A DNA stretch of 64,000 nucleotides from Martelella sp. HB161492. GTDB lineage: Bacteria; Pseudomonadota; Alphaproteobacteria; Rhizobiales; Rhizobiaceae. Where the stretch lies: assembly GCF_013184775.1 (NCBI RefSeq), contig NZ_JAATVV010000001.1, positions 186,001-250,000 of the forward strand, read 5' to 3'. The translations under genes were made by a program, and so were the position numbers. Numbering within the stretch: the first letter of the stretch is position 1; every line of letters begins with the position of its first letter. This document shows, piece by piece, positions 1 through 64,000 of this stretch. The notes below the pieces were generated by a model. It worked only from the letters and a program-made list of their open reading frames with translations, was not told where the DNA came from and did not search any database.

Positions 1-696
1 CAGCTTCCCGCGGTTATTCTGACGATATTTGGCGACCCGCGTGCCGATCAGAGCGGCACCGAGCGAAACACCGAATGCCAGGAACGTGGCGAAAGAATTC
101 CGGTTGACGAAACCGCCCGTCACCGAACCAAGATAGGCCCATTTATGTACAAACAGGATCTTGTCGCCGAACTGAAAACGCAAGAGCAGCCCATAGACCG
201 CGTGAGCGACGATGATTGCAAACAAAACCCTGGTAAAGAAGGCCGACCGGCCCGGATTGGCAGCGATCTGCAGCGCCAGATAGAAGACAGAGCCGTAGGT
301 CAGCCAGCGCAGCAGCGCCAGAAACGTATCGCCGCGCGCGACCGAGATCGTGTCGCCGCCGCCATGACCGGAGGGAAAGGCCAGAATATTGTTCGACAGG
401 AACGAGAATACAGGCAGGATCTGAACCAGATTATAGGCGGCAAAGGCGAAAAAAAGACCGGCAATCACCGGGAATTGCGAAGGAAGAACCCGCGGCGTGA
501 TGTCATATCGCATCACACGCCATACATAGAGCACCATCCAGGCGAAGACGAACATAGCATCCAGCGCCCACACGGCAGGCCGGTTGCCGCCGAGCATGAG
601 CGGCGTGACCAGCAGCAGCAGAGCCAGAACGAAAAGCGTCCGGTTGTTCAGAACGGACCGCGCCTGACGGCTTGGTTTGGATCTTCTTTTACTCAT
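1..696 (-). CDS. O-antigen ligase-like membrane protein, N-terminal part (cut by window edge)
   Basis: The reading frame is open from an ATG at 696 to the window edge, giving the first 232 residues. I see a basic N-terminus, then several hydrophobic segments (about residues 22-37, 44-60, 73-95, 130-145, 155-170, 200-217). The motif GGFVNRNSFATFLAF near the cut end matches the FVNRN-(H/S)-FA signature of the Wzy/WaaL (O-antigen ligase) family, inner-membrane proteins that polymerise or transfer polysaccharide. An in-frame stop nine bases upstream fixes the start. It lies 51 bp downstream of the 748-1446 gene on the same strand, so the two are probably co-transcribed. The exact polymer (O-antigen or exopolysaccharide) cannot be told because the periplasmic loop and C-terminus are missing. 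Confidence 0.75.
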   Translation of the reverse strand, partial: MSKRRSKPSRQARSVLNNRTLFVLALLLLVTPLMLGGNRPAVWALDAMFVFAWMVLYVWRVMRYDITPRVLPSQFPVIAGLFFAFAAYNLVQILPVFSFLSNNILAFPSGHGGGDTISVARGDTFLALLRWLTYGSVFYLALQIAANPGRSAFFTRVLFAIIVAHAVYGLLLRFQFGDKILFVHKWAYLGSVTGGFVNRNSFATFLAFGVSLGAALIGTRVAKYRQNNRGKL

Positions 697-747
697 ATTC
701 GACTATCGACTTTTCCTGCCTCAGATCTCGAAGCCAACCACAAGCGG

Positions 748-1446
748 TCATTGACCGGACTGCGCATTTGCAAACTTCCTGACGCGGTAGAGAAAGCGCT
801 TCTGCTCTTCCTGCGGAAGCGTTTCGATAACATTCACGGCGCGCGATCGAAATGCTTCATTGGTCACATAACGGTTCGCCAGCATATTCCTGCCATTATA
901 GGCGCTTGCCAGAAGCGCGATGTCATCATCCTCCAGCGCACGGTTTTCCGCGGAAATCTGCGCACGATAGGATTCGATGAACCAGAATCGCGAACCTGCC
1001 AGCCATCCCTCATTGGGCCCCAGCGCGAAGGCTTCACCCAGCAACGTGTTGGAAAGTTCCGTATTACCTTCGATCATCGCGGCATAGGAGCCGACAAAGC
1101 GGGCAAAACTCATCGAAGGCATGACGTCACCGATGGCAGCGGCGGTCTGAAGGCAATTGTCGACGAGCTTGTGCGTCTGATCTTCAGCCGTCGCATAGCT
1201 GTAACGCGCCTGCAAGACTTCATAACAGCGCTTCAGCGCTGCCTTCTTCGAATAAGACGAAGGGGCAAAGGCGAGCGGCCCGGACAGAAGCGCCACACCA
1301 TATTCCGGTTCGGCAGGATCCGGGGCCATAATGCTGTCAAACTCACGCCAGAAAGTCGCGGCAGAAAGCAATGTCGCGAAGGCAAAGCCGGAAAGAGCAG
1401 CCCAGCGCCAGACTTGAACCCTCACCTTCACCTCTGGCCTCCCCAC
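748..1446 (-). CDS. Hypothetical membrane-anchored protein beside O-antigen ligase-like gene
   Basis: This is a 232-residue protein with one hydrophobic segment near the N-terminus (about residues 12-29), so it is either an inner-membrane-anchored periplasmic protein or carries an uncleaved signal. The rest is mostly alpha-helical in character, with short degenerate helical units (for example MIEGNTELSNTLLGEAFALGP) that recall TPR-like repeats, though no clear repeat can be counted. No catalytic motif is visible. Proteins of this size and topology are common next to Wzy_C/O-antigen ligase genes, and the same strand and 51 bp gap to the ligase-like gene suggest a shared role in polysaccharide assembly. 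That role is inference from position only. The opposite-strand long open frame over the same bases is a shadow. Confidence 0.7.
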   Translation of the reverse strand: MGRPEVKVRVQVWRWAALSGFAFATLLSAATFWREFDSIMAPDPAEPEYGVALLSGPLAFAPSSYSKKAALKRCYEVLQARYSYATAEDQTHKLVDNCLQTAAAIGDVMPSMSFARFVGSYAAMIEGNTELSNTLLGEAFALGPNEGWLAGSRFWFIESYRAQISAENRALEDDDIALLASAYNGRNMLANRYVTNEAFRSRAVNVIETLPQEEQKRFLYRVRKFANAQSGQ

Positions 1447-1676
1447 GCGATGTCCTCAGATATGATCTCAAACCAACGTGTCCGGCTCAAGCTATTTCTC
1501 CTGTATTCCTGCAGCGTGGGCAGATGTCAGCGGCTTTCGATCCGCTCAATACCGAAACCAGGATCCACAACTGACCCCTTGTTCACTCATTGCTCATATA
1601 CGGTGAGTATTTAAATTAGTACCCAAAATTCCGCCGTCGATGGCAGACAGCGTTATCAATCCGAAAAAAATGCTCA

Positions 1677-2567
1677 TCACGTTTCTTTCGGCTTACCCTT
1701 TTCCGCGATCGCAATACCTGTAATTGCGAGAATCAGAGCAACAATATGAAAAGGTTGCAGGTCTTCACCCAGGAGAAAGACCGCCAGCAAAATGCCGAAG
1801 ACCGGAATCAGGTTAATAAAGAGCCCGGCACGGTTGGGACCGATCAGTTCCACGCCCCGGATGAACAGTGCCTGCGACACCAGAGACGGCAGAAGCCCCG
1901 TATAGATGACAGCGAGAATGCCGACCGTATCGGTCGGGACCTGCAGATCGCCGCTCTTCGCCTCCATGAAGACCATGGGCAGGGCGGCGAGAAAGGCGCC
2001 TGAACAGCAGGCCATCATCATCGAACGCCAGTCGAGCTGAGGCTTCCAGCGCAGCGAGACGGTATAGAGAGAATAGCAGAGCACGGCCATCACCATCAGG
2101 GCGTCGCCGAAATTGATGGTGAAGCGGGCAAGGTCGGCCGGATGGCCATGGGTGACGGCGATGATGACACCGACAAAGGTCAAAAAGAAACCGAAGAGCT
2201 GGGCAAGGCTGGCCCTGATCCGGAAAAGCGCGAAATTGAGCAGGAAGATCATCAGCGGAATACCCGCCTGATCAACGGCTCCATTGATCGCGCCGGTATG
2301 TTTGAGGGCTGAATACAGGAATGCATTGAAGGCCGAGAAGCCGACCGCGCCATAGGCCAGCAGCAGCAGCCAGTTGGCACGGATGACCGGCCAGTCACGG
2401 CGGATCTGCGGCAGAGAGAAAATCGTCACGGCAAAGGCTGCAATGGCCCAGCGCGATACATTGAGCATCATCGGAGACACATGGCCGACAGCGAGCTTGC
2501 CCGCGACCAGATTGCCCGCCCATAAAAGCGTGGTTATCGTCAGCAGGCTATAGGCCTTGATCTGCAT
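1677..2567 (-). CDS. DMT-superfamily (EamA) exporter
   Basis: This is a 296-residue polytopic membrane protein beginning MQIKAYSLLTITTLLWAGN with about ten hydrophobic segments in two homologous halves, as in EamA/RhaT-type drug/metabolite transporters. The open frame runs further upstream to 2738, but the ATG at 2567 is preferred: a GGGAGG ribosome-binding sequence lies about 11 bases before it, and the EamA fold begins there. The family exports amino acids or other small metabolites across the inner membrane; the substrate is not predictable. The gene is divergent from purA, and the roughly 210 bp between the two starts must carry both promoters. Confidence 0.88.
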   Translation of the reverse strand: MQIKAYSLLTITTLLWAGNLVAGKLAVGHVSPMMLNVSRWAIAAFAVTIFSLPQIRRDWPVIRANWLLLLAYGAVGFSAFNAFLYSALKHTGAINGAVDQAGIPLMIFLLNFALFRIRASLAQLFGFFLTFVGVIIAVTHGHPADLARFTINFGDALMVMAVLCYSLYTVSLRWKPQLDWRSMMMACCSGAFLAALPMVFMEAKSGDLQVPTDTVGILAVIYTGLLPSLVSQALFIRGVELIGPNRAGLFINLIPVFGILLAVFLLGEDLQPFHIVALILAITGIAIAEKGKPKET

Positions 2568-2780
2568 GGATGATTCGCTCCCTCCCGCTTTGGCCGCGGT
2601 AAATTGCTGCCAAAGGTGTGTTTTTATTCGTTTCCGGCCTTCGAATAAACTGCGGCTTGTGCCATTGTCACGCGAAAACATAGCCCGGTCATCTTGAAAG
2701 AGTCGCATTCTTGGACACAGGTCTTTATACATGCGCACGTTTTCAGTATCCGGGACAGACGGTCCTTATAGGTAGGTAAA

Positions 2781-4079
<1,299 letters not shown>

Positions 4080-4130
4080 ACATAGTCACATTATTGTTCC
4101 GGCCCGTGACCGGGCAATTGGGGTTTATGC

Positions 4131-6062
4131 ATGGCGGATTTCGCTTCAGTCATTCGGCGGGCGGTAGAAGGACTACCGGACAACACGCCCGAACTGCGTG
4201 CACGCGTTTATGAAAAGGCGCGGGCCGCAGTGATCCGGCAATTGGAGAACATGTCTCCAAAGCCACCCGAATCCTTGATGAAACGGCAGATCGACAAGAT
4301 CGACACGGCCATTGCCGAGGTCGAAAGTGAATTTGCCGAGGCGATTGGCGAAGACGGGGCGATGGACGCCTTCGAAGACGCGCCACCGCCTGTGACAGAG
4401 CCGCCCGCCCCCAGACAGACGCCGCAAAAGCCCGCGCCGGAACAATATGCACCGCAACCGCGGCGGCTCGAACCGGAAGAAGCGCCCGCTCCGCAAGCAG
4501 CGCCCGAGCCGGTTGAACGGCGGCAGGACCCCGCTCCCTCCAGGGTGCAGGAAACATCCTGGTCGAAGCAGCATCGCGACGTCTGGGAAGAGCCCGCCGC
4601 AGCGGCAGAGCCTGCCGATAACGCGCCGGAATATGACGACACCCATGATTTTGACGATCGCTGTTCAGCGGCATCGCCAGGCCGGGGCCCTGCACAGGAG
4701 CCGGTTGAGGAAGAAGACATTTTCGCTCACGCGCATGATGCGCGCAGCATAGATGAGCCGCTGACCCGCGCGCCGCTGACACCGAGCCATGATGAAGGCT
4801 GGGGCAGCCCCGACGAAAGCGACATGCCGGAGGATGACGTCTGGCAGCCTGCGGCGCAGCAAAAGCAGACAAATCGCCAGGAGCCTGAGCACGAGGCCTT
4901 CGATCCCGCCTATTCGGGTGGAACGATACCCTTGGCACCGCCGCCGCCAAGCCGCCCGGCCTCGAATGCCGAATGGGACCATGTTGATACCATCCTTGGT
5001 CTCGCGCCCGGCGGCGCCCATGCCGATTTTGACGATCTCGATGACGATGAGGACGACACGCAGTGGCGCGACGATGACGATGAAACCGGCAAGGGCAAGT
5101 CCTTGCTGCGCCGGCTGCTGGTGCCGGTCATTGCCCTCGTCGTCGTGATAGCGCTTGGCATTGGCGGTTATTTCAGCTGGATGCACCGCGACCAGCTGCA
5201 AAGCCTTGTTGCCGGCGGCGAAAGTTCACCTGCGGCCGAAACGGCCACGCCTGCAGACTCGGCCACGGCGCCCGCCGATGCCGAAAATACGCCCGTTGTC
5301 GCGGCTGGCCAAAGCGGCACTGTCGACAAGCCCTATACCCAGCGGCTGCTGCCGGATGGCAATGAGGTTGATGAGGGGCTTCCTGCGGAAGGGTCCGGCA
5401 ATGGCACGACCCAGAGCGTTGCCGCCCAGACGACACCGAGCGCTTCCGCCGTGCCCGAGGGAACCGATACCTCCACGACCCCCGCCCCGCCGGTTGGCTC
5501 TGCACAGAAGATGTATCTTTATGAAGAGCAGCTCGGGCAGTCCGTACCGTCGGCCTATCAGGGCACGGTCGAGTGGAACCTGAAGCAGCAGAACAACAAT
5601 ACCTCGGTGCCGGAGCCGGTGATCGAAGGCAAGATGAGCGTTCCCGACGCCAAGCTTTCCGGCACGATCACCATTCGCCGCAATGACGATCCGTCGCTTC
5701 CCGCCAGCCATCTGATCGATATTTCGTTCGATCTCGGAGATGGATTTGACGGCGGCGCCATCGACAACCTGCAGCGGATCTCGCTGAAGGAAACCGAGGC
5801 GGCACGCGGCGATCCGCTGGTCGCGGTCTCGGCCAAGATCACCGACAATCTCTACATGGTCGCACTCAATGATTTCGATCAGGCCCGCAGCCAGAACCTG
5901 AGCCTGCTGCGCGACCGCAACTGGATCGACATTCCGGTGACCTACAGAAATGGCCGGCGGGCGCTGCTGACGCTTGAAAAGGGCACGACCGGCGAAGCGA
6001 TCTTCGACCGGGCCATCCAGGAATGGCAGGCGCTTGGCGATATCACCAGCGGCAGCAACTGA
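4131..6062 (+). CDS. Acidic, proline-rich single-span membrane protein (conserved hypothetical)
   Basis: This is a 643-residue protein. Residues 1-70 form a charged helical N-terminal region with a coiled-coil look. Residues 80-290 are low-complexity, rich in Pro, Glu, Ala and Gln. Residues 300-320 are an aspartate-rich cluster. A single transmembrane segment spans about residues 329-349 (LVPVIALVVVIALGIGG), preceded by a basic stop-transfer stretch, which places the long N-terminus in the cytoplasm. A periplasmic Thr/Ala/Pro linker (about 360-480) leads to a folded C-terminal domain (about 490-643). The architecture is typical of rhizobial envelope proteins of unknown function found next to purA. 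No enzymatic motif is seen. It may be a scaffold or cell-envelope factor, which is inference. A short GC hairpin just upstream (4100-4115) follows the purA stop. Confidence 0.85.
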   Translation: MADFASVIRRAVEGLPDNTPELRARVYEKARAAVIRQLENMSPKPPESLMKRQIDKIDTAIAEVESEFAEAIGEDGAMDAFEDAPPPVTEPPAPRQTPQKPAPEQYAPQPRRLEPEEAPAPQAAPEPVERRQDPAPSRVQETSWSKQHRDVWEEPAAAAEPADNAPEYDDTHDFDDRCSAASPGRGPAQEPVEEEDIFAHAHDARSIDEPLTRAPLTPSHDEGWGSPDESDMPEDDVWQPAAQQKQTNRQEPEHEAFDPAYSGGTIPLAPPPPSRPASNAEWDHVDTILGLAPGGAHADFDDLDDDEDDTQWRDDDDETGKGKSLLRRLLVPVIALVVVIALGIGGYFSWMHRDQLQSLVAGGESSPAAETATPADSATAPADAENTPVVAAGQSGTVDKPYTQRLLPDGNEVDEGLPAEGSGNGTTQSVAAQTTPSASAVPEGTDTSTTPAPPVGSAQKMYLYEEQLGQSVPSAYQGTVEWNLKQQNNNTSVPEPVIEGKMSVPDAKLSGTITIRRNDDPSLPASHLIDISFDLGDGFDGGAIDNLQRISLKETEAARGDPLVAVSAKITDNLYMVALNDFDQARSQNLSLLRDRNWIDIPVTYRNGRRALLTLEKGTTGEAIFDRAIQEWQALGDITSGSN

Positions 6063-6107
6063 TCGGCAATACCTCGGCATCATCGCCTGGGGCTCCGCCT
6101 CTCACAC

Positions 6108-6135
6108 AAACCCGCCGGCCACGCCGGCGGGTTTT
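6108..6135 (+). terminator. Rho-independent terminator after 4131-6062 gene
   Basis: There is a perfect 12-bp stem (AAACCCGCCGGC / GCCGGCGGGTTT) around a 3-base CAC loop, followed by TTTTG. It lies 46 bp past the stop codon and probably ends the purA-region transcript. Confidence 0.88.
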
Positions 6136-6327
6136 GTCGTTAACGCAGAACCCGCCGCGACCGCGTTCAGCACTCCGCTCTCTATTAGGCATCATGCGGA
6201 GCGCAAAACGATGCTTTTGCCCGCCCCATATTTTCCCTAAGCCTTGATAAGACGCAACAGGCGCTCCGATTTCACCTGCTCCGGCAAGCCTGCCGGGCGG
6301 GACAAAACCTCAATGCGGTAGGGAACA

Positions 6328-7128
6328 ATGGCGAAACGATTTTACTGGAATGAACTGATCAGCCGCGAATTTGCAGCACTCGACCCGAACACGACGATTG
6401 CCGTTCTTCCGGTCGCCTCGACCGAGCAGCATGGCCCGCATCTTCCCGTCGCGACCGATGTGGCGATCGCCCGCGGCATGCTGGATGCGCTTCAGGAGCG
6501 CCTGCCGGATGATCTCGACGTGCTGGTTCTGCCCGTTCAGGAAGTCGGCAAGGCCAACGAGCATATTTACGGCCCCGGCACCCTGTCGCTGCCGGCGGAA
6601 TTGCTGATCCAGGCCTGGACCACCATTGGTGAGAAGGTTGCCGCTGCAGGTCTGCGCAAGATGGTGATCATCAACAGCCATGGCGGCAATCTCGACGTGA
6701 TGAACATTGTCGCCCGCGAATTGCGCGTGCGCTACCAGATGGCCGTGGTCGCCACACAATGGGGCCGTTTTGGCCATCCGGAAGGTCTCATCAGCGAAGA
6801 TGAGCGCAGCTTCGGCATCCATGGCGGCGAGGTCGAGACATCACTGATGCTCAAGTTCCGCCCGGAACTGGTCAGCATGGAACACGCCAAGGATTTCATT
6901 TCCCTGGCCAAATGGCAGAAGGAAAACACCAAGCACCTGCAGCCGACGCCGCCGCATACACTGGCCTGGATCGCCCATGATCTGAACCCTGATGGCGCCC
7001 TCGGCAATGCCTCCATCGCCACCGTGGAAAAGGGCGAAGCCATCTGCGCTCACCAGATCACCGGCGTGATCGAACTGCTTTACGACCTGAAATCCTACCC
7101 GCTCGACAAGCTCTACAGCCCGGCCTGA
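6328..7128 (+). CDS. Creatininase-family amidohydrolase
   Basis: This is a 266-residue cytoplasmic protein of the creatininase/creatinine amidohydrolase superfamily, metal-dependent hydrolases that open cyclic or linear amides. Visible metal-site motifs are STEQHGPHLPVATD (Glu33, His35, Asp44), NSHGGN (His118) and HGGEVETS (His165, Glu168). The family includes creatininase, formamide hydrolases of riboflavin-type pathways and inosose hydrolases, so the substrate cannot be assigned. It converges with the LysR gene (16 bp between stop codons) and lies beside the ABC/amidohydrolase operon starting at 8259, so it may act in the same pathway on a product with an amide ring. That link is inference. 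Confidence 0.88.
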   Translation: MAKRFYWNELISREFAALDPNTTIAVLPVASTEQHGPHLPVATDVAIARGMLDALQERLPDDLDVLVLPVQEVGKANEHIYGPGTLSLPAELLIQAWTTIGEKVAAAGLRKMVIINSHGGNLDVMNIVARELRVRYQMAVVATQWGRFGHPEGLISEDERSFGIHGGEVETSLMLKFRPELVSMEHAKDFISLAKWQKENTKHLQPTPPHTLAWIAHDLNPDGALGNASIATVEKGEAICAHQITGVIELLYDLKSYPLDKLYSPA

Positions 7129-7144
7129 AGCCAGGCGACGCGCA

Positions 7145-8086
7145 TTATTGCGCCGACGGCGGCAGATATTGCTGCTCCTGCAATTCATCGATCATCGCAA
7201 CCAGCTCTTTCAGAAGGTAATCGACGAAAAGGCTGGTTGCGGCATCGAGCGGTGCCCGCGACCTGGAAAACAGCTTCATCGGCTGATGGCGCACATGGGC
7301 ATCGGCGAGCGGCCGGAAAGCGAGCTCGCCCCGCTTGCATTCGGAATAGACATCCAGCGGATTGAGGAAAGTCAGCCCCGTTCCGGCCTTGACCAGAAGC
7401 TTCAGCATTTCCGAGGCATTGGTCTCAAGCACCGGCTCGATCGGCAGAGACAGCGGCGACAGCGCCAGATTGATGACATTGCGCAGGCTGGTGCCCGATT
7501 GCGCCAGCACCAGCGGCTCCTGCACCACATCCGACAGATTGACCTTTTTAGCCGATGCCAGCGGGTGATCCGGCGGCATGACGACGCCGATCGGCACATC
7601 AAAGGAGGCGAGTGCGCGGATGCCGGGCGTCGCCGGAATATTGAAGCCAAGGCCGATATCGACATCGCCTGTCAGCACCATGGCAATCGTGGTCGTCCCG
7701 CCATCGGAGCGCAGATTGATGCGCACGCGCGGATTATTGCGGATGAAACGCGCGATGACCTCCGGCAGCGGCCCGGCGGCCAGCCCCACCGTCGTCACCA
7801 GCGTCACCTTGCCGGCCTGCGGCATTTTCAGCGCGCGTATGCGGCTTTCCAGCTTCTCGTAGCTTTTCAGCACTTCGCGGATATGCTCGACGCACATCTC
7901 GCCGGCCGCCGTCAGCCGCAATCCGCGCGGCAGACGCTCGAACAGGGGTGCCCCCAGCTCTTCCTCCAGCGCGAGGATCTGTCGATTGACCGCAGACGAG
8001 GCCACATTCAACCGCGCTGCCGCCTTTCTGATTGAGCCACAGCGGGCGATTTCATCGATATATTGCAGTTTTCTGGAATGCAGCAT
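7145..8086 (-). CDS. LysR-family transcriptional regulator
   Basis: This is a 313-residue LysR-type regulator. The N-terminal winged helix-turn-helix covers residues 1-60 (GSIRKAAARLNVASSAVNRQ, then LGAPLFERLPRGLRLTAAGE), followed by a periplasmic-binding-like effector domain (residues about 90-295). The frame extends upstream to 8206, but the ATG at 8086 (MLHSRKLQYIDEIA) fits the family start. It is divergent from the operon beginning at 8259, with a good T-N11-A palindrome between them (8183-8203), so it very probably controls that operon and itself. The effector is likely the imported substrate or a catabolic intermediate. Confidence 0.92.
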   Translation of the reverse strand: MLHSRKLQYIDEIARCGSIRKAAARLNVASSAVNRQILALEEELGAPLFERLPRGLRLTAAGEMCVEHIREVLKSYEKLESRIRALKMPQAGKVTLVTTVGLAAGPLPEVIARFIRNNPRVRINLRSDGGTTTIAMVLTGDVDIGLGFNIPATPGIRALASFDVPIGVVMPPDHPLASAKKVNLSDVVQEPLVLAQSGTSLRNVINLALSPLSLPIEPVLETNASEMLKLLVKAGTGLTFLNPLDVYSECKRGELAFRPLADAHVRHQPMKLFSRSRAPLDAATSLFVDYLLKELVAMIDELQEQQYLPPSAQ

Positions 8087-8182
8087 GTCAGCACCCGCGA
8101 CCCTTTTTGGCACGTGTCGGGCATGCTTAGCGCAATTTCGCGACAGCTGCAAAAAAAGCATCGTCCTGATCGTTTTTAGACC

Positions 8183-8203
8183 CTTTTCAAGATACGCGAA
8201 AAG
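8183..8203. promoter_or_regulatory. Candidate LysR operator (CTTTTC-N9-GAAAAG)
   Basis: A perfect 6-bp inverted repeat with a 9-base spacer sits in the 172-bp divergent region between the LysR gene and the first binding-protein gene. It contains the T-N11-A core (T8187, A8199) typical of LysR recognition sites. Its position suits regulation of both directions. Confidence 0.6.
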
Positions 8204-8258
8204 CATTCATATAAATTTGCTGATATTCAATTCCAACGGAAAAACGGGGAACAGCGAC

Positions 8259-9272
8259 ATGGTGAAACACGCAAAGGCAACGGCCCTTTCGGCCGCTGCC
8301 ATCTTTACGCTATTGGGCGCGAACGCGCCGGCAATGGCGCTCGACAAGGTCAAGTTCGGCACGAACTGGCTCGCCGAGGCCGAACATGGCGGCTACTATC
8401 AGGCCGTGGCCGACGGCACCTATGAGAAATACGGACTTGATGTCGAGATCGTGCAGGGCGGCCCGCAGGCGGCCAATAGTGCACTGCTGATTGCCGGCAA
8501 AATCGATTTCTACATGGGTTCGCCCCAGGGCTCGATCAACGCCATTATCCAGCAGATCCCGATCATGGATGTTGCGGCCATCTTCCAGAAGGATCCGCAG
8601 ATCCTGATGGCGCATCCGGATCAGGGCATCGAGACATTTGCGGATCTGGCAAAGCTGCCGACCATCCTGATGGGCAAGGACGGCTTCCTGTCCTATTTCG
8701 AATGGATGAAGGCCAATTTTACAGGCTTTTCCGACAGCCAGTATAAGCCTTATACCTTCAACCCTGCGCCCTTCATCGCCGATCCGAAATCGGCCCAGCA
8801 GGGTTACCTGACCTCCGAACCCTTCGCGGTTGAGCAGCAGGCCGGCTGGACGCCGAAGGTCTTTCTTCTGGCCGATCAAGGCTATTCGCCCTATTCGGAA
8901 ACCATCACCGTTCAGAAAAAGCTGGTGGAAGAGAATCCGGATCTGGTTCAGCGCTTCGTCGATGCCACGATCATCGGCTGGTACAATTATCTCTACCACG
9001 ACAACAGCGCCGCGAACGCCCTGATCAAAAAAGACAATCCCGACATGACGGATGAGCAGCTGGCCTATTCGATCGCGAAGATGAAGGAATATGGCCTGGT
9101 CGAATCCGGTGATGCCGATGACGGAGGCATCGGCTGCATGACGGATGCGCATTACAAGAAATTCTACGACGAGATGGCCGCCGTCGGACTGTTTGAGACC
9201 GGCGTTGCTTTCGACAAGGCCTACACCACCGATTTCGTCTGCAAGAATGTCGGTGCCGATCTGAAACCGTAA
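8259..9272 (+). CDS. NMT1/THI5-like ABC substrate-binding protein, copy 1
   Basis: This is a 337-residue periplasmic binding protein. The signal peptide spans about residues 1-27 (AMA cleavage), and the mature protein begins LDKVKFGTNWLAEAEHGGYYQA, the hallmark of the NMT1/THI5-like family (relatives bind formylaminopyrimidines, sulfonates, nitrate or riboflavin-type compounds). The ATG at 8259 has GGGGA eight bases upstream; the longer open frame from 7986 is rejected because it lacks a signal peptide and crosses the LysR gene. A second, highly similar copy follows at 9740. First gene of a seven-gene unit with ATPase, permease and three enzymes. Ligand unknown; a pyrimidine-like or other N-heterocycle is suggested by the enzymes downstream. 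Confidence 0.92.
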   Translation: MVKHAKATALSAAAIFTLLGANAPAMALDKVKFGTNWLAEAEHGGYYQAVADGTYEKYGLDVEIVQGGPQAANSALLIAGKIDFYMGSPQGSINAIIQQIPIMDVAAIFQKDPQILMAHPDQGIETFADLAKLPTILMGKDGFLSYFEWMKANFTGFSDSQYKPYTFNPAPFIADPKSAQQGYLTSEPFAVEQQAGWTPKVFLLADQGYSPYSETITVQKKLVEENPDLVQRFVDATIIGWYNYLYHDNSAANALIKKDNPDMTDEQLAYSIAKMKEYGLVESGDADDGGIGCMTDAHYKKFYDEMAAVGLFETGVAFDKAYTTDFVCKNVGADLKP

Positions 9273-9739
9273 CAGATCGCACTCATTTTGCGTGCGCTAC
9301 CGGAGCGCGTGACGATATGCGTCAACATCGCTGCCATGCCTCACCTCCGGCGGTCCAGACCCCGCCGGAGCATTTCGGCGGCGAAAATATACACGCATAG
9401 GGAAGTGTCGTAATACATGTAAGTTTCCAGGGTTGTATTTCAACGATACAACGTCCGGCGCACTGTGTTTCCACTGCGACATCTCAGCACGTAAATGCGG
9501 CGATCGGCATAGTTTTCAAAGGGAAATCCGGCGGATAAACCCCTCAGGAACACAGCAATTAAGCAGGCGCTGTTCAATTTTTACGCATAACGAACACAAA
9601 AGCTTCAATTTACCAATTGGTGCAAAAAAGAGAGCGATGTGGACGAATTTTGGTGCTTCTCAAGGCGCAGTCCAGCCGCTCAAATAGAATTTCGGATCGT
9701 CAATTTCGTGACACCGTTACAGCGAAGGGGAATAGCTAA
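9273..9739. other. 467-bp intergenic region between the two binding-protein genes
   Basis: There is no convincing gene here. An inverted repeat at 9345-9370 (CTCCGGCGG / CCGCCGGAG, 8-base loop) without a T-run could be a weak terminator or mRNA-processing hairpin after copy 1. The distal half (9560-9740) is AT-richer and holds a 10-bp palindrome at 9612-9621, as expected for a second promoter region in front of copy 2. Confidence 0.5.
9612..9621. promoter_or_regulatory. Palindrome ACCAATTGGT, candidate operator before binding-protein copy 2
   Basis: This is a perfect 10-bp palindrome in an AT-rich stretch 119 bp before the ATG at 9740. Its symmetry and position suit a dimeric repressor or activator site, different from the LysR-type palindrome at 8183. 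No regulator can be assigned. Confidence 0.3.
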
Positions 9740-10756
9740 ATGTCCATTTTTTCGAAAACCAGTTTGCTTGGCGCAGCAGCAACCGTTGCCGTAATGGCAG
9801 CGGTATCCAGCCCGGCAATGGCGCTCGACAAGGTCAAGTTCGGCACCAACTGGCTCGCAGAAGCCGAGCATGGCGGCTACTATCAGGCGGTTGCCGACGG
9901 CACCTATGAAAAATACGGCCTCGATGTCGAGATCGTTCAGGGCGGCCCGCAGGCTGCCAATAATGCGCTGCTGATCGCCGGCAAGATCGATTTCTTCATG
10001 GGCACGCCACTGACCAATCTGAATGCCGTTGCTGAAGGTATTCCGATTGTCGATATCGCCGGCATCTTCCAGAAGAGCCCCGAAATCCTGATGGCACACC
10101 CCGATCAGGGCATCGACAAGTTCGAGGATCTGGCAACGCTGCCGACCATCCTGATGGGCAAGGACGGCTTTCTGTCCTATTTCGAATGGATGAAGGCCAA
10201 TTTCGAAGGCTTCAGCGACAGCCAGTACAAGCCCTACACCTTCAACCCGGCCCCCTTTATCGCCGATCCGAAGTCTGCTCAGCAGGGCTACCTGACCTCC
10301 GAACCCTACGAGATCCAGAAGCAGACCGGCTGGGAGCCCAAGGTATTCCTTCTCGCCGACCAGGGCTATTCGCCCTACGCCGAAACGATCACCGCCCAGA
10401 CCAAGCTGGTCAAGGAAAACCCTGATCTGGTTCAGCGTTTCGTCGATGCAACGCTCATCGGCTGGTACAACTATCTCTATGGCGACAACACTGCAGCCAA
10501 CGACCTGATCAAGAAGGACAATCCGGATATGACGGATGGTCAGATCGAATATTCCATCGCCAAGATGAAGGAATATGGCATCGTTGAATCCGGTGACGCC
10601 GATGAAGGCGGTATCGGCTGCCTGACCAAGGCCCATTATGACGGCTTCATCGCCGACATGGTCAAGGCCGGCGTCATCAAGGAAGGCCCGGATTACACCG
10701 CCGCCTACGATCCCGAATTCGTCTGCAAGAAGGTCGGCATGGAGCTGAAGAAGTAA
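9740..10756 (+). CDS. NMT1/THI5-like ABC substrate-binding protein, copy 2
   Basis: This is a 338-residue paralogue of the 8259 gene, with a different signal peptide (MSIFSKTSLLGAAATVAVMA to AMA, about residues 1-28) but an almost identical mature start. Most of the mature sequence aligns without gaps. The main block of difference is the segment after KIDF (FMGTPLTNLNAVAEGIP here, YMGSPQGSINAIIQQIP in copy 1), a region likely to line the ligand cleft. The pair therefore looks like a tandem duplication with shifted specificity feeding one ATPase/permease pair. It is followed after 80 bp by the ATPase gene. A purine-rich GAAGGGGAA lies before the ATG. Confidence 0.92.
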   Translation: MSIFSKTSLLGAAATVAVMAAVSSPAMALDKVKFGTNWLAEAEHGGYYQAVADGTYEKYGLDVEIVQGGPQAANNALLIAGKIDFFMGTPLTNLNAVAEGIPIVDIAGIFQKSPEILMAHPDQGIDKFEDLATLPTILMGKDGFLSYFEWMKANFEGFSDSQYKPYTFNPAPFIADPKSAQQGYLTSEPYEIQKQTGWEPKVFLLADQGYSPYAETITAQTKLVKENPDLVQRFVDATLIGWYNYLYGDNTAANDLIKKDNPDMTDGQIEYSIAKMKEYGIVESGDADEGGIGCLTKAHYDGFIADMVKAGVIKEGPDYTAAYDPEFVCKKVGMELKK

Positions 10757-10836
10757 TTCTTCCCATCTGAACGCCGCCGGCCCGCCGCTTTACGCGGGCC
10801 GGCTCCAGCAACGCCCAAGAAACCGGATCGAAGCGA

Positions 10837-11667
10837 ATGTCGCAAACAGGCGCCGCACTTGCGGATACTACTCCTCCATCGCTCGCCAAACCGCTGGTCA
10901 AGATGGAGCATGTGAGCAAGATTTTCTCCAATGGAACGCTCGCTCTCAACGATATGTCGCTTACCGTGGAACGCGGTCAGTTCATCAGCCTTCTCGGTCC
11001 GTCGGGCTGTGGCAAATCAACGGCCCTGCGCATCATGTCGGCGCTCGGCGATATCACGACGGGCACGATCGACTGGCCGAGTTCGCGCATTTCCTCCAAG
11101 GGCCGTCCGGAAGGCGATATCAGCTTTGTCTTCCAGGAGCCGACCCTGATGCCCTGGAAGACGGTGTTCGGCAATGTCTATCTGCCGTTGAAACTGCGCG
11201 GCGTCACCAAGGCAGCTGCAGCACCGGAGATCGAGAAGGTTCTGAAGACCGTCGGCCTGCAGGACTTTGCCAATGCCTATCCGCGCGAATTGTCCGGCGG
11301 CATGAAGATGCGCGTTTCCATTGCCCGCGCGCTTGTGACCAAGCCAAAGCTGCTGTTGATGGATGAGCCCTTCGCGGCCCTTGATGAAATCACCCGTCAG
11401 CGCCTCAATGACGACGTGCTGAAGCTGTGGCGCGAGACCGGTATCACGGTCATCTTCGTCACCCATTCCGTTTTCGAATCCGCTTATCTTTCCAGCCGCA
11501 TCGTTGTCATGCGCGCCCGTCCTGGCCAGGTTTTCGACGACTTCCCGCTCGTCACCAGCGCCGAGCGCGACGAAGACTATCGCACCTCGGAAGAATATCG
11601 CGCCGCCTGCGAGAAGGTCTCACACTCTCTGCAGGGCGCCATCCAGGCAGCCGGAGGACACCACTGA
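10837..11667 (+). CDS. ABC transporter ATPase (SsuB/TauB/ThiZ-like)
   Basis: This is a 276-residue cytoplasmic ATPase. Motifs are Walker A GPSGCGKS (about residues 54-61), the Q-loop in FVFQEPTLMPWKT, signature LSGGMKMR, Walker B LLLMDEPFAALDE and the switch His in VTHSVFESAYL. The family energises uptake of nitrate, sulfonate, taurine and pyrimidine-type substrates. Its stop overlaps the permease start by one base (TGATG), so the two are translationally coupled. A GC-rich inverted repeat lies between copy 2 of the binding protein and this gene (about 10772-10803), a possible processing hairpin that would let binding protein be made in excess. Confidence 0.93.
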   Translation: MSQTGAALADTTPPSLAKPLVKMEHVSKIFSNGTLALNDMSLTVERGQFISLLGPSGCGKSTALRIMSALGDITTGTIDWPSSRISSKGRPEGDISFVFQEPTLMPWKTVFGNVYLPLKLRGVTKAAAAPEIEKVLKTVGLQDFANAYPRELSGGMKMRVSIARALVTKPKLLLMDEPFAALDEITRQRLNDDVLKLWRETGITVIFVTHSVFESAYLSSRIVVMRARPGQVFDDFPLVTSAERDEDYRTSEEYRAACEKVSHSLQGAIQAAGGHH

Positions 11668-12512
11668 TGAGCGATCAGGCCATTGATGCCGCAACACTGC
11701 GGCCACAGCAGACTTTCTTCACCAAGAACAAGGATCTGATCCTGCAGATCGGCATTCCGGTGCTGGTCATCCTGTTTCTCGTCTTCGTCTGGCAGATGAT
11801 CGTCATCATCTACAAGACGCCGCCCTATATCCTGCCCGGCCCGACGCTGGTTGCCGAAGCCTTCGTGCGGGACTGGGGCATTCTGGCACCGGCACTCTGG
11901 GTCACCACCAAGATCACCTTCATCTCGCTGTTTCTCGCCCTTGTCGGCGGTGTCGGCCTTGCGGTGATCATGGTCCAGTCACGCTGGCTTGAACTGGCGC
12001 TCTACCCGATCACCGTCATCCTGCAGGTCACGCCGATCGTTGCCATCGCACCGCTGATCCTGATCTATACGCCGACCACCCAGGTCGCGCTTCTGATCTG
12101 CGCCTTCCTCGTCGCCTTCTTCCCGATCCTGTCCAACATGGCCCAGGGCCTGAAGAGCGTCGATCACAACCTCATCAACATGTTCGAGCTCTACGGCGCC
12201 TCGCGCTGGCAGACGCTCATTCATCTGAAACTGCCGGCCTCGCTGCCCTATTTCATGACCGGCCTCAGGATCGGCGGCGGCCTTGCCCTGATTGCCGCTG
12301 TCGTTGCCGAATTTGCCGCAGGCTCTGCAGGCGCTGGCTCAGGCCTTGCATTCCGCTTGCTGGAGGCACAGTTCCGCCTTAACATTCCGCGTCTCTTTGC
12401 AGCGCTGATCATGCTTGGCATGCTGGGTGTCGCAATCTTCGCGCTCACCTCCTTCATTGCCTGGCTCAGCCTGCATCGCTGGCATGAGAGCAGCATCAAG
12501 CGGGAAAACTGA
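11667..12512 (+). CDS. ABC transporter permease (SsuC/TauC/ThiX-like)
   Basis: This is a 281-residue inner-membrane protein beginning MSDQAIDAATLRPQQ, with about six transmembrane segments and the EAA loop YGASRWQTLIHLKLPASLP that contacts the ATPase. The ATG at 11667 overlaps the ATPase stop codon by one base; the longer frame from 11427 lies inside the ATPase gene and is not used. Its stop overlaps the next start by one base (12512). It forms the membrane channel for the binding proteins at 8259 and 9740. Confidence 0.93.
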   Translation: MSDQAIDAATLRPQQTFFTKNKDLILQIGIPVLVILFLVFVWQMIVIIYKTPPYILPGPTLVAEAFVRDWGILAPALWVTTKITFISLFLALVGGVGLAVIMVQSRWLELALYPITVILQVTPIVAIAPLILIYTPTTQVALLICAFLVAFFPILSNMAQGLKSVDHNLINMFELYGASRWQTLIHLKLPASLPYFMTGLRIGGGLALIAAVVAEFAAGSAGAGSGLAFRLLEAQFRLNIPRLFAALIMLGMLGVAIFALTSFIAWLSLHRWHESSIKREN

Positions 12513-13825
12513 TGTCCACGAATTTCGTTGAACTTCCTTCAGCGCGTCATTTCGCGCTGAAGCACTGCACATTGCCCAAAATCAGCGTCAATGGCGCCGA
12601 TGATTTCGCGGCCCGCGAAGGTCTGATCAAGGCCGATCTCATCATCGCCGATGGCAAGGTCGATCAGATCCTGCCCTATGGTTCAGCCGATGCCACGCTT
12701 CCCGCGGCCGATCTGCGTGACGGCATGGTCTGGCCCTGCTTTGCCGAACTCCACACCCATATCGACAAGGGCCATATCTGGGAGCGGCGGCGCAATCCCG
12801 ACGGCACCTTCATGGGCGCACTGGAAAATGTGAAGCTCGACCGCGAGGCCAACTGGTCGGCGGACGATGTGGCCGCGCGCATGGAATTCTCGCTGAAGAC
12901 AGCCTATGCCCACGGCACCGCCCTTCTGCGCACCCATCTCGACAGCCTGCCACCGCAGCATCGCATCTCGTTCGAGGTCTTCTCCGCGATGCGCGAGAAA
13001 TGGAAGGGCCGAATTGACCTGCAGGCCGTCGCGCTATTCTCCACCGAGATGATCTTCGAGCCATTCTTCGACGATCTCGTTCAGGTGATCCGCGACCATG
13101 GCGGTCTTCTTGGCGGTGTCACCATGATGCTGCCCGATCTCGACGCCCAGCTCGACAAGATGTTCCGCACCGCAAGTGATAACGGCTTCGATATCGACCT
13201 GCATGTCGACGAGACCGAAGAGCGCGAAGTGCTGACGCTGAAGAAAATCGCCGAGGCCAAGATCCGCAACGGCTATGAAGGCAAGGTCACGGTTGGCCAT
13301 TGCTGCTCGCTGGCGCGCCAGGATGAGGAAACCGCGAAACGCACCATTGATGTGGTCGCCAAAGCCGGTCTTTCGGTCGTCTCGCTACCGATGTGCAACA
13401 TGTATCTGCAGGACCGGCACACGGGCCGCACGCCACGCTGGCGCGGTGTCACCCTGTTCAAGGAACTGACCGCCGCCGGTGTTCAGACCTGCGTCTCCTC
13501 CGACAATACCCGCGACCCCTTCTATGCCTATGGCGATCTTGATGGTGTCGAAGTCGTCCGCGAGGCAGTCCGTATTCTTCAGCTCGACCATCCTCTCGAT
13601 GAAGCCGCGCGCATCATGACCCGCACGCCGGCCGAAATTATGGGGGTTGCCGACCGCGGCGTGATTGCCGAAGGCGGCCCCGCCGATCTCGTCTTGTTCA
13701 GCGCCCGGCGCTGGAGCGAGTTTCTGTCCCGTCCGCAGGCTGACCGCATCGTGATGCGGAATGGCATGGGCATCGACCGCAGCCTGCCGGATTATCGCGA
13801 ACTTGACCCGCTCATGGATAAGTGA
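12512..13825 (+). CDS. Cytosine-deaminase-like amidohydrolase
   Basis: This is a 437-residue metal-dependent amidohydrolase of the CodA (cytosine/creatinine/isocytosine deaminase) branch, cytoplasmic. Ligands can be read off: HTH (His81, His83), HVDE (His231, with Glu234 as general acid), GH (His263) and SSDNTRDP (Asp331), in the order and spacing of E. coli CodA. Substrate-side residues differ enough from CodA (around SSDNTRDPFYAYGDLDG) that cytosine is not assured; related enzymes deaminate creatinine, isocytosine or pterin-like rings. One-base overlap with the permease gene upstream, and the next gene starts at once downstream. The transporter probably delivers its substrate. Confidence 0.88.
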   Translation: MSTNFVELPSARHFALKHCTLPKISVNGADDFAAREGLIKADLIIADGKVDQILPYGSADATLPAADLRDGMVWPCFAELHTHIDKGHIWERRRNPDGTFMGALENVKLDREANWSADDVAARMEFSLKTAYAHGTALLRTHLDSLPPQHRISFEVFSAMREKWKGRIDLQAVALFSTEMIFEPFFDDLVQVIRDHGGLLGGVTMMLPDLDAQLDKMFRTASDNGFDIDLHVDETEEREVLTLKKIAEAKIRNGYEGKVTVGHCCSLARQDEETAKRTIDVVAKAGLSVVSLPMCNMYLQDRHTGRTPRWRGVTLFKELTAAGVQTCVSSDNTRDPFYAYGDLDGVEVVREAVRILQLDHPLDEAARIMTRTPAEIMGVADRGVIAEGGPADLVLFSARRWSEFLSRPQADRIVMRNGMGIDRSLPDYRELDPLMDK

Positions 13826-13827
13826 AC

Positions 13828-15237
13828 ATGACTGACTATCAGCAGATCAAGGCCGAACTTGAAGGCATTGCCATCGAAGACAATCCCGCAATGGTTCTGC
13901 GCAAGAGCCGGGACTTCTACTGGTACTCGCCAATTCTCAAGGCGCAGCTTGAACATGTCACCGGCGACCTGATCGTCTCCCCGGAAAATGAAGACGAACT
14001 GATCAAGGTGCTGAAGGTTGCCTTCAAGCATGACGCGCCCGTGACCGCGCGTGGCGGCGGCACCGGCAATTACGGCCAGTCCATGCCGCTGTCCGGCGGT
14101 ATCGTGCTCGACATGACCAAAATGAACCGGATCAAGCTGATCGAGCCTGGCCGCGTCATTGCAGAGCCAGGCATCATCTGCGCCGAGCTTGATCGCCAGA
14201 CCAAGGCCCATTCCGGCCAGGAACTGCGGTTCCACCCTTCCACCACCGGTCAGGCAACCCTCGGCGGCTTCATCGCCGGTGGCTCCGGCGGTGTCGGTTC
14301 GGTCCACTGGGGCGGCCTGCGCGATCTCGGCAATGTGCTGCGTCTCAGGATCGTCACGCTGGAGGCCGAACCGCGGGTGATGGAGCTGACCTCGCTCGAT
14401 CTGCTCAAGGTCTCCCATGCCTATGGCACCAACGGCATCATCACCGAAGTGGAAATGCCGCTGGCACCTGCCTATGAATGGGTGGATGTGATCGTCGGCC
14501 ATGACAGCTTCATGGATGCGGTGCGTTTCTCCGATCATCTGGCAAGCTCCACCGGCATTCTCACCAAGGAAATCGCCCCGATTGCGGCACCGGTTCCCTA
14601 TAACTATTTCACCCGGCTGAAGCCTTTCCTCGAAGAAGGCGAGTCGATCTCCGTCGTCATGGTGGCGCCGCACTCGATCGAGCCGTTCAAGGCGCTGGTC
14701 GAGGTGCATGGCGGCACGATCCGTTATCGCTCGGACACGGCGGAGAACACCAAGGGCGTGCCGCGCGCCTATGAGCTCGGCTGGAACCACACGACGCTGC
14801 GCGCGATGAAGATGGAGCCTGACAATTTCACCTATCTTCAGGTTCAGTATCCGAGCCCCGGCCATGTCGCCAAGGTTCAGGAAATGTGCGCGATCTTCGG
14901 CGACGAAGTGATCGGCCATCTGGAATTTCTGCGTTTTGACGGCGCAATCCAGTGCTCGGGCCTGCCACTGGTGCGTTACACCACGCCGGAGCGCCTGGAA
15001 GAGATCATCCGTATTCACGAAGAAAACGGCTGCCCGGTGTTCAATCCGCACCGCTATACGCTGGAAGAAGGCGGCATGAAGCAGACGGACGAGCGACAGC
15101 TGGAATTCAAGAAGGAAACCGATCCGAAGGGGCTGCTGAACCCCGGCAAGATGATTGCCTGGGACGACCCGGAATTCGATTTCAAGGCCGGCAAGAACTA
15201 CCTGTTCAAGGGTATCACCGCCGTTACCGGAGAATAG
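13828..15237 (+). CDS. FAD-linked oxidase (PCMH/VAO fold)
   Basis: This is a 469-residue flavoprotein. The FAD-binding PCMH motif VTARGGGTGNYGQSMPLSGG is at about residues 70-90, with the second half TTGQATLGGFIAGGSGGVGS near 137-157 and a C-terminal NPGKM motif typical of glycolate-oxidase/D-lactate-dehydrogenase-like FAD_binding_4 proteins. Such enzymes oxidise alcohols, hydroxy acids or amines and pass electrons to oxygen or a carrier. A GTG at 13822 overlaps the upstream stop, but the ATG at 13828 is taken as the start. It is likely the oxidative step after the deaminase in the same operon. Substrate unknown. Confidence 0.85.
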   Translation: MTDYQQIKAELEGIAIEDNPAMVLRKSRDFYWYSPILKAQLEHVTGDLIVSPENEDELIKVLKVAFKHDAPVTARGGGTGNYGQSMPLSGGIVLDMTKMNRIKLIEPGRVIAEPGIICAELDRQTKAHSGQELRFHPSTTGQATLGGFIAGGSGGVGSVHWGGLRDLGNVLRLRIVTLEAEPRVMELTSLDLLKVSHAYGTNGIITEVEMPLAPAYEWVDVIVGHDSFMDAVRFSDHLASSTGILTKEIAPIAAPVPYNYFTRLKPFLEEGESISVVMVAPHSIEPFKALVEVHGGTIRYRSDTAENTKGVPRAYELGWNHTTLRAMKMEPDNFTYLQVQYPSPGHVAKVQEMCAIFGDEVIGHLEFLRFDGAIQCSGLPLVRYTTPERLEEIIRIHEENGCPVFNPHRYTLEEGGMKQTDERQLEFKKETDPKGLLNPGKMIAWDDPEFDFKAGKNYLFKGITAVTGE

Positions 15238-15238
15238 C

Positions 15239-15820
15239 ATGCGCGTCCTGGTCCTCTTTTCGCATCCGGTGGAGACGAGCTACGGCGCAGCACTCCACCG
15301 CCAGGTGGTCGAAAGCCTGACGGCGGCCGGCCATGAGGTGGATGATTGCGATCTTTATGCCGAGAATTTCTCCCCGGTCCTGACCCGTGAGGAGCGGATG
15401 GGCTACCACACCTATCCGGAAAACACCGAACCGGTGAAATCCTATGTCGAGCGGCTGAAGGCGGCGCAAGCGCTGGTCATCTGCACGCCGATCTGGAATT
15501 TCGGTTTCCCGGCCATCCTGAAGGGTTATTTCGACCGCGTCTGGCTGCCGGGTGTCAACTTCTCGATCGAAAACGGCAAGGTGCAGCCGTCGCTGCGCCA
15601 TATCCGCAAGATCGCCGCTGTCTTCACCTATGGTGGCGACCGCAAGCGGGCCTTCCTTGCGGGTGATCCGCCGAGAAAGCTGTTCATGCGGGCCATCCGC
15701 GTGCAGGTGAAGCTCGGCGCGCCGGCGAAATTCCTCGCCCATTACGACATGAACAACTGCACACCGGAAACAAGGGCGAAGTTCCTTGCCAAGGTAAAGC
15801 GGGAAATGGAAGCGTTCTGA
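15239..15820 (+). CDS. NAD(P)H-dependent flavodoxin-fold oxidoreductase
   Basis: This is a 193-residue cytoplasmic protein of the flavodoxin-like/NAD(P)H:quinone oxidoreductase (MdaB/KefF/WrbA-like) family. Visible are the N-terminal beta strand and FMN-phosphate region (VLVLFSHPVETSYG) and the core TPIWNFGFPAILKGYFDRVW. The ATG at 15239 lies two bases after the stop of the FAD oxidase, so it is the last gene of the operon. It may supply reduced flavin or reduce a quinone or imine intermediate made by the FAD oxidase; this pairing is inference. A strong terminator follows 30 bp downstream. Confidence 0.88.
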   Translation: MRVLVLFSHPVETSYGAALHRQVVESLTAAGHEVDDCDLYAENFSPVLTREERMGYHTYPENTEPVKSYVERLKAAQALVICTPIWNFGFPAILKGYFDRVWLPGVNFSIENGKVQPSLRHIRKIAAVFTYGGDRKRAFLAGDPPRKLFMRAIRVQVKLGAPAKFLAHYDMNNCTPETRAKFLAKVKREMEAF

Positions 15821-15849
15821 ACTGCGCTTGCCTGTCGGCGGAACACGAC

Positions 15850-15879
15850 AGCACCGGGCGAGACGCCCGGTGCTTTTTT
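15850..15879 (+). terminator. Rho-independent terminator of the ABC/amidohydrolase operon
   Basis: There is an 11-bp perfect stem (AGCACCGGGCG / CGCCCGGTGCT) with AGA loop, followed by a run of T residues. It lies 30 bp past the last gene of the operon. Confidence 0.92.
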
Positions 15880-15903
15880 GAATTTGATGCCGCCGAAGGG
15901 ACC

Positions 15904-16150
15904 GACGACGCGCAGAGCGTTTCCAGGAAGAGCGGATACCGGTTTTCCGTCCGGAAACGCGAGGAAACAAAGACTTGGAGCGCCGTGCGTCCTTCTGGGC
16001 GCACGGCGCTCCAACTTATTTGGTCAGCGGATCGAGACGCCTCCTAGAGCGCCGTGCATCCATTCGGATGCACAAAGGACGCTCTAACTTATTGAATCTA
16101 CGCATCGTTCTTTTCGAAAATCGATTCCGATTTTCGAGCCGATGCGCTAG
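15904..16150. repeat. Mosaic of rhizobial palindromic intergenic repeats
   Basis: Three palindromic modules stand in a row. Module 1 (about 15912-15970) contains GAGCGTTTCCAGGAAGAGCG and the ACCGGTTTTCCGTCCGGAAA core. Module 2 is a near-perfect hairpin at 15976-16012 (GGAGCGCCGTGCGTCC / GGGCGCACGGCGCTCC). Module 3 (16047-16150) joins a degenerate copy of module 2 (GAGCGCCGTGCATCC ... GGACGCTC) to the ACGCATCGTTCTTTTCG / CGAAAATCG / GATTTTCG hairpin. I recall near-identical modules scattered between genes in Rhizobium, Agrobacterium and Brucella genomes. It separates the catabolic operon from the PqaA-like gene, whose stop codon lies at its right edge. Confidence 0.75.
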
Positions 16151-17970
16151 TTCGGGTTGTTGATGATATAGACCGGGCTTTCCCGATAGTGCTTGCTGAC
16201 GAGCGCAGGTGGGTGCTCACCGGGATAGATAACGCCAAGGAAAAAACCGAGATAGGCCGACGAGGGATCGCCATTGCATCCCTGCATCCGCTCCACGATC
16301 CAGGAAAAGCTCGGATTCCAGCGCCAGAAGAAAAAGCCGTCAGGCACAAACTCGACGTCACTGAAATAGGCCTTGTCTGAATATCTTATCGGATCGCCGC
16401 TCTGATAGGGATATATTAGAAGGTCCGTCTTGTTGTTTGCATAGGCGCAGCGATAGTAGACTGCAGCTCCATCATCCTGGATCAGTGGCAATTGCGTGGT
16501 CTTGATCAGGAACGACTGCCCGGCGGACTGCCACATAAGCTGTGACATGAAATTGTTGGCGTATTGCGATTCGGGGGTATAGTTGAAGATGTTGCCTGAG
16601 ATTCCCGTTGCATCAATGACGAATCCGAGGATTGCAAAGGCCGGCTCGATGAGGCTCGGATAATCCTTCGGGTCGATGCGCCCGTGGCCGACATTCGGCA
16701 TCTGAACGAGGGAAGCATAGGGATCGAAACCGCCAATCCAGAAATCTTCCATGACATAGGCAGGAGCGATGGGCGTGAAATAGTCATCATGCGTCGCCGC
16801 GACTTCAAGGATCGGGAATCCATTCAATATCCCGGAACTCTGCCGGAGATAGGGAGCAATATCCACCTGAGCCTCCCAGGCGGCAAAGCTTCCGCTGGAA
16901 ATAACGTCGAGAAGGTTGCGATCGCTTGTGTTGTATTTCTTGTCGCGTTCATAGGGTTGCAGGTCGTGAGACCACCCGTGGTATTCAGACGGGAAATAGA
17001 AATTGGCACTGATGGACGACAGCACGGGCTGCAGATCGAAGGGCATGACCATCGGAATTGCGGCCTTCGACATCTGATCATGCGTCAGATCATACATCAG
17101 CGCCAGGTAAAGCGCCCAGCCGCGCTTCGATGCACCCGCCAGCACATAATTCGTGGCCCGCGGGAAATGCGCCAGATCCGATATCTGTCCGACCGAAGCC
17201 ATCCCCGCCTCCATTCCATGGACCAGCGACGAGGCCATCGGAAACAGCGTCACATAGTCCATATACTCGTTTATCTGGTCCAGGTGCTTTCCGGGATACA
17301 TGATACTTTCGGCGATGAGATCATCTTCGCTCCGGAGATAATAATTGCCGTCAATCGGACTTTTGATCTCGACCGGTTCAACCGGAATATCGAGCTGCAC
17401 GATGATCGGAACATTCGTCGACGCCGAAATCAGCGAAGCGAGATTGGCGGTAACGCAGTTGACATCGGTCGAAGTAATCCTGCAGCCACTTGTCAGAACG
17501 GCATCGATATCCTGCGGCTGCATGCCGTAGGATGGCAAGGTTATGATCTCAGCCAGAAGATCGTGGAACAGGGCATAGTAGAATTCCGCATCCTCGGTAC
17601 CGCCCGCGCCAAGATAAAGATATTCGCTGGAGCCTCCGCCGAAATTCGAAGGCTTGGTCACAATCACCTTCTGGGTCCAGGCGCCGCCGCCGCTGTCTGC
17701 CGAAATAAAGTCAGAAGCAGTGTTGTACCAGCTCGTCTGTGCAACAAAGTCGCAGAGGTAAGTTTCCGAAAGGGCTGTCGCCAAGGTGTTGACCGATTCG
17801 CAATTGCTATAGGTGCCCGCGGCTCCGACCGTGTTGTCGATAAAGTCGAACAATTGCGCAAGTGGCTTCGGTTGCTCAGCGAGCACGGGGCTTTCCGCCA
17901 CAAAGGAAGCTGCAAAAACTATCCCAATGGCGACGAGCTTTCTCGCCGCCAATGCAGTCAATACGTGCAT
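16147..17970 (-). CDS. Secreted PhoPQ-activated pathogenicity-related (PqaA-like) protein
   Basis: This is a 607-residue protein with a signal peptide (residues 1-31, AESPVLA|EQP) and an alpha/beta-hydrolase-like core. The segment NYVLAGASKRGWALYLALMYD (about residues 260-290) matches the GASKRGW motif of the PhoPQ-activated pathogenicity-related family, where the Ser is the likely nucleophile. A downstream His in PNVGHGRIDPKDYP fits a catalytic triad. Four to six Cys residues in the mature part suggest disulfides and a periplasmic or secreted site. The ATG at 17970 is preceded by GGAGGCGAAA, a good ribosome-binding site. Family function is poorly known. It stands alone between a repeat mosaic and an AT-rich gap, and its base composition looks somewhat less GC-rich than its neighbours, so it may have been acquired. 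Confidence 0.78.
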   Translation of the reverse strand: MHVLTALAARKLVAIGIVFAASFVAESPVLAEQPKPLAQLFDFIDNTVGAAGTYSNCESVNTLATALSETYLCDFVAQTSWYNTASDFISADSGGGAWTQKVIVTKPSNFGGGSSEYLYLGAGGTEDAEFYYALFHDLLAEIITLPSYGMQPQDIDAVLTSGCRITSTDVNCVTANLASLISASTNVPIIVQLDIPVEPVEIKSPIDGNYYLRSEDDLIAESIMYPGKHLDQINEYMDYVTLFPMASSLVHGMEAGMASVGQISDLAHFPRATNYVLAGASKRGWALYLALMYDLTHDQMSKAAIPMVMPFDLQPVLSSISANFYFPSEYHGWSHDLQPYERDKKYNTSDRNLLDVISSGSFAAWEAQVDIAPYLRQSSGILNGFPILEVAATHDDYFTPIAPAYVMEDFWIGGFDPYASLVQMPNVGHGRIDPKDYPSLIEPAFAILGFVIDATGISGNIFNYTPESQYANNFMSQLMWQSAGQSFLIKTTQLPLIQDDGAAVYYRCAYANNKTDLLIYPYQSGDPIRYSDKAYFSDVEFVPDGFFFWRWNPSFSWIVERMQGCNGDPSSAYLGFFLGVIYPGEHPPALVSKHYRESPVYIINNPN

Positions 17971-18370
17971 TTTCGCCTCCAGGCTTTACGTTTGAAGAAC
18001 ATCTGATTTCGTGCCGCGCTGTATCTGCGGCCATGCATATGGACTTTCATCGCCGAGCCTGATCGCTTCACGCTCCAGCCATGCGTAAGAGGAAATAGAC
18101 CTGTATACTACTTTAGCGATTTATTTAATTTATTGCTATTTATGATTGCAGTCAATATTCCCGTTCAACCGCGCGGAAATTTCGTTCACGCCTGCCTTCT
18201 GGATCCTCGCAAGAGCCATCCGCGCCGGACGCACCGGATGGTGCCGGGACAACAGTCTGCGGCAATTTTCCCGGTCGAGACGGAGGGGAGACCGAAAGCG
18301 GGAAATCCAAGCCTTCCGATACTTTTCTTGCACCCGCCCTTTACAAAACGGGTCATCTGACTAGGTCTAG
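17971..18370. other. Intergenic region between divergent PqaA-like and GH32 genes
   Basis: No gene is recognised in these 400 bases. Bases 18085-18165 are strongly AT-rich (ACTTTAGCGATTTATTTAAT and following), unlike the rest of the window, and probably hold the promoter of the minus-strand gene. Short open frames here lack coding character. Confidence 0.5.
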
Positions 18371-18409
18371 AAGAGGCCCTGCCGTCAGCAAACCACGGCA
18401 GGGCCTCTT
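18371..18409. terminator. Perfect 15-bp stem-loop just before the GH32 gene
   Basis: AAGAGGCCCTGCCGT pairs exactly with ACGGCAGGGCCTCTT around a 9-base loop (CAGCAAACC). It has terminator strength, but there is no gene ending upstream on the plus strand, and the first downstream start is only 37 bp away. It could be a leader hairpin of the GH32 mRNA, a terminator left from a lost gene, or a barrier for transcription from the left. Confidence 0.6.
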
Positions 18410-18445
18410 GATCGTTTTGCGGGAGGGGAGACGGAAAGGAAGAGA

Positions 18446-20149
18446 ATGGCCGATCAGTTCATCGTCGACGAAAGCCGGTTGCGGAAACTCCGCGGCCATG
18501 TCCCCGTCAACGCCGTGCTTCACGTCTGGCTCAAGGCGACACAGCCCCATGCGGCAGCAGAGCTTCGTCTGGCCCTCAACGACCGGATTTTTGGCAATGT
18601 CTTCGTCGAAAATGCCGAGGAATATGAGTTCCGCATGTTCTTCATGCCCCATGGCGGTGAACTCGAATGCGCCTATGATCCCGAAACCACGACGATTTCG
18701 GTTGCCTACTGGTTCACGGATGCCTCTGTGCTTGAGGAAGGCATCACGGTTTTGCGCACCCATGCCGCCAATGCCCCAGCCCCGGCCCCCGGCAGCTATC
18801 ACTTCCGCCCGCCTTTCGGCTGGATGAATGATCCGAATGGATTTGGCCGCTTCAACGGCTCGGCTCACCTGTTCTATCAGCATTACTCCCATGGGCTGAC
18901 CTGGAACACCATGCATTGGGGTCACGCCATTTCGGAGGACTTCCTCCACTGGCGGCATCTGCCGATCTTCCTGTTTCCGTCAGAAGATCTGACCCACCGG
19001 CCGGACCGGCGCGGTGGCGCCTTTTCCGGCTCGGCCATTCCGCTCGACGACAGCGCCGGAATTCGCGTCTTCTTCACCGAGCACGTCATCGAGCGGGCGC
19101 CCGAACGCGAAATCCAGATGATGGCGACATCGCAATCGCTGATTTTCGCCGGCGCGGCAAAACTTCTGATCGGCGAGCGTCCGGCAGACCAGAATCTGAC
19201 CCAGGATTTCCGCGATCCTTATGTGTTCCGCGGACCCGATGGCTACTGGAAGATGCTGCTCGGCAGCCGCAGCGGCGAGGCCGGTGTCGTGCTGCTTTAC
19301 GAAACCGCCGATGTCACTGCGGCGTCAGGCTGGGAATTTGTCTCAATTCTGCATTCCGAGAGCCGCTTCAACACCCAGGTGATCGAATGTCCCTGCCTGC
19401 TGCCGCTTGACGGACCTGCGGGTGATCCGGCAACCCACTGGGTGCTGATTGCCGGCCTGATGCACAGCCATGACGAGGTGACGGGGCGCAAAAACCTGAC
19501 CTCTGCCACTGTCGGCCATTTCGACGGCAAGCAATTCACGCCGGACTTCGAGCAGGAACTGGATTTCATCGCCGACAATTATGCCTTTCAGGCCTTTCTC
19601 GACCACGGAACGCCGGTCGGAATCGGCTGGCTTGCCAACTGGGCCGATGCCCGCCCGGAAATCGACTTCCCGACCGCCATGACGCTGCCGCGCAATATCG
19701 TCTACGAGGATGGAGTCCTGAAAACGCCGCCGATCGCCGGCGTCGAAGCCTTGCGCGCCGCGCTGGTCGACGACAGCGCCCTGGCCGGCGGCGAAACGGT
19801 GGAGCTGGAACATGGACAGGCAGAGATCATCATCACGCTCAATGACGATGACGCGCCCTTCGAGCTTGATCTCTACCACCACAATCTGGAAATCATTCTC
19901 CGGCTTGATGGTGATGGCCTGCGCCTCACCTATCACGACGACACGCATCAGCCAAAGCCTGACTACGTCTCTCCCCACGCGAAACCGAAGGAATTGCGCA
20001 TCTTCCTTGATATCGGCTCGATAGAGGTCTTTGCCGACAACGGCCGCTGGACCGGCACCAAGCGCATTGCCGGCTTCGACCCCGTCCATTCGCTGAGGAT
20101 CCGTGAGGGCAATATTGCCTCGGCAAAGATCTGGGCGCTGGCGCTATGA
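18446..20149 (+). CDS. GH32 beta-fructosidase (sucrose/fructan hydrolase)
   Basis: This is a 567-residue glycoside hydrolase family 32 enzyme that splits terminal fructose from sucrose or fructo-oligosaccharides. The catalytic set is visible: nucleophile Asp129 in GWMNDPNG, Asp257 in FRDPYVF (transition-state stabiliser) and acid/base Glu314 in ECPCLLP. The beta-propeller spans about residues 118-420 and a C-terminal beta-sandwich 440-567 (IFLDIGSIEVFADNGR). Residues 1-115 form an extra N-terminal domain not part of the usual GH32 core. There is no signal peptide, so it acts in the cytoplasm. GGAGGGGAGACGGAAAGGAAGA precedes the ATG within 25 bases. No sugar transporter or regulator is adjacent. 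Confidence 0.9.
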   Translation: MADQFIVDESRLRKLRGHVPVNAVLHVWLKATQPHAAAELRLALNDRIFGNVFVENAEEYEFRMFFMPHGGELECAYDPETTTISVAYWFTDASVLEEGITVLRTHAANAPAPAPGSYHFRPPFGWMNDPNGFGRFNGSAHLFYQHYSHGLTWNTMHWGHAISEDFLHWRHLPIFLFPSEDLTHRPDRRGGAFSGSAIPLDDSAGIRVFFTEHVIERAPEREIQMMATSQSLIFAGAAKLLIGERPADQNLTQDFRDPYVFRGPDGYWKMLLGSRSGEAGVVLLYETADVTAASGWEFVSILHSESRFNTQVIECPCLLPLDGPAGDPATHWVLIAGLMHSHDEVTGRKNLTSATVGHFDGKQFTPDFEQELDFIADNYAFQAFLDHGTPVGIGWLANWADARPEIDFPTAMTLPRNIVYEDGVLKTPPIAGVEALRAALVDDSALAGGETVELEHGQAEIIITLNDDDAPFELDLYHHNLEIILRLDGDGLRLTYHDDTHQPKPDYVSPHAKPKELRIFLDIGSIEVFADNGRWTGTKRIAGFDPVHSLRIREGNIASAKIWALAL

Positions 20150-20156
20150 TGAAAGG

Positions 20157-20406
20157 GCGCCCGAAGAGGCGCCTCAGCCTGCTGACAAACCTCGCCACCT
20201 TTTCTGACGTCATGCCTGTGCTGGTCACAGGCATTAAGCCGCTGCGCGTCCGCGCGGCGAAAGAACTTTTCTATTCAATGTCTTGCAAATCTGGATCCCC
20301 GTGACGAGCACGGGGATGACGACGGAGGGGCGGCCATTTCACCCCGAACAGGCAATCTGAACGACTGTGTCAGCAGGCTGAGACGCCCGAAGGGGCGCCT
20401 CATCAG
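20157..20406. repeat. Dispersed intergenic repeat (copy A) nested between inverted flanks
   Basis: The core at 20206-20335 has two palindromic ends (CATGCCTGTGCTGGTCACAGGCAT and GGATCCCCGTGACGAGCACGGGGATGACGACGG, each shortened here as motif positions 20213-20236 and 20291-20323) joined by CCGCGCGGCGAAAGA. The same element occurs in opposite orientation at 26805-26940. Outside it lie inverted flanks CAGCCTGCTGACA (20176-20188) and TGTCAGCAGGCTG (20368-20380), and outermost two similar short hairpins with CGCCCGAAG-R-GGCGCCTCA that may end the converging GH32 and Rid transcripts. Confidence 0.7.
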
Positions 20407-20412
20407 TTCCGT

Positions 20413-20802
20413 TCAAAGCACCTTCGCCGCCGTCACTTCCACCTCGACGAGGAATTCAGCGCGGGTGAAGCCGCCGACAACCAGCAGCGTCGAAACCGGC
20501 AGCGGATCACAGGTGTAGCGGTCGCGCACTTCCATGTAAGCAGGGAAATCCTCGCGCATGGTGACATAGCCGTTGATGCGGATGACATCGGCGAAGCTCA
20601 TGCCGCCCTCTTCCAGGATCTTGCGGATCGCCTCGAAGCACAGTTCGGCCTGTCCCTTGACAGTGCGCGGGATCACGTCATCCGGTCCGATGCCGAGCTG
20701 TCCGGAGGTGACCAGCAGTGATGCGCCGGGCGGCACGTAAAGGCCATGGCTGTAATTGCCGAATGGTTGGCGCACGCCGGGCGGGTTGATGCTCTTTTTC
20801 AT
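20413..20802 (-). CDS. Rid-family (RidA/YjgF-like) protein
   Basis: This is a 129-residue protein of the Rid/YjgF/YER057c family; archetypal RidA deaminates reactive enamine/imine intermediates in the cytoplasm. The frame extends to 20937, but the ATG at 20802 (MKKSINPPGVRQPFGNYSHG) is chosen because GGAGG lies eight bases upstream. The fold motifs LVTSGQLGIGPD, GGMSFADVIRINGYVT and AEFLVEVEVTAAKVL are clear. The position of the key RidA Arg is occupied by a hydrophobic/polar context (PVSTLLVVGGFTRAEF), so Arg in GFTRAEF should be checked for the active-site role. It lies 187 bp downstream of the aldehyde dehydrogenase gene on the same strand... start-to-stop order suggests separate or loose linkage. 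Substrate unknown. Confidence 0.85.
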   Translation of the reverse strand: MKKSINPPGVRQPFGNYSHGLYVPPGASLLVTSGQLGIGPDDVIPRTVKGQAELCFEAIRKILEEGGMSFADVIRINGYVTMREDFPAYMEVRDRYTCDPLPVSTLLVVGGFTRAEFLVEVEVTAAKVL

Positions 20803-20989
20803 CAGGATTGCCTCCGAAGCCAGCACATCGCCGATGCAGCCACAAGGCGGCAAACGGAAAACAATGTGCAATCTCACGATGTTGTTGCGCCCCGCATGTG
20901 TCATTTCAGGCCATGAGGGGCGCTTTATGTCAGTCACGCATGGCCGGGATGGTCCGCGCTGTCAAGACTTTACCGCAATATGCGAGGCC

Positions 20990-22417
20990 TCACGCGCCAT
21001 AGCCGCGCACGCCCTTGATCTCGAGAAAATCATGCATGCCCCAATCGGCAAATTCCCTTCCGTTGCCGGACTGCTTGTAGCCACCGAAGGGCACCTTGGT
21101 GCTCCAGGCCGGACCATTGATCGAGACATTGCCGGCACGCAGCTTCGCAGCCACATCGCGCGCATGCCCAAGATCACCGGACTGGACATAGGCGGCCAGC
21201 CCATAAACCGTATCATTGGCAATCTCGATCGCCTGTTCTTCGGTTTCGTAAGGCAGGACCGACAGGACTGGGCCGAAGATCTCCTCGCGGGCAATCGTCA
21301 TGTCATTGGTGACATTTCCGAAAATCGTCGGGCGGACATAATAGCCGCGGTTGAGCCCATCCGGGCGGCCGGGGCCGCCGGTCACCAGTTCGGCGCCTTC
21401 GGCGATGCCCTTCTCAATCAGCCCCTCGATCTTGTTGAACTGTACCTCGGAGACGACCGGACCAAGATCGGTCTGTTCGCTGGCCGGATCACCGGTCACC
21501 AGACTTTCCGCCGTCGCCTTGGCGATCGACAGCGCCAGATCATGCCGGCTTTCCGGCACGAGCAGACGCGTCGGCGCATTGCAGGACTGGCCGGAATTCT
21601 CGAAGCATTCGGTGACGCTGTAGCGCACGGCTCTTTCCAGATCGGCATCGGCAAGGATGATGTTCGGCGATTTGCCGCCCAGTTCCTGGCAGACGCGCTT
21701 GACCGTATCAGCCGCCGTCTTGGCAACGATGATGCCCGCCCGGGTCGAGCCGGTGAAGGACACCATATCGACATCCTCATGACCGGCCATGACCTGCCCG
21801 ACATCAGGGCCGGTCCCGTTGACAAGGTTGAACACGCCCTTGGGCACACCGGCTTCTTCCATGATCTCGGCAAAGATCAGCCCGCTCAGCGGCGCTACTT
21901 CCGAGGGTTTCAGCACCATGGTGCAGCCGGTGGCGATGGCAGGGGCCACCTTGGCGGCAATCTGGTTCAGCGGCCAGTTCCACGGCGTGATCAGGGCACA
22001 GACACCGATCGGTTCCCTGAGGATCATTGCCTCGCCGCAAGGATCTGAGAAGGAAAACTCCGCCAGCGCTTCAAGCGTCGATTTGATGTGGGACGCGCCA
22101 ACCGGCACCTGCGAGCCTTTCGCAAGGTTGACCGGGGCACCCATTTCCAGCCGCACGGCCTCGCTGAGATCATCAAAGCGTGCCATGTAGCAATCGAGAA
22201 TCCGCTCCAGCAGCGCCATGCGCTGATCGCGGCTGGTCCGGGAAAAACCGGCAAAGGCGCGCTTTGCCGCCCTTACGGCCAGATCGGCATCTTCTGCCGA
22301 ACCGCCGGCAATCTCCATGAACGGCTCCTCGGTCGCGGGATTGATCACCGGAATGATCTTTTCCCTGAGCGGCGAAACCCAGACGCCATCAATGTAGAAT
22401 TTCAGATTATTGCTCAT
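20990..22417 (-). CDS. NAD(P)-dependent aldehyde dehydrogenase
   Basis: This is a 475-residue member of the aldehyde dehydrogenase superfamily that oxidises an aldehyde to the acid with NAD(P). The catalytic Glu lies in CQELGGKSPNIILADADLE and the nucleophilic Cys in ENSGQSCNAPTRLLVPE; the oxyanion Asn is in ITPWNWPLNQIAAK. The ATG at 22417 (MSNNLKFYIDG) is preceded by GAGGGAG; the 16 extra residues of the longer frame are dropped. It sits upstream of the Rid gene on the same strand, so a two-gene unit for oxidation of an amino- or hydroxy-aldehyde with imine clean-up is possible. No specific substrate can be assigned. Confidence 0.92.
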   Translation of the reverse strand: MSNNLKFYIDGVWVSPLREKIIPVINPATEEPFMEIAGGSAEDADLAVRAAKRAFAGFSRTSRDQRMALLERILDCYMARFDDLSEAVRLEMGAPVNLAKGSQVPVGASHIKSTLEALAEFSFSDPCGEAMILREPIGVCALITPWNWPLNQIAAKVAPAIATGCTMVLKPSEVAPLSGLIFAEIMEEAGVPKGVFNLVNGTGPDVGQVMAGHEDVDMVSFTGSTRAGIIVAKTAADTVKRVCQELGGKSPNIILADADLERAVRYSVTECFENSGQSCNAPTRLLVPESRHDLALSIAKATAESLVTGDPASEQTDLGPVVSEVQFNKIEGLIEKGIAEGAELVTGGPGRPDGLNRGYYVRPTIFGNVTNDMTIAREEIFGPVLSVLPYETEEQAIEIANDTVYGLAAYVQSGDLGHARDVAAKLRAGNVSINGPAWSTKVPFGGYKQSGNGREFADWGMHDFLEIKGVRGYGA

Positions 22418-22481
22418 GAACTGCTCCCTCAATCGCGCGATACGGGGCGTATGCCCGGTTCTCATAGGCCGGCAGAAGATC

Positions 22482-23177
22482 TCAACTTTCCGGATTTTCC
22501 GGGAGCTGCCAATCGATCGGCGTCATGCCATTCTTCTCCAGAAACGCATTGGCTCTGGAAAAGTGCCGGCAGCCGAAGAAGCCATTATGCGCCGAAAGCG
22601 GCGAAGGATGGGGCGCCGTCAGCACCAGATGGCGATTACGATCGACAAAGGCCGCCTTTTTCTGCGCATAGGCGCCCCACAGGATGAAAACCACATGCGG
22701 GCATTCCTCGTTGACTATGCGGATCACCTGATCGGTGAACTGTTCCCAGCCCCGTCCGCGATGCGAGGCGGCCTGTGCCTGCTCGACCGTCAGAACGCTG
22801 TTGAGCATCAGCACACCCTGCCGCGCCCAGTGTTCGAGAAAACCATGCCGCACCGGCTTGAAGCCGACATCGGTTGCCAGTTCCTTGTAGATATTGACCA
22901 GTGACGGCGGCGTGCGCACGCCGGGCTTGACGGAGAAGCAGAGCCCGTGGGCCCGCCCCGGACCGTGATAGGGGTCCTGTCCAAGAATGACGACGCGGAC
23001 CTTGTCGAGCGGCGTCAGATCCAGCGCGCGAAAATATTCCGAGCCCTTGGGATAGATATGCTTCCCAGCCTCTTTTTCCGCCATCAGAAATGCGCGCAGC
23101 GACTGCATATAGGAAGCGGAAAACTCGCCCGAAAGCCTCTGCTTCCAGCTATCCTCAAGCCTGATCTCGCTCACCAT
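22482..23177 (-). CDS. ung: Uracil-DNA glycosylase
   Basis: Ung removes uracil from DNA and starts base-excision repair. The 231-residue length is standard. The catalytic water-activating motif [18 protein letters not shown] and the DNA-intercalating motif [17 protein letters not shown] are both intact. The ATG at 23177 ([12 protein letters not shown]) has GGAGG six bases upstream; 20 residues of the longer frame are dropped. Single housekeeping gene, 64 bp upstream of the aldehyde dehydrogenase start. Confidence 0.97.
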
Positions 23178-23442
23178 CCAGCCCTCCTGCAGCCATTTCG
23201 ACCCCTTCTGGTTAGCCAATCGGTGGCGATTTTGCAAACCGCGTCAGCGGAATAGAATCAATGCGCGTTTTTCGTGTGTTTGCAATCTTTTGCGCTCGAC
23301 TTTTCCTGGCGGCATTGCGCGCAAAATCGAGCGTCCTGATGACGGAGACAGTCATTCCCCTTGGGAAAAAACGGCTTGAGACGAACAGTGTCGCCCTGCC
23401 GCATAGCGGCGGGGCGGAGTGAAAATGCCGTTGCTATGCGCG

Positions 23443-23727
23443 TCAACTCCGAGGCTGATTCGGCCGGGTTTCTCCGTTGTTCGAAGAACCTGCATTGGGC
23501 TGCTGATTGTTATTCAGCCCGCCCCGATCATTGCGACCCATTTGCTGCTGTTGATTCTGATAAATGTTCGAGAGAAGTTCATTCGCATTGTCGATGATGG
23601 CTTTCGTGACCGCAGTGGTTGAATTTACAAGATTTCTTATGTTCCGCTCCTCCCTCCTTTCATGAACAAGATTTCGCAGCCCCTGAGATTGGCTCATTTG
23701 TGCTCCGGATGAATTTTCAATCGGCAT
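23443..23727 (-). CDS. Small Q/N-rich hypothetical protein
   Basis: This is a 94-residue protein beginning MPIENSSGAQMSQSQG. Residues 15-40 are charged and helical (LRNLVHERREERNIRNLVN), residues 40-62 are an amphipathic helix ending AIIDNANELLSNIYQNQQQQ, and residues 62-94 are a disordered tail rich in Asn, Gln, Gly and Pro. A GGAG eight bases before the ATG supports this start over upstream ones. The middle helix recalls, faintly, RebB-type R-body proteins (…NLYQ…QQQ), but the match is too short to name it. It has no signal peptide and no Cys. The neighbours give no clue. Confidence 0.55.
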   Translation of the reverse strand: MPIENSSGAQMSQSQGLRNLVHERREERNIRNLVNSTTAVTKAIIDNANELLSNIYQNQQQQMGRNDRGGLNNNQQPNAGSSNNGETRPNQPRS

Positions 23728-23986
23728 ATCTGAAACTCCATGTTTTCTTGACGCGTGAACAATTGACCGAAACAGCGCGAAGACATATTCGATCATTTTT
23801 ATGTAAACATAAAAATACATAAATTCCGGCAGTATATCCTTTCCCCGTCAAATTGTAGCGGCACTCCGCTGATCTCAGGAAACATGCAAAGTCTTGTCTT
23901 GAGTGATTGACCACGACAGCGCCGCGCGCCAAACTGCCGCGCGTGATCAATCCCTATTACAGACAATCCTGACTGAAGGATTTGAA

Positions 23987-24970
23987 ATGATGCGCATGAT
24001 GAAGAAGATGATGCTGGCTGCCGCTGCCAGCGCGACGCTGTTTGGCCTTGCCGGCCCGCTCGCAGCACAGGATGCAACCGAAAAGACCGTGGCCATCACC
24101 TATATCGTCGAGCACCCGGCTCTCGATGCTGTCCGTGAAGGCATTGTCGCGGGGCTGGCCGATGCCGGCTTCACCGAAGGCAAGAACCTCAAGGTTGTTG
24201 CGCGCTCGGCCCAGGGTAATATGACGACTCAGACGCAGATCGCCGATGAATTTGCCGGCCTGAAGCCCGATGTCGCGGTCGGCATTTCCACACCGTCGGC
24301 ACAGGCGCTCAAGGCATCCATGGGCGACAGCCCTGTTGTCTTCGCTGCCGTGACCGATCCGGTCGCCGCCGGTCTCGTGACCGACAAGGAAAAACCGGAA
24401 GCCAACATCACCGGAACCTCGGACCAGCAGGACTATGCGCCGATGCTTTCGCTGATCAAGACGCTCCTGCCCGAGGCAAAGAAGATCGGCGTCATCTATA
24501 ATCCGGGCGAAGCCAATTCGGTCGCCCAGGTTGACGGGATGAAGGCCGTTGGCGAAACCATGGGCTTCACCATTGTCGACAGCCCCGCCGCCCAGTCGAC
24601 CATGGTACCCGATGCCGCCCGCAATCTTGTCGGCAAGGCTGATGCCATCCTGCTGCCGACCGACAATTCGGTCATTTCAGTGCTTGAAGCCATCATCACC
24701 GTCGGTGAGCGCGCCAAGCTGCCGGTCTTCACCTCCGACACGGAATCAGTTGAACGCGGCGCCGTTGCCGCCCTTGGCTTCAACTATGGCGAAATGGGCA
24801 AGGTGACCGGCAAGATGGTCGCCGACATTCTCAACGGCACGCCGATTGCCGATATCCCTGTCGTCGTTCCCGGCAATCAGGACCTTTATCTCAACATGAA
24901 AGCCGCAGCAGGCATGGGCGTCACGATCCCTGACGACGTCAAGGCATCGGCCAAGAAGGTCATCGAATAA
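23987..24970 (+). CDS. ABC substrate-binding protein (TrpX-like)
   Basis: This is a 327-residue periplasmic binding protein of the ABC_sub_bind (PF04392) family, relatives of which (TrpX) carry tryptophan or other aromatic amino acids. The signal peptide is MMRMMKKMMLAAAASATLFG to about LAAQ (residue 28). Core motifs are VAITYIVEHPALDAVREGI, DVAVGISTPSAQALK and IGVIYNPGEANSVAQ. The ATG at 23987 has AAGGA seven bases upstream. It is followed by its permease after one base and by the ATPase, giving a compact three-gene operon. Ligand specificity is inferred from family only. Confidence 0.88.
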   Translation: MMRMMKKMMLAAAASATLFGLAGPLAAQDATEKTVAITYIVEHPALDAVREGIVAGLADAGFTEGKNLKVVARSAQGNMTTQTQIADEFAGLKPDVAVGISTPSAQALKASMGDSPVVFAAVTDPVAAGLVTDKEKPEANITGTSDQQDYAPMLSLIKTLLPEAKKIGVIYNPGEANSVAQVDGMKAVGETMGFTIVDSPAAQSTMVPDAARNLVGKADAILLPTDNSVISVLEAIITVGERAKLPVFTSDTESVERGAVAALGFNYGEMGKVTGKMVADILNGTPIADIPVVVPGNQDLYLNMKAAAGMGVTIPDDVKASAKKVIE

Positions 24971-24971
24971 T

Positions 24972-25913
24972 ATGACGCTTTTCGCTCTTGCCGGTGCGCT
25001 GGAGACGGGGCTGCTCTATGCCCTCGTCGCGCTCAGCATCTACATGTCATTTCGGGTTCTCGATTTTCCCGATCTGACGGTGGACGGCAGTTTTCCACTG
25101 GGGGCGGCCGTTTCGGCCGCTTCCCTTATTCACGGCATTGACCCGTTCATCGCGACGCTTTTCGGCGCTCTGGCAGGGGCGCTTGCAGGCTTTGTCACCG
25201 CATTGCTCAATGTGCGGTTCAACATCATGAACCTGCTGGCAGGCATTCTGGTGATGGTGGCGCTGTTTTCCATCAATCTGCGCATCATGGGACGGCCGAA
25301 CCTGCCCGTTTACGGGCATGACACGGTCTTCACCCGCGCCGATCACCTGTTCAATGCGGGGCTGTGGAGCAATTCGATCGTGCTGCTGATCATTGCCGTT
25401 GCCGCCAAGCTGATCATCGACTGGTTCTTGAAGACCGAGCTCGGGCTTGGCCTTAGAGCATCGGGAGAAAACCCGGCCATGGCAGAGGCACAGGGCATCA
25501 GAAACGGGACGATGACGCTTTTGGGCATGGCGATCGCCAACGCGCTTTGCGCCCTTGCCGGTTCGCTCTTTGCCCAGATGCAGGGCGTTGCCGATGTCAC
25601 CATGGGTGTCGGCACCATCGTCACCGGCCTTGCCGCGCTGATCATCGGTGAAGCGATTCTCGGCCGGCGCACGGTTTTCCTGGCGACACTCGGCTGCATC
25701 ATCGGCGCTGTCGTCTATCGCGTTTTCATCGCTCTGGCGCTTTCCGCCGGCTTCATCGGCATCCAGCCGCAGGATCTCAATCTGATCACGGCCATTGTCG
25801 TTGCCGTCGCCGTTATCCTGTCGCAGCGACGCGGCCGGAAGGGCCGGATCAAACCGCTGTTCAATTTCCGCCTTGTCAAGGCGCCGGAACAGGCTGAGGA
25901 GAAGGTGGACTGA
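24972..25913 (+). CDS. ABC transporter permease (TrpY-like)
   Basis: This is a 313-residue inner-membrane permease of the branched-chain-type BPD_transp_2 family, with eight to nine hydrophobic segments. The family loop LRASGENPAMAEAQGI contacts the ATPase. It begins one base after the binding-protein stop and its last codon overlaps the ATPase start (TGATG at 25911-25915). A Lys/Arg-rich tail faces the cytoplasm. Confidence 0.9.
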   Translation: MTLFALAGALETGLLYALVALSIYMSFRVLDFPDLTVDGSFPLGAAVSAASLIHGIDPFIATLFGALAGALAGFVTALLNVRFNIMNLLAGILVMVALFSINLRIMGRPNLPVYGHDTVFTRADHLFNAGLWSNSIVLLIIAVAAKLIIDWFLKTELGLGLRASGENPAMAEAQGIRNGTMTLLGMAIANALCALAGSLFAQMQGVADVTMGVGTIVTGLAALIIGEAILGRRTVFLATLGCIIGAVVYRVFIALALSAGFIGIQPQDLNLITAIVVAVAVILSQRRGRKGRIKPLFNFRLVKAPEQAEEKVD

Positions 25914-26710
25914 TGCTGAGGCTCACCGATATTCACATCACCTTCAACCCGGGCACGGCAACCGAAGTACGGGCACTGCGCGGCGTCAATCTCGATATTC
26001 CCGAAGGCGAATTCGTGACCGTGATCGGCTCCAACGGCGCCGGCAAGTCGACGCTTCTGTCGGCGGTCGTCGGAACGGTGAAACCCGATACGGGATCGAT
26101 CTGGCTCGACACCGATGATGTCACCGACTGGCCCGCTGCCAAGCGCGCCCGTCATGTCGGACGCGTCTTTCAGGAGCCCCGCCTCGGCACATGCTCATCG
26201 CTGACGATCGAGGAAAATCTGGCGCTTGCGGCTGCGCGCGGCAAACACCGTTCGCTGAAGCTTGCACTGGGTGGTCGCGGACAGAAGACGCTTTTTGCCG
26301 AACAGCTGGAAAAGCTCGGCCTCGGCCTTGAAAACCGCATGGGCACGCCGATCGGCTCCCTCTCGGGTGGCCAGCGCCAGGCCGTCAGCCTGCTGATGGC
26401 AACGCTTCTGCCAATGAAGATCCTCGTGCTTGACGAGCATACGGCAGCGCTCGACCCGTCTGCGGCGGACAAGGTGCTGACGCTTTCCGCCGAGATCGCC
26501 GAAACCCGCAAGCTCACCACGCTGATGGTCACCCATTCCATGCGCGATGCCCTTGCCTATGGCAGTCGCACGCTGATGATGAATGCGGGCCGGATCGTGC
26601 TCGACATCAAGGGCGAGGAACGGTCGAAGCTCACCGTCACCGACCTGCTGGAGCGCTTCGGCAAGGCGGCAGGCACCGTGATCGACGACGACCAGCTGAT
26701 GCTGGCATGA
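25913..26710 (+). CDS. ABC transporter ATPase (TrpZ-like)
   Basis: This is a 265-residue ATPase. Walker A is GSNGAGKS, followed by the Q-loop in RVFQEPRLGTCSSLT, signature SLSGGQRQAVSLLM, Walker B ILVLDEHTAALDP and switch His in VTHSMRDALAYGS. The DEHTAALDP form of the Walker B/D-loop is typical of the TrpZ/YtrE-like group that pairs with ABC_sub_bind proteins. Last gene of the operon; a GC hairpin (26736-26755) lies shortly after its stop. Confidence 0.9.
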   Translation: MLRLTDIHITFNPGTATEVRALRGVNLDIPEGEFVTVIGSNGAGKSTLLSAVVGTVKPDTGSIWLDTDDVTDWPAAKRARHVGRVFQEPRLGTCSSLTIEENLALAAARGKHRSLKLALGGRGQKTLFAEQLEKLGLGLENRMGTPIGSLSGGQRQAVSLLMATLLPMKILVLDEHTAALDPSAADKVLTLSAEIAETRKLTTLMVTHSMRDALAYGSRTLMMNAGRIVLDIKGEERSKLTVTDLLERFGKAAGTVIDDDQLMLA

Positions 26711-26735
26711 TCGCCTCCTTGGCGATGCCGTGAAG

Positions 26736-26755
26736 ACGCCGCCTCCGGGCGGCGT
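26736..26755 (+). terminator. Hairpin after the TrpXYZ-like operon
   Basis: ACGCCGCC pairs with GGCGGCGT around a TCCG tetraloop, 26 bp after the stop. There is no clear T-run, so termination would be weak or Rho-assisted. Confidence 0.5.
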
Positions 26756-26804
26756 TCAGATTGCTGACAAAGTCATTCAGCTTGTCTGCTTGGGGTGGAA
26801 TAGC

Positions 26805-26940
26805 CATCGCCTCCGTCGTCATCCCCGTGCTTGTCGCGGGGATCCATATTCTTAAGGATTTGAATAAGCTCAGTCTTTCGCCGCGCGGACGCACGGCGGC
26901 TGGATGCCTGTGACAAGCACAGGCATGACGCTAGAGAAGG
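26805..26940. repeat. Dispersed intergenic repeat (copy B), inverted relative to copy A
   Basis: Read on the minus strand, this has the same two palindromic ends (CATGCCTGTGCTTGTCACAG and GACAAGCACGGGGATGACGA) and the same middle CGTCCGCGCGGCGAAAGA as the copy at 20206-20335. The spacer between them differs. Small flanking repeats (TTGCTGACAAA at 26760 and TTTGTCAGAAA at 26947) bracket it, echoing the inverted flanks around copy A. It probably is a short non-coding palindromic element family of this genome. Confidence 0.7.
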
Positions 26941-27012
26941 GGCTAGGGTTTGTCAGAAATCTGAGCGCCAGCAATCTGAGCACCACCTCCGGACGGCATT
27001 TTTCTTTAGCGC

Positions 27013-27050
27013 AAAAAAAGGGGCGGCCGGTCCCAAGCCAGCCACCCCTT
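27013..27050 (-). terminator. Rho-independent terminator of the pectin operon
   Basis: On the minus strand, AAGGGGTGGCTGG pairs with CCGGCCGCCCCTT (two G-U pairs) around a 6-base loop, followed by a run of seven T. It lies 32 bp past the stop of the GH28-GH105 gene and ends the tog-like operon. Confidence 0.85.
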
Positions 27051-27081
27051 CGCAGGAAAGCATTTCGATGCGCGCGGGCGT

Positions 27082-29682
27082 TCAGTCCGCCGCGCGCAGC
27101 ACTTCGGCAAAGGCCATCATGAATGGCCCGACACCCTTGATGTCGTCCGGATTGATCATTTCCGTCAGATAATAGCCCGGCGTGCCATCACGGAACACAC
27201 CACCGAAGCCGCCAAGGCCGGCAACGCAGACAATCCTGCCCAGCACGCGCCGTCCCTCAGCATTGGTCTCGAAGGCATGCGCATAAAGCGCGTCGAAAGC
27301 CTCGCGGCCGACCGCCGGATCGACATCGGAAAGACCGAGCCTGCCGCTCTTCATAAAGGCATAGGCGAACATGACCGAGGCCGAGCTTTCGGCATAGTTG
27401 CCGCCGAGCTGCGGCATATCGGTCACCTGAAGCCAGCGGCCATCGGCTGTGCGCAATTCGGCAAGCCGAGCGGCAAGCGCCGTCCAGCGGGCGATCAGCT
27501 GGTCGCGTTTTGTGCCGGCGGGCAAAGCTTCGATCTCATCGACCAGCGCCATGGCCAGCCAGCCGATGGCACGGGACCAATGGGCCGGCGCCTGACCGCT
27601 TTCCTTGTCGGCCCAGGGCTGGACCTTCTTGGAATCATAGGCGTGGCGATAGAGCCGGCTTTCAGGATCATAGGTCAGTTCGAGCCCGGTCAGAAGCTCG
27701 TCCGCCGCCTCTTCGACAAGTGCCTGATTGCCATAGGCCTTGCCATATTCCAGCTTGAACGGCAGGCCCATATAGAGCCCGTCGAGCCAGACCTGTTCGG
27801 GATAGCGGAACTTGTGCCAGTACGGCCCTTCCGCCGTGCGCGGATGGCGCGACAATTGCAGCGCCAGCGTATCGGCGGCCTTGCGGTAGCGCTGGTCGCC
27901 GGTCTTTTCCTCAAGCCAGACAAGGGCCCGGCCGGACAGCACATTGTCGATGTTGAAATCTTCCAGCGTATAGCCGGCGATCTCGCCATCCTCGCTGATC
28001 TGGCCGTTGACCAGCCGGAGCAGATGCGAAAGCCAGCGCTCCTCGCCCGTCACCTCGTAAAGCGAGATCAGCCCGCGATAGAGGCAGCCATCCTCATAGC
28101 ACCAGGAGCCACCCTTATAGGGGCTGTAATCGCGGGCATAGTCATCGCAATAGCGCAGCAGTGCCTGCTTGTAGAAGGGCGTCATCGCCCCCTCACGCTC
28201 GAACACGACATTGCTGGCCGAGACGAAGGCATTCTCGGCGATGATGCCGCCATGACGCACAGGATCGATATTGCAGGCCATGACCGGCGGCTGGGCTTTC
28301 GCCTTGGCTGCGTAGGTCACGGTGTAATCCTCGATCGTGACGTTCTCGATCGGCATTTCCGGCAGGCCGTAAAAGGCGGCCGCGGCGGTGTGAACATTGC
28401 GGGCGACGATGCGGCGGAAGGTGATGTCGGCCATCAGCGGCGTGCGCTCATCGACTGGCAGCGGATCGCGGGACTGGACATAGTCCGACTTGCCATCGGC
28501 ATCGCAGAAATAGAAGCCGTTCATGACAAAGGGACTGGCGACATTGTCCATGACGCAATCCTCAACGAGAATGCGAGAGACGAAGCCGCCCCGGCCGCGC
28601 CGGGTCTTGACGCGCAGGCCGCGATCGGTGTCGCGCATTTCGCAGCGTCGAACCGCGACGCCGGACACCGAGCCGCTCATTTCCGAACCGATGACAATGC
28701 CGCCATGGCCGCGTTCCATGAAACAGTTCTCGATCGTAACATTGCGGGTCGCGCCCTCAAGGCCACCCTTGGGATCACGCTTGCCTGCCTTGATGGCAAT
28801 GCAGTCGTCCCCAACGGAAAAGCGGATACCGCGCATGGCGACATCGGTGCAGCATTCCGGATCAAACCCGTCGGTATTGGGCGAATGGGCATCGCTTTCG
28901 ATCTTGATGTCGGCCGCGATGATGTTGCGGCAATAGACCGGATGCACCATCCAGGACGGCGAATTGCAGACGGTGAAGCCCGTGAGCGTCAGATTTTCGC
29001 AGCCCGAAAGGAACAGCGAACGGGCGCGGCGCGCACCATTGCGGCTTTCCTTCGCCCATGTCCACCAATCGCCCCGGTCGCCGCCGGCATCGATACGCCC
29101 CGTGCCGGTAATGGTGATGTTGTTCTGATCAATCGCGGTGATCAGCGAGGCATAGCAGGCTTCCGCCACCCCCTCCCAGGTGCCGAGCACCCGGCCATCG
29201 TCGTGACGGGCCGGCAGGATCTTGTACTGATCGCGGTCGGCAATGCCCCAGAGCACCGCGCCCTCATCCAGCAGAACCGTAAGGCCGCTCTTCAAAAACA
29301 GCGGGCCGGACTTCCAGACACCCGCGCCGATCCGCAGCGTTCCACCCGCAGGCAGATCATCGATAGCCGCCTGAATGGCGCTCGCATTATTTTCAGAAAC
29401 CGTGGTCGCGCCATGATCGGCGATATCGGCAAAGCCCGTTTCCACGGAAGTTGAGAATTCGAATGTCTCGCCGGCAATCGCCAGGCGGTATTTCGTGTCC
29501 GGCTGCAGGCCGGTTACGGTGAAGATTGTTTTCCCGGTCCTGCCCGTTTGCCGGGCTTCGTCCAGCGTTTCGCTGACGAGGTGCCAGTCAAGCGGCTGCT
29601 TGAGAAAATAGTGATTTTGCGACGAAAAAGCAGCAAAAGTCGCCGTCCTCGCCGAAGCGGCGAGCAGCTCTATGGCAGTCAT
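27082..29682 (-). CDS. Fused GH28 polygalacturonase - GH105 unsaturated uronyl hydrolase
   Basis: This is an 866-residue two-enzyme protein. Residues about 50-75 look like a fibronectin-III-like strand pair (GLQPDTKYRLAIAGETFEF). Residues 85-500 form a right-handed beta-helix of GH28 with all four family motifs: NTD (269-271), GDD (291-293), GHG (325-327) and RVK (357-359). Residues about 505-866 are an (alpha/alpha)6-barrel of the GH105 type (WCYEDGCLYRGL, EQVWLDGLYMGLPF, HWSRAIGWLAMALVD), which removes unsaturated uronyl ends left by pectate lyases. There is no signal peptide, so it works in the cytoplasm on imported oligogalacturonides. It is the last gene of the operon with the Tog-like ABC importer (66 bp gap to the binding-protein gene). 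AAGGA precedes the ATG. Confidence 0.9.
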   Translation of the reverse strand: MTAIELLAASARTATFAAFSSQNHYFLKQPLDWHLVSETLDEARQTGRTGKTIFTVTGLQPDTKYRLAIAGETFEFSTSVETGFADIADHGATTVSENNASAIQAAIDDLPAGGTLRIGAGVWKSGPLFLKSGLTVLLDEGAVLWGIADRDQYKILPARHDDGRVLGTWEGVAEACYASLITAIDQNNITITGTGRIDAGGDRGDWWTWAKESRNGARRARSLFLSGCENLTLTGFTVCNSPSWMVHPVYCRNIIAADIKIESDAHSPNTDGFDPECCTDVAMRGIRFSVGDDCIAIKAGKRDPKGGLEGATRNVTIENCFMERGHGGIVIGSEMSGSVSGVAVRRCEMRDTDRGLRVKTRRGRGGFVSRILVEDCVMDNVASPFVMNGFYFCDADGKSDYVQSRDPLPVDERTPLMADITFRRIVARNVHTAAAAFYGLPEMPIENVTIEDYTVTYAAKAKAQPPVMACNIDPVRHGGIIAENAFVSASNVVFEREGAMTPFYKQALLRYCDDYARDYSPYKGGSWCYEDGCLYRGLISLYEVTGEERWLSHLLRLVNGQISEDGEIAGYTLEDFNIDNVLSGRALVWLEEKTGDQRYRKAADTLALQLSRHPRTAEGPYWHKFRYPEQVWLDGLYMGLPFKLEYGKAYGNQALVEEAADELLTGLELTYDPESRLYRHAYDSKKVQPWADKESGQAPAHWSRAIGWLAMALVDEIEALPAGTKRDQLIARWTALAARLAELRTADGRWLQVTDMPQLGGNYAESSASVMFAYAFMKSGRLGLSDVDPAVGREAFDALYAHAFETNAEGRRVLGRIVCVAGLGGFGGVFRDGTPGYYLTEMINPDDIKGVGPFMMAFAEVLRAAD

Positions 29683-29748
29683 GTCCTTGATCCAACTTGG
29701 AAAACCGGGGCGGCAGCAGCAAAGGCCGCCGCCCCTTCGTTGACGCTA

Positions 29749-31023
29749 TCAGTTATTGATGCTGTCGAGGACGTCCTTGAGGTTATAGACGATTTCCTCG
29801 GCAGCCGTATCGGAGTCGATCTGACCGTAGGCGAATTCTTCCATCACATCGCCAAAGGCCTGAACGACCTGCGGATGCTCGTTGAGCGGCGAGATGGTCG
29901 GGCCGGTGGCATCCATGATGATCTGATGTGCTTCGATCTGTTCCGGCTCGATTTCGCCAGCTGCGCTCAGCTGCTCGTAAGCCTTCTTGGAGGCCGGAAT
30001 ACCGCGTGTGGTGCCCAGAATTTCAACGGCCTTTTCGTCGTTGAGCAGGCAGTTCACCACAGCAGCAGCGTCCTTCGGGTTCTTCGAATTCTTCGAGATC
30101 GCGAACAGCATAGAAGGCTTGCGATAGACACCGTCATTGGTGGCACCGTCAGCCAGCAGGATCTTGTGCGGCACCAGCTTCTGGCCTTCCTGCAGCGGAT
30201 CGGAGATCTTGAAATAGACCGTATCCCACTGGAAGGTGCCGGCGATGTGACCGTCAGCCCAGTTCGGGTTTTCGTTCAGGGCCAGGTTACCGGCAGCAGC
30301 GACGTCCGGCCACGGAATGATGACGCCTTCGTCCTCGAACTTCTTGTAGAGGTCGAGCGCATCCTTGAAGTCTGCCTCGGTATAAAGAAGCTCACCCGTA
30401 TCGGCATCGATCATGGTCTTGCCGGTCTTCTGCGTGAGGTAGGCCATCATCAGAAGGCGGGCATCGAGACCATCCTGACCGGTTGCTTCATAAGGGAAAT
30501 AGCTGTCGCCAAGCTTTTCCCTGAAGGCCGCGGCTGCGGTTTCCAGATCGCTCCAGCTTTCCGGCAGAGCCACACCGGCCTTGTCGAAAGTGGTCTGGTT
30601 GAACCAGGGCAGACGACCGGTGGTCGACAGTGGAATGCCCTGCAGGTGACCGTTGACGGTGGACGAGGCCAGATCAGCATCGGAATACTGCGACAGATCG
30701 ATGATGTCGGCAAAGTCGTTCAGATCGGCAAAGCCTTCGCCGGTCGGCGTGAACAGCGGCAGCCACGGCCAGTTGATCTGCATGATGTCGGCTTCCGTGC
30801 CGCCAGCAAGCTGCGTGGTGATCTTTTCCTGATGGCCCGACCAGCCGGTGAATTCCGGAGCGATCGTGTCGCCAAGTTTTTCACCACAATATTTCAGCGC
30901 TTCCTGCGTCGCGACGTGGCGGCTGTCGCCACCCCACCATGACATGCGCAGATCTGCGGCATGGGCTGCGGAAAGGCTGGTTGCGGCCATCAAAGTGGCC
31001 AGTACAGTCATCTTCAGTTTCAT
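29749..31023 (-). CDS. togB: Oligogalacturonide-type ABC binding protein (TogB-like)
   Basis: This is a 424-residue periplasmic sugar-binding protein with a signal peptide MKLKMTVLATLMAATSLSAA (cleavage at AHA|AD). Mature motifs LRMSWWGGDSRHVATQ, GWSGHQEKITTQLAGG, ADIMQINWPWLPLF and GEGFADLNDF match what I know of TogB, the oligogalacturonide binding protein of pectin-degrading enterobacteria. The ATG at 31023 has GGGAGG upstream; the 41-residue extension is dropped. The gene lies between the ATPase and the pectinolytic fusion enzyme in one operon, which supports oligogalacturonides as ligand. Confidence 0.85.
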   Translation of the reverse strand: MKLKMTVLATLMAATSLSAAHAADLRMSWWGGDSRHVATQEALKYCGEKLGDTIAPEFTGWSGHQEKITTQLAGGTEADIMQINWPWLPLFTPTGEGFADLNDFADIIDLSQYSDADLASSTVNGHLQGIPLSTTGRLPWFNQTTFDKAGVALPESWSDLETAAAAFREKLGDSYFPYEATGQDGLDARLLMMAYLTQKTGKTMIDADTGELLYTEADFKDALDLYKKFEDEGVIIPWPDVAAAGNLALNENPNWADGHIAGTFQWDTVYFKISDPLQEGQKLVPHKILLADGATNDGVYRKPSMLFAISKNSKNPKDAAAVVNCLLNDEKAVEILGTTRGIPASKKAYEQLSAAGEIEPEQIEAHQIIMDATGPTISPLNEHPQVVQAFGDVMEEFAYGQIDSDTAAEEIVYNLKDVLDSINN

Positions 31024-31057
31024 AAAATCCTCCCTGAAAAGATGAACATTGCGATAG

Positions 31058-32170
31058 TCAGGCCGACAGCGAGATATTCTCGCCCGAACGGCGGTGGAAA
31101 ATGTGCATGGCATCCTCACGCGGTGCGATGCTGATCTGCTGATCACGCAGATATTGCTGGCGGAACCCCGTGGCAGGCACCACGACCGTGAAGCTCTGAT
31201 CCTCGATCGTCAGATAGAGGAAGATTTCATGCCCCATGAATTCGACATGGGAAACGCGGCCGTTGAGGCAATTTCCGGCACCGGGCTCGACAACTTCGAA
31301 ATGCTGCGGGCGAAGGCCATAGGTGACCTCGGTCGGAGCATCCTTGTCGAGACGGGCAAGCGTCTTGTCATCAAGCTTCAGCGTCTGGGTGCCGATCTTG
31401 ATCGTGCCGTCATTGCCAAGCGTAGCATCGCCGATATTCATTTCTGGCGAACCGATGAAGCCGGCGACAAAGGCGTTGGCGGGCTTCTGATACAGCGTAT
31501 AGGGGTCGGCCACCTGCATGATACGGCCTTCCTTCATCACGCAGATGCGGTTGCCCATGGTCATGGCTTCCGTCTGGTCATGGGTGACGTAGCAGACGGT
31601 GGAATGCATGCCTTCCGAAAGAAGCTGCTTGTGCAGATCGGTAATGCGCACACGCATCGAGGCACGAAGCTTGGCATCCAGGTTTGACAGCGGTTCGTCA
31701 AACAGGAAGACCTGCGGCTTCTTGATCAGCGCGCGGCCAACGGCAACGCGCTGGGCCTGACCACCGGAAAGCTGCTTGGGCAGACGTTCCAGATATTCCT
31801 CGATCTCGAGAATATGCGAGACATCTTCAGTCGCAGCCGCGATCTGATCCTTGGGCGCATGCTTCAGACGCAGGCCGAAGGAGAGATTGTTCTTCACCTT
31901 CATATGCGGATAGAGCGCGTAGTTCTGGAACACCATCGCGATACCGCGCTGGCCGGGTGCCTTGTCGTTGACGAGATCCTCACCGATGCGGATTTCACCG
32001 CCGGAGATCCGCTCCAGGCCTGCGATCATACGCAGGGTGGTCGACTTGGCGCAGCCCGACGGGCCGACCAGCACCATGAATTCACCGTCCTGGATTTCAA
32101 GGTTGATGCCATGCACGGCCTTGAACTTGCCGTAGACTTTTTCGAGATTCTTAAGCTCAACTCTGGCCAT
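31058..32170 (-). CDS. togA: CUT1 sugar ABC transporter ATPase (TogA/MsmK/UgpC-like)
   Basis: This is a 370-residue ATPase. Walker A GPSGCAKST carries Ala where most relatives have Gly, followed by the signature LSGGQAQRVAVGRAL, Walker B VFLFDEPLSNLDA and VTHDQTEAMTMG. A C-terminal TOBE/OB-fold regulatory region (residues about 235-370) is typical of MalK-like proteins. It is the engine of the importer formed with the two permeases upstream and the binding protein downstream. Only five bases separate it from the permease stop. Confidence 0.9.
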   Translation of the reverse strand: MARVELKNLEKVYGKFKAVHGINLEIQDGEFMVLVGPSGCAKSTTLRMIAGLERISGGEIRIGEDLVNDKAPGQRGIAMVFQNYALYPHMKVKNNLSFGLRLKHAPKDQIAAATEDVSHILEIEEYLERLPKQLSGGQAQRVAVGRALIKKPQVFLFDEPLSNLDAKLRASMRVRITDLHKQLLSEGMHSTVCYVTHDQTEAMTMGNRICVMKEGRIMQVADPYTLYQKPANAFVAGFIGSPEMNIGDATLGNDGTIKIGTQTLKLDDKTLARLDKDAPTEVTYGLRPQHFEVVEPGAGNCLNGRVSHVEFMGHEIFLYLTIEDQSFTVVVPATGFRQQYLRDQQISIAPREDAMHIFHRRSGENISLSA

Positions 32171-32175
32171 GGTTG

Positions 32176-33087
32176 TTATCCTTTGACTCCGCCAGCGGAG
32201 ATACCTTCGATGAAATACTTCTGTGCCATGAAGAACACGATGAGGGCGGGTGCGATCGCGAGCACGGACATGGACAGGATCTTGTTCCAGTCAAATGCTT
32301 CCGTCGTATCGATTGACAGTTTCAGCGCCAGCGAGACCGGGTATTTGTCGACCGATGACAGGTAGATCAACGGGCCGAGGAAGTCGTTCATGGTCCACAT
32401 GAACTGGAACAGGCAGACCGAGATCAGCGCCGGGGTCAGAAGCGGTACGACGATATAGACCAGCGTCTGCCAGCTCGAAGCACCATCCACACGGGCCGCC
32501 TCTTCCATATCGCGCGGAATGGCGCGCAGGAACTGAACCAGCATGAAGACGAAGAACGCATCACCGGCCAGTGCCGAGGGAACCCACAGCGGCAGGAAGG
32601 TGTCCAGCCAGCCGAATTCGCGGAACAGCAGATATTGCGGAATGCGGGTGACGACGTTGGGCAGCAGCAGGATCGCAATCAGCGATGCAAACAGCGGGCG
32701 CTTGCCGGGGAATTCGAAACGGGCGAAGCCATAGGCGACAGCCGTTGCCGAAATCGCGGTTCCGATCATCTTCGGGATCAGGATCCAGAAGGTGTTGAGG
32801 AAGAAGCGGCCGAACGTATAAGGTGTCGAGGTCTTCCAGCCTTCGATATAGCCCGAAAGCGTCGGATTCCTGGGCCAGAAGCCGGCACTGGAGAAGATCT
32901 CGGCATTGGTCTTGAACGATGCGCCCACCAGCCAGATCAGCGGGTAGAGCATGATGAGACCGACTGCGAACAGAACGATATAGCGAATGATCGACGAGAT
33001 CAGCATTTTACGCTGTTCCCGCTTGCGGGCCTCAATGGCTTCAAGATCGCGGGCGCTCATGGTTGATGACAAGGTTTGCTCGGTCAT
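32176..33087 (-). CDS. togN: CUT1 sugar ABC transporter permease (TogN/MalG-like)
   Basis: This is a 303-residue inner-membrane permease with six transmembrane segments after an N-terminal basic stretch. The EAA loop EAARVDGASSWQTLVYIVVP is intact. The ATG at 33087 (MTEQTLSSTMS) has GAGGAG upstream; the 32 extra residues of the longer frame would overlap the other permease gene. It pairs with the 33090-33986 permease to form the oligogalacturonide channel. Confidence 0.9.
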   Translation of the reverse strand: MTEQTLSSTMSARDLEAIEARKREQRKMLISSIIRYIVLFAVGLIMLYPLIWLVGASFKTNAEIFSSAGFWPRNPTLSGYIEGWKTSTPYTFGRFFLNTFWILIPKMIGTAISATAVAYGFARFEFPGKRPLFASLIAILLLPNVVTRIPQYLLFREFGWLDTFLPLWVPSALAGDAFFVFMLVQFLRAIPRDMEEAARVDGASSWQTLVYIVVPLLTPALISVCLFQFMWTMNDFLGPLIYLSSVDKYPVSLALKLSIDTTEAFDWNKILSMSVLAIAPALIVFFMAQKYFIEGISAGGVKG

Positions 33088-33089
33088 GA

Positions 33090-33986
33090 TCAGCTCCTCT
33101 TGTCGCCGGCATAGTAGACCCAGTGACGCGACGACCAGAAGGCGACCAGCGTCAGGACCATGATGATGGCGAACATCACCCATGCAATGGCCGAGGCGTA
33201 GCCCATCTTGAAGTGCTTGAAGGCCTCGTCATAAATGTAGAGCGGCAGCAGATAGGTAGCCTTGAGCGGCCCGCCCTGGGTGATGATGTAAGGACCGTTG
33301 AATTCCTGGAACGCCTGAACCGTCTGCATGATCAGATTGAAGAAAATGACAGGCGTGATCAGCGGCAGGGTGATGAAGAAGAAGGTCCGCCATTTGCCGG
33401 CACCATCGATTGCCGCAGCTTCATAGAGCGAGTTGTCGACACTCTGCAAAGCGGCCAGGAAGATGACCATTGCCGAGCCGAACTGCCACAGGCGCAGGAG
33501 CGTGATGGTGAAAAGGGCATTGGTGGGATCGCCGAACCAGTTGATCGGATCAAGGCCCATGCCCATCAACGCCATGTTGACGAGGCCTTCATGGCCCGCG
33601 CCCGACTGGAACAGATAACGCCACAGAACCGCAATCGCGACCGAGCCGCCGAGAATGGACGGAACGTAGAAGGCCGTGCGGAAGAAGTTGATGAACTTCA
33701 GCTTGTAGTTCAGGATCACCGCGATGAAGAGGGCGAAGGCCAGCTTCAAAGGAACGGTACTGAACACGTAGATCAGCGTGACGTTCAACGACTTGGTGAA
33801 GGTACGGTCATGGGTGAAGAGCTTGATATAGTTCTTCAATCCCACCCAGTGGGGCGCACTCATCAGACTGTAGTCGGTGAACGACAGCACGAAGGAAGCG
33901 ATAAAGGGCACTGCCGTGAAAAGCAGAAGGCCTATGATGTACGGAGACAGATAAGCCAAGCCCATGAAACGATTTTCGCCGCTCAT
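33090..33986 (-). CDS. togM: CUT1 sugar ABC transporter permease (TogM/MalF-like)
   Basis: This is a 298-residue inner-membrane permease beginning MSGENRFMGLAYLSPYIIGL, with six transmembrane segments and EAA loop EAAAIDGAGKWRTFFFITLP. Its ATG overlaps the stop codon of the orphan frame at 33983-34729 by four bases (ATGA). It is the first recognisable gene of the importer operon M-N-A-B followed by the pectinase. Confidence 0.9.
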   Translation of the reverse strand: MSGENRFMGLAYLSPYIIGLLLFTAVPFIASFVLSFTDYSLMSAPHWVGLKNYIKLFTHDRTFTKSLNVTLIYVFSTVPLKLAFALFIAVILNYKLKFINFFRTAFYVPSILGGSVAIAVLWRYLFQSGAGHEGLVNMALMGMGLDPINWFGDPTNALFTITLLRLWQFGSAMVIFLAALQSVDNSLYEAAAIDGAGKWRTFFFITLPLITPVIFFNLIMQTVQAFQEFNGPYIITQGGPLKATYLLPLYIYDEAFKHFKMGYASAIAWVMFAIIMVLTLVAFWSSRHWVYYAGDKRS

Positions 33987-34729
33987 GACTTAGTTCCCAT
34001 TTCTGCGGTCGCGCCGCCTTGATTTTTATCTGTGGTCGCGACCAGTTCGCCCGGCATCGTGATGGCCGTGTCAGGACCGATGAGGGCAGTGAGTGGATCG
34101 GATGCAATCAGCCTTGATGACCGGTTGCAGGCGTGCGTCAATACGGCGTCGAGAACCTGATGAAAGGGTTCTTCCGGCAGATGCTTTGACGCGGGAAGAA
34201 AGGCAGCGCGGAAGCCGGCATCAGCATTCCCACCGCTCAAACCCGAATGTCGGGTGTTGGTCCCGGCAGCGCCGGGGGCAAAAGCCCCCGGATCGCGCCG
34301 GTTACTCAGTCCGACCGCGTCAACGGTCCTGCCAGCCGTCAGTACGGTGCGCGCCGTGTCGGCGACATGCTTCGCCTTGACACGATCAACACCTGGGAGG
34401 ATGGCCGCGGCGGCATAGCCAGCGCGGGTCGGGACTGCAGAGCACCGGGCATCCTTCTGGACGCGCGGCAGCGCTCTGGAAATAGTGTGTGCAGCGATGG
34501 TGCAGGCAGCGGGCGGGAAACCCTCATCATGCCCGGCAGCATCAGCGCCGAAACGATCGCGGTTACGCGTAACTCTTTGTGCGGAAGCGAAGTCTATGCC
34601 ATAACGACGGGTGAGGGCAGGAAGATGCCCGTCACGTGCCAGATCGTCCGGACGGCCGGTCGCCAGCTGCAAAGCGGCGCTGCCGAATACGGCGAATTTG
34701 ACTGTTTCGATATGGTCTGAATTGTGCAT
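33983..34729 (-). CDS. Orphan open frame coupled to the importer operon
   Basis: This is a 248-codon frame starting ATG at 34729 (MHNSDHIETVKFAVFGSAAL) and ending in an ATGA overlap with the togM-like gene. I recognise no family. The sequence is rich in Ala, Arg, Thr and Asp, has no clear hydrophobic core segment or signal peptide, and there is no ribosome-binding site before the ATG. A stable GC hairpin (34272-34291, CCGGGGGC aaaa GCCCCCGG) lies inside it. Against coding: composition and lack of a start signal. For coding: length, uninterrupted frame and the coupling overlap. The alternative is a long leader or a degraded gene between the promoter and the operon. Confidence 0.35.
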   Translation of the reverse strand: MHNSDHIETVKFAVFGSAALQLATGRPDDLARDGHLPALTRRYGIDFASAQRVTRNRDRFGADAAGHDEGFPPAACTIAAHTISRALPRVQKDARCSAVPTRAGYAAAAILPGVDRVKAKHVADTARTVLTAGRTVDAVGLSNRRDPGAFAPGAAGTNTRHSGLSGGNADAGFRAAFLPASKHLPEEPFHQVLDAVLTHACNRSSRLIASDPLTALIGPDTAITMPGELVATTDKNQGGATAEMGTKS

Positions 34730-34897
34730 GACACAATCAGGTCAACAGGACATTCTAAACCGATTTAAGGTTAACCTCTGCCACGCTGACCTCTTCCTCC
34801 CGATGAAATTTTCACTCCTACGCCGGTTTTCCGACGTTCCGAGAGCTAATATCCTAGTCTATTACTGGAATGTGAATAGAGGGTTTGGGACAAAAGG
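34730..34897. promoter_or_regulatory. Divergent control region of the pectin importer and AraC regulator
   Basis: These are 168 bp of AT-richer DNA between the orphan frame and the AraC gene. It holds the palindrome GGTTAACC (34769-34776) inside a larger imperfect dyad, a candidate regulator site. Promoters for both directions must lie here if the orphan frame belongs to the operon. Confidence 0.4.
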
Positions 34898-35815
34898 ATG
34901 GATAAAATCGAAGGCGGCGTTCTTGATGGCATCGCAGTCAATGCGCTAAACCTCACGCTTACGCGTTCGGCCATCAAGATGCTCCATACGCAGACCTGGA
35001 AAACCGACAAGATCAACCAGGTTCACGATCTCGCCATTTGCCTGACCGGTCGCGCGGAATATAAGGTTGCAGACGAGACTTTTATCATGCAGCCCGGCCG
35101 GGCACTACTGATTCCTGCAGGCACCCGCTTTGTCGGCAAATCCCTGTCGGAAGAGCTTTACACCGGCGTCGCCCAGCACTTCACGGCGGAAGTTTTCGGC
35201 CGGATGGATCTTTTCGACCAGATGGAATGCCGCATGTGGGTCGATCTTCCGCGCTGGGCCATGATCGCGCCGCTGGTACGCCATTACCGCGAATCGTCGC
35301 CGCTCTCCTCCACCACCTTCACCCAGCACCATCTGTTCATGGTGCTGCTGATCGAATTCATCGAGGCCGCTTTCATCCGCTGGCATCCGCAACAGGATGT
35401 GTCGGTCAACAACCCCGACAGCCTCTCGCTTGCCGTCATGGTGGCCGCCAGCCAGATCGCCTCCGATCCGATCAGCGACGACACGGTTGAGCGTGTGCTC
35501 GACGGCGTTCCCTATAATGAGGACTATTTTCGCCGCGAGTTCCGCAAACAGGTGGGGCTCACCCCGCAGAAATATCACGAATTCAAGCGCATGGAGCGCG
35601 CCATGGCCCTTTTGGCCAGCGGCCAGTCGGTCAAGCAGGCCTCCGCCTTTGTCGGCTATGGCGATTCCTATTATTTCTCGCGCATGTTCAAGCGCTATAT
35701 CGGTGTCAGCCCGGCCGGCTATAAAATGCTGCAGAAACGCCACCAGGAAGGGGGCTTCCCGCGCGGCGAGGAAGACGGCATGACGCCATTCCCGCTGTTG
35801 AGGCCGAAGCTCTGA
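34898..35815 (+). CDS. AraC-family transcriptional regulator
   Basis: This is a 305-residue regulator. The N-terminal cupin-type sensing domain (residues about 20-150, with FIMQPGRALLIPAGTRF) is followed by a C-terminal AraC double helix-turn-helix (about 190-285, with QVGLTPQKYHEFKRMERAM and QASAFVGYGDSYYFSRMFKRYIGVSPAGYK). The ATG at 34898 has AAAAGG immediately upstream and GAGGG further off. Divergent from the oligogalacturonide importer operon, it is the likely activator of that operon in response to a pectin breakdown product; this is inference from position. Confidence 0.9.
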   Translation: MDKIEGGVLDGIAVNALNLTLTRSAIKMLHTQTWKTDKINQVHDLAICLTGRAEYKVADETFIMQPGRALLIPAGTRFVGKSLSEELYTGVAQHFTAEVFGRMDLFDQMECRMWVDLPRWAMIAPLVRHYRESSPLSSTTFTQHHLFMVLLIEFIEAAFIRWHPQQDVSVNNPDSLSLAVMVAASQIASDPISDDTVERVLDGVPYNEDYFRREFRKQVGLTPQKYHEFKRMERAMALLASGQSVKQASAFVGYGDSYYFSRMFKRYIGVSPAGYKMLQKRHQEGGFPRGEEDGMTPFPLLRPKL

Positions 35816-35876
35816 CACGAAAAACCGGCCAGGAATGATGCCCCGGCCAGCCTGAAACCCGTGAAACGCCTGAACC

Positions 35877-36794
35877 TCAGGCGATGGCGTCTTCGACAAG
35901 CGCACCACGCGCACCGATGACCCGTGCCGACAGGGCCGACCCCTTGGCCAGCGCGTCAACCAGCGCGTGGCCGGTCATCAGCGCCGAAATCATCCCCGCA
36001 TTGAAACTGTCACCGGCAGCCGTTGTGTCGACGACATTTTTCGACGGCGTTGGCGAGAAGGTTACCGGGCCTTCCTCGCTGTCCTCGGCATAGATCGTCT
36101 CCGGCCCGTTCTTGACGATGACGGTATTGACACCGATGCTCCGGTAGCGGGCGATGGTCGCCTTGGGATCGGCATCTCCGAAAACCACGCCATCCTCATC
36201 AAAGGATGGCAGAACGATATCGCTGACAGCCGCCGAGCGCATGATCGTCTCGGCCATGATGTCCTTGCTCGGCCACAGCCGGGCGCGCATGTTCGGATCA
36301 AAGGCGACAATCGTGCCTTCAGCGCGCGCTTCCGACAGGACATCAAGCAGGTTCTGCCGATGTTCGGCATAGATCACGGCCATGGTGATGCCGGAAAACA
36401 GGATCATTCCCCTGCCCTTCACCGCGGCACGCAGCGCATCCTTATCTTCGGCCAGAAGCTTGGCAGCGGAAACATCGCGCCAGTAGGAGAAGGACCGCTC
36501 GCCATTTTTCAGCGCGATCATGTAAAGGCCAACCGTACGATCGGCGATGCGCCGAATCGACGCCGTGCCGACCCCGGCATTCTCCATGAAGGAAAGCATC
36601 TCGCCGGAAACCGCGTCGTTGCCGGCGCCGCTGAAGTAATCGACCGTGAAGTGACCCGGCAAAACCTTGGAGAGGTACCAGGCGGAATTGAACGTATCGC
36701 CGGCAAAGCCGCGATTGTAGGCGCCATCTTCGCGCGGCGCCATTTCGACCATGCATTCGCCGATGCAAAGAATGTTCTCGGGCAGTTTTTTCAT
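35877..36794 (-). CDS. kdgK: 2-keto-3-deoxygluconate kinase (PfkB family)
   Basis: KdgK phosphorylates 2-keto-3-deoxygluconate to KDPG, joining uronate breakdown to the Entner-Doudoroff route. The 305-residue sequence has the PfkB C-terminal signature DTTAAGDSFNAG with the catalytic Asp, and the substrate-recognition segment GERSFSYWRD typical of KDG kinases. Its ATG overlaps the stop of the GntR gene (ATGA at 36791-36794), so the two are translated together on the minus strand. KDG is the end product of the uxaC/uxaA and kduI routes encoded divergently, which supports the call. Confidence 0.9.
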   Translation of the reverse strand: MKKLPENILCIGECMVEMAPREDGAYNRGFAGDTFNSAWYLSKVLPGHFTVDYFSGAGNDAVSGEMLSFMENAGVGTASIRRIADRTVGLYMIALKNGERSFSYWRDVSAAKLLAEDKDALRAAVKGRGMILFSGITMAVIYAEHRQNLLDVLSEARAEGTIVAFDPNMRARLWPSKDIMAETIMRSAAVSDIVLPSFDEDGVVFGDADPKATIARYRSIGVNTVIVKNGPETIYAEDSEEGPVTFSPTPSKNVVDTTAAGDSFNAGMISALMTGHALVDALAKGSALSARVIGARGALVEDAIA

Positions 36795-37492
36795 TTTTCG
36801 TCCATTTCGAAAAAGGCGGGATGACTGAGATGGATCCGCTCGACGATCGTGCCGATCCTGGACAGGTGGTCTCGCATCGCTTCTACAGCTGCAGTTCCGT
36901 TCCCCGCCTTGATCGCGCTCACGATGAATGCGTGTTCGTCAATTGCTGCCTGTGCACCGAAGGAAAGACTGAGATAACGCACCCGGTCCATATGCGCCTT
37001 ATGGTCGCGGATCAATGACCAGGCATAACCGTGGCCGGAAATTTCGCTGATGAGTTTGTGAAAATTGTCATCAAGCTCATGAAAGCGCAGCTTGTCACCG
37101 GCAGCGAGTGCCTGTTTCTGCTCTTCGAGCAGGTGATCAAGCGCCTTGCCGTCATCGACGGAAATCGCATCTGCCGCCGCCTGAACCGTAGCCATTTCCA
37201 GTGCGGTTCTGATAAAGTGCGCCTGCATGACCGCTTCTTCCGAAATATGGGTCACCAGCGTGGCACGCTGTGGCCTGATCAGAAGAAAGCCCTGCTGCGA
37301 CAGGCGATAGAAGGCGTCACGCACCGGCTGGCGCGAGACGCCGAGCTGACGGGCGACCTCGACTTCGGACAGCTTCGCCCCCGGCGGCAGTTCAAGACCG
37401 ACGACCTGGTTATAGAGATGCTCGTAGACCAGATCCGTGACCGAAGGCAGACGCTGAGGTTCAAGCGAGCCAATTTTAAGTTTCTCGGCCAT
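36791..37492 (-). CDS. FCD-type GntR regulator of the uronate operons
   Basis: This is a 233-residue GntR/FadR-type repressor. The winged helix-turn-helix covers residues about 15-75 (LPPGAKLSEVEVARQLGVSRQPVRDAFYRL), and an FCD effector domain 85-225 carries the metal-site pattern of the family (His in ELDDNFHKL, His in MRDHLSRIG). The ATG at 37492 is chosen because TGGAGG lies five to eleven bases upstream; the longer frame begins with TTG and no such signal. Coupled to kdgK and divergent from uxaC, it resembles UxuR/ExuR-type control of uronate genes. The inverted repeat at 37519-37532 is its likely operator. Confidence 0.92.
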   Translation of the reverse strand: MAEKLKIGSLEPQRLPSVTDLVYEHLYNQVVGLELPPGAKLSEVEVARQLGVSRQPVRDAFYRLSQQGFLLIRPQRATLVTHISEEAVMQAHFIRTALEMATVQAAADAISVDDGKALDHLLEEQKQALAAGDKLRFHELDDNFHKLISEISGHGYAWSLIRDHKAHMDRVRYLSLSFGAQAAIDEHAFIVSAIKAGNGTAAVEAMRDHLSRIGTIVERIHLSHPAFFEMDEK

Positions 37493-37518
37493 GCGACCTC
37501 CATTGACACTCAATGCAT

Positions 37519-37532
37519 ACTAACATATTAGT
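37519..37532. promoter_or_regulatory. Candidate GntR operator ACTAACATATTAGT
   Basis: This perfect ACTAA-N4-TTAGT inverted repeat is centred in the 105-bp region between the GntR and uxaC starts, within AT-rich promoter-like DNA. FCD-type GntR proteins bind short dyads of this kind, so binding here would control both directions. Confidence 0.55.
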
Positions 37533-37597
37533 TTTCTGGTAAATTGCAATCGCGCTTTTTCCGCGCGAGACAAAAGCCCTTTAGGGGAGGCCAAAAA

Positions 37598-39001
37598 ATG
37601 CTCGATAAAGACCGGCTTTTTCCGATCGAACCCGGCGCGCGAAACATCGCCCGCGCCCTCTACAATGAAATCGCAGACCTGCCAATCGTGTCGCCCCACG
37701 GCCACACCGATCCGCGCTGGTATGCCGAAAATCTTCCCTTTCCGGATCCGGCCAAGCTCTTTGTCGTACCCGACCACTATGTCTTCCGCATGCTCTGCTC
37801 GCAGGGCGTTGCCCTGACGGACCTCGGCGTTCCGCGCATCGATGGCGGACAGACGGAAACCGACAGCCGCAAGATCTGGCGCCTGTTTGCCGAAAACTTC
37901 TATCTGCTGCGCGGCACACCGAGCCGCGGCTGGCTGGAACATTCCTTCGAACATGTGTTTGGCCTCACAAAGCGCTTCGGCCCGGATACGGCCGATGAGT
38001 TTTATGACCATATCAGCGACTGCTTGCAACGTCCGGAATTCCTTCCGCGCGCATTGTTTGAACGTTTCAACATCGAAGTGATTGCCACGACCGAAAGCCC
38101 GCTCGATGATCTGAAGTGGCACCAGATGATCCGTGATTCAGGCTGGACCGGCGGCAAGGTCGTCACCGCATACCGTCCTGACCCGGTTGTTGACCCGGAT
38201 TTCGAGGGTTTTGCCGAGAATATCGAGAAGTTCGGCGAGATGGCCGGCATCGATGCCACCAGCTTCGACAATTATCTCGAAGCCCACCGCATCCGCCGTG
38301 CCTTCTTCAAGCAGTATGGCGCCACCTCGACCGACCACGGCCATCCGACGGCGCGCACCGAAGACCTGCCGAAGGCCGAGGCCGCAGCATTGTTTGACAA
38401 GGCGCTGGCGGGAAAATGCACGCCGGAAGAAGCCGATGCCTTCCGTGGCCACATGCTGACGGAAATGGCCCGCATGAGCATCGAGGACGGCCTCGTGCTG
38501 CAGATCCATCCGGGCTCTACCCGCAACCATTCCGATGAGGTCATGGCTCGTCACGGCCGCGACAAGGGCTTCGATATTCCGAGCCAGACCAATTATGTCA
38601 CGGCACTGCGTCCGCTGCTGAACGCTGTTGGCATGAACCCCGACCTCACCGTGATCCTGTTTACCCTGGATGAAACCGCCTATTCGCGCGAACTTGCACC
38701 TCTGGCCGGCGCTTACCCGGCGCTGAGGCTCGGTCCCGCATGGTGGTTCCATGACAGCCCCGAGGGCATGCGCCGCTACCGTGAAATGGTCACGGAAACG
38801 GCCGGCTTCTACAACACGGTCGGCTTCAACGACGATACGCGGGCATTCTGCTCGATCCCCGCACGTCATGATGTCGCCCGCCGTGTCGACTGCGCTTTCC
38901 TGGCAACCCTGGTTGCCACGGGGCGTCTCGCTGAGGACGAGGCCCCGGAAGTCGCGCGCGACTTGACCTATAATTTGGTGAAGCGCGCTTACCGGCTGTA
39001 A
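37598..39001 (+). CDS. uxaC: Uronate isomerase (glucuronate/galacturonate isomerase)
   Basis: UxaC converts D-galacturonate to D-tagaturonate and D-glucuronate to D-fructuronate in the cytoplasm. The 467-residue length is standard. Motifs include the N-terminal metal-binding [16 protein letters not shown], the substrate segment [16 protein letters not shown] and [12 protein letters not shown]. The ATG at 37598 has GGGGAGG eight bases upstream; the frame's first 18 residues are dropped. First gene of the plus-strand uronate operon that continues through the TRAP transporter to uxaA. Confidence 0.96.
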
Positions 39002-39030
39002 CAACAGCCATTTTCAAGCTGGAGGACAAA

Positions 39031-40023
39031 ATGAGACGCTTGAAAGAACTGGGAGTGGGAATATCAATCGCAGCCGTCGCCATCGCGACGACTGCAGTTT
39101 CGGCGGGCGCAGCGGAGATGATGCTGCGCTCATCAGACACGCATCCGGCCGGTTATCCGACCGTCGTTGCAGTTCAGCATATGGGGGAACTGCTCGAACA
39201 ATGCACGAATGGCAAGATCGGGATCGAAGTCTATGACTCGGCCCAGCTTGGCGAGGAAAAGGACACAATCGAACAGACGCGGTTCGGCGTCATCGACATG
39301 CTGCGCGTGAGCCTCGGGCCGTTCAACGGCCTGATCGAGGAAACGCAGATCCCGTCCCTGCCCTATATCTTCCGTTCCACGGACCACATGCACAAGGTCA
39401 TGGACGGTGAAATCGGCCAGGAAATCCTCGACGCTTTCCAGCCCTATGGCCTTGTTGGCCTGGCCTTTTACGACGGCGGTTCGCGCTCCTTCTACAATCG
39501 CGAAAAGCCGATCACGTCGATCGACGATCTGAAGGGCATGAAATTCCGCGTCATGCAGTCGGATATCTTCGTCGATATGGTCGATGCGCTGGGCGCAAAC
39601 GCCACACCAATGCCCTATGGCGAGGTCTATTCCTCGATCCAGACCGGCGTTATCGATGGGGCCGAGAACAACTGGCCGTCCTACGAGTCGTCCAGCCATT
39701 ACGATGTTGCACCTTACTACACGCTCGACGAACACCTGATCGTTCCGGAAGTCCTCGTCATGTCGAAGACCACCTGGGACAAGCTGACGCCTGAGGACCA
39801 GGCCTGCGTGAAGGAAACCGCCAAGCAGTCGGTCGCCTATCAGCGCGAGCAGTGGAAGGCCCGTGAGGCCGAATCCGAAAAGGTCGTGGAAGCCGCCGGC
39901 GTCAAGGTCGTCACCGACATCGACAAGACCCCGTTCATCGAGGCGATGCAGCCGATCTACGAAAAATATGTCACCAGCGACAAGCTGAAGGACATGGTCG
40001 CTCGTATTCAGGCTACCCAGTAA
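39031..40023 (+). CDS. TRAP transporter solute-binding protein (DctP family)
   Basis: This is a 330-residue periplasmic binding protein. The signal peptide is about residues 1-28 (AVSAGAA|EM), and DctP family motifs include the carboxylate-binding Arg region in [20 protein letters not shown] and the [18 protein letters not shown] segment. TRAP binding proteins of this type often carry uronates. GGAGG precedes the ATG. It forms a tripartite transporter with the next two genes, and its place between uxaC and kduI points to galacturonate or glucuronate as ligand. Confidence 0.93.
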
Positions 40024-40084
40024 TCCCGACGGACGCGGCAGTCTATCTGCCGCGTCCGCTCCTTTTGAGAGGGGAGTAAGCATC

Positions 40085-40609
40085 GTGCAAGAGACTATGA
40101 AATCGATTGCCAAGGGATTGGGCGTCTTGTCGACGATCGCGCTGTGGGGCGCTGCGATCGGTCTGGCGCTGATGACCGCCTTCATTGCCTGGCAGGTATT
40201 CGGACGCTACGTCCTCAACAATACGCCGATCTGGACCGAGCAGACCTCTGTCCTGCTGATGGGCTGGTTCATCTTCCTCGGCGCCGCCGTGGGCATTCGT
40301 CAGGGCTATCACCTGAGCTTTGACATCCTGCTCCATGTCATTCCGCGCCGGGTGAAGCTGATTTTCTACACCATTTCCGACCTTTTCGTCATCGCCTTCG
40401 GCCTTGGCATGGTCATCTATGGTTCCGAGCTTGTCGCCGGCACATGGGGGGCCACCATGCCCTCGCTCGGCATTCCCGACGGGGTCGGCTATCTTTCCAT
40501 CGTTGCCGGTGGCGCCTTAACCGTGCTGTTCTCGCTGGAACGCGTCGCAAGGCGTGCCTGCGGCCTGCCGACGGCCCGCTTCGGCGAAACCGATCTGTTC
40601 GAGGATTAA
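40085..40609 (+). CDS. TRAP transporter small membrane subunit (DctQ family)
   Basis: This is a 174-residue protein with four transmembrane segments and the DctQ motif IWTEQTSVLLMGWFIFLGAA. The start is a GTG at 40085, supported by GGGGAG eight bases upstream; the first ATG at 40097 would leave 20 bases. It lies between the binding protein and large subunit genes; its stop is four bases before the next start. Confidence 0.92.
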   Translation: MQETMKSIAKGLGVLSTIALWGAAIGLALMTAFIAWQVFGRYVLNNTPIWTEQTSVLLMGWFIFLGAAVGIRQGYHLSFDILLHVIPRRVKLIFYTISDLFVIAFGLGMVIYGSELVAGTWGATMPSLGIPDGVGYLSIVAGGALTVLFSLERVARRACGLPTARFGETDLFED

Positions 40610-40613
40610 GCCC

Positions 40614-41894
40614 ATGGAACTCCTCGTCCTGTTTGGAACTTTCGCCATCCTACTTTTGATCGGCACGCCGGTGGCATTCTGCCTCGGGATCTCGTCCTTT
40701 GCGACGATCATCTATCTTGGCCTGCCGCCGCTCGTGGTCTTCCAGCGCCTCAATTCCGGTGTCTCGGTCTTCGCGCTGATGGCCATCCCCTTCTTCATCT
40801 ATGCCGGCGAAATCATGGTGCGCGGCGGCATTGCCCGCAGGCTGGTGGCACTGGCCGGCGCCGTGGTCGGCCATTTCCGCGGCGGCCTTGGCCAGGTCAA
40901 CATCGCCGCCTCGGTGCTGTTTGGCGGTATTTCCGGTTCGGCTGCGGCCGATGCCTCGGCCATTGGCGGTCTAATGGTGCCGCAGATGAAGGAACGCGGT
41001 TATGACCCGGACTATGCGGTCAACATCACGGTCACCGCGGCAATGATCGCCCTGATGCTGCCGCCGTCGCATAATCTGATCATCTATTCGATCGCCGGTG
41101 GCGGCCGCATCTCGATTGCCGATCTGTTCACCGCCGGCATCATTCCCGGCATCGTCCTGGCATTGTCGCTGATGGTGGCGGCCTGGTTCGTGGCCACCAA
41201 ACGCGGCTATCCGACCGAAAAGTTTCCCGGCATGAAGATCGCCGGTGCGCTCTTCATCGATGCCATTCCGGGCCTGATCCTGATCGCGATCATCTTCGGC
41301 GGCGTCCGCTCAGGCATTTTCACGGCGTCGGAAAGCTCCGATATTGCCGTTGTCTATGCGCTGGCCTGTACGCTGTTCCTCTACAAGACCATGGATTTCA
41401 AGGCCTTTGTCGAGGTGACGGTGGGCGCGGTCAAGACCACGGCCATGGTGCTGCTGGTGATCGGCTGCGCAGCCTGCTTCGGCTGGCTGATGGCCTATCT
41501 TAGGGTACCGGCCAATATCGTCCACTTCATGCAGACGGTATCCGACAATCCGATCATCATCATGCTCCTGATCAATGTGGCGCTGCTGATCCTCGGTACA
41601 TTCATGGACATGTCACCGCTGATCGTCATCACCACCCCGATCTTCCTGCCGGTCGCCTCTGCCTTTGGTGTCGATCCGGTTCAGTTCGGCGTGATCATGA
41701 TCCTCAACCTCGGCATCGGCCTGTGCACACCGCCGGTTGGTTCCGTGCTGTTTGTCGGCTGCGCCGTCGGCAAGATCCCGGTCTCGCAAGCCATCAGGAC
41801 GATCTGGCCCTTCTATCTGGCGGCCATCGTGACCCTGATGCTGGTGACATACATTCCGGCGCTGACGCTCTGGCTTCCGGCCCTGTTCCACTAG
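40614..41894 (+). CDS. TRAP transporter large permease (DctM family)
   Basis: This is a 426-residue inner-membrane permease with about eleven to twelve hydrophobic segments. Family motifs include FGGISGSAAADASAIGGLMVP and LGIGLCTPPVGSVLFVGCAV. The ATG at 40614 follows the DctQ stop closely, so the longer frame from 40554 is not used. It performs the sodium-driven uptake step of the presumed uronate transporter. A GC hairpin (41924-41945) follows its stop. Confidence 0.93.
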   Translation: MELLVLFGTFAILLLIGTPVAFCLGISSFATIIYLGLPPLVVFQRLNSGVSVFALMAIPFFIYAGEIMVRGGIARRLVALAGAVVGHFRGGLGQVNIAASVLFGGISGSAAADASAIGGLMVPQMKERGYDPDYAVNITVTAAMIALMLPPSHNLIIYSIAGGGRISIADLFTAGIIPGIVLALSLMVAAWFVATKRGYPTEKFPGMKIAGALFIDAIPGLILIAIIFGGVRSGIFTASESSDIAVVYALACTLFLYKTMDFKAFVEVTVGAVKTTAMVLLVIGCAACFGWLMAYLRVPANIVHFMQTVSDNPIIIMLLINVALLILGTFMDMSPLIVITTPIFLPVASAFGVDPVQFGVIMILNLGIGLCTPPVGSVLFVGCAVGKIPVSQAIRTIWPFYLAAIVTLMLVTYIPALTLWLPALFH

Positions 41895-41923
41895 GAAACG
41901 GGAACGGCCGCCAGCTGAAATAT

Positions 41924-41945
41924 CCCCTCGCCTCTGGGCGGGGGG
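41924..41945 (+). repeat. GC-rich hairpin between DctM and kduI genes
   Basis: CCCCTCGCC pairs with GGGCGGGGGG around a 3-base loop, allowing one wobble. It has no T-run. It may protect or process the mRNA between transporter and enzyme genes. Confidence 0.45.
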
Positions 41946-42004
41946 AGAAAACAAGAACCGGGGCATCCCACCCGGAACAAAGACCCGTTACCAAGGAGAA
42001 AGTG

Positions 42005-42826
42005 ATGCTGAACATCGAAATTCGCCATGCCATTGACCCCGTCACGGCCAGCACCTTCGGCACGGAGGAACTCCGCGATCACTTCCGGGTCAGCGACATA
42101 TTCGTCGATGGCGAAATCAACCTGATCTACACCCATTATGACCGCATGATCGTCGGTGGCGCTGTCCCCGGTGACGCCGAACTCGAGCTCGACCATGTCG
42201 CCCCCTGCGGCACGGCCTCGATCCTCGATCGCCGCGAAATCACCATTGTCAATGTCGGCGGACCGGGCAAGGTCGTTGCCGATGCCGAATATGACATGGT
42301 CAAGGGCGACATGCTCTATCTCGGCATGGGCGCCGGCAAGATCACCTTTTCCGGTGAAGGCCGTTTCTACATTCTCTCCGCCCCGGCCCATCAGACCTAT
42401 CCCTCGCGGCTGATCAAGATCGCCGAGGCCGCCAATGTCACGCTTGGTTCGAAAGAGACCTGCAACGAGCGCACCATCTACCAGTTCGTCCATCCCGACG
42501 TGATGAAATCGTGCCAGCTTGTGGTCGGCATGACCAAGCTTGCCGCGGGCTCGATCTGGAACACCATGCCCGCCCATGTCCATGACCGCCGCATGGAGGC
42601 CTATCTCTATGTCGATGTGCCGGACGGCCAGCGGGTCTTCCACATGATGGGTGAGCCCGACGAAACCCGCCATCTGGTGCTGAAGAACGAAGAGGGCGCG
42701 ATCTCGCCGCCCTGGTCGATCCATGCCGGTGCGGGCACGGCGTCCTACACCTTCATCTGGGCCATGGCCGGCGACAATGTCGACTACAAGGACGTTGAAA
42801 TGGTCTCGATGGAAACGCTGAAGTGA
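42005..42826 (+). CDS. kduI: 5-keto-4-deoxyuronate isomerase
   Basis: KduI converts 5-keto-4-deoxyuronate (DKI), formed from unsaturated galacturonate released by pectate lyases and GH105/GH88 hydrolases, to 2,5-diketo-3-deoxygluconate. The 273-residue cupin has the zinc-site motif MPAHVHDRRMEAYLYVDV (two His and a Glu) and the later His in SIHAGAGTASY. The ATG at 42005 has AAGGAG upstream; the longer frame is rejected. Its presence beside the GH105-containing enzyme shows that lyase-type pectin products are used. No kduD gene is recognised in the window. Confidence 0.96.
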   Translation: MLNIEIRHAIDPVTASTFGTEELRDHFRVSDIFVDGEINLIYTHYDRMIVGGAVPGDAELELDHVAPCGTASILDRREITIVNVGGPGKVVADAEYDMVKGDMLYLGMGAGKITFSGEGRFYILSAPAHQTYPSRLIKIAEAANVTLGSKETCNERTIYQFVHPDVMKSCQLVVGMTKLAAGSIWNTMPAHVHDRRMEAYLYVDVPDGQRVFHMMGEPDETRHLVLKNEEGAISPPWSIHAGAGTASYTFIWAMAGDNVDYKDVEMVSMETLK

Positions 42827-42833
42827 TTTCTGT

Positions 42834-42901
42834 CGCGGTCCCCAGGCGCTGAAAGCCTGCCTGCGGACCGCGAAGCAACCGACACCGGCGGCCCCCGCCG
42901 G
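42834..42901 (+). repeat. Two hairpins between kduI and the reductase gene
   Basis: CGCGGTCC (42834-42841) pairs with GGACCGCG (42865-42872), enclosing a smaller AGGC/GCCT stem. A second stem CCGGCGG/CCGCCGG is at 42885-42901. Neither has a T-run. They could be attenuating or mRNA-stabilising structures inside the operon. Confidence 0.5.
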
Positions 42902-43033
42902 CGCCATCCCCGGACGGCTTAAGGTACCCTTTCTGCCTGCTGCCCGTCGATAAACGCGACGCGCCATTTGCGAAATGACGATCTGCCGCATCAACAACAA
43001 TAACTGAAATTCCCAATCTCTATGGAGGCTGGC

Positions 43034-44491
43034 TTGGCCGATAATATTCAGGATCTCCCCCGTCTGAAGCGCCCCGACGTGAAGCGTCCGGGCTCCGGGA
43101 TCGTTCACCTGGGCCTGGGAGCGTTCTACCGCTCGCATGGCGCCATCTATTTCTATGAAGCAATGCAGAAGTCCGGCGGCGACTGGGGCATTGTCGGCGT
43201 CAACCTGATGACCCCGCCGAAGCAGCGCGAGATCTTCGAGCCGCAGGGCTTTGCCTATACGGCCGTGTCGCTGGCACCCGATGGCATCGAGCCGCAGATC
43301 ATTCCGGTTTTGAACGACGTCATCGATGCGCCTGATGATCCGGAAGTCGTGCTGTCGCTGATGGCCGATCCGAAGATCAAGATCGTCACCTCGACGGTCA
43401 CCGAAAAGGGCTATTGCCATTTCCCCTCGACCGGCAAGCTGAACCGCGAACATCCCTTCATCATTGAAGACCTGAAGGACCCGAACAAGCCGAAATCGGC
43501 GATCGGCTACATCGTCCGCGCGCTGGACCGCCGCCGCAAGGCGGGCATCCGCCCCTTCACCATGATGAGTTCCGACAATCTACCGAACAACGGCCACGTC
43601 GTTCACGCCGTCGTCGTCGAGCTGGCCGGGATGATCGATCCCGAACTGCAGGCCTGGATCGAGAAGGAAGTCACCTTCCCCTGCACCATGATCGACCGCA
43701 TCGTTCCGGCCACCAAGCCGGAAGATATCGTCCGCGTTGCCGAACTGACCGGCGTCTATGATCCGGTTCCGGTCATGCATGAGCCCTTCCGCCAGTGGGT
43801 TGTCGAAGATAAGTTCGTTGACGGCCAGCGCCCGGATATCGGCGCCGTCGGCGCTCAGTTGGTCGACGACGTCACGCCGTTTGAACATATGAAACTGCGC
43901 TGCCTGAACGGCACGCATTCCTCGATTTCCTATCTTGGCTATCTCGCCGGCAAGGAAACCATCTTCGACACGGTTTCCGATCCGGTCCTGGCCGCCTATT
44001 GCAAGTTCCTGTGGGAAAAGGAAATCATTCCGGCCGTTGATGCCCCTCCCGGCGTCAGCCTGGAAGAGTACACGGCCGCCCTGTTCGAACGCTATTCCAA
44101 CCCCTCCATCCGGCACCTGACCTGGCAGATCGCCATGGACGGCTCGCAGAAGCTGCCACAGCGCATTCTCGAAACCGTTGCCGAAGATATCGCCGCCGGC
44201 CGGCCGATCCCGGGCCTGACGCTCGCGGTTGCGGCATGGATGCGCTATGTCGGCGGCGTTGATGAAAAGGGCAACCCGATCGACGTTCGCGATCCGCTGG
44301 CCGAGAAGTTCAAGGCTCTGTCGGATGCAGGCGCCACGCCGCGCGAGAAAGTCGAGGCCCTGGTTGGCGTCTCCGACGTGTTCCCCAAGGCGCTGCAGGA
44401 CAACAAGGCCTTTGTCGAAGGTCTGGTTGCTGCCTATGAGGGCCTCGTCACCAAGGGCGCCCGCGCCATGGCAGAAGAGGTCGTCAAGTAA
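43034..44491 (+). CDS. Mannitol-dehydrogenase-family uronate reductase (UxuB/UxaB type)
   Basis: This is a 485-residue NAD-dependent polyol dehydrogenase: N-terminal Rossmann motif IVHLGLGAFYRSHGA, MMSSDNLPNNGHVVH, catalytic Lys region LRCLNGTHSSISYLGYLAG. By sequence it is nearer UxuB (fructuronate to mannonate) than E. coli UxaB. However, the neighbouring uxaA needs altronate from tagaturonate, and no mannonate dehydratase is in the window, so it may reduce tagaturonate or both. The start is taken as TTG at 43034, because TGGAGG lies five bases before it; the ATG at 43022 overlaps that signal and has none of its own. That start would add four residues. Confidence 0.88.
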   Translation: MADNIQDLPRLKRPDVKRPGSGIVHLGLGAFYRSHGAIYFYEAMQKSGGDWGIVGVNLMTPPKQREIFEPQGFAYTAVSLAPDGIEPQIIPVLNDVIDAPDDPEVVLSLMADPKIKIVTSTVTEKGYCHFPSTGKLNREHPFIIEDLKDPNKPKSAIGYIVRALDRRRKAGIRPFTMMSSDNLPNNGHVVHAVVVELAGMIDPELQAWIEKEVTFPCTMIDRIVPATKPEDIVRVAELTGVYDPVPVMHEPFRQWVVEDKFVDGQRPDIGAVGAQLVDDVTPFEHMKLRCLNGTHSSISYLGYLAGKETIFDTVSDPVLAAYCKFLWEKEIIPAVDAPPGVSLEEYTAALFERYSNPSIRHLTWQIAMDGSQKLPQRILETVAEDIAAGRPIPGLTLAVAAWMRYVGGVDEKGNPIDVRDPLAEKFKALSDAGATPREKVEALVGVSDVFPKALQDNKAFVEGLVAAYEGLVTKGARAMAEEVVK

Positions 44492-44500
44492 AATTGATGC

Positions 44501-44534
44501 AGGAAGCCGCCTGCGAAGGCATTGGCGGCTTCCT
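44501..44534 (+). terminator. Strong hairpin between the reductase gene and uxaA
   Basis: AGGAAGCCGCC pairs perfectly with GGCGGCTTCCT around a 12-base loop, ten bases after the stop. There is no T-run, so it may only attenuate or protect; uxaA has its own 130-bp leader after it. Confidence 0.55.
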
Positions 44535-44663
44535 ATATGAACATGAAAACAACCGGTTCCGTGGCGCCCCTCCCAGGCGCATCAAAAGCCGGAGAGGAAG
44601 ACATTCGCTTCCGAATTCAATCGCCGGGCAATCCCCCTCAAAACGCCCGCCTGGAGGTCTATT

Positions 44664-46196
44664 GTGGCTGAACATTCCGACTGTCTGAAACTGCACCCCA
44701 AGGATACGGTCTCGATCCTGACGGTGCGCGCCGATGCCGGCGCAACCCCGCTCGGCTACGGTGTACCACTTGAAAAACCCGTGACCCGCGGTCACAAGAT
44801 CGCCAATGTCGATATCCCTGAAGGTGGCGAAATCTACAAGTTCGGCCAGCTGATCGGCTATGCCGCACGGGACATCAAGGCCGGCGAGCATGTGCATGTG
44901 CATAACTGCACCTTCGGTGATCATGGCCGCGACTATCAGATCGGCGCCGATCTTGAAGCCGCCAAAGCCGCCATTCCCGCCGTCAAGCCGGCGTCTTTCA
45001 TGGGCTACCGCCGCGCCAATGGCGCTGCCGGAACCCGCAACTACATCGCCATCTGCGGCACGGTGAACTGCTCGGCAACGGTCATCCGCCGCGCCGCCGA
45101 CATCATCAATCATTCCGGCATTCTCGATCAGTATCCCAATATTGACGGTATTGCCGCCTTTGCCCATGGCACTGGCTGCGGCATGGCCAATTCCGGTCCG
45201 GGCTTTGACAATCTGCAGCGCGTTCTGTGGGGCTATGCGACGCACCCCAATGTCGGGGCAGCGCTGTTTGTCGGGCTTGGCTGCGAGCAGATGCAGCTGG
45301 CCCGGATGCGCGAAATCCATGGCGAAATGGATGAAAGCCGCTTCTTCCAGATGACCATTCAGGAAAATGGCGGCACGATGAAGTCGATCAACATGATCGT
45401 CGATCACATCAAGGCACTGCTGCCGACGGTCAACGACGTCACCCGCGTTGAAATTCCCGCTTCCGAACTGAAGCTTGCTTTGCAATGCGGCGGTTCCGAC
45501 GGCTTTTCCGGCATCACCGCCAATCCTGCACTCGGCATCGCTTCCGATCTGCTGGTCGGTATGGGCGGCACCGTGATCCTGTCGGAAACGCCGGAAATCT
45601 ATGGTGCGGAACAGCTGTTGCTGCGTCGCGCCGTCAGTGCCGATGTCGCAGAGAAACTTCTCACCCGGATCAAGTGGTGGGAGGATTACACCGCCGCAGC
45701 CCATGGCTCGATGGACAACAATCCGAGCCCCGGCAACAAGCAGGGCGGCCTGACCACGATTCTTGAGAAGTCACTCGGCGCCGTTGCCAAGGCTGGCAGC
45801 ACACCGCTTGCCGATGTGCTCGAATATGCCGAGCAGATCCGCGAAAAGGGACTGCTCTTCATGGACACCCCCGGCTATGACCCGGTCTCCGCCACGGGCC
45901 AGATCGCCGGCGGCGCGCAGATGCTGTGCTTCACCACAGGTCGCGGCTCCGCCTTTGGCTCCAAGCCGACGCCGACGATCAAGATCGCCACCAATTCCGC
46001 CCTCTTCGCCGCCATGCCGGACGATATGGACCTGAATTGCGGCGACATCCTCTCCGATGGTGCCGATATTCAGGCGAAGGGGCAGGAGATCCTCGACCTG
46101 ATCCTGAAATCGGCCTCGGGGCAGAAGACCAAGTCCGAAAGCATGGGGCTCGGCGATAATGAATTCGTGCCATGGCAGGTTGGCGCCGTGATGTGA
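44664..46196 (+). CDS. uxaA: Altronate dehydratase
   Basis: UxaA dehydrates D-altronate to 2-keto-3-deoxygluconate in the cytoplasm with iron or manganese. The 510-residue protein has the N-terminal SAF domain (residues about 1-105, with AGEHVHVHNC) and the catalytic UxaA domain with GYRRANGAAGTRNYIAICGTVNCSA shown here as about residues 114-138, HGTGCGM, LQCGGSDGFSGITANPALG and FTTGRGSAFG. The start is GTG at 44664 with GGAGG seven bases upstream. Galactarate dehydratase (GarD) has the same fold, but the uxaC context favours altronate. Last gene of the uronate operon; a hairpin follows at 46227-46258. Confidence 0.9.
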   Translation: MAEHSDCLKLHPKDTVSILTVRADAGATPLGYGVPLEKPVTRGHKIANVDIPEGGEIYKFGQLIGYAARDIKAGEHVHVHNCTFGDHGRDYQIGADLEAAKAAIPAVKPASFMGYRRANGAAGTRNYIAICGTVNCSATVIRRAADIINHSGILDQYPNIDGIAAFAHGTGCGMANSGPGFDNLQRVLWGYATHPNVGAALFVGLGCEQMQLARMREIHGEMDESRFFQMTIQENGGTMKSINMIVDHIKALLPTVNDVTRVEIPASELKLALQCGGSDGFSGITANPALGIASDLLVGMGGTVILSETPEIYGAEQLLLRRAVSADVAEKLLTRIKWWEDYTAAAHGSMDNNPSPGNKQGGLTTILEKSLGAVAKAGSTPLADVLEYAEQIREKGLLFMDTPGYDPVSATGQIAGGAQMLCFTTGRGSAFGSKPTPTIKIATNSALFAAMPDDMDLNCGDILSDGADIQAKGQEILDLILKSASGQKTKSESMGLGDNEFVPWQVGAVM

Positions 46197-46226
46197 TCAC
46201 TGCGCGGGACATGCGACAAAAACAGT

Positions 46227-46258
46227 GCAAGGCCGCCGGCGGGATCCGGCGGCCTTGC
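46227..46258 (+). terminator. Terminator-like hairpin after uxaA
   Basis: GCAAGGCCGCCGG pairs exactly with CCGGCGGCCTTGC around a 6-base loop, 31 bp after the uxaA stop. A T-run is lacking, but stem strength and place suggest the end of the uronate operon. Confidence 0.7.
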
Positions 46259-46333
46259 TGTCTGGCGCATCGGCCACACTTCATTCATCGCCAGCTTCGG
46301 CAGGACAACGAGAACCGGCCGCTCAACTATAAA

Positions 46334-46350
46334 AATGGAATAATTCTAAA
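46334..46350 (+). promoter_or_regulatory. Possible iron-control element upstream of feoA
   Basis: The AT-rich region before feoA contains AATGGAATAATTCTAAA. Its right half TTCTAAA is identical to half of the Irr-binding iron control element known in Rhizobiales (TTTAGAA-N3-TTCTAAA), while the left half matches at four of seven positions. The promoter of feoAB must lie in 46300-46520. Confidence 0.3.
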
Positions 46351-46520
46351 ATATCATACGGTTATAAAAAGCTTCGGCAAATAGTTAAGTCTGTTGCGCT
46401 TCTCAGACAAAAATGTCATAGATCAGAAGTTGATTTAGACAGGTGGATCTGGCACCGGTCTGAAGTCCGGAAGGCCTTTCAGATGACGGTGCCAGCAGAT
46501 TTCCAGGACTGGAACTGCCC

Positions 46521-46808
46521 ATGCTTAACAATCCTGCCATGGCTACCGCCCTTGAGGGACGCATCATTTCCCTTGATATGCTCGAACCGGGCGAAAGTGG
46601 CATTGTAGAGATTGTCGATAGTGGCGCCTGCGAAATCGGCCTTTCCAACCGTTTGAAGGCGCTGGGCCTTTCCGCAACGCATGAAGTTTCCATGCTCCGC
46701 CGTGGCTGGTTTGGCGGCCCGCTGGTCGTGCGCGCCGGCCGCACGACGGAAATTGCCATCCGCCGTTCCGAAGCCGCCCTTGTGCGGGTACGCAGAAGCG
46801 AAAAATAG
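46521..46808 (+). CDS. feoA: FeoA-like ferrous iron transport protein
   Basis: This is a 95-residue SH3-like cytoplasmic protein (about residues 20-92) that associates with FeoB in Fe(II) uptake. Characteristic positions are GESGIVEIVDSGACEIGLSN, RLKALGLSATHEVSMLRRGW and IAIRRSEAALVRV. It is longer at the N-terminus than E. coli FeoA (75 residues). The ATG at 46521 follows AGGACTGGAACTGCCC, giving a modest ribosome-binding site. It is followed by feoB after 142 bp; no feoC is seen. Confidence 0.9.
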   Translation: MLNNPAMATALEGRIISLDMLEPGESGIVEIVDSGACEIGLSNRLKALGLSATHEVSMLRRGWFGGPLVVRAGRTTEIAIRRSEAALVRVRRSEK

Positions 46809-46950
46809 TCACGCGACGCCCGATGCCGAGCGGACCTTTCGACACCATGCTTCGACAAACATCAGGGCGGCAGGCCTTTGAGGCAAGCCAAGCCGCTGAC
46901 GGCACGATTGCGATAGGCTATTGTCCGACAGATGCATCACCGGAATAGCC

Positions 46951-48789
46951 ATGTCCCATTGTTCGCCCGCCGAAGCCAATCTCTCAGCCAATGATGTGCC
47001 GCGCATTGCCGTTCTGGGCCAGCCCAATACCGGCAAGTCGATGCTCTATAACCGCATCACCGGCGCCAATGCCTATGTCGGCAACTGGCCGGGTATCACG
47101 GTCAGCCTGTCCAATGCGCGGGTGAAGCTTGGCGGTCAGACCGTTGAAATCGTCGATCTGCCAGGCATTTATGACCTCGAAGGCTATTCCGAAGATGAGA
47201 CCATCGTTGCGGATTTTCTCAAGACCTATCCCGTCGACATGGTGATCGTGGTCGTCAATGCCAGCCAGATTGACCGGCAGGTGCTGATGCCGCTGCAGAT
47301 CGCGCGGCTGGGACTGCCCGCCGTCGTCATGCTCAACATGGCCGATGAAGCGCGCAAGAACGCCATCACCATTGATTCGGATGGCCTGTCCCGGCGTCTT
47401 GGCATGCCGGTCCATCTGATCAGCGCAAAATATGGTGAAGGCTGTCCTGCGGCGATGGCAAGCGTCGGATCGGTGCTGGCGGAGCGCGCCGGGCTGCCGC
47501 CGGTTCTGGCCGATTATGCAACGCTGCGGACAACGCTGATCACCGAGGAGACGTTGCGGGAAACGCTTGATGGCGTTGTCACCTATCCGGACATCCCGCC
47601 GAAAACCCTGACGGAAAAACTCGACCGCGTGCTTTTGAACCCTATTTTGGGCCTGCCGCTGTTCTTCGCCGTCATGCTCGGCATTTTTTACCTCATCTGG
47701 GCGATTGGCCTGCCCTCGCAAGGGGTGGTCGGCACCCTCACCGACTGGATCCAGGCGCATATGCTGGAGCCGGTGCTCCATCTGGGTCCTGCCTGGCTTG
47801 AGAATTTCGTTGTCAACGGCATCTGGCTCGGCGTTGCCACCGTCGCCTCCTTCGTGCCGCTGATCATGCTGTTCTTCTTCTGCATGGCGGCCGTGGAAGA
47901 CAGTGGCTATCTCTCCCGTGCGGCCTATCTGATGGACGCCTGGATGGGGCGGATCGGGCTCGATGGCCGCGCCTTCGTCATGCAGATGATGGGTTTTGGC
48001 TGCAATGTGCCGGCATTGATGGGCACACGGGTGATGCGCTCGCAGCCACTCCGGCTATTGTCGATGCTGATCATTCCCTTCTCGCTCTGTTCGGCGCGGC
48101 TGGCGGTGTTCGTTTTCATCATTGCCGCTGTTTTCCCGCCCGCTCATGGCCCGGTGGTGCTGTTTTCCTTCTATGTCATCAGCTTTCTCTCGGCCTTTCT
48201 CGCCGCCGCGATCTTCTCGCGCTCGAAGCAGTTCAGGAACACCGAACCCTTCGTGCTGGAACTGCCGCCCTATCGTGTGCCGACACTGCGTCAGGTCTGG
48301 CTGCGGGGCTTTGGCGAATTGCGCGAGTTCCTGCGCCGCGCCACCCGGTTCATCATTGTCGGCACCATAGCGGTCTGGTTTCTCACCAATTTCCCGACGG
48401 ATGCAACAGGGCTTGAGACCTGGGGCGGCAAGCTGGGCGAACTGCTGCAGCCGGTCATGGCGCCGATCGGTATCAACCCCTATCTGACGCTGGCGCTGAT
48501 CTTCGGCTTCATTGCCAAGGAAGTGGTGATCGGCTCGCTGTCGACCATCTACGCCATGTCGGCCGGGCTGGTGGCACATCAGATCGCCCTCACGGTGTCG
48601 CCGGTCGCGGCCTATTCCTTCTGCCTGTTCTGTCTTCTCTACACGCCGTGCCTCACCACGGTCGCAACGGTGAAATCCGAAAGCCGGTCCTGGCGCTTCA
48701 CGGCATTCACGCTGATAACCTCGCTGATCTATGCCTGGCTGGTCGCGTTTATTTTCTATCAGGGCGCCCGTCTTCTCGGCTTCAACTGA
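46951..48789 (+). CDS. feoB: Ferrous iron transporter FeoB (short form)
   Basis: FeoB is the inner-membrane Fe(II) permease with a cytoplasmic G-protein domain. The 612-residue protein has G1 GQPNTGKS (23-30), G2 Thr50 in NWPGIT, G3 DLPG (69-72), G4 NMAD (129-132) and G5 SAK. A membrane region with the gate motifs GFGCNVPALMGTRVM and LLYTPCLTTVATVKSE follows. It is shorter than the usual 750-770 residues, mainly from a shorter G-domain/linker and lack of a long C-terminal tail. The ATG at 46951 is used; the frame's earlier TTG is not. Forms feoAB with the gene upstream. Confidence 0.95.
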   Translation: MSHCSPAEANLSANDVPRIAVLGQPNTGKSMLYNRITGANAYVGNWPGITVSLSNARVKLGGQTVEIVDLPGIYDLEGYSEDETIVADFLKTYPVDMVIVVVNASQIDRQVLMPLQIARLGLPAVVMLNMADEARKNAITIDSDGLSRRLGMPVHLISAKYGEGCPAAMASVGSVLAERAGLPPVLADYATLRTTLITEETLRETLDGVVTYPDIPPKTLTEKLDRVLLNPILGLPLFFAVMLGIFYLIWAIGLPSQGVVGTLTDWIQAHMLEPVLHLGPAWLENFVVNGIWLGVATVASFVPLIMLFFFCMAAVEDSGYLSRAAYLMDAWMGRIGLDGRAFVMQMMGFGCNVPALMGTRVMRSQPLRLLSMLIIPFSLCSARLAVFVFIIAAVFPPAHGPVVLFSFYVISFLSAFLAAAIFSRSKQFRNTEPFVLELPPYRVPTLRQVWLRGFGELREFLRRATRFIIVGTIAVWFLTNFPTDATGLETWGGKLGELLQPVMAPIGINPYLTLALIFGFIAKEVVIGSLSTIYAMSAGLVAHQIALTVSPVAAYSFCLFCLLYTPCLTTVATVKSESRSWRFTAFTLITSLIYAWLVAFIFYQGARLLGFN

Positions 48790-48946
48790 GACATTTCGGT
48801 CGCATTTGCGCTGCCGTGCACGTCAAGCATGTCTGCCCATGGCAAACTCGCTCTTTTGTTTTTATCAAAATGTGTGTATGAGCAGGCCCAAGAGCAACTG
48901 GCGCCTCCTCCCAATGTGACTGCGCCCCAGCCCCAGAGATACATTT

Positions 48947-50773
48947 ATGGCTATCCGCAATATCGCGATCATCGCGCATGTTGACCATGGCAAGACGACC
49001 CTTGTCGATGAACTTCTGAAACAGTCCGGTTCCTTCCGCGAGAACCAGCGCGTCGACGAGCGTGTCATGGATTCCAACGATCTGGAAAAGGAACGTGGCA
49101 TCACGATCCTTGCCAAGGCAACGTCGGTTGTCTGGAAAGGCACACGCATCAATATCGTCGACACCCCCGGCCACGCCGATTTCGGCGGTGAGGTCGAGCG
49201 CATCCTGTCGATGGTGGACGGCGCCATCGTTCTGGTGGACGCTGCCGAAGGCCCGATGCCGCAGACGAAATTCGTCGTCGGCAAGGCGCTGAAGGTCGGC
49301 CTGAAGCCGATCGTCGCCATCAACAAGATCGACCGCCCGGATGCCCGCGCGGAAGAAGTGGTCAACGAGGTCTTCGACCTGTTTGCCAATCTTGACGCAA
49401 CCGACGAACAGCTTGACTTCAAAATTCTCTACGGCTCCGGCCGTGCAGGCTGGATGAACACCTCGCCGGAAGGTCCGACGGATCAGGGCCTCGGCCCGCT
49501 TCTCGACCTTGTTGTCGATCACGTTCCCGCCCCGAGCGTCGGCGAGGAAGACGGCGCCTTCCGTATGATCGGAACGCTTCTGGAAGCCAACAACTTCCTC
49601 GGCCGCATCATCACCGGCCGCATCCATTCCGGCTCGATCAAGCCGAACCAGGCGATCAAGGTTCTCAATGCCGATGGCAAGACGGTCGAAACCGGCCGTA
49701 TTTCCAAGATCCTCGCCTTCCGCGGCATCGAGCGCCAGCCGATTGAAGAAGCCCATGCGGGTGATATCGTCGCCATTGCCGGCCTGTCCAAGGGCACGGT
49801 TGCCGATACGTTCTGCGACCCCTCGGTCACCGAGCCGCTGCATGCCCAGCCGATCGATCCGCCGACGGTGACCATGTCGTTCCTCGTCAATGACAGCCCG
49901 CTGGCTGGCACCGAAGGCGACAAGGTGACGAGCCGCGTTATCCGCGACCGTCTGCTGAAGGAAGCCGAAGGCAATGTCGCGCTGAAGATCGAAGAAGCCG
50001 AAGGCAAGGATAGTTTCTACGTTTCCGGCCGTGGCGAACTGCAGCTTGCTGTTCTGATCGAAACCATGCGCCGCGAAGGTTTCGAGCTTGCCGTGTCGCG
50101 TCCCCGCGTTGTCATGCACCGCGATGAAAACGGCACGCTGATGGAGCCGATGGAAGAAGTCGTCATCGACGTCGATGAAGAACATTCCGGTATCGTCGTG
50201 CAGAAGATGTCCGAGCGCAAGGCCGAGATGGTCGAACTGCGCCCGTCGGGCGGCAACCGCGTCCGCATGGTGTTCTTCGCACCGACCCGTGGCCTGATCG
50301 GCTACCAGTCCGAGCTTCTGACCGATACGCGCGGCACGGCGATCATGAACCGCCTGTTCCACGACTACCAGCCCTACAAGGGTGAGATCGGCGGCCGCGT
50401 CAACGGCGTTCTCCTGTCGAACCAGGCTGGTGAAGCCGTGGCTTATGCCATGTTCAACCTGGAAGATCGCGGCCCGATGATCATCGAGCCCGGCGACAAG
50501 GTTTACACCGGCATGATCGTCGGCATCCACTCGCGCGACAACGACCTTGAGGTCAACGTATTGAAGGGCAAGCAGCTCACCAATATCCGCTCGGCCGGCA
50601 AGGACGAAGCGGTGAAGCTGACGCCGCCGATCCGCATGACACTCGACCGCGCACTCTCCTGGATCCAGGACGACGAGCTGATGGAAGTGACACCGAAGTC
50701 GATCCGTCTGCGCAAGCTCTACCTCGACAGCAACGAGCGCAAGCGCTTCGAGAAGACCCGCGCCGCCGGCTGA
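48947..50773 (+). CDS. typA: Ribosome-associated GTPase BipA/TypA
   Basis: TypA is an elongation-factor-like translational GTPase needed for ribosome assembly and stress growth. The 608-residue length is standard. Visible are G1 AHVDHGKTT, switch I/II with ERGITI and [15 protein letters not shown]4 NKIDRPDAR, the EF-G-like domains II, III and V, and the BipA-specific C-terminal domain with [19 protein letters not shown]. The ATG at 48947 gives the canonical [16 protein letters not shown] start. A strong terminator follows 26 bp after the stop. Confidence 0.98.
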
Positions 50774-50799
50774 TCTTCAAGGCGAAGCGAGAGATTGAT

Positions 50800-50830
50800 G
50801 AACCCGGCCTTTTGGCCGGGTTCTTTTTTT
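50800..50830 (+). terminator. Rho-independent terminator of typA
   Basis: GAACCCGGCC pairs perfectly with GGCCGGGTTC around TTTT, followed by seven T. It also abuts the end of the convergent SDR gene. Confidence 0.95.
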
Positions 50831-50832
50831 GC

Positions 50833-51579
50833 TCAGACCTGCGCAGCACCGCCATCCGCGAAGATTTCACTGCCGGTCATGAAGCTGCTGTCATCAGAGG
50901 CTAGCAGCAGTGCCGCAGCGGCGATCTCCGCAGCATCGGCGATGCGGCCAAGCGGCGTCATCGCCTGGAACCCTGCATAGACTGCCGCCTTGTCCCCGGT
51001 CGAGGCGGCCACTTCACTCAAGGCCGGCGTTTCCGTCGCGCCAGGGGAAATCACATTGACCCGGATGCCGGTCCCCTTGAGATCAAGGGCCCAGGACCGG
51101 GCCAGGTTACGGATCGCCGCCTTGGTGGCACTGTAGATGCTGAAGGCAGGCGTACCCATCACCCCGGTGGTCGATCCGGTGAGAATAATGGAACTGCCCG
51201 GCCCTATCAGCGGCAGCCCCTTCTGTACGGTGAAGACCAGGCCACGGACATTGGTGTCGAAGATCTGGTCGAAATGCTCCGGCGTGATGGCCCCGAGCGG
51301 GGCAAACGCACCGATGCCGGCATTGGCAAACAGAATATCGATCCGCCCTGCCTGCTGCCGGACAGCATCAAAGATGCGGTCAAGATCCTCAAGCTTGGTG
51401 ACGTCGCCCTGAAGGCCCCGGGCCTCATGGCCGATTTCAGCGACTGCCGCATCAAGCGCCGACTGACGGCGGCCCGTGATGAAGACCTGTGCACCTTCTG
51501 CAGCAAAGCGCTTCGCACTCGCAAGGCCAATGCCCGACGCACCGCCGGTGATCACGGCAATCTTGTTTTTCAGTCTCAT
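50833..51579 (-). CDS. Short-chain dehydrogenase/reductase
   Basis: This is a 248-residue classical SDR. The NAD(P)-binding motif is TGGASGIG (residues 10-17), with NAGIG, catalytic Ser in ILTGSTTGVMG and YSATK with catalytic Tyr and Lys. TGRR at the end of beta-2 suggests a preference for NADP. The ATG at 51579 (MRLKNKIAVITGG) is the SDR start; the long upstream extension of the frame is rejected. It is divergent from an HxlR regulator, a common pair in which the regulator controls the dehydrogenase in response to electrophiles such as quinones or aldehydes. Substrate unknown. Confidence 0.92.
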   Translation of the reverse strand: MRLKNKIAVITGGASGIGLASAKRFAAEGAQVFITGRRQSALDAAVAEIGHEARGLQGDVTKLEDLDRIFDAVRQQAGRIDILFANAGIGAFAPLGAITPEHFDQIFDTNVRGLVFTVQKGLPLIGPGSSIILTGSTTGVMGTPAFSIYSATKAAIRNLARSWALDLKGTGIRVNVISPGATETPALSEVAASTGDKAAVYAGFQAMTPLGRIADAAEIAAAALLLASDDSSFMTGSEIFADGGAAQV

Positions 51580-51643
51580 TTTCAGTGTCTCCAGTTTCTG
51601 ATAGGAGACATCTAGGCAGGCACTTGCTTTTCCTCCAGTATGC

Positions 51644-51653
51644 ACCATTTGGT
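51644..51653. promoter_or_regulatory. ACCA-TT-TGGT dyad between SDR and HxlR genes
   Basis: This short inverted repeat lies in the 105-bp divergent region, where an HxlR dimer would be expected to bind. The flanks are only partly symmetrical. Confidence 0.35.
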
Positions 51654-51684
51654 AAGTATCAATGTTTTTTTCCGGAAAGCCGAA

Positions 51685-52065
51685 ATGAGCGATCAACAGA
51701 GCATCTTTACCTGCGGCCTGCATGCCACGCTGGCGCTGATCGGATCCAAGTGGAAACCGCTGATCCTGACCTTTCTTGGCCAGAAAAGCCGGCGCTATGG
51801 CGAACTGAAACGCTCGGTGCGCGACGCAAGCGACAAGGTGCTGATTCAGCATCTGAAGGAGCTGGAAGCCGACGGGCTTATCGTGAGAACCGATTTTGGC
51901 GAGGTGCCGCCGCGCGTCGAATACGCGCTGACGCCTTTCGGCGAAAGCCTGGTCGCGGCACTGAAGCCGCTCTGCAGCTGGGGTGAGGAAAACCGGACTG
52001 AGATCGAGGCTTCAAAGGTCGCGAGCAGGACCCGGCGCATCCCGGTCAATCATCCCATGGCATGA
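51685..52065 (+). CDS. HxlR-family winged-helix regulator
   Basis: This is a 126-residue regulator with the HxlR winged helix (GSKWKPLILTFLG, RRYGELKRSV, KVLIQHLKELEADGLIVRTDF, PPRVEYALTPFGESL). The N-terminal Cys in FTCGLHATL is at the position used by redox- or electrophile-sensing members of the family. The ATG at 51685 has GGAAAG upstream and fits family length. Divergent from the SDR gene it probably controls. Its C-terminus overlaps the convergent 52046-52624 gene by 20 bp. Confidence 0.92.
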   Translation: MSDQQSIFTCGLHATLALIGSKWKPLILTFLGQKSRRYGELKRSVRDASDKVLIQHLKELEADGLIVRTDFGEVPPRVEYALTPFGESLVAALKPLCSWGEENRTEIEASKVASRTRRIPVNHPMA

Positions 52066-52624
52066 TGGTGAGGTCCGGCCACAAGACCTGCCAGCGTTCG
52101 GACTTGTCCTCATAGACCGTTCGCGAAACCTGGGTCTTGTTTGGCCGGACAATGCCTGAAACCAGATCGCCAAGACCGAAGGGGGCTTCATATGCGAAGC
52201 CGCCGCCTTCAGCAGGCCGCAGGGCAACCGATGTTGCCGTCGTCGGAAAGGTGGCGATTGCATCGCTCATCGACGGATAGGGCGCGATCTCATAGCCGAA
52301 GCGGCCCGCATACCATAAATGCACCCGCGCCTCATTCTTGACGTCGATCCAGGCAGGAATGCCGGCGAAGGCTTCGCGAATACGGGCCGCATGCCGCGCC
52401 TCACCCCGCTCCGACAGGTCGTCAGAGTCAAAATAGACAATGTCGATATCGGCAATGCCATGCCCCGCATCAAAGCCGAAACTGCGGTTCCACAGGGTCT
52501 GCGCCAGCGCGCCAGCCACCAGCCAGCACTGCGGCAGATCCAGAAGCGCCCAGTTTTCCAGAATCGGCGCAAGCAGCGGACTTTGACGCGCGGCGTCGGT
52601 CAGCAGCGACAATTCATCCGTCAT
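52046..52624 (-). CDS. Nucleotidyltransferase-family protein
   Basis: This is a 192-residue cytoplasmic protein of the NTP_transf_6 (DUF925-type) group. Visible are the nucleotidyltransferase features WLVAGALAQTLWN, GHGIADIDIVYFDSDD (metal-binding Asp pair) and IDVKNEARVHLWY (third acidic residue), in the polymerase-beta-like order. The ATG at 52624 is chosen over the longer frame from 52696 because it matches the family start; no strong ribosome-binding site is seen. Function in the cell is not known. It converges with and overlaps the HxlR gene. Confidence 0.85.
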   Translation of the reverse strand: MTDELSLLTDAARQSPLLAPILENWALLDLPQCWLVAGALAQTLWNRSFGFDAGHGIADIDIVYFDSDDLSERGEARHAARIREAFAGIPAWIDVKNEARVHLWYAGRFGYEIAPYPSMSDAIATFPTTATSVALRPAEGGGFAYEAPFGLGDLVSGIVRPNKTQVSRTVYEDKSERWQVLWPDLTIMPWDD

Positions 52625-52981
52625 ATGATCACGGCGGTCAGACCGTCTCCGATTGATGGCAGGTTCGAACGATAGCAAGGCAACCCCTTTGACCAAAGTT
52701 TAGCCGGATCGAAAGGATGGTCCAGCGGTTTGACGTCTGAAAGAAAACAAAACAGGCGAAAGCGGAATCTTTCAGGCAGGCTTGTGATATTTTCTGACAG
52801 GCATCAGTTTTCGGTCTCCCCCCTGCAGATCCGTCGACGCATTCATTGAAAAACTTCATCTTTTGTCGCCCTTGAAATCGCCACGACAAAGGCTTTTCTT
52901 AAGGGAGGGATGCGGCCGACGAGCAACGCCACCGCCCATCCCGCTTGCCACTCGAAACGGGGGCAGAAAGGAAGGCGTAAG
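52625..52981. other. Intergenic region with no recognised gene
   Basis: These 357 bases lie between divergent genes. Open frames here are short and lack family matches. An AGGGAGGG purine block at about 52900-52910 and AAGGAAGG at 52967-52976 lie before the glycerol-dehydrogenase-like gene; the latter is its ribosome-binding site. Confidence 0.5.
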
Positions 52982-54082
52982 ATGATTTCCACCACCATAT
53001 TTCCCAGCCGCTATGTTCAGGGCGCCGGCGCGCTTGAGCATCTGACGGAAGAAATTGCCCGACTGGGCAGCAAAGCGCTGGCTATTGTCGATCAGGGTGT
53101 TGCCACCTTCGTCAGTGCCTATGTCAAAAGCGATGACAGGGCCGCCATCACCACGGAAATGTTCAAGGGCGAATGCTCAGATGAAGAGATCGAGCGGATC
53201 GGCAAGCTGGCAGGCGCCAGCGGCGCCAATGTCATCGTCGGCATTGGCGGCGGCAAGGCGCTTGATACCGCCAAGGCCGTGGCCCATCAGGCTAAATTGC
53301 CTGTGGTGATCGCCCCGACGCTCGCCTCCACCGATGCGCCCTGCAGCGCGCTGTCGGTGATCTATACCCAGGAAGGGGCCTTCAAGCGCTATCTGCTGCT
53401 GCCGCATAATCCTGATGTGGTTCTGGTCGACACCAAGATCATCATCGGTGCGCCGGTGCGGCTGCTCGTCGCCGGCATGGGTGATGCCTTGTCGACCTAT
53501 TTCGAAGCCGAAGACTGCCGGGTCTCCGGCGCTGCCAACATGACCGGACGGCCGGGTTCGGCCACCGCTCTCGGCCTGGCGCGCATGTGCTATGACACGC
53601 TTCTCGCCGACGGCCCGGCCGCCAAGGCTGCCGCCTCGCAGAAGATCGTCACGCCGGAATTCGAACGGATCGTCGAAGCCAACACGCTGCTCTCAGGCCT
53701 CGGCTTTGAAAGTGGCGGGCTTTCCGGTGCCCATGCGATCCATAACGGGCTGACGGCCCTTCACGGCACGCACAGCTTCTGGCACGGTGAAAAGGTTGCA
53801 ATCGGCACAGAAGCCCTGCTCTTCCTCACCGGACGGCCTCAAAGCGTGATCAACGAGGTCTTTGGCTTCTGCGAGGCGATCGGCCTGCCGACGACGCTCG
53901 CCGATATTGGTATTGGCGACGCGCGTGATGCTGATCTGATGGCCGTCGCAAAGCTGGCCTGCGCCGAGGGCGAGACGATCCACAATATCGATGGCGATGT
54001 GACGCCGGAACGTGTGGTCGCCGCGCTGCAGGCTGCCAATGCCGAAGGCACACGCCGCAAGGCGATGAAGCTCGTGGCGTAA
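52982..54082 (+). CDS. gldA: Glycerol-dehydrogenase-like iron/zinc alcohol dehydrogenase
   Basis: This is a 366-residue member of the iron-dependent alcohol dehydrogenase superfamily, closest to NAD-dependent glycerol dehydrogenase (glycerol to dihydroxyacetone). The nucleotide motif is GIGGGKALDTAK (residues 87-98). The metal ligands fall at Asp168 (GMGDALSTYFEA), His251 (GGLSGAHAIHNG) and His268 (SFWHGEK), matching bacterial GldA spacing. The ATG at 52982 has AAGGAAGG upstream. It stands alone on the plus strand; the convergent fdhD stop is 45 bp away. Related vicinal-diol oxidation activities are possible. Confidence 0.9.
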   Translation: MISTTIFPSRYVQGAGALEHLTEEIARLGSKALAIVDQGVATFVSAYVKSDDRAAITTEMFKGECSDEEIERIGKLAGASGANVIVGIGGGKALDTAKAVAHQAKLPVVIAPTLASTDAPCSALSVIYTQEGAFKRYLLLPHNPDVVLVDTKIIIGAPVRLLVAGMGDALSTYFEAEDCRVSGAANMTGRPGSATALGLARMCYDTLLADGPAAKAAASQKIVTPEFERIVEANTLLSGLGFESGGLSGAHAIHNGLTALHGTHSFWHGEKVAIGTEALLFLTGRPQSVINEVFGFCEAIGLPTTLADIGIGDARDADLMAVAKLACAEGETIHNIDGDVTPERVVAALQAANAEGTRRKAMKLVA

Positions 54083-54127
54083 TCAGAGGCATAGAAGCCG
54101 GCCGGCTGGCCAGACGTCAGCCGGTCC

Positions 54128-54946
54128 TCACCCAATCCGTTCGGGACGGGTGAAGACGGAAAAGCCGTCATGTCTGGCGATGGCAACGAGGGTCATGCCC
54201 GCTTTTTCTGCCGTCTCGATCGCAAGCGCCGTGGGCGCGGAAATGGCGATCAGCACAGGCGCGCCAAAGATGGCAGCCTTCTGAACCATCTCGACCGAGA
54301 GACGCGATGTCACGACAACCGCGCCATTACCGGCCGTTTCGCCTTTGCGCGCCATCGCACCGATGAGCTTGTCGAGCGCATTGTGCCGCCCGACATCCTC
54401 CCGCACCATGACAACACCACGCGCAGGATCGAAAAAGCCCGCACCATGCACCGCGCGCGTTTCGGCGAAGAGCGGCTGATGTGCGGCAAGACCTTCGACG
54501 GCCCGATGGACATCGACCGCCGGGATGCGAAAATCCGTTTCGGCGACGGCAGGTACGCTCCGCATCGCCGCATCCAGCGATTCCAGCCCGCACAGCCCGC
54601 AGCCAACCGGCCCGGCCATGGACCGCCTGCGCCGGACAAAGGCATCGCCGGGCTCATCGGTAAGCGAAATCTGCAACTCGATCCCGGCTTCGAAGGTCAG
54701 CACCTCGATCCCGGTGATCTCGCCGGCGCTGGCAATGATCCCTTCCGTCAGGCTGAAGCCGACGGCGAAATCCTCAAAATCCGCGGGCGTGGCCATCATG
54801 ACGGCATGGCTCGAACCGCGATAGGACATCGCAATGGCCGTTTCTGCGGCAATGACACGCTCAGCACGGACAGCGCCATTTGCTTTCTGCGCGACGGATG
54901 GCATCGCCACGGACACCGGGAGCGCATCTTTGCCCACCAGGTTCAT
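54128..54946 (-). CDS. fdhD: Formate dehydrogenase accessory sulfurtransferase FdhD
   Basis: FdhD carries sulfur from IscS to the molybdenum cofactor of formate dehydrogenase. The 272-residue protein has the redox-active motif GCGLCG (Cys pair) at about residues 115-120, EDFAVGFSLTEGII, and VREDVGRHNALDKLIG. Its ATG overlaps the stop codon of the MocR-type gene (ATGA), so the two are translated together. No formate dehydrogenase subunit is in the window, so the client enzyme is elsewhere. Confidence 0.94.
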   Translation of the reverse strand: MNLVGKDALPVSVAMPSVAQKANGAVRAERVIAAETAIAMSYRGSSHAVMMATPADFEDFAVGFSLTEGIIASAGEITGIEVLTFEAGIELQISLTDEPGDAFVRRRRSMAGPVGCGLCGLESLDAAMRSVPAVAETDFRIPAVDVHRAVEGLAAHQPLFAETRAVHGAGFFDPARGVVMVREDVGRHNALDKLIGAMARKGETAGNGAVVVTSRLSVEMVQKAAIFGAPVLIAISAPTALAIETAEKAGMTLVAIARHDGFSVFTRPERIG

Positions 54947-56331
54947 GCCATCACTTTGCGAGCACTGGTCCGTTCCCGCAACATGCTGGCGATCATGCCG
55001 AGGCTCGCTGTCAGATCAAGTTCGGTCGTTGCCGAAAGCGAAATCCTGACGGCGGCATGCTCCATCGCTTGACGCCCGATATGGAAGGTGGAACCGGGCG
55101 CCACGATGACGCCACGGGCGCGCGCGGCCTGGACAAAGGCCTCTTCACGCATGCCGGATGGCAGCGGCAGCCACAGGTGCAGCGCCCCGGGGCTGGTGCG
55201 GTAATCAACGCCACGCAAAGCGGCGGCGGCAATGCCATGACGGCGCTTCAGCGCCATGCGCTGCCAGTTGATCAGCTCCATTGCCGTGCCATCGACAATC
55301 CAGCGGCTGGCGATCTCGGCCATGGCCGGCGTTGCAATCCAGCTGGTGGCCAGATGCCGGTTGGCAACCGCAGCCGCATAACGTGGCGGCGCTGCCAGAA
55401 ACCCGGCTCTCAGCCCTGGAATCGTGTTCTTGGAGAAATCGGTGATATAGAGCGTGCGCTCCGGCGCAAAGGCTGCCAGCGGCGGCTGGCGGTTCTCGAT
55501 CAACGGACCGAGAACATCATTTTCGATGATGGCGAAATCGCGCCGGCGGGCAATGGCGGTGATGGCCCGGCGGCGCGGCGCGCTCATCAACGCCGCATAG
55601 GGACCGGCAACCGAGGGCTGGACAAAGACCGCCCGCAACCGTTTCCGTCCGGCCGCCTGATCAAGCGCCTCGGGGATCAACCCTTCCTCATCCATCGGCA
55701 GCGGCTCAAGATCGAAGCCGAGATAACTCGAAAGCGGCTTCAGCATCGGATGGGTCAATTCTTCCGCGGCGACAACGGAACCGGGTGGGGCCACGCCCAT
55801 CAGCGCTGCCGTGATGCCCTCGCTGGCACCATTGGTAACCGTGATACATTGCGGCGGCGCCTTCAGTCCGCAGGCCGCCAGCCAGTTGGCGCCGACAAGA
55901 CGATAGCGATTGAACAGCGCATTCGGCATCATCGAGAAGGCCAGCTCCGGCGGCATATCCGCGCCGAGCGCGGAAAAGGCGGCCGAGAACTTCGCCAGAC
56001 TGCGGCTCTCACAGACGGGCTTCAGGATTGACAGGTCGACCAGATCGCCATTGCGTTCATACATATGAAGCTGTTCGGGCTCGCGCGATTGCGCCCGCAC
56101 ATAAGAACCGCGTCCGACCTCGCCGGTGAGCAGCCCGCGTCGGGTCAGCTCTTCATAAGCGCGGCTGACCGTCTGCACCGAAATCTTCAGATCCGCCGCC
56201 ATCTGCCGTTGCGGCGGAAGCCGCATGCCGTTGATCAGCAGGCCGTCACGGATCGCGCCGGAAATCTGCTCTGCGAGCGAAAGATAGGCGGGACGGTGGA
56301 TCAGGCGGGGATTGGGCTTCCAACTTGTCAT
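54943..56331 (-). CDS. MocR-type GntR/aminotransferase regulator
   Basis: This is a 462-residue regulator with an N-terminal GntR winged helix (residues about 15-80, LPPQRQMAADLKISVQTVSRAYEELTRRG, given as positions) and a fold-type-I aminotransferase domain (about 100-455) with the PLP-Lys in TDFSKNTIPGLRAGF. MocR proteins use PLP adducts of amines or amino acids as signals. The frame extends upstream to a TTG at 56367; the ATG at 56331 (MTSWKPNPRLIHRPAYL) is preferred, though no ribosome-binding site is visible for either, so the mRNA may be leaderless. It is coupled to fdhD. A palindrome GAATTAATTC (56371-56380) upstream may be its own operator. Confidence 0.88.
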   Translation of the reverse strand: MTSWKPNPRLIHRPAYLSLAEQISGAIRDGLLINGMRLPPQRQMAADLKISVQTVSRAYEELTRRGLLTGEVGRGSYVRAQSREPEQLHMYERNGDLVDLSILKPVCESRSLAKFSAAFSALGADMPPELAFSMMPNALFNRYRLVGANWLAACGLKAPPQCITVTNGASEGITAALMGVAPPGSVVAAEELTHPMLKPLSSYLGFDLEPLPMDEEGLIPEALDQAAGRKRLRAVFVQPSVAGPYAALMSAPRRRAITAIARRRDFAIIENDVLGPLIENRQPPLAAFAPERTLYITDFSKNTIPGLRAGFLAAPPRYAAAVANRHLATSWIATPAMAEIASRWIVDGTAMELINWQRMALKRRHGIAAAALRGVDYRTSPGALHLWLPLPSGMREEAFVQAARARGVIVAPGSTFHIGRQAMEHAAVRISLSATTELDLTASLGMIASMLRERTSARKVMA

Positions 56332-56370
56332 AGTACGATTGTTGATCGAATTGACCTGACTTGACAAGAA

Positions 56371-56380
56371 GAATTAATTC
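56371..56380. promoter_or_regulatory. Palindrome GAATTAATTC upstream of the MocR gene
   Basis: This perfect 10-bp palindrome in AT-rich DNA lies 40 bp before the ATG at 56331. It could be a site for autoregulation or the promoter spacer. Short TTGAC-type direct repeats lie just downstream (56350-56366). Confidence 0.3.
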
Positions 56381-56438
56381 AACAGGTTGTGGCTGGCTCC
56401 AGCCGCCCGCAGGCTGTCACAGAGCCATGCCGGCTGAA

Positions 56439-57497
56439 TTATGACACCTTGCCCAGATGCTTGATGCGCGTGCAGAGCTTATCGGCAAGCATCAGCGAAC
56501 CGGCAGCGGCTGCGACCATTTGCGGCAGCGCCAGCCATTCCAGCGTCCAGGCAGCACCTGAGCGTTCCTGCTCGTGCACCAGCGCGGTATGCATGGCCGA
56601 AAGATTGGCGGCATTGAAACGGGCCAGCGACACCAGCACCTCGGCTGCCACCGGGTTGCGCTTGCCTTCGATATCGGACGATTCACCGCCCTCGATGAGC
56701 TCGATTTCATCCCCCATCTCGGCCAGAAGAGCGACATCCAGACCGAACTTGCCGAGATTACCGGTAATCTGCGACATGCAGGAAGCGAATTCCGCCAGCA
56801 CGTTGCGCTGGTTCTGCCATTGCGGCGCGTCGATGAGACCGAGAAGATCGGCCAGCGCGGCACGGACTTCGACGCCTTGTTCCGGCAGCTTGTCGAGCGT
56901 GCCTGCGGCACCGCCGAACTGCACTGCAAAAAGCTGGCCATCAAGACGAAGCAGGAACTGGCGAAGATAAAGGACCGGTTCGCGCCAGGAGCGCAGCCGG
57001 TCCGATACGGTGATCTGCAGAGCGGGCTGCATGCGGGTGCGCCCCATCAGCGGATTGGAACCGAAGCGGGCATCCAGCGTATCAATGCGCTGGAACAGAT
57101 GATCGAGCCGGTCAAGGAACAGGGACGAGACCGTTGAAAGCCGCATCATCAACGAGGTGTCGATCACATCCTGACTGGTGGCACCGAAATGAACATAGGC
57201 CGCCGCATCGCCGCCAACGGCGAGCCTGAGCTGGCGCACCAGATCCGGAACGACAATGCCATCGCGGCTTGTCGCCTGCCTGAGTGAGCCGATATCAGGC
57301 GCGAAAGTGGCACAGACGGCGGCAATCCGCTCTGCCGCGTCCTCGGGGATCACACCAACACGCGCCTCAGCCTCGGCGAGCGCCGCCTCAAATGCCAGCA
57401 TTGCCTTGACCTCGGCGTCGAAGCTGAAGCAGGCGGCAACTTCATCGTCACCGACGAGACCGGACAGAACAGGATGGTCAAAAGCAGAATAGCTCAT
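56439..57497 (-). CDS. pcaB: 3-carboxy-cis,cis-muconate cycloisomerase (PcaB), altered signature loop
   Basis: PcaB lactonises 3-carboxymuconate in the protocatechuate branch of the beta-ketoadipate pathway. The 352-residue protein belongs to the fumarase/aspartase superfamily: YVHFGATSQDVIDTSLMMR, LMGRTRMQPALQIT and QFGGAAGTLDKL match PcaB. The superfamily signature loop usually reads GSSxMPxKxNP; here it is GESSDIEGKRNPVAAE, keeping Ser-Ser and Lys-x-Asn but not Met-Pro. The ATG at 57497 (MSYSAFDHPVLSG) is used over an upstream TTG. It lies 200 bp after pcaD; pcaC, pcaH, pcaG and a PcaQ regulator are missing from the window. Confidence 0.85.
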   Translation of the reverse strand: MSYSAFDHPVLSGLVGDDEVAACFSFDAEVKAMLAFEAALAEAEARVGVIPEDAAERIAAVCATFAPDIGSLRQATSRDGIVVPDLVRQLRLAVGGDAAAYVHFGATSQDVIDTSLMMRLSTVSSLFLDRLDHLFQRIDTLDARFGSNPLMGRTRMQPALQITVSDRLRSWREPVLYLRQFLLRLDGQLFAVQFGGAAGTLDKLPEQGVEVRAALADLLGLIDAPQWQNQRNVLAEFASCMSQITGNLGKFGLDVALLAEMGDEIELIEGGESSDIEGKRNPVAAEVLVSLARFNAANLSAMHTALVHEQERSGAAWTLEWLALPQMVAAAAGSLMLADKLCTRIKHLGKVS

Positions 57498-57697
57498 GGA
57501 AAATACGATCAATCATGAAATTCGGCATAAATGACCGGCCTGAAACCCGCCATCACGCCGCAAATGCCACTGGGGCATTGCGTTGGACCCTTGCGCCGCT
57601 TTCCATGGCGCAGTCTTGTTAACGCGTAACTTGCGCCAATGAGGCGATTTACGCAAGTAGGATGCAGCGTCTTGTTGCGACGGCGAAGGCCAGCACC

Positions 57698-58498
57698 TCA
57701 CCGCGAAAGACCGTGCTGCCCAGCAAAATCGGCAACAAGCCCGGCATAGAATTCAGGCCTTTCGATGCAGGGAATATGCCCGGCGCCGTCGATCACGACA
57801 AAACCCGCGCCCGGAATCGCTGCTGCGGTTGCCTTGACCACATCCGGCGGGGTCGAGCTGTCTTCGTCCCCGACAAGGCAGAGCACCGGAACAGAGATGG
57901 TCGGTGCCACATCCCGGTAATCTGCATCACGGATCGCCATGCAGGTGGCGACATAGCCTTTCAGCGACTGGCGCACCAGCATGGTCGACAGCCCGGCAAT
58001 CACCGCATTGTCAGGTCTGCGGAAGGCCGCAGTAAACCAGCGCTCCATGGTGACATCGACCAGACCGGCAATGCCCTCACGGTTCAGCAGTGAAATACGC
58101 TCGCTCCAGCTTTCCTGGGTGCCGATCTTCGATGCGGTGTTGGATAGAATGATCGCCGAGACAAGCTCCGGCCGCTTCGCCCACATTGCATGGGCGATCA
58201 GCCCGCCGACCGACAGGCCGCAGATGATGGCGGGGCCAAGCTTCAGATGCTGCATCAGCGCGATCAGATCATCGGCATGATCATCGATCGACGGCGGCAT
58301 TTCGCCAAGATCGGAAAGCCCGTGGCCGCGCTTGTCATAGGTCAGAAACGAGAACCGGTCGACGAGATGCGGGATCATATAGTCCCAGATCCTGAGGTCG
58401 GTTCCGAGCGAGTTGATGAGCACGATCAGCGGCTTTTGCGCCGGATCACCATGAAGGCGATAATGGAGCGTGACAGAATTAAGCCGAACGAACTGCAT
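57698..58498 (-). CDS. pcaD: 3-oxoadipate enol-lactonase
   Basis: PcaD hydrolyses 3-oxoadipate enol-lactone to 3-oxoadipate in the beta-ketoadipate pathway. The 266-residue alpha/beta hydrolase has the oxyanion region LINSLGTDLRIWD, YDKRGHGLSD, the nucleophile elbow GLSVGG, Asp in GDEDSSTPP and catalytic His in GAGHIPCIERP. The start at 58498 is preceded by GAGGAGGATATCTG, a strong ribosome-binding site. It is followed by pcaB after 200 bp on the same strand. Confidence 0.93.
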   Translation of the reverse strand: MQFVRLNSVTLHYRLHGDPAQKPLIVLINSLGTDLRIWDYMIPHLVDRFSFLTYDKRGHGLSDLGEMPPSIDDHADDLIALMQHLKLGPAIICGLSVGGLIAHAMWAKRPELVSAIILSNTASKIGTQESWSERISLLNREGIAGLVDVTMERWFTAAFRRPDNAVIAGLSTMLVRQSLKGYVATCMAIRDADYRDVAPTISVPVLCLVGDEDSSTPPDVVKATAAAIPGAGFVVIDGAGHIPCIERPEFYAGLVADFAGQHGLSR

Positions 58499-58622
58499 CA
58501 GATATCCTCCTCAAGACCTGCGAAAGCCAGCATGCCGCATGGAAACGGCGGCTGCGACTATAGCGCAACCGCCGTGTTCGTTAAGTCATTTCGGACAAGG
58601 CCGAAACAACAGGGCCGCGCCA

Positions 58623-60032
58623 TCAGGCCCAGTCGCGAATATCGACGAAATGCCCGGCAATCGCCGCCGCCGCCGCCATGGCCGGCGAGACCAGATGGGT
58701 ACGGCCCTTATAGCCCTGACGACCTTCGAAATTGCGGTTCGATGTCGAGGCGCAGCGCTCTTCGGGCTTCAACCGGTCATCATTCATGGCCAGACACATG
58801 GAACAGCCCGGCTCGCGCCATTCGAAACCGGCCTCGAGGAAAATCTTGTCGAGTCCCTCGGCTTCCGCCTGCTCCTTGACCAGGCCGGAGCCCGGAACGA
58901 TCATGGCGTTCACGGTCGCGGCAACCTTCTTGCCCTTGGCAACAGCCGCGGCCGCACGCAGATCCTCGATACGGCCATTGGTGCAGGAGCCGATGAAAAC
59001 GCGGTCCACGGCAACGTCCGTCATCTTGGTGCCCGGCTCGAGCCCCATATATTTCAGCGCCCGCCACTTCGAGGCACGCTTGGTCTCATCAGCGATTTCA
59101 TCCGGGTTCGGCACGGTCCCGGTCACGGAAACGACATCCTCCGGCGACGACCCCCAGGTGACGATCGGGGGCAGATTGGCGGCATCGAGAACGACGACAC
59201 GGTCATATTCAGCGCCCTCGTCGGATACAAGCGACGACCAGTAGGCAATCGCACGCTCCAGCGCTTCGCCTTCAGGCGCGCGCGGCCGCGACTTGATATA
59301 TTCGAATGTCTTCTCATCCGGGGCAATCAGACCGGCGCGGGCGCCGCCCTCGATGGTCATGTTGCAGACCGTCATGCGGCCTTCCATCGACAGCGAGCGG
59401 ATCGCTTCACCGGCAAATTCGATCACATGGCCCGTACCGCCAGCGGTACCGATCTCACCGATGATGGCGAGGATGATATCCTTGGCTGTCACGCCTTCCG
59501 GCAGCTGACCATCAACACGCACCAGCATGTTCTTGGCCTTTTTCTGGATCAGCGTCTGGGTGGCCAGAACATGTTCCACTTCGGAGGTGCCGATGCCATG
59601 GGCAAGCGCGCCGAACGCACCATGGGTCGAGGTGTGGCTGTCACCGCAGACGATCGTCATGCCCGGCAGGGTGAAGCCCTGTTCCGGCCCGACGATATGG
59701 ACGATGCCCTGGCGCTTGTCCTTCTCGGAATAATATTCGACGCCGAATTCTGCGGCATTGCTGGCAAGAGCGGCCACCTGGATGCGGCTCTCCTCATTCT
59801 TGATGCCATTGACGCGGTCGGGCGTGGTCGGAACATTGTGGTCGACGACAGCCAGCGTCTTTTGCGGTGCATGCACCTTGCGGCCGGCAATCCGCAGACC
59901 TTCGAAGGCCTGCGGCGACGTCACCTCATGCACGAGATGACGGTCGATGTAGAGAAGACAGGTACCATCATCCTGTGCATCCACCAGATGATCGTCCCAG
60001 ATTTTGTCGTACAGCGTGCGGGCTTTGCTCAT
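58623..60032 (-). CDS. leuC: 3-isopropylmalate dehydratase large subunit
   Basis: LeuC with LeuD isomerises 2- to 3-isopropylmalate in leucine synthesis. The 469-residue aconitase-family protein has the cluster-binding Cys residues in GSCTNGR and EPGCSMC, and the motifs [17 protein letters not shown] and [16 protein letters not shown]. Start [12 protein letters not shown] is canonical. leuD is not in the window, as is usual in rhizobia where leuC stands alone. Confidence 0.98.
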
Positions 60033-60688
60033 GATCGTTTGAACCCTGTTCTGATTGGTATAGCAGGCGTGCGCGACGGAACCGTCGCCGCTGGAAAACC
60101 AGCGCGATCAGCTAAGTCGGGCGTTCAAGGCGCCGGAGATCATCGCAAAGAATCGGCTCGGCAGGCGCTTACGGTCCTGCAGAACGAAGGCCCTCACGAA
60201 ACGGGCGTCTTTGCGGTCTGTCATCCTGATCATGGGCTGCTCATACCAGCTTTCATGACATGCGGCAATTCAAAGATTTCCGCACTTTTTGCGCCACATT
60301 TTCGCCATCATCGCCGCTGGCTGCCCGCCGAACCGGGTAAAGCCCGGCGCTCTTGCGTGAATTGACATTAAGCAACTGTTCCCGCTCGATAATCGAAAAA
60401 CATGACTTGTTAAAACTTAGATTAGCAATATCCACTTTTAACACCACTTACGCGTGCTTCTGTGCAATTCATGGTCGCGGAAATCTGTATAATGCAATGA
60501 AATGTGGCGAGATCTGCCTTGCTAATCACACGCAGCTGTCATGAACCGGCCCTAGTTTCCGCGACGTCCGACGAAAGGCGACGTTTCAGATGGGCTGCCG
60601 CCAATGCTGACAACAGCAGGGAGCGAGCGGCATTATCGAACGGTCATGCGCCGGGCGATCTGTTCCAACCAGAAACAAGGAAATCCGA
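60033..60688. other. 656-bp intergenic region between leuC and the phosphoesterase gene
   Basis: No gene is recognised. The stretch 60360-60500 is AT-rich and holds a perfect TATAAT at 60488-60493 on the plus strand, a candidate -10 box for the phosphoesterase-peroxidase operon with a poor -35. A CTGTCAT sequence at 60536-60542 equals a half-site of the rhizobial Pho box, but the partner half is weak and it lies downstream of the TATAAT. Promoter signals for leuC should lie in 60040-60250. Confidence 0.4.
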
Positions 60689-62320
60689 ATGTCTTTCGTT
60701 TCTCGCCGCGCAGCCCTAGCGGCCTGCAGCGCGCTCGCTATCGCCTGTCCGCTCAGCGCCCATGCCGCCGATACCGTCATGCGCAACACGGCAACGCCGA
60801 TCAAGCATCTGGTGGTGATCTTCCAGGAAAACGTCTCCTTCGACCACTATTTCGCGACCTATCCGAAGGCCGCCAATCCGGATGGCGAACCGGTCTTCAC
60901 CGCCGCCGCCGATACACCGAACGATATCGACACGCTCGCCCATGCCGGTCTTCTCGACAACAACCCCAACAAGACCAATACGGATAATGGCGATGATGCA
61001 GCCGCTCCCTTCCGCCTTGACCGTACCCAGGCTGCCAGCGCTGACCAGAACCACGGCTACACCACAGAGCAGGCCGCCTATAACAACGGCAAGATGGATC
61101 TGTTCCCGAAATATACCGGTCGCGGCAGCAAGGGCGGCGCCGGCTCCTTCGGCAGCAAGGGCCAGGTCATGGGCTATTATGACGGCAATACCGTCACGGC
61201 GCTGTGGAACTATGCCCAGCATTTCGCCATGAGCGACAATGCCTTTTCCACCCAGTTCGGCCCCTCGACCCCCGGTGCCATCAACCTGATTTCCGGGCAG
61301 ACCAACGGTATGGCGCTGCCACCGGGCTATCGTCTGGAAAAGGACGGCACCTATGATGGCGGCCGCGTTGTTCCTGACGGCAACGGCAACTGGACGATGA
61401 TCTCCGACCTCGACCCGACCGGCGACGTCTGCTCCAACCCGAAATATCCAACCGCCCTGATGACCGGCCGGAATATCGGCGACATGATGAATGAGCGTGA
61501 CATCAGCTGGGGCTTTTTCGAAGGCGGCTTCGATCTGACGCTGACCAATGCCAATGGTACGACCGGCTGTGCACGCACCACCATGTCGGATGTCACCAAA
61601 TCGGCCGAAGTTGACTACATCCCGCATCACCAGCCGTTCCAGTATTACCCCTCCACCGCCAATCCCGGGCATGTCCGCCCGGCCTCGCCTGCGGTCGTCG
61701 GCACCGCTGATGATGGCGGCGCCAATCACCAGTATGACATCCACGATTTCTATGATGCCCTCAAAGCCGGCAACATGCCGACGGTGAGCTTCCTCAAGGC
61801 ACCGGGCTTTCAGGATGGTCATGCCGGCTATTCCGATCCGCTCGACGAACAGACATTCGTGACCAATGCGGTCAACACGATCGAAGACAGTCCGTTCTGG
61901 AAGGATACCGCCATCGTCATCATGTATGACGATTCCGATGGCTGGTACGACCATGCCCAGGCGCTGGTCAATCCGTCCAGCATTCCGGTCGCCGGCTATG
62001 ATGTCCTCAACGGTGACAAATGTGGCAGCGGCACCCCGCTTCCGGGCGTCTCCGGCCAGCCGGTTCAGGGCCGTTGCGGCTATGGCACACGCCAGCCGCT
62101 GCTCGTGATCTCGCCCTATGCCAAGGTCAATTTTGTCGATCACACGCTGACCGACCAGACCTCGGTGATGCGCTTCATCGAAGACAACTGGATGGGCGGT
62201 CAGCGTCTCGGCCAGGGCTCCTTCGATGCCATCGCTGGCTCGCTCGACACCATGTTCGACTGGACCAGCGGCGACACGGCTGCACTGAAGCTGGACACCA
62301 AGACCGGCCAGGCAATGTAA
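60689..62320 (+). CDS. Exported phosphoesterase (AcpA/phospholipase-C-like)
   Basis: This is a 543-residue enzyme of the phosphoesterase family that includes AcpA acid phosphatases and phospholipase C. The N-terminal MSFVSRRAALAACSALAIAC with paired Arg before the hydrophobic core looks like a Tat signal, cleaved near AHA|AD (residue 27). Metal and catalytic motifs are VVIFQENVSFDHYFATYP (Glu and Asn of the active site, residues about 45-62), NAFSTQFGPSTPGAINLISGQ, and YDDSDGWYDHAQ (Asp pair and His). It is periplasmic or secreted. It is followed after 17 bp by a di-haem peroxidase gene, a pairing I have seen in other proteobacteria. Confidence 0.88.
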   Translation: MSFVSRRAALAACSALAIACPLSAHAADTVMRNTATPIKHLVVIFQENVSFDHYFATYPKAANPDGEPVFTAAADTPNDIDTLAHAGLLDNNPNKTNTDNGDDAAAPFRLDRTQAASADQNHGYTTEQAAYNNGKMDLFPKYTGRGSKGGAGSFGSKGQVMGYYDGNTVTALWNYAQHFAMSDNAFSTQFGPSTPGAINLISGQTNGMALPPGYRLEKDGTYDGGRVVPDGNGNWTMISDLDPTGDVCSNPKYPTALMTGRNIGDMMNERDISWGFFEGGFDLTLTNANGTTGCARTTMSDVTKSAEVDYIPHHQPFQYYPSTANPGHVRPASPAVVGTADDGGANHQYDIHDFYDALKAGNMPTVSFLKAPGFQDGHAGYSDPLDEQTFVTNAVNTIEDSPFWKDTAIVIMYDDSDGWYDHAQALVNPSSIPVAGYDVLNGDKCGSGTPLPGVSGQPVQGRCGYGTRQPLLVISPYAKVNFVDHTLTDQTSVMRFIEDNWMGGQRLGQGSFDAIAGSLDTMFDWTSGDTAALKLDTKTGQAM

Positions 62321-62337
62321 TCCTGAAAGAGGCAAAC

Positions 62338-63705
62338 ATGCTGCACCTGTTCAAACGGGTGCAGGTCCTGCCCGCCATCGCACTCGCAGGCCTTGCGCTT
62401 GCGGGTGCCGTGGCCGCGCTCGCAGACAGTGACCTGCCCCCGGCCAAAACAATACCGGCTGGCACCGACCAGCCGCCGCTCTCCGCCGTGGCGCACCTCG
62501 GCGAAGACATGTTCTTCGACACCAGCCTGTCGGGCTCAGGCGAGATGTCCTGCGCCACCTGCCACGATCCGAAGAACCACTATGCGCCCGCCAACGATCT
62601 TGCCGTTCAGCGGGGCGGTGCGAAGCTGGATCAGCCCGGCTACCGCACCGTTCCGACGCTGACCTATGCCTATGAGACCCATCCCTTTTCCATCGGGCCG
62701 CTGAGTGCGGCTGAAGAGATCAACGAGGCCGCTCCGATGGCCGTTGCCGCCGGTGGGCAGCAATCCTCTGCCAGTGCGCCGCTTGCCGCCACCGGCTCGA
62801 CACAGCCCAAGGCAGCCGATCCGGCTTTGGCCGCAGCGGCGCTGGTACCGGAAGGCGGGCTGTTTCGTGACGGACGTGTCGATACGCTGGAGGAACAGGC
62901 ACATGCGGTGCTGCGCACCCCGTTTGAAATGGCCAATGACAGCGACCATGCGCTCTATCAGCGGATCCGGGCGCATTATGGCGCGCCGATCGCGGCCCTT
63001 TTCGGCAAGTCCGTTCTTGATGACGAGAGCATGACCATTGCCGAAGCAGCCTTTGCGCTCGCGCGCTACCAGATGGAAGCGCCGGGCTTTCATGCTTTCG
63101 ACAGCAAATATGATTTCTACCTGCGCGGCAGAGCAGTGCTCTCACCCGCTGAGGCGCGCGGCCTGAAACTTTTCGACGATCCGGCAAAGGGCAATTGCGC
63201 CTCCTGCCATATCGACACGCCCTCGCGCGATGGCCGCCCGCCTATGTTCACCGATTATGAATATGAGGCGCTTGGCGTACCGCGCAATCCGGAAATCCCG
63301 GCCAATGCCGATCCGGACTGGCATGACCTCGGCATTTGCGGGCCGATGCGCGATGATGCCTTTGCCAGAGCGCCGGAAAATTGCGGACTGTTCAAAACTC
63401 CGACGCTGCGCAATGTCGCCACCCGCCACGCCTTCTTTCACAACGGCCGCTATCACACACTTGAGGACGTGCTGCATTTCTATGTCGAACGCGACACCGA
63501 TCCAGCGGCATTCTATCCGACAAAGGCCGATGGCACGGTCGACAAATATGACGACCTGCCAGCACAATATCACGGCAATGTCGATGTTATCGACGCACCC
63601 TTTGACCGCAAACCCGGCGACCAGCCCGCCCTGGATGAGCAGGAGATCAGGGACATAACAGCCTTCCTCAACACGCTGACAGACGGATATCAGCCGGCGC
63701 GGTGA
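62338..63705 (+). CDS. Di-haem cytochrome c peroxidase/MauG-family protein
   Basis: This is a 455-residue periplasmic protein with a signal peptide (residues 1-30, VAALADS) and two CxxCH haem-c motifs: CATCH (about residue 75) and CASCH (about residue 285). Its length and arrangement fit the bacterial cytochrome c peroxidase/MauG family. An Ala/Pro/Ser-rich insertion sits between the haem domains (about 135-175). The distal region TPTLRNVATRHAFFHNGRYHTLEDVLHFY is the typical C-terminal signature, given here as about residues 353-381. The ATG at 62338 has AAAGAGG upstream; the longer frame from 62020 lies in the phosphoesterase gene. It probably reduces peroxide or matures a partner protein; the co-encoded phosphoesterase may be that partner, which is inference. 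Confidence 0.9.
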   Translation: MLHLFKRVQVLPAIALAGLALAGAVAALADSDLPPAKTIPAGTDQPPLSAVAHLGEDMFFDTSLSGSGEMSCATCHDPKNHYAPANDLAVQRGGAKLDQPGYRTVPTLTYAYETHPFSIGPLSAAEEINEAAPMAVAAGGQQSSASAPLAATGSTQPKAADPALAAAALVPEGGLFRDGRVDTLEEQAHAVLRTPFEMANDSDHALYQRIRAHYGAPIAALFGKSVLDDESMTIAEAAFALARYQMEAPGFHAFDSKYDFYLRGRAVLSPAEARGLKLFDDPAKGNCASCHIDTPSRDGRPPMFTDYEYEALGVPRNPEIPANADPDWHDLGICGPMRDDAFARAPENCGLFKTPTLRNVATRHAFFHNGRYHTLEDVLHFYVERDTDPAAFYPTKADGTVDKYDDLPAQYHGNVDVIDAPFDRKPGDQPALDEQEIRDITAFLNTLTDGYQPAR

Positions 63706-63711
63706 CACGGT

Positions 63712-64000
63712 TCAGCGCGCTGAACGCATCCTTGCCTCCAGCCGGCGTAAAATGAGCGACAATCCGATGGTCAGCAGCAGATAGACATAGGTGACGATCG
63801 AATAGGTCTCGAAGAAGCGAAATGACGAGGCGGCATAGACCTTGCCCATCTGGGTGATATCAGCAACGCCCAGCACGGAGACGAGCGAGGAATCCTTCAC
63901 CATCGAGACGAAGTCATTCGACAGAGGCGGCAATATGGTGCGGATCGCCTGCGGAAAAATGATGAAGCGGAAACGGTGGAACCGGCTGAGGCCAAGTGCC
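63712..64000 (-). CDS. Polar amino-acid ABC transporter permease, C-terminal part (cut by window edge)
   Basis: The frame is open from the right window edge to a stop at 63712, giving about 95 residues. The end of the EAA loop [20 protein letters not shown], followed by [20 protein letters not shown], is the hallmark of HisM/GlnP-type permeases for polar amino acids. One or two last transmembrane segments ([19 protein letters not shown]) and a basic cytoplasmic tail follow. It converges with the peroxidase gene with six bases between stop codons. Substrate cannot be told without the rest of the operon. Confidence 0.85.

Follow-up and report, generated by a model that had tools for sequence, protein, structure and literature searches.

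The window, i.e. the whole stretch of 64,000 nucleotides of Martelella sp. HB161492 DNA that we analysed, had originally been predicted to hold a LysR-flanked unit of transporter and enzyme genes. This unit is indeed present: all nine genes that had been named are intact ORFs at the positions given here, each with a Pfam match above cut-off. A gene for a creatininase-family hydrolase on the plus strand (6328-7128; PF02633, 234 bits) is followed by the LysR regulator gene on the minus strand (ORF 7145-8206; PF03466/PF00126), which probably starts at 8086, where the ORF of a homolog begins. The plus strand then carries genes for two NMT1/THI5-like substrate-binding proteins (8259-9272 and 9740-10756; PF09084, 82 and 92 bits), an ABC transporter ATPase (10837-11667; PF00005) and permease (11667-12512; PF00528), a CodA/AtzC-like amidohydrolase (12512-13825; Amidohydro_3), a VAO-fold FAD oxygenase (13822-15237; FAD_binding_4) and a flavodoxin-fold NAD(P)H:quinone/FMN-type oxidoreductase (15239-15820; PF02525, Flavodoxin_2, 110 bits). 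From the ATPase gene through this reductase gene, successive ORFs overlap or almost abut. The two binding proteins share 77-78% amino acid identity and their genes are, judged from sequence, a local duplication: two copies are found in the close Martelella locus L009, one each in L010 and L011. Within the Martelella lineage the operon is probably expressed under the divergent LysR regulator. Within 8150-10900, predicted promoters and terminators were no more numerous than in shuffles.

The amidohydrolase had been described as CodA-like with all metal residues, which the alignment to E. coli CodA (1k6w) bears out. The residues H61, H63, H214 and D313, which we take to be the CodA metal ligands, as well as E217 and H246, presumably catalytic, are all kept and were invariant in 14 of 14 aligned rows. 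Its nearest structures are 5-methylcytosine deaminase, AtzC and CodA; with CodA and AtzC it shares the fold and the complete set of metal and catalytic residues. The substrate-binding residues, however, differ from those of CodA: Q156, D314 and W319, which we assume to contact cytosine, are replaced by S, N and F, which disfavours cytosine as substrate. The protein scores 658 bits (cut-off 403) against NCBIfam PRK07583, whose name is 'cytosine deaminase'. A related amidohydrolase occurs on pADP-1 without the operon.

The product of 6328-7128 is likewise best classed as a creatininase-family hydrolase and not as creatininase itself. Among the positions that we take to be functional in creatininase, E34, H36, D45 and H120 are kept while E122 is changed to G and W174 to F. 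Against the curated NCBIfam equivalog TIGR04448 the protein reaches 90 bits, below the cut-off of 235; together with the two replacements this disfavours creatinine. A pathway for creatinine, hydantoin or cytosine and other pyrimidines is what the family names and the 'cytosine deaminase' label would suggest, but given the replacements in both enzymes we regard it as highly improbable. Of the three substrate types originally proposed, creatinine and, for the pyrimidines, cytosine thus lose support, and the pterin-like compound gains it from the FAD oxygenase.

This oxygenase matches PDB entry 6v42 over its full length (62% identity over 459 aa; 674 bits, the next distinct PDB sequence reaching 64) and shares its fold (Foldseek E 2.2e-53), and we assign it to the 6v42 family. 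That structure, presumably solved by the Begley group, bears the title 'flavin oxygenase ... involved in folate catabolism'. At locus L155, which holds the closest sampled sequence to 6v42 (89%), the gene sits in the same kind of operon as that of the window enzyme, with genes for RidA, a creatininase-like and a CodA-like protein and two reductases. Creatininase-like, substrate-binding protein, ABC, CodA-like, reductase and RidA genes are common to L155, L156 and the window. In a quick, midpoint-rooted tree the window enzyme and 6v42 were joined without the paralogs of types B and C (see below), at an SH-aLRT of 87, which is below the mark of 95. Their clade contains 16 of the 19 type-A loci, with L145, L159 and L161 outside; type B forms one clade and type C does not.

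The identity to 6v42 together with the same operon at L155 leads to a folate or pterin assignment. We consider it fairly probable that this operon serves to take up and break down a pterin/pteridine ring, either free or derived from folate. The substrate assignment rests mainly on the title of 6v42. Were the folate label to fit only part of the family, the operon could serve another N-heterocycle such as a plant alkaloid, an s-triazine-like or a synthetic ring. AtzC among the nearest structures of the amidohydrolase points this way, as does the breadth of the oxygenase family, in which identities to 6v42 fall to about 35% and partner genes vary. The window gene, with 62% identity and an unchanged gene set, is however not on a distant branch, so that we regard a different ring as rather unlikely.

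Neighbourhood conservation was assessed in 37 loci that we chose, non-randomly, from 99 matching genomes; L154 (100 bases) was left out. They comprise 8 type-B, 10 type-C and 19 type-A loci, the latter being merely those that are neither B nor C. Gene content was scored by searching every ORF against profiles, as a greedy choice of the longest ORFs produced many antisense ones. The original prediction had named as grounds for rejection that the enzymes do not travel with the transporter; the outcome here favours the prediction. In 19 of 19 type-A loci all six partner types, i.e. creatininase-like, binding-protein, ATPase, permease, CodA-like and reductase genes, were found near the FAD oxidase gene, the LysR gene in 6 of 19. 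Across 48 loci of mixed type, some of them cut by contig ends so that counts are lower, we found CodA-like genes in 43, ATPase in 42, permease in 41, binding-protein in 39, creatininase-like and reductase in 35 each and RidA genes in 31; this set does not include the two Firmicutes loci L029 and L030, which are partial and show 30% identity. As a same-genome control, operon components were found near none of the 3 other FAD_binding_4 paralogs. This strict conservation supports the original suggestion that an N-heterocycle is taken up, deaminated, oxidised and hydrolysed.

In R. etli the operon lies between urea amidolyase/amidase genes and isochorismatase/allophanate hydrolase genes, neighbours that would be expected if ureido compounds were produced. 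Operon variants of Pantoea, Klebsiella and Comamonadaceae provide a lead towards the pterin deaminase of Variovorax. The Pantoea variant has a gene for a 399-aa amidohydrolase followed by RidA; in the Comamonadaceae locus RidA is found elsewhere.

A RidA-family gene also lies in the window, on the minus strand at 20413-20802 (PF01042, 65 bits), 4.6 kb from the reductase gene; it was absent from the original gene list. With 199 bits against an HMM of the cluster RidAs, where the second-highest of the genome's 11 RidA-family matches reached 32.5, its product is identified by sequence as the ortholog of the RidA found near the operon in other genomes (16 of 19 type-A loci). The protein is atypical. 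At the position of R105, which we take to be the active-site Arg of canonical RidA, the window protein has Ser, as do all 19 further operon RidAs in the alignment, and both aligned paralogs from outside the operon have Arg. Lacking this Arg, the operon Rid protein makes a RutC-like step doubtful.

The genome of Martelella sp. HB161492 contains a second, diverged cluster of type B with two FolD homologs. Such homologs were found in 5 of the 8 sampled type-B loci in addition to this own-genome cluster, and in 0 of 19 and 0 of 10 loci of types A and C. Their scores stay under the FolD cut-offs of NCBIfam, and apart from one Bosea locus they occur only in the diverged type-B clusters, none accompanying the window type. 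In the type-B clusters they are an independent hint of folate. The FolD beside the Bosea operon (L025) was rejected as folate support: among the FolD homologs it is the one closest to the stand-alone Martelella FolD (55.5%), and it resembles a housekeeping gene.

Type-B clusters also carry hydantoinase A/B and ureidoglycolate lyase-like genes. These would fit an operon for purines or oxidised purines (xanthine, urate, 8-oxopurine) with NMT1-type import, CodA-like deamination and ring opening by the oxygenase. NMT1-type binding proteins, deaminases and dioxygenases moreover occur with the xanthine (NMT1-motif) riboswitch, according to the accessible part of PMC7373994. An Rfam scan of 5.5-21.5 kb of the window and of 7 related loci, however, gave no family at its gathering score and no xanthine-riboswitch match. 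The whole genome gave no match to RF03054 either, which is a weak argument since no control genome gave one. As 6v42 is in addition labelled folate, we find a purine substrate quite unlikely.

For the pterin or pteridine ring we infer the following steps. The NMT1/THI5-type binding protein and the ABC transporter would take up the ring compound. The CodA/AtzC-like metal enzyme, a probable deaminase of a pterin-type ring, would hydrolyse the exocyclic 2-amino group (pterin to lumazine type). The flavodoxin-fold reductase could then give electrons to the FAD oxygenase, where O2 would be activated at the flavin and the pyrimidinedione ring opened oxidatively, in a way that resembles RutA acting on uracil but with an unrelated fold. 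The creatininase-family metal hydrolase may cleave the amide or ureido bond so formed and the Rid protein, which lacks the Arg, may act on an enamine- or imine-type product, such that urea-, ammonia- and carboxylate-level end products would result. Since no carboxypeptidase G gene is among the operon genes, the substrate may be something other than intact folate.

More tentatively, and with somewhat less than an even chance, the operon may belong to an essentially undescribed, widespread pathway that opens and mineralises the pteridine ring using a CodA/AtzC-like pterin deaminase, a VAO-fold oxygenase with RutA-like chemistry, a hydrolase of the creatininase family and a Rid protein without the Arg. 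Paralogy would have diversified it, one outcome being clusters in which two conserved FolD-like proteins, each lacking catalytic motifs that the other retains, would admit C1-carrying folates. The conserved set plus RidA is a probable ring-opening gene set, which puts many genes that bear the annotation 'cytosine deaminase' or 'creatininase family' into one shared context and is testable with a handful of purified proteins. The original statement that no characterised pathway has this gene set was nearly right; the exception is that the FAD oxidase falls in the family of the folate-titled 6v42. This kind of system is thus known in part through 6v42, and the pathway seems poorly described. An open-access literature search, with most subscription papers outside its reach, returned no paper on the 6v42 enzyme or its pathway.

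Environmental folate breakdown 'has not been fully elucidated', with deamination and glutamate loss described in the accessible part of PMC9513972. There, folate degradation by Variovorax F1 involves carboxypeptidase G and a pterin deaminase, an amidohydrolase placed near predicted cytosine and creatine amidases; in V. paradoxus an 'endoribonuclease' gene lies downstream of the pterin deaminase. In contrast to the window, no oxygenase is reported, as far as this part of the source shows. Triuret hydrolase was discarded as a related system, the accessible part of PMC7948467 providing no gene-cluster link. The Rut pathway (RutA-RutF) appears analogous in its logic: a flavin oxygenase with reductase, a Rid-family protein, an amidohydrolase and pyrimidinedione opening. 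RutA, which opens the uracil ring, is nevertheless a group C FMN monooxygenase (PMC7662398, accessible part), whereas the window enzyme has the FAD_binding_4, VAO-like fold, its Rid partner lacks the canonical Arg and import would proceed by an ABC system. Among the closest known systems are also 6v42/6v43, with 62% identity over the full length, the same fold and an operon kind matched via L155. From this operon type the window locus differs in its LysR gene, single reductase, two binding proteins and distant RidA gene.

The nine genes named by the original prediction were all found intact at the positions proposed for them, as open reading frames with Pfam matches. These are, on the plus strand except for the LysR gene, a creatininase-like gene (6328-7128), the LysR ORF (7145-8206, minus strand), two NMT1-type binding-protein genes (8259-9272 and 9740-10756) and the genes of an ATPase (10837-11667), a permease (11667-12512), a CodA-like enzyme (12512-13825), an FAD oxidase (13822-15237) and a reductase (15239-15820). 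From the ATPase through the reductase, neighbouring genes overlap or almost touch. The two binding proteins are duplicates of each other, with 77-78% amino acid identity. The best named relative, the M. alba locus L009, has an FAD oxidase 99% identical to that of the window, which places the window in or near Martelella; it carries two copies of the binding protein, and loci L010 and L011 carry one each. After the operon, overlapping matches on opposite strands to the Brucella sRNA BASRCI27 (Rfam; 15907-16065, plus, and 15993-16157, minus; 40 and 24 bits, below the gathering threshold of 60) may represent a palindromic repeat.

The enzymes do occur together with the transporter, the point on which the original prediction had staked itself. 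In a set of 48 loci from genomes and plasmids (some truncated; the window and its paralogous cluster counted), the region reaching roughly 10 kb from the oxidase contained CodA-like genes in 43 cases, ATPase in 42, permease in 41, binding-protein in 39, creatininase-like and reductase genes in 35 each and RidA genes in 31. Three further FAD_binding_4 paralogs encoded in the window's genome served as a control; none of the other components occurred in the 20 kb around them. An oxidase of this kind occurred in 99 of 247 sampled genomes of the window's family as classified by the tool (E 1e-60), from which we chose 37 neighbourhoods, and in 19 of 385 genomes of a class-level sample (E 1e-50). One genome (G128) carries four paralogous oxidases, and three of these stand in tandem at a single site. 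In type A, the class of the window, which is defined only as neither B nor C, creatininase-like, binding-protein, ATPase, permease, CodA-like and reductase genes were present in all 19 loci that the 37 neighbourhoods included, RidA in 16 and LysR in 6. At Mesorhizobium loci the creatininase-like and RidA genes diverge from the transporter genes. Klebsiella, Pantoea and a Comamonadaceae plasmid carry the same parts rearranged, a PDR/VanB reductase substituting for the flavodoxin-fold one in the former two. On R. etli plasmid pC, urea amidolyase and amidase genes (2455-7805 of that locus) lie upstream of the operon, and RidA, isochorismatase and allophanate-hydrolase genes (the latter two at 20837-24087) downstream, surroundings that fit ureido products.

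The FAD oxidase matched the PDB entries 6v42/6v43 with 674 bits and any other PDB sequence with at most 64; identity to 6v42 was 62% over 459 residues. Foldseek also ranked 6v42 first for the oxidase model, which is of moderate quality (mean pLDDT 72). The entry is titled 'Crystal structure of the flavin oxygenase with cofactor bound involved in folate catabolism'; a search of the open-access literature turned up no publication about this enzyme. In the tree built from 89 oxidases, the neighbours of 6v42 were L155 (89% identity, the highest) and L156, two loci with the full set of parts, and 16 of the 19 type A loci fell inside the clade that holds the window and 6v42. Since the fork joining these two without types B and C has an SH-aLRT of 87, this grouping is suggestive, not firm. 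The operon is real, conserved and catabolic, and belongs to the kind represented by 6v42.

A tenth gene, absent from the original prediction, encodes a RidA-family protein (20413-20802, minus strand) 4.6 kb from the operon, beyond a PhoPQ_related protein (16147-17970, minus) and a GH32-type hydrolase (18446-20149, plus). It scored 199 bits against an HMM built from 16 operon RidAs, its own sequence excluded; the next of 11 RidA-family matches in the genome reached 32.5 bits. By this margin it is orthologous to the RidA that lies near the operon in other genomes. Because serine replaces the canonical arginine in 20 of 20 aligned operon RidAs, these are not standard RidA imine deaminases; two non-operon paralogs of the window's genome have arginine there.

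The same genome (5.28 Mb, 52 contigs) holds a paralogous cluster on contig 44, with an oxidase 49% identical to the window's, creatininase-like, CodA-like, reductase and ABC genes and an IclR-like regulator identified by eye. It is flanked by two FolD homologs (L063:18196-19074, minus; L064:7014-7895, plus), both below the NCBIfam FolD cut-offs; a further FolD lies elsewhere. Type B oxidases form one well-supported clade, and FolD homologs occurred in five of eight sampled type B loci (contig ends truncate two of these eight), in none of 19 type A and none of 10 type C loci. One subfamily, which has lost the PGGVGP motif, keeps the YxxxK lysine and VQLPLP; in the other, these two are lost and GVGP is kept. 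These complementary losses recur in all four other sampled genomes with both homologs (L124, L125, L127, L128). The FolD homologs link the wider operon family to folates; they could also mean one-carbon disposal. Some type B and C loci further contain hydantoinase A/B, DAO-type oxidase, ureidoglycolate lyase-like, Rieske oxygenase or ferredoxin-reductase-like genes.

The CodA-like protein scored 658 bits against NCBIfam PRK07583, 'cytosine deaminase' (cut-off 403), and, as originally claimed, keeps all metal residues: both the ligands of the metal and the residues for catalysis in E. coli CodA are conserved. S, N and F stand where E. coli CodA has Q156, D314 and W319, the latter two (N332 and F337) unchanged in all 14 relatives aligned. 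Its model (pLDDT 85) most resembles the structures of 5-methylcytosine deaminase, AtzC and CodA, with sequence identities of 21-24%. Taken together, these features suggest a deaminase-type enzyme with a specificity other than for cytosine. An amidohydrolase of plasmid pADP-1 (8938-10269 of its locus), near cyanuric acid genes and alongside a BMP-type ABC transporter, shares 51-57% identity with the CodA-like proteins of three operon loci (L203, L205, L206). The creatininase-like protein (90 bits, creatininase cut-off 235) keeps E34, H36, D45 and H120 and lacks E122 and W174.

From the pyrimidine-, creatinine- or pterin-like substrates originally listed, these residues disfavour creatinine and cytosine, while the title of 6v42, homology and gene context speak for the pterin-like option. 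A purine catabolism operon would also suit NMT1-type genes, which also accompany the xanthine riboswitch (PMC7373994); however, this riboswitch was found neither at 5.5-21.5 kb of the window nor in seven related loci, nor in a genome-wide search, for which no positive control gave a match. Another N-heterocycle is possible. Most probably the operon acts on a pterin, either free or derived from folate. The NMT1/ABC system would import the pterin-type ring, which would be deaminated hydrolytically and then opened by the flavin oxygenase using O2, the NAD(P)H reductase supplying the electrons. The last stages would be a hydrolysis carried out by the creatininase-family enzyme and a step assisted by the Rid protein. 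That bacteria can degrade folate by means of a pterin deaminase is established (PMC9513972). The nearest chemical parallel to the proposed oxygenase step is RutA, which has a different fold and cleaves one of the amide bonds in uracil via a flavin-N5 oxygen species (PMC7662398).
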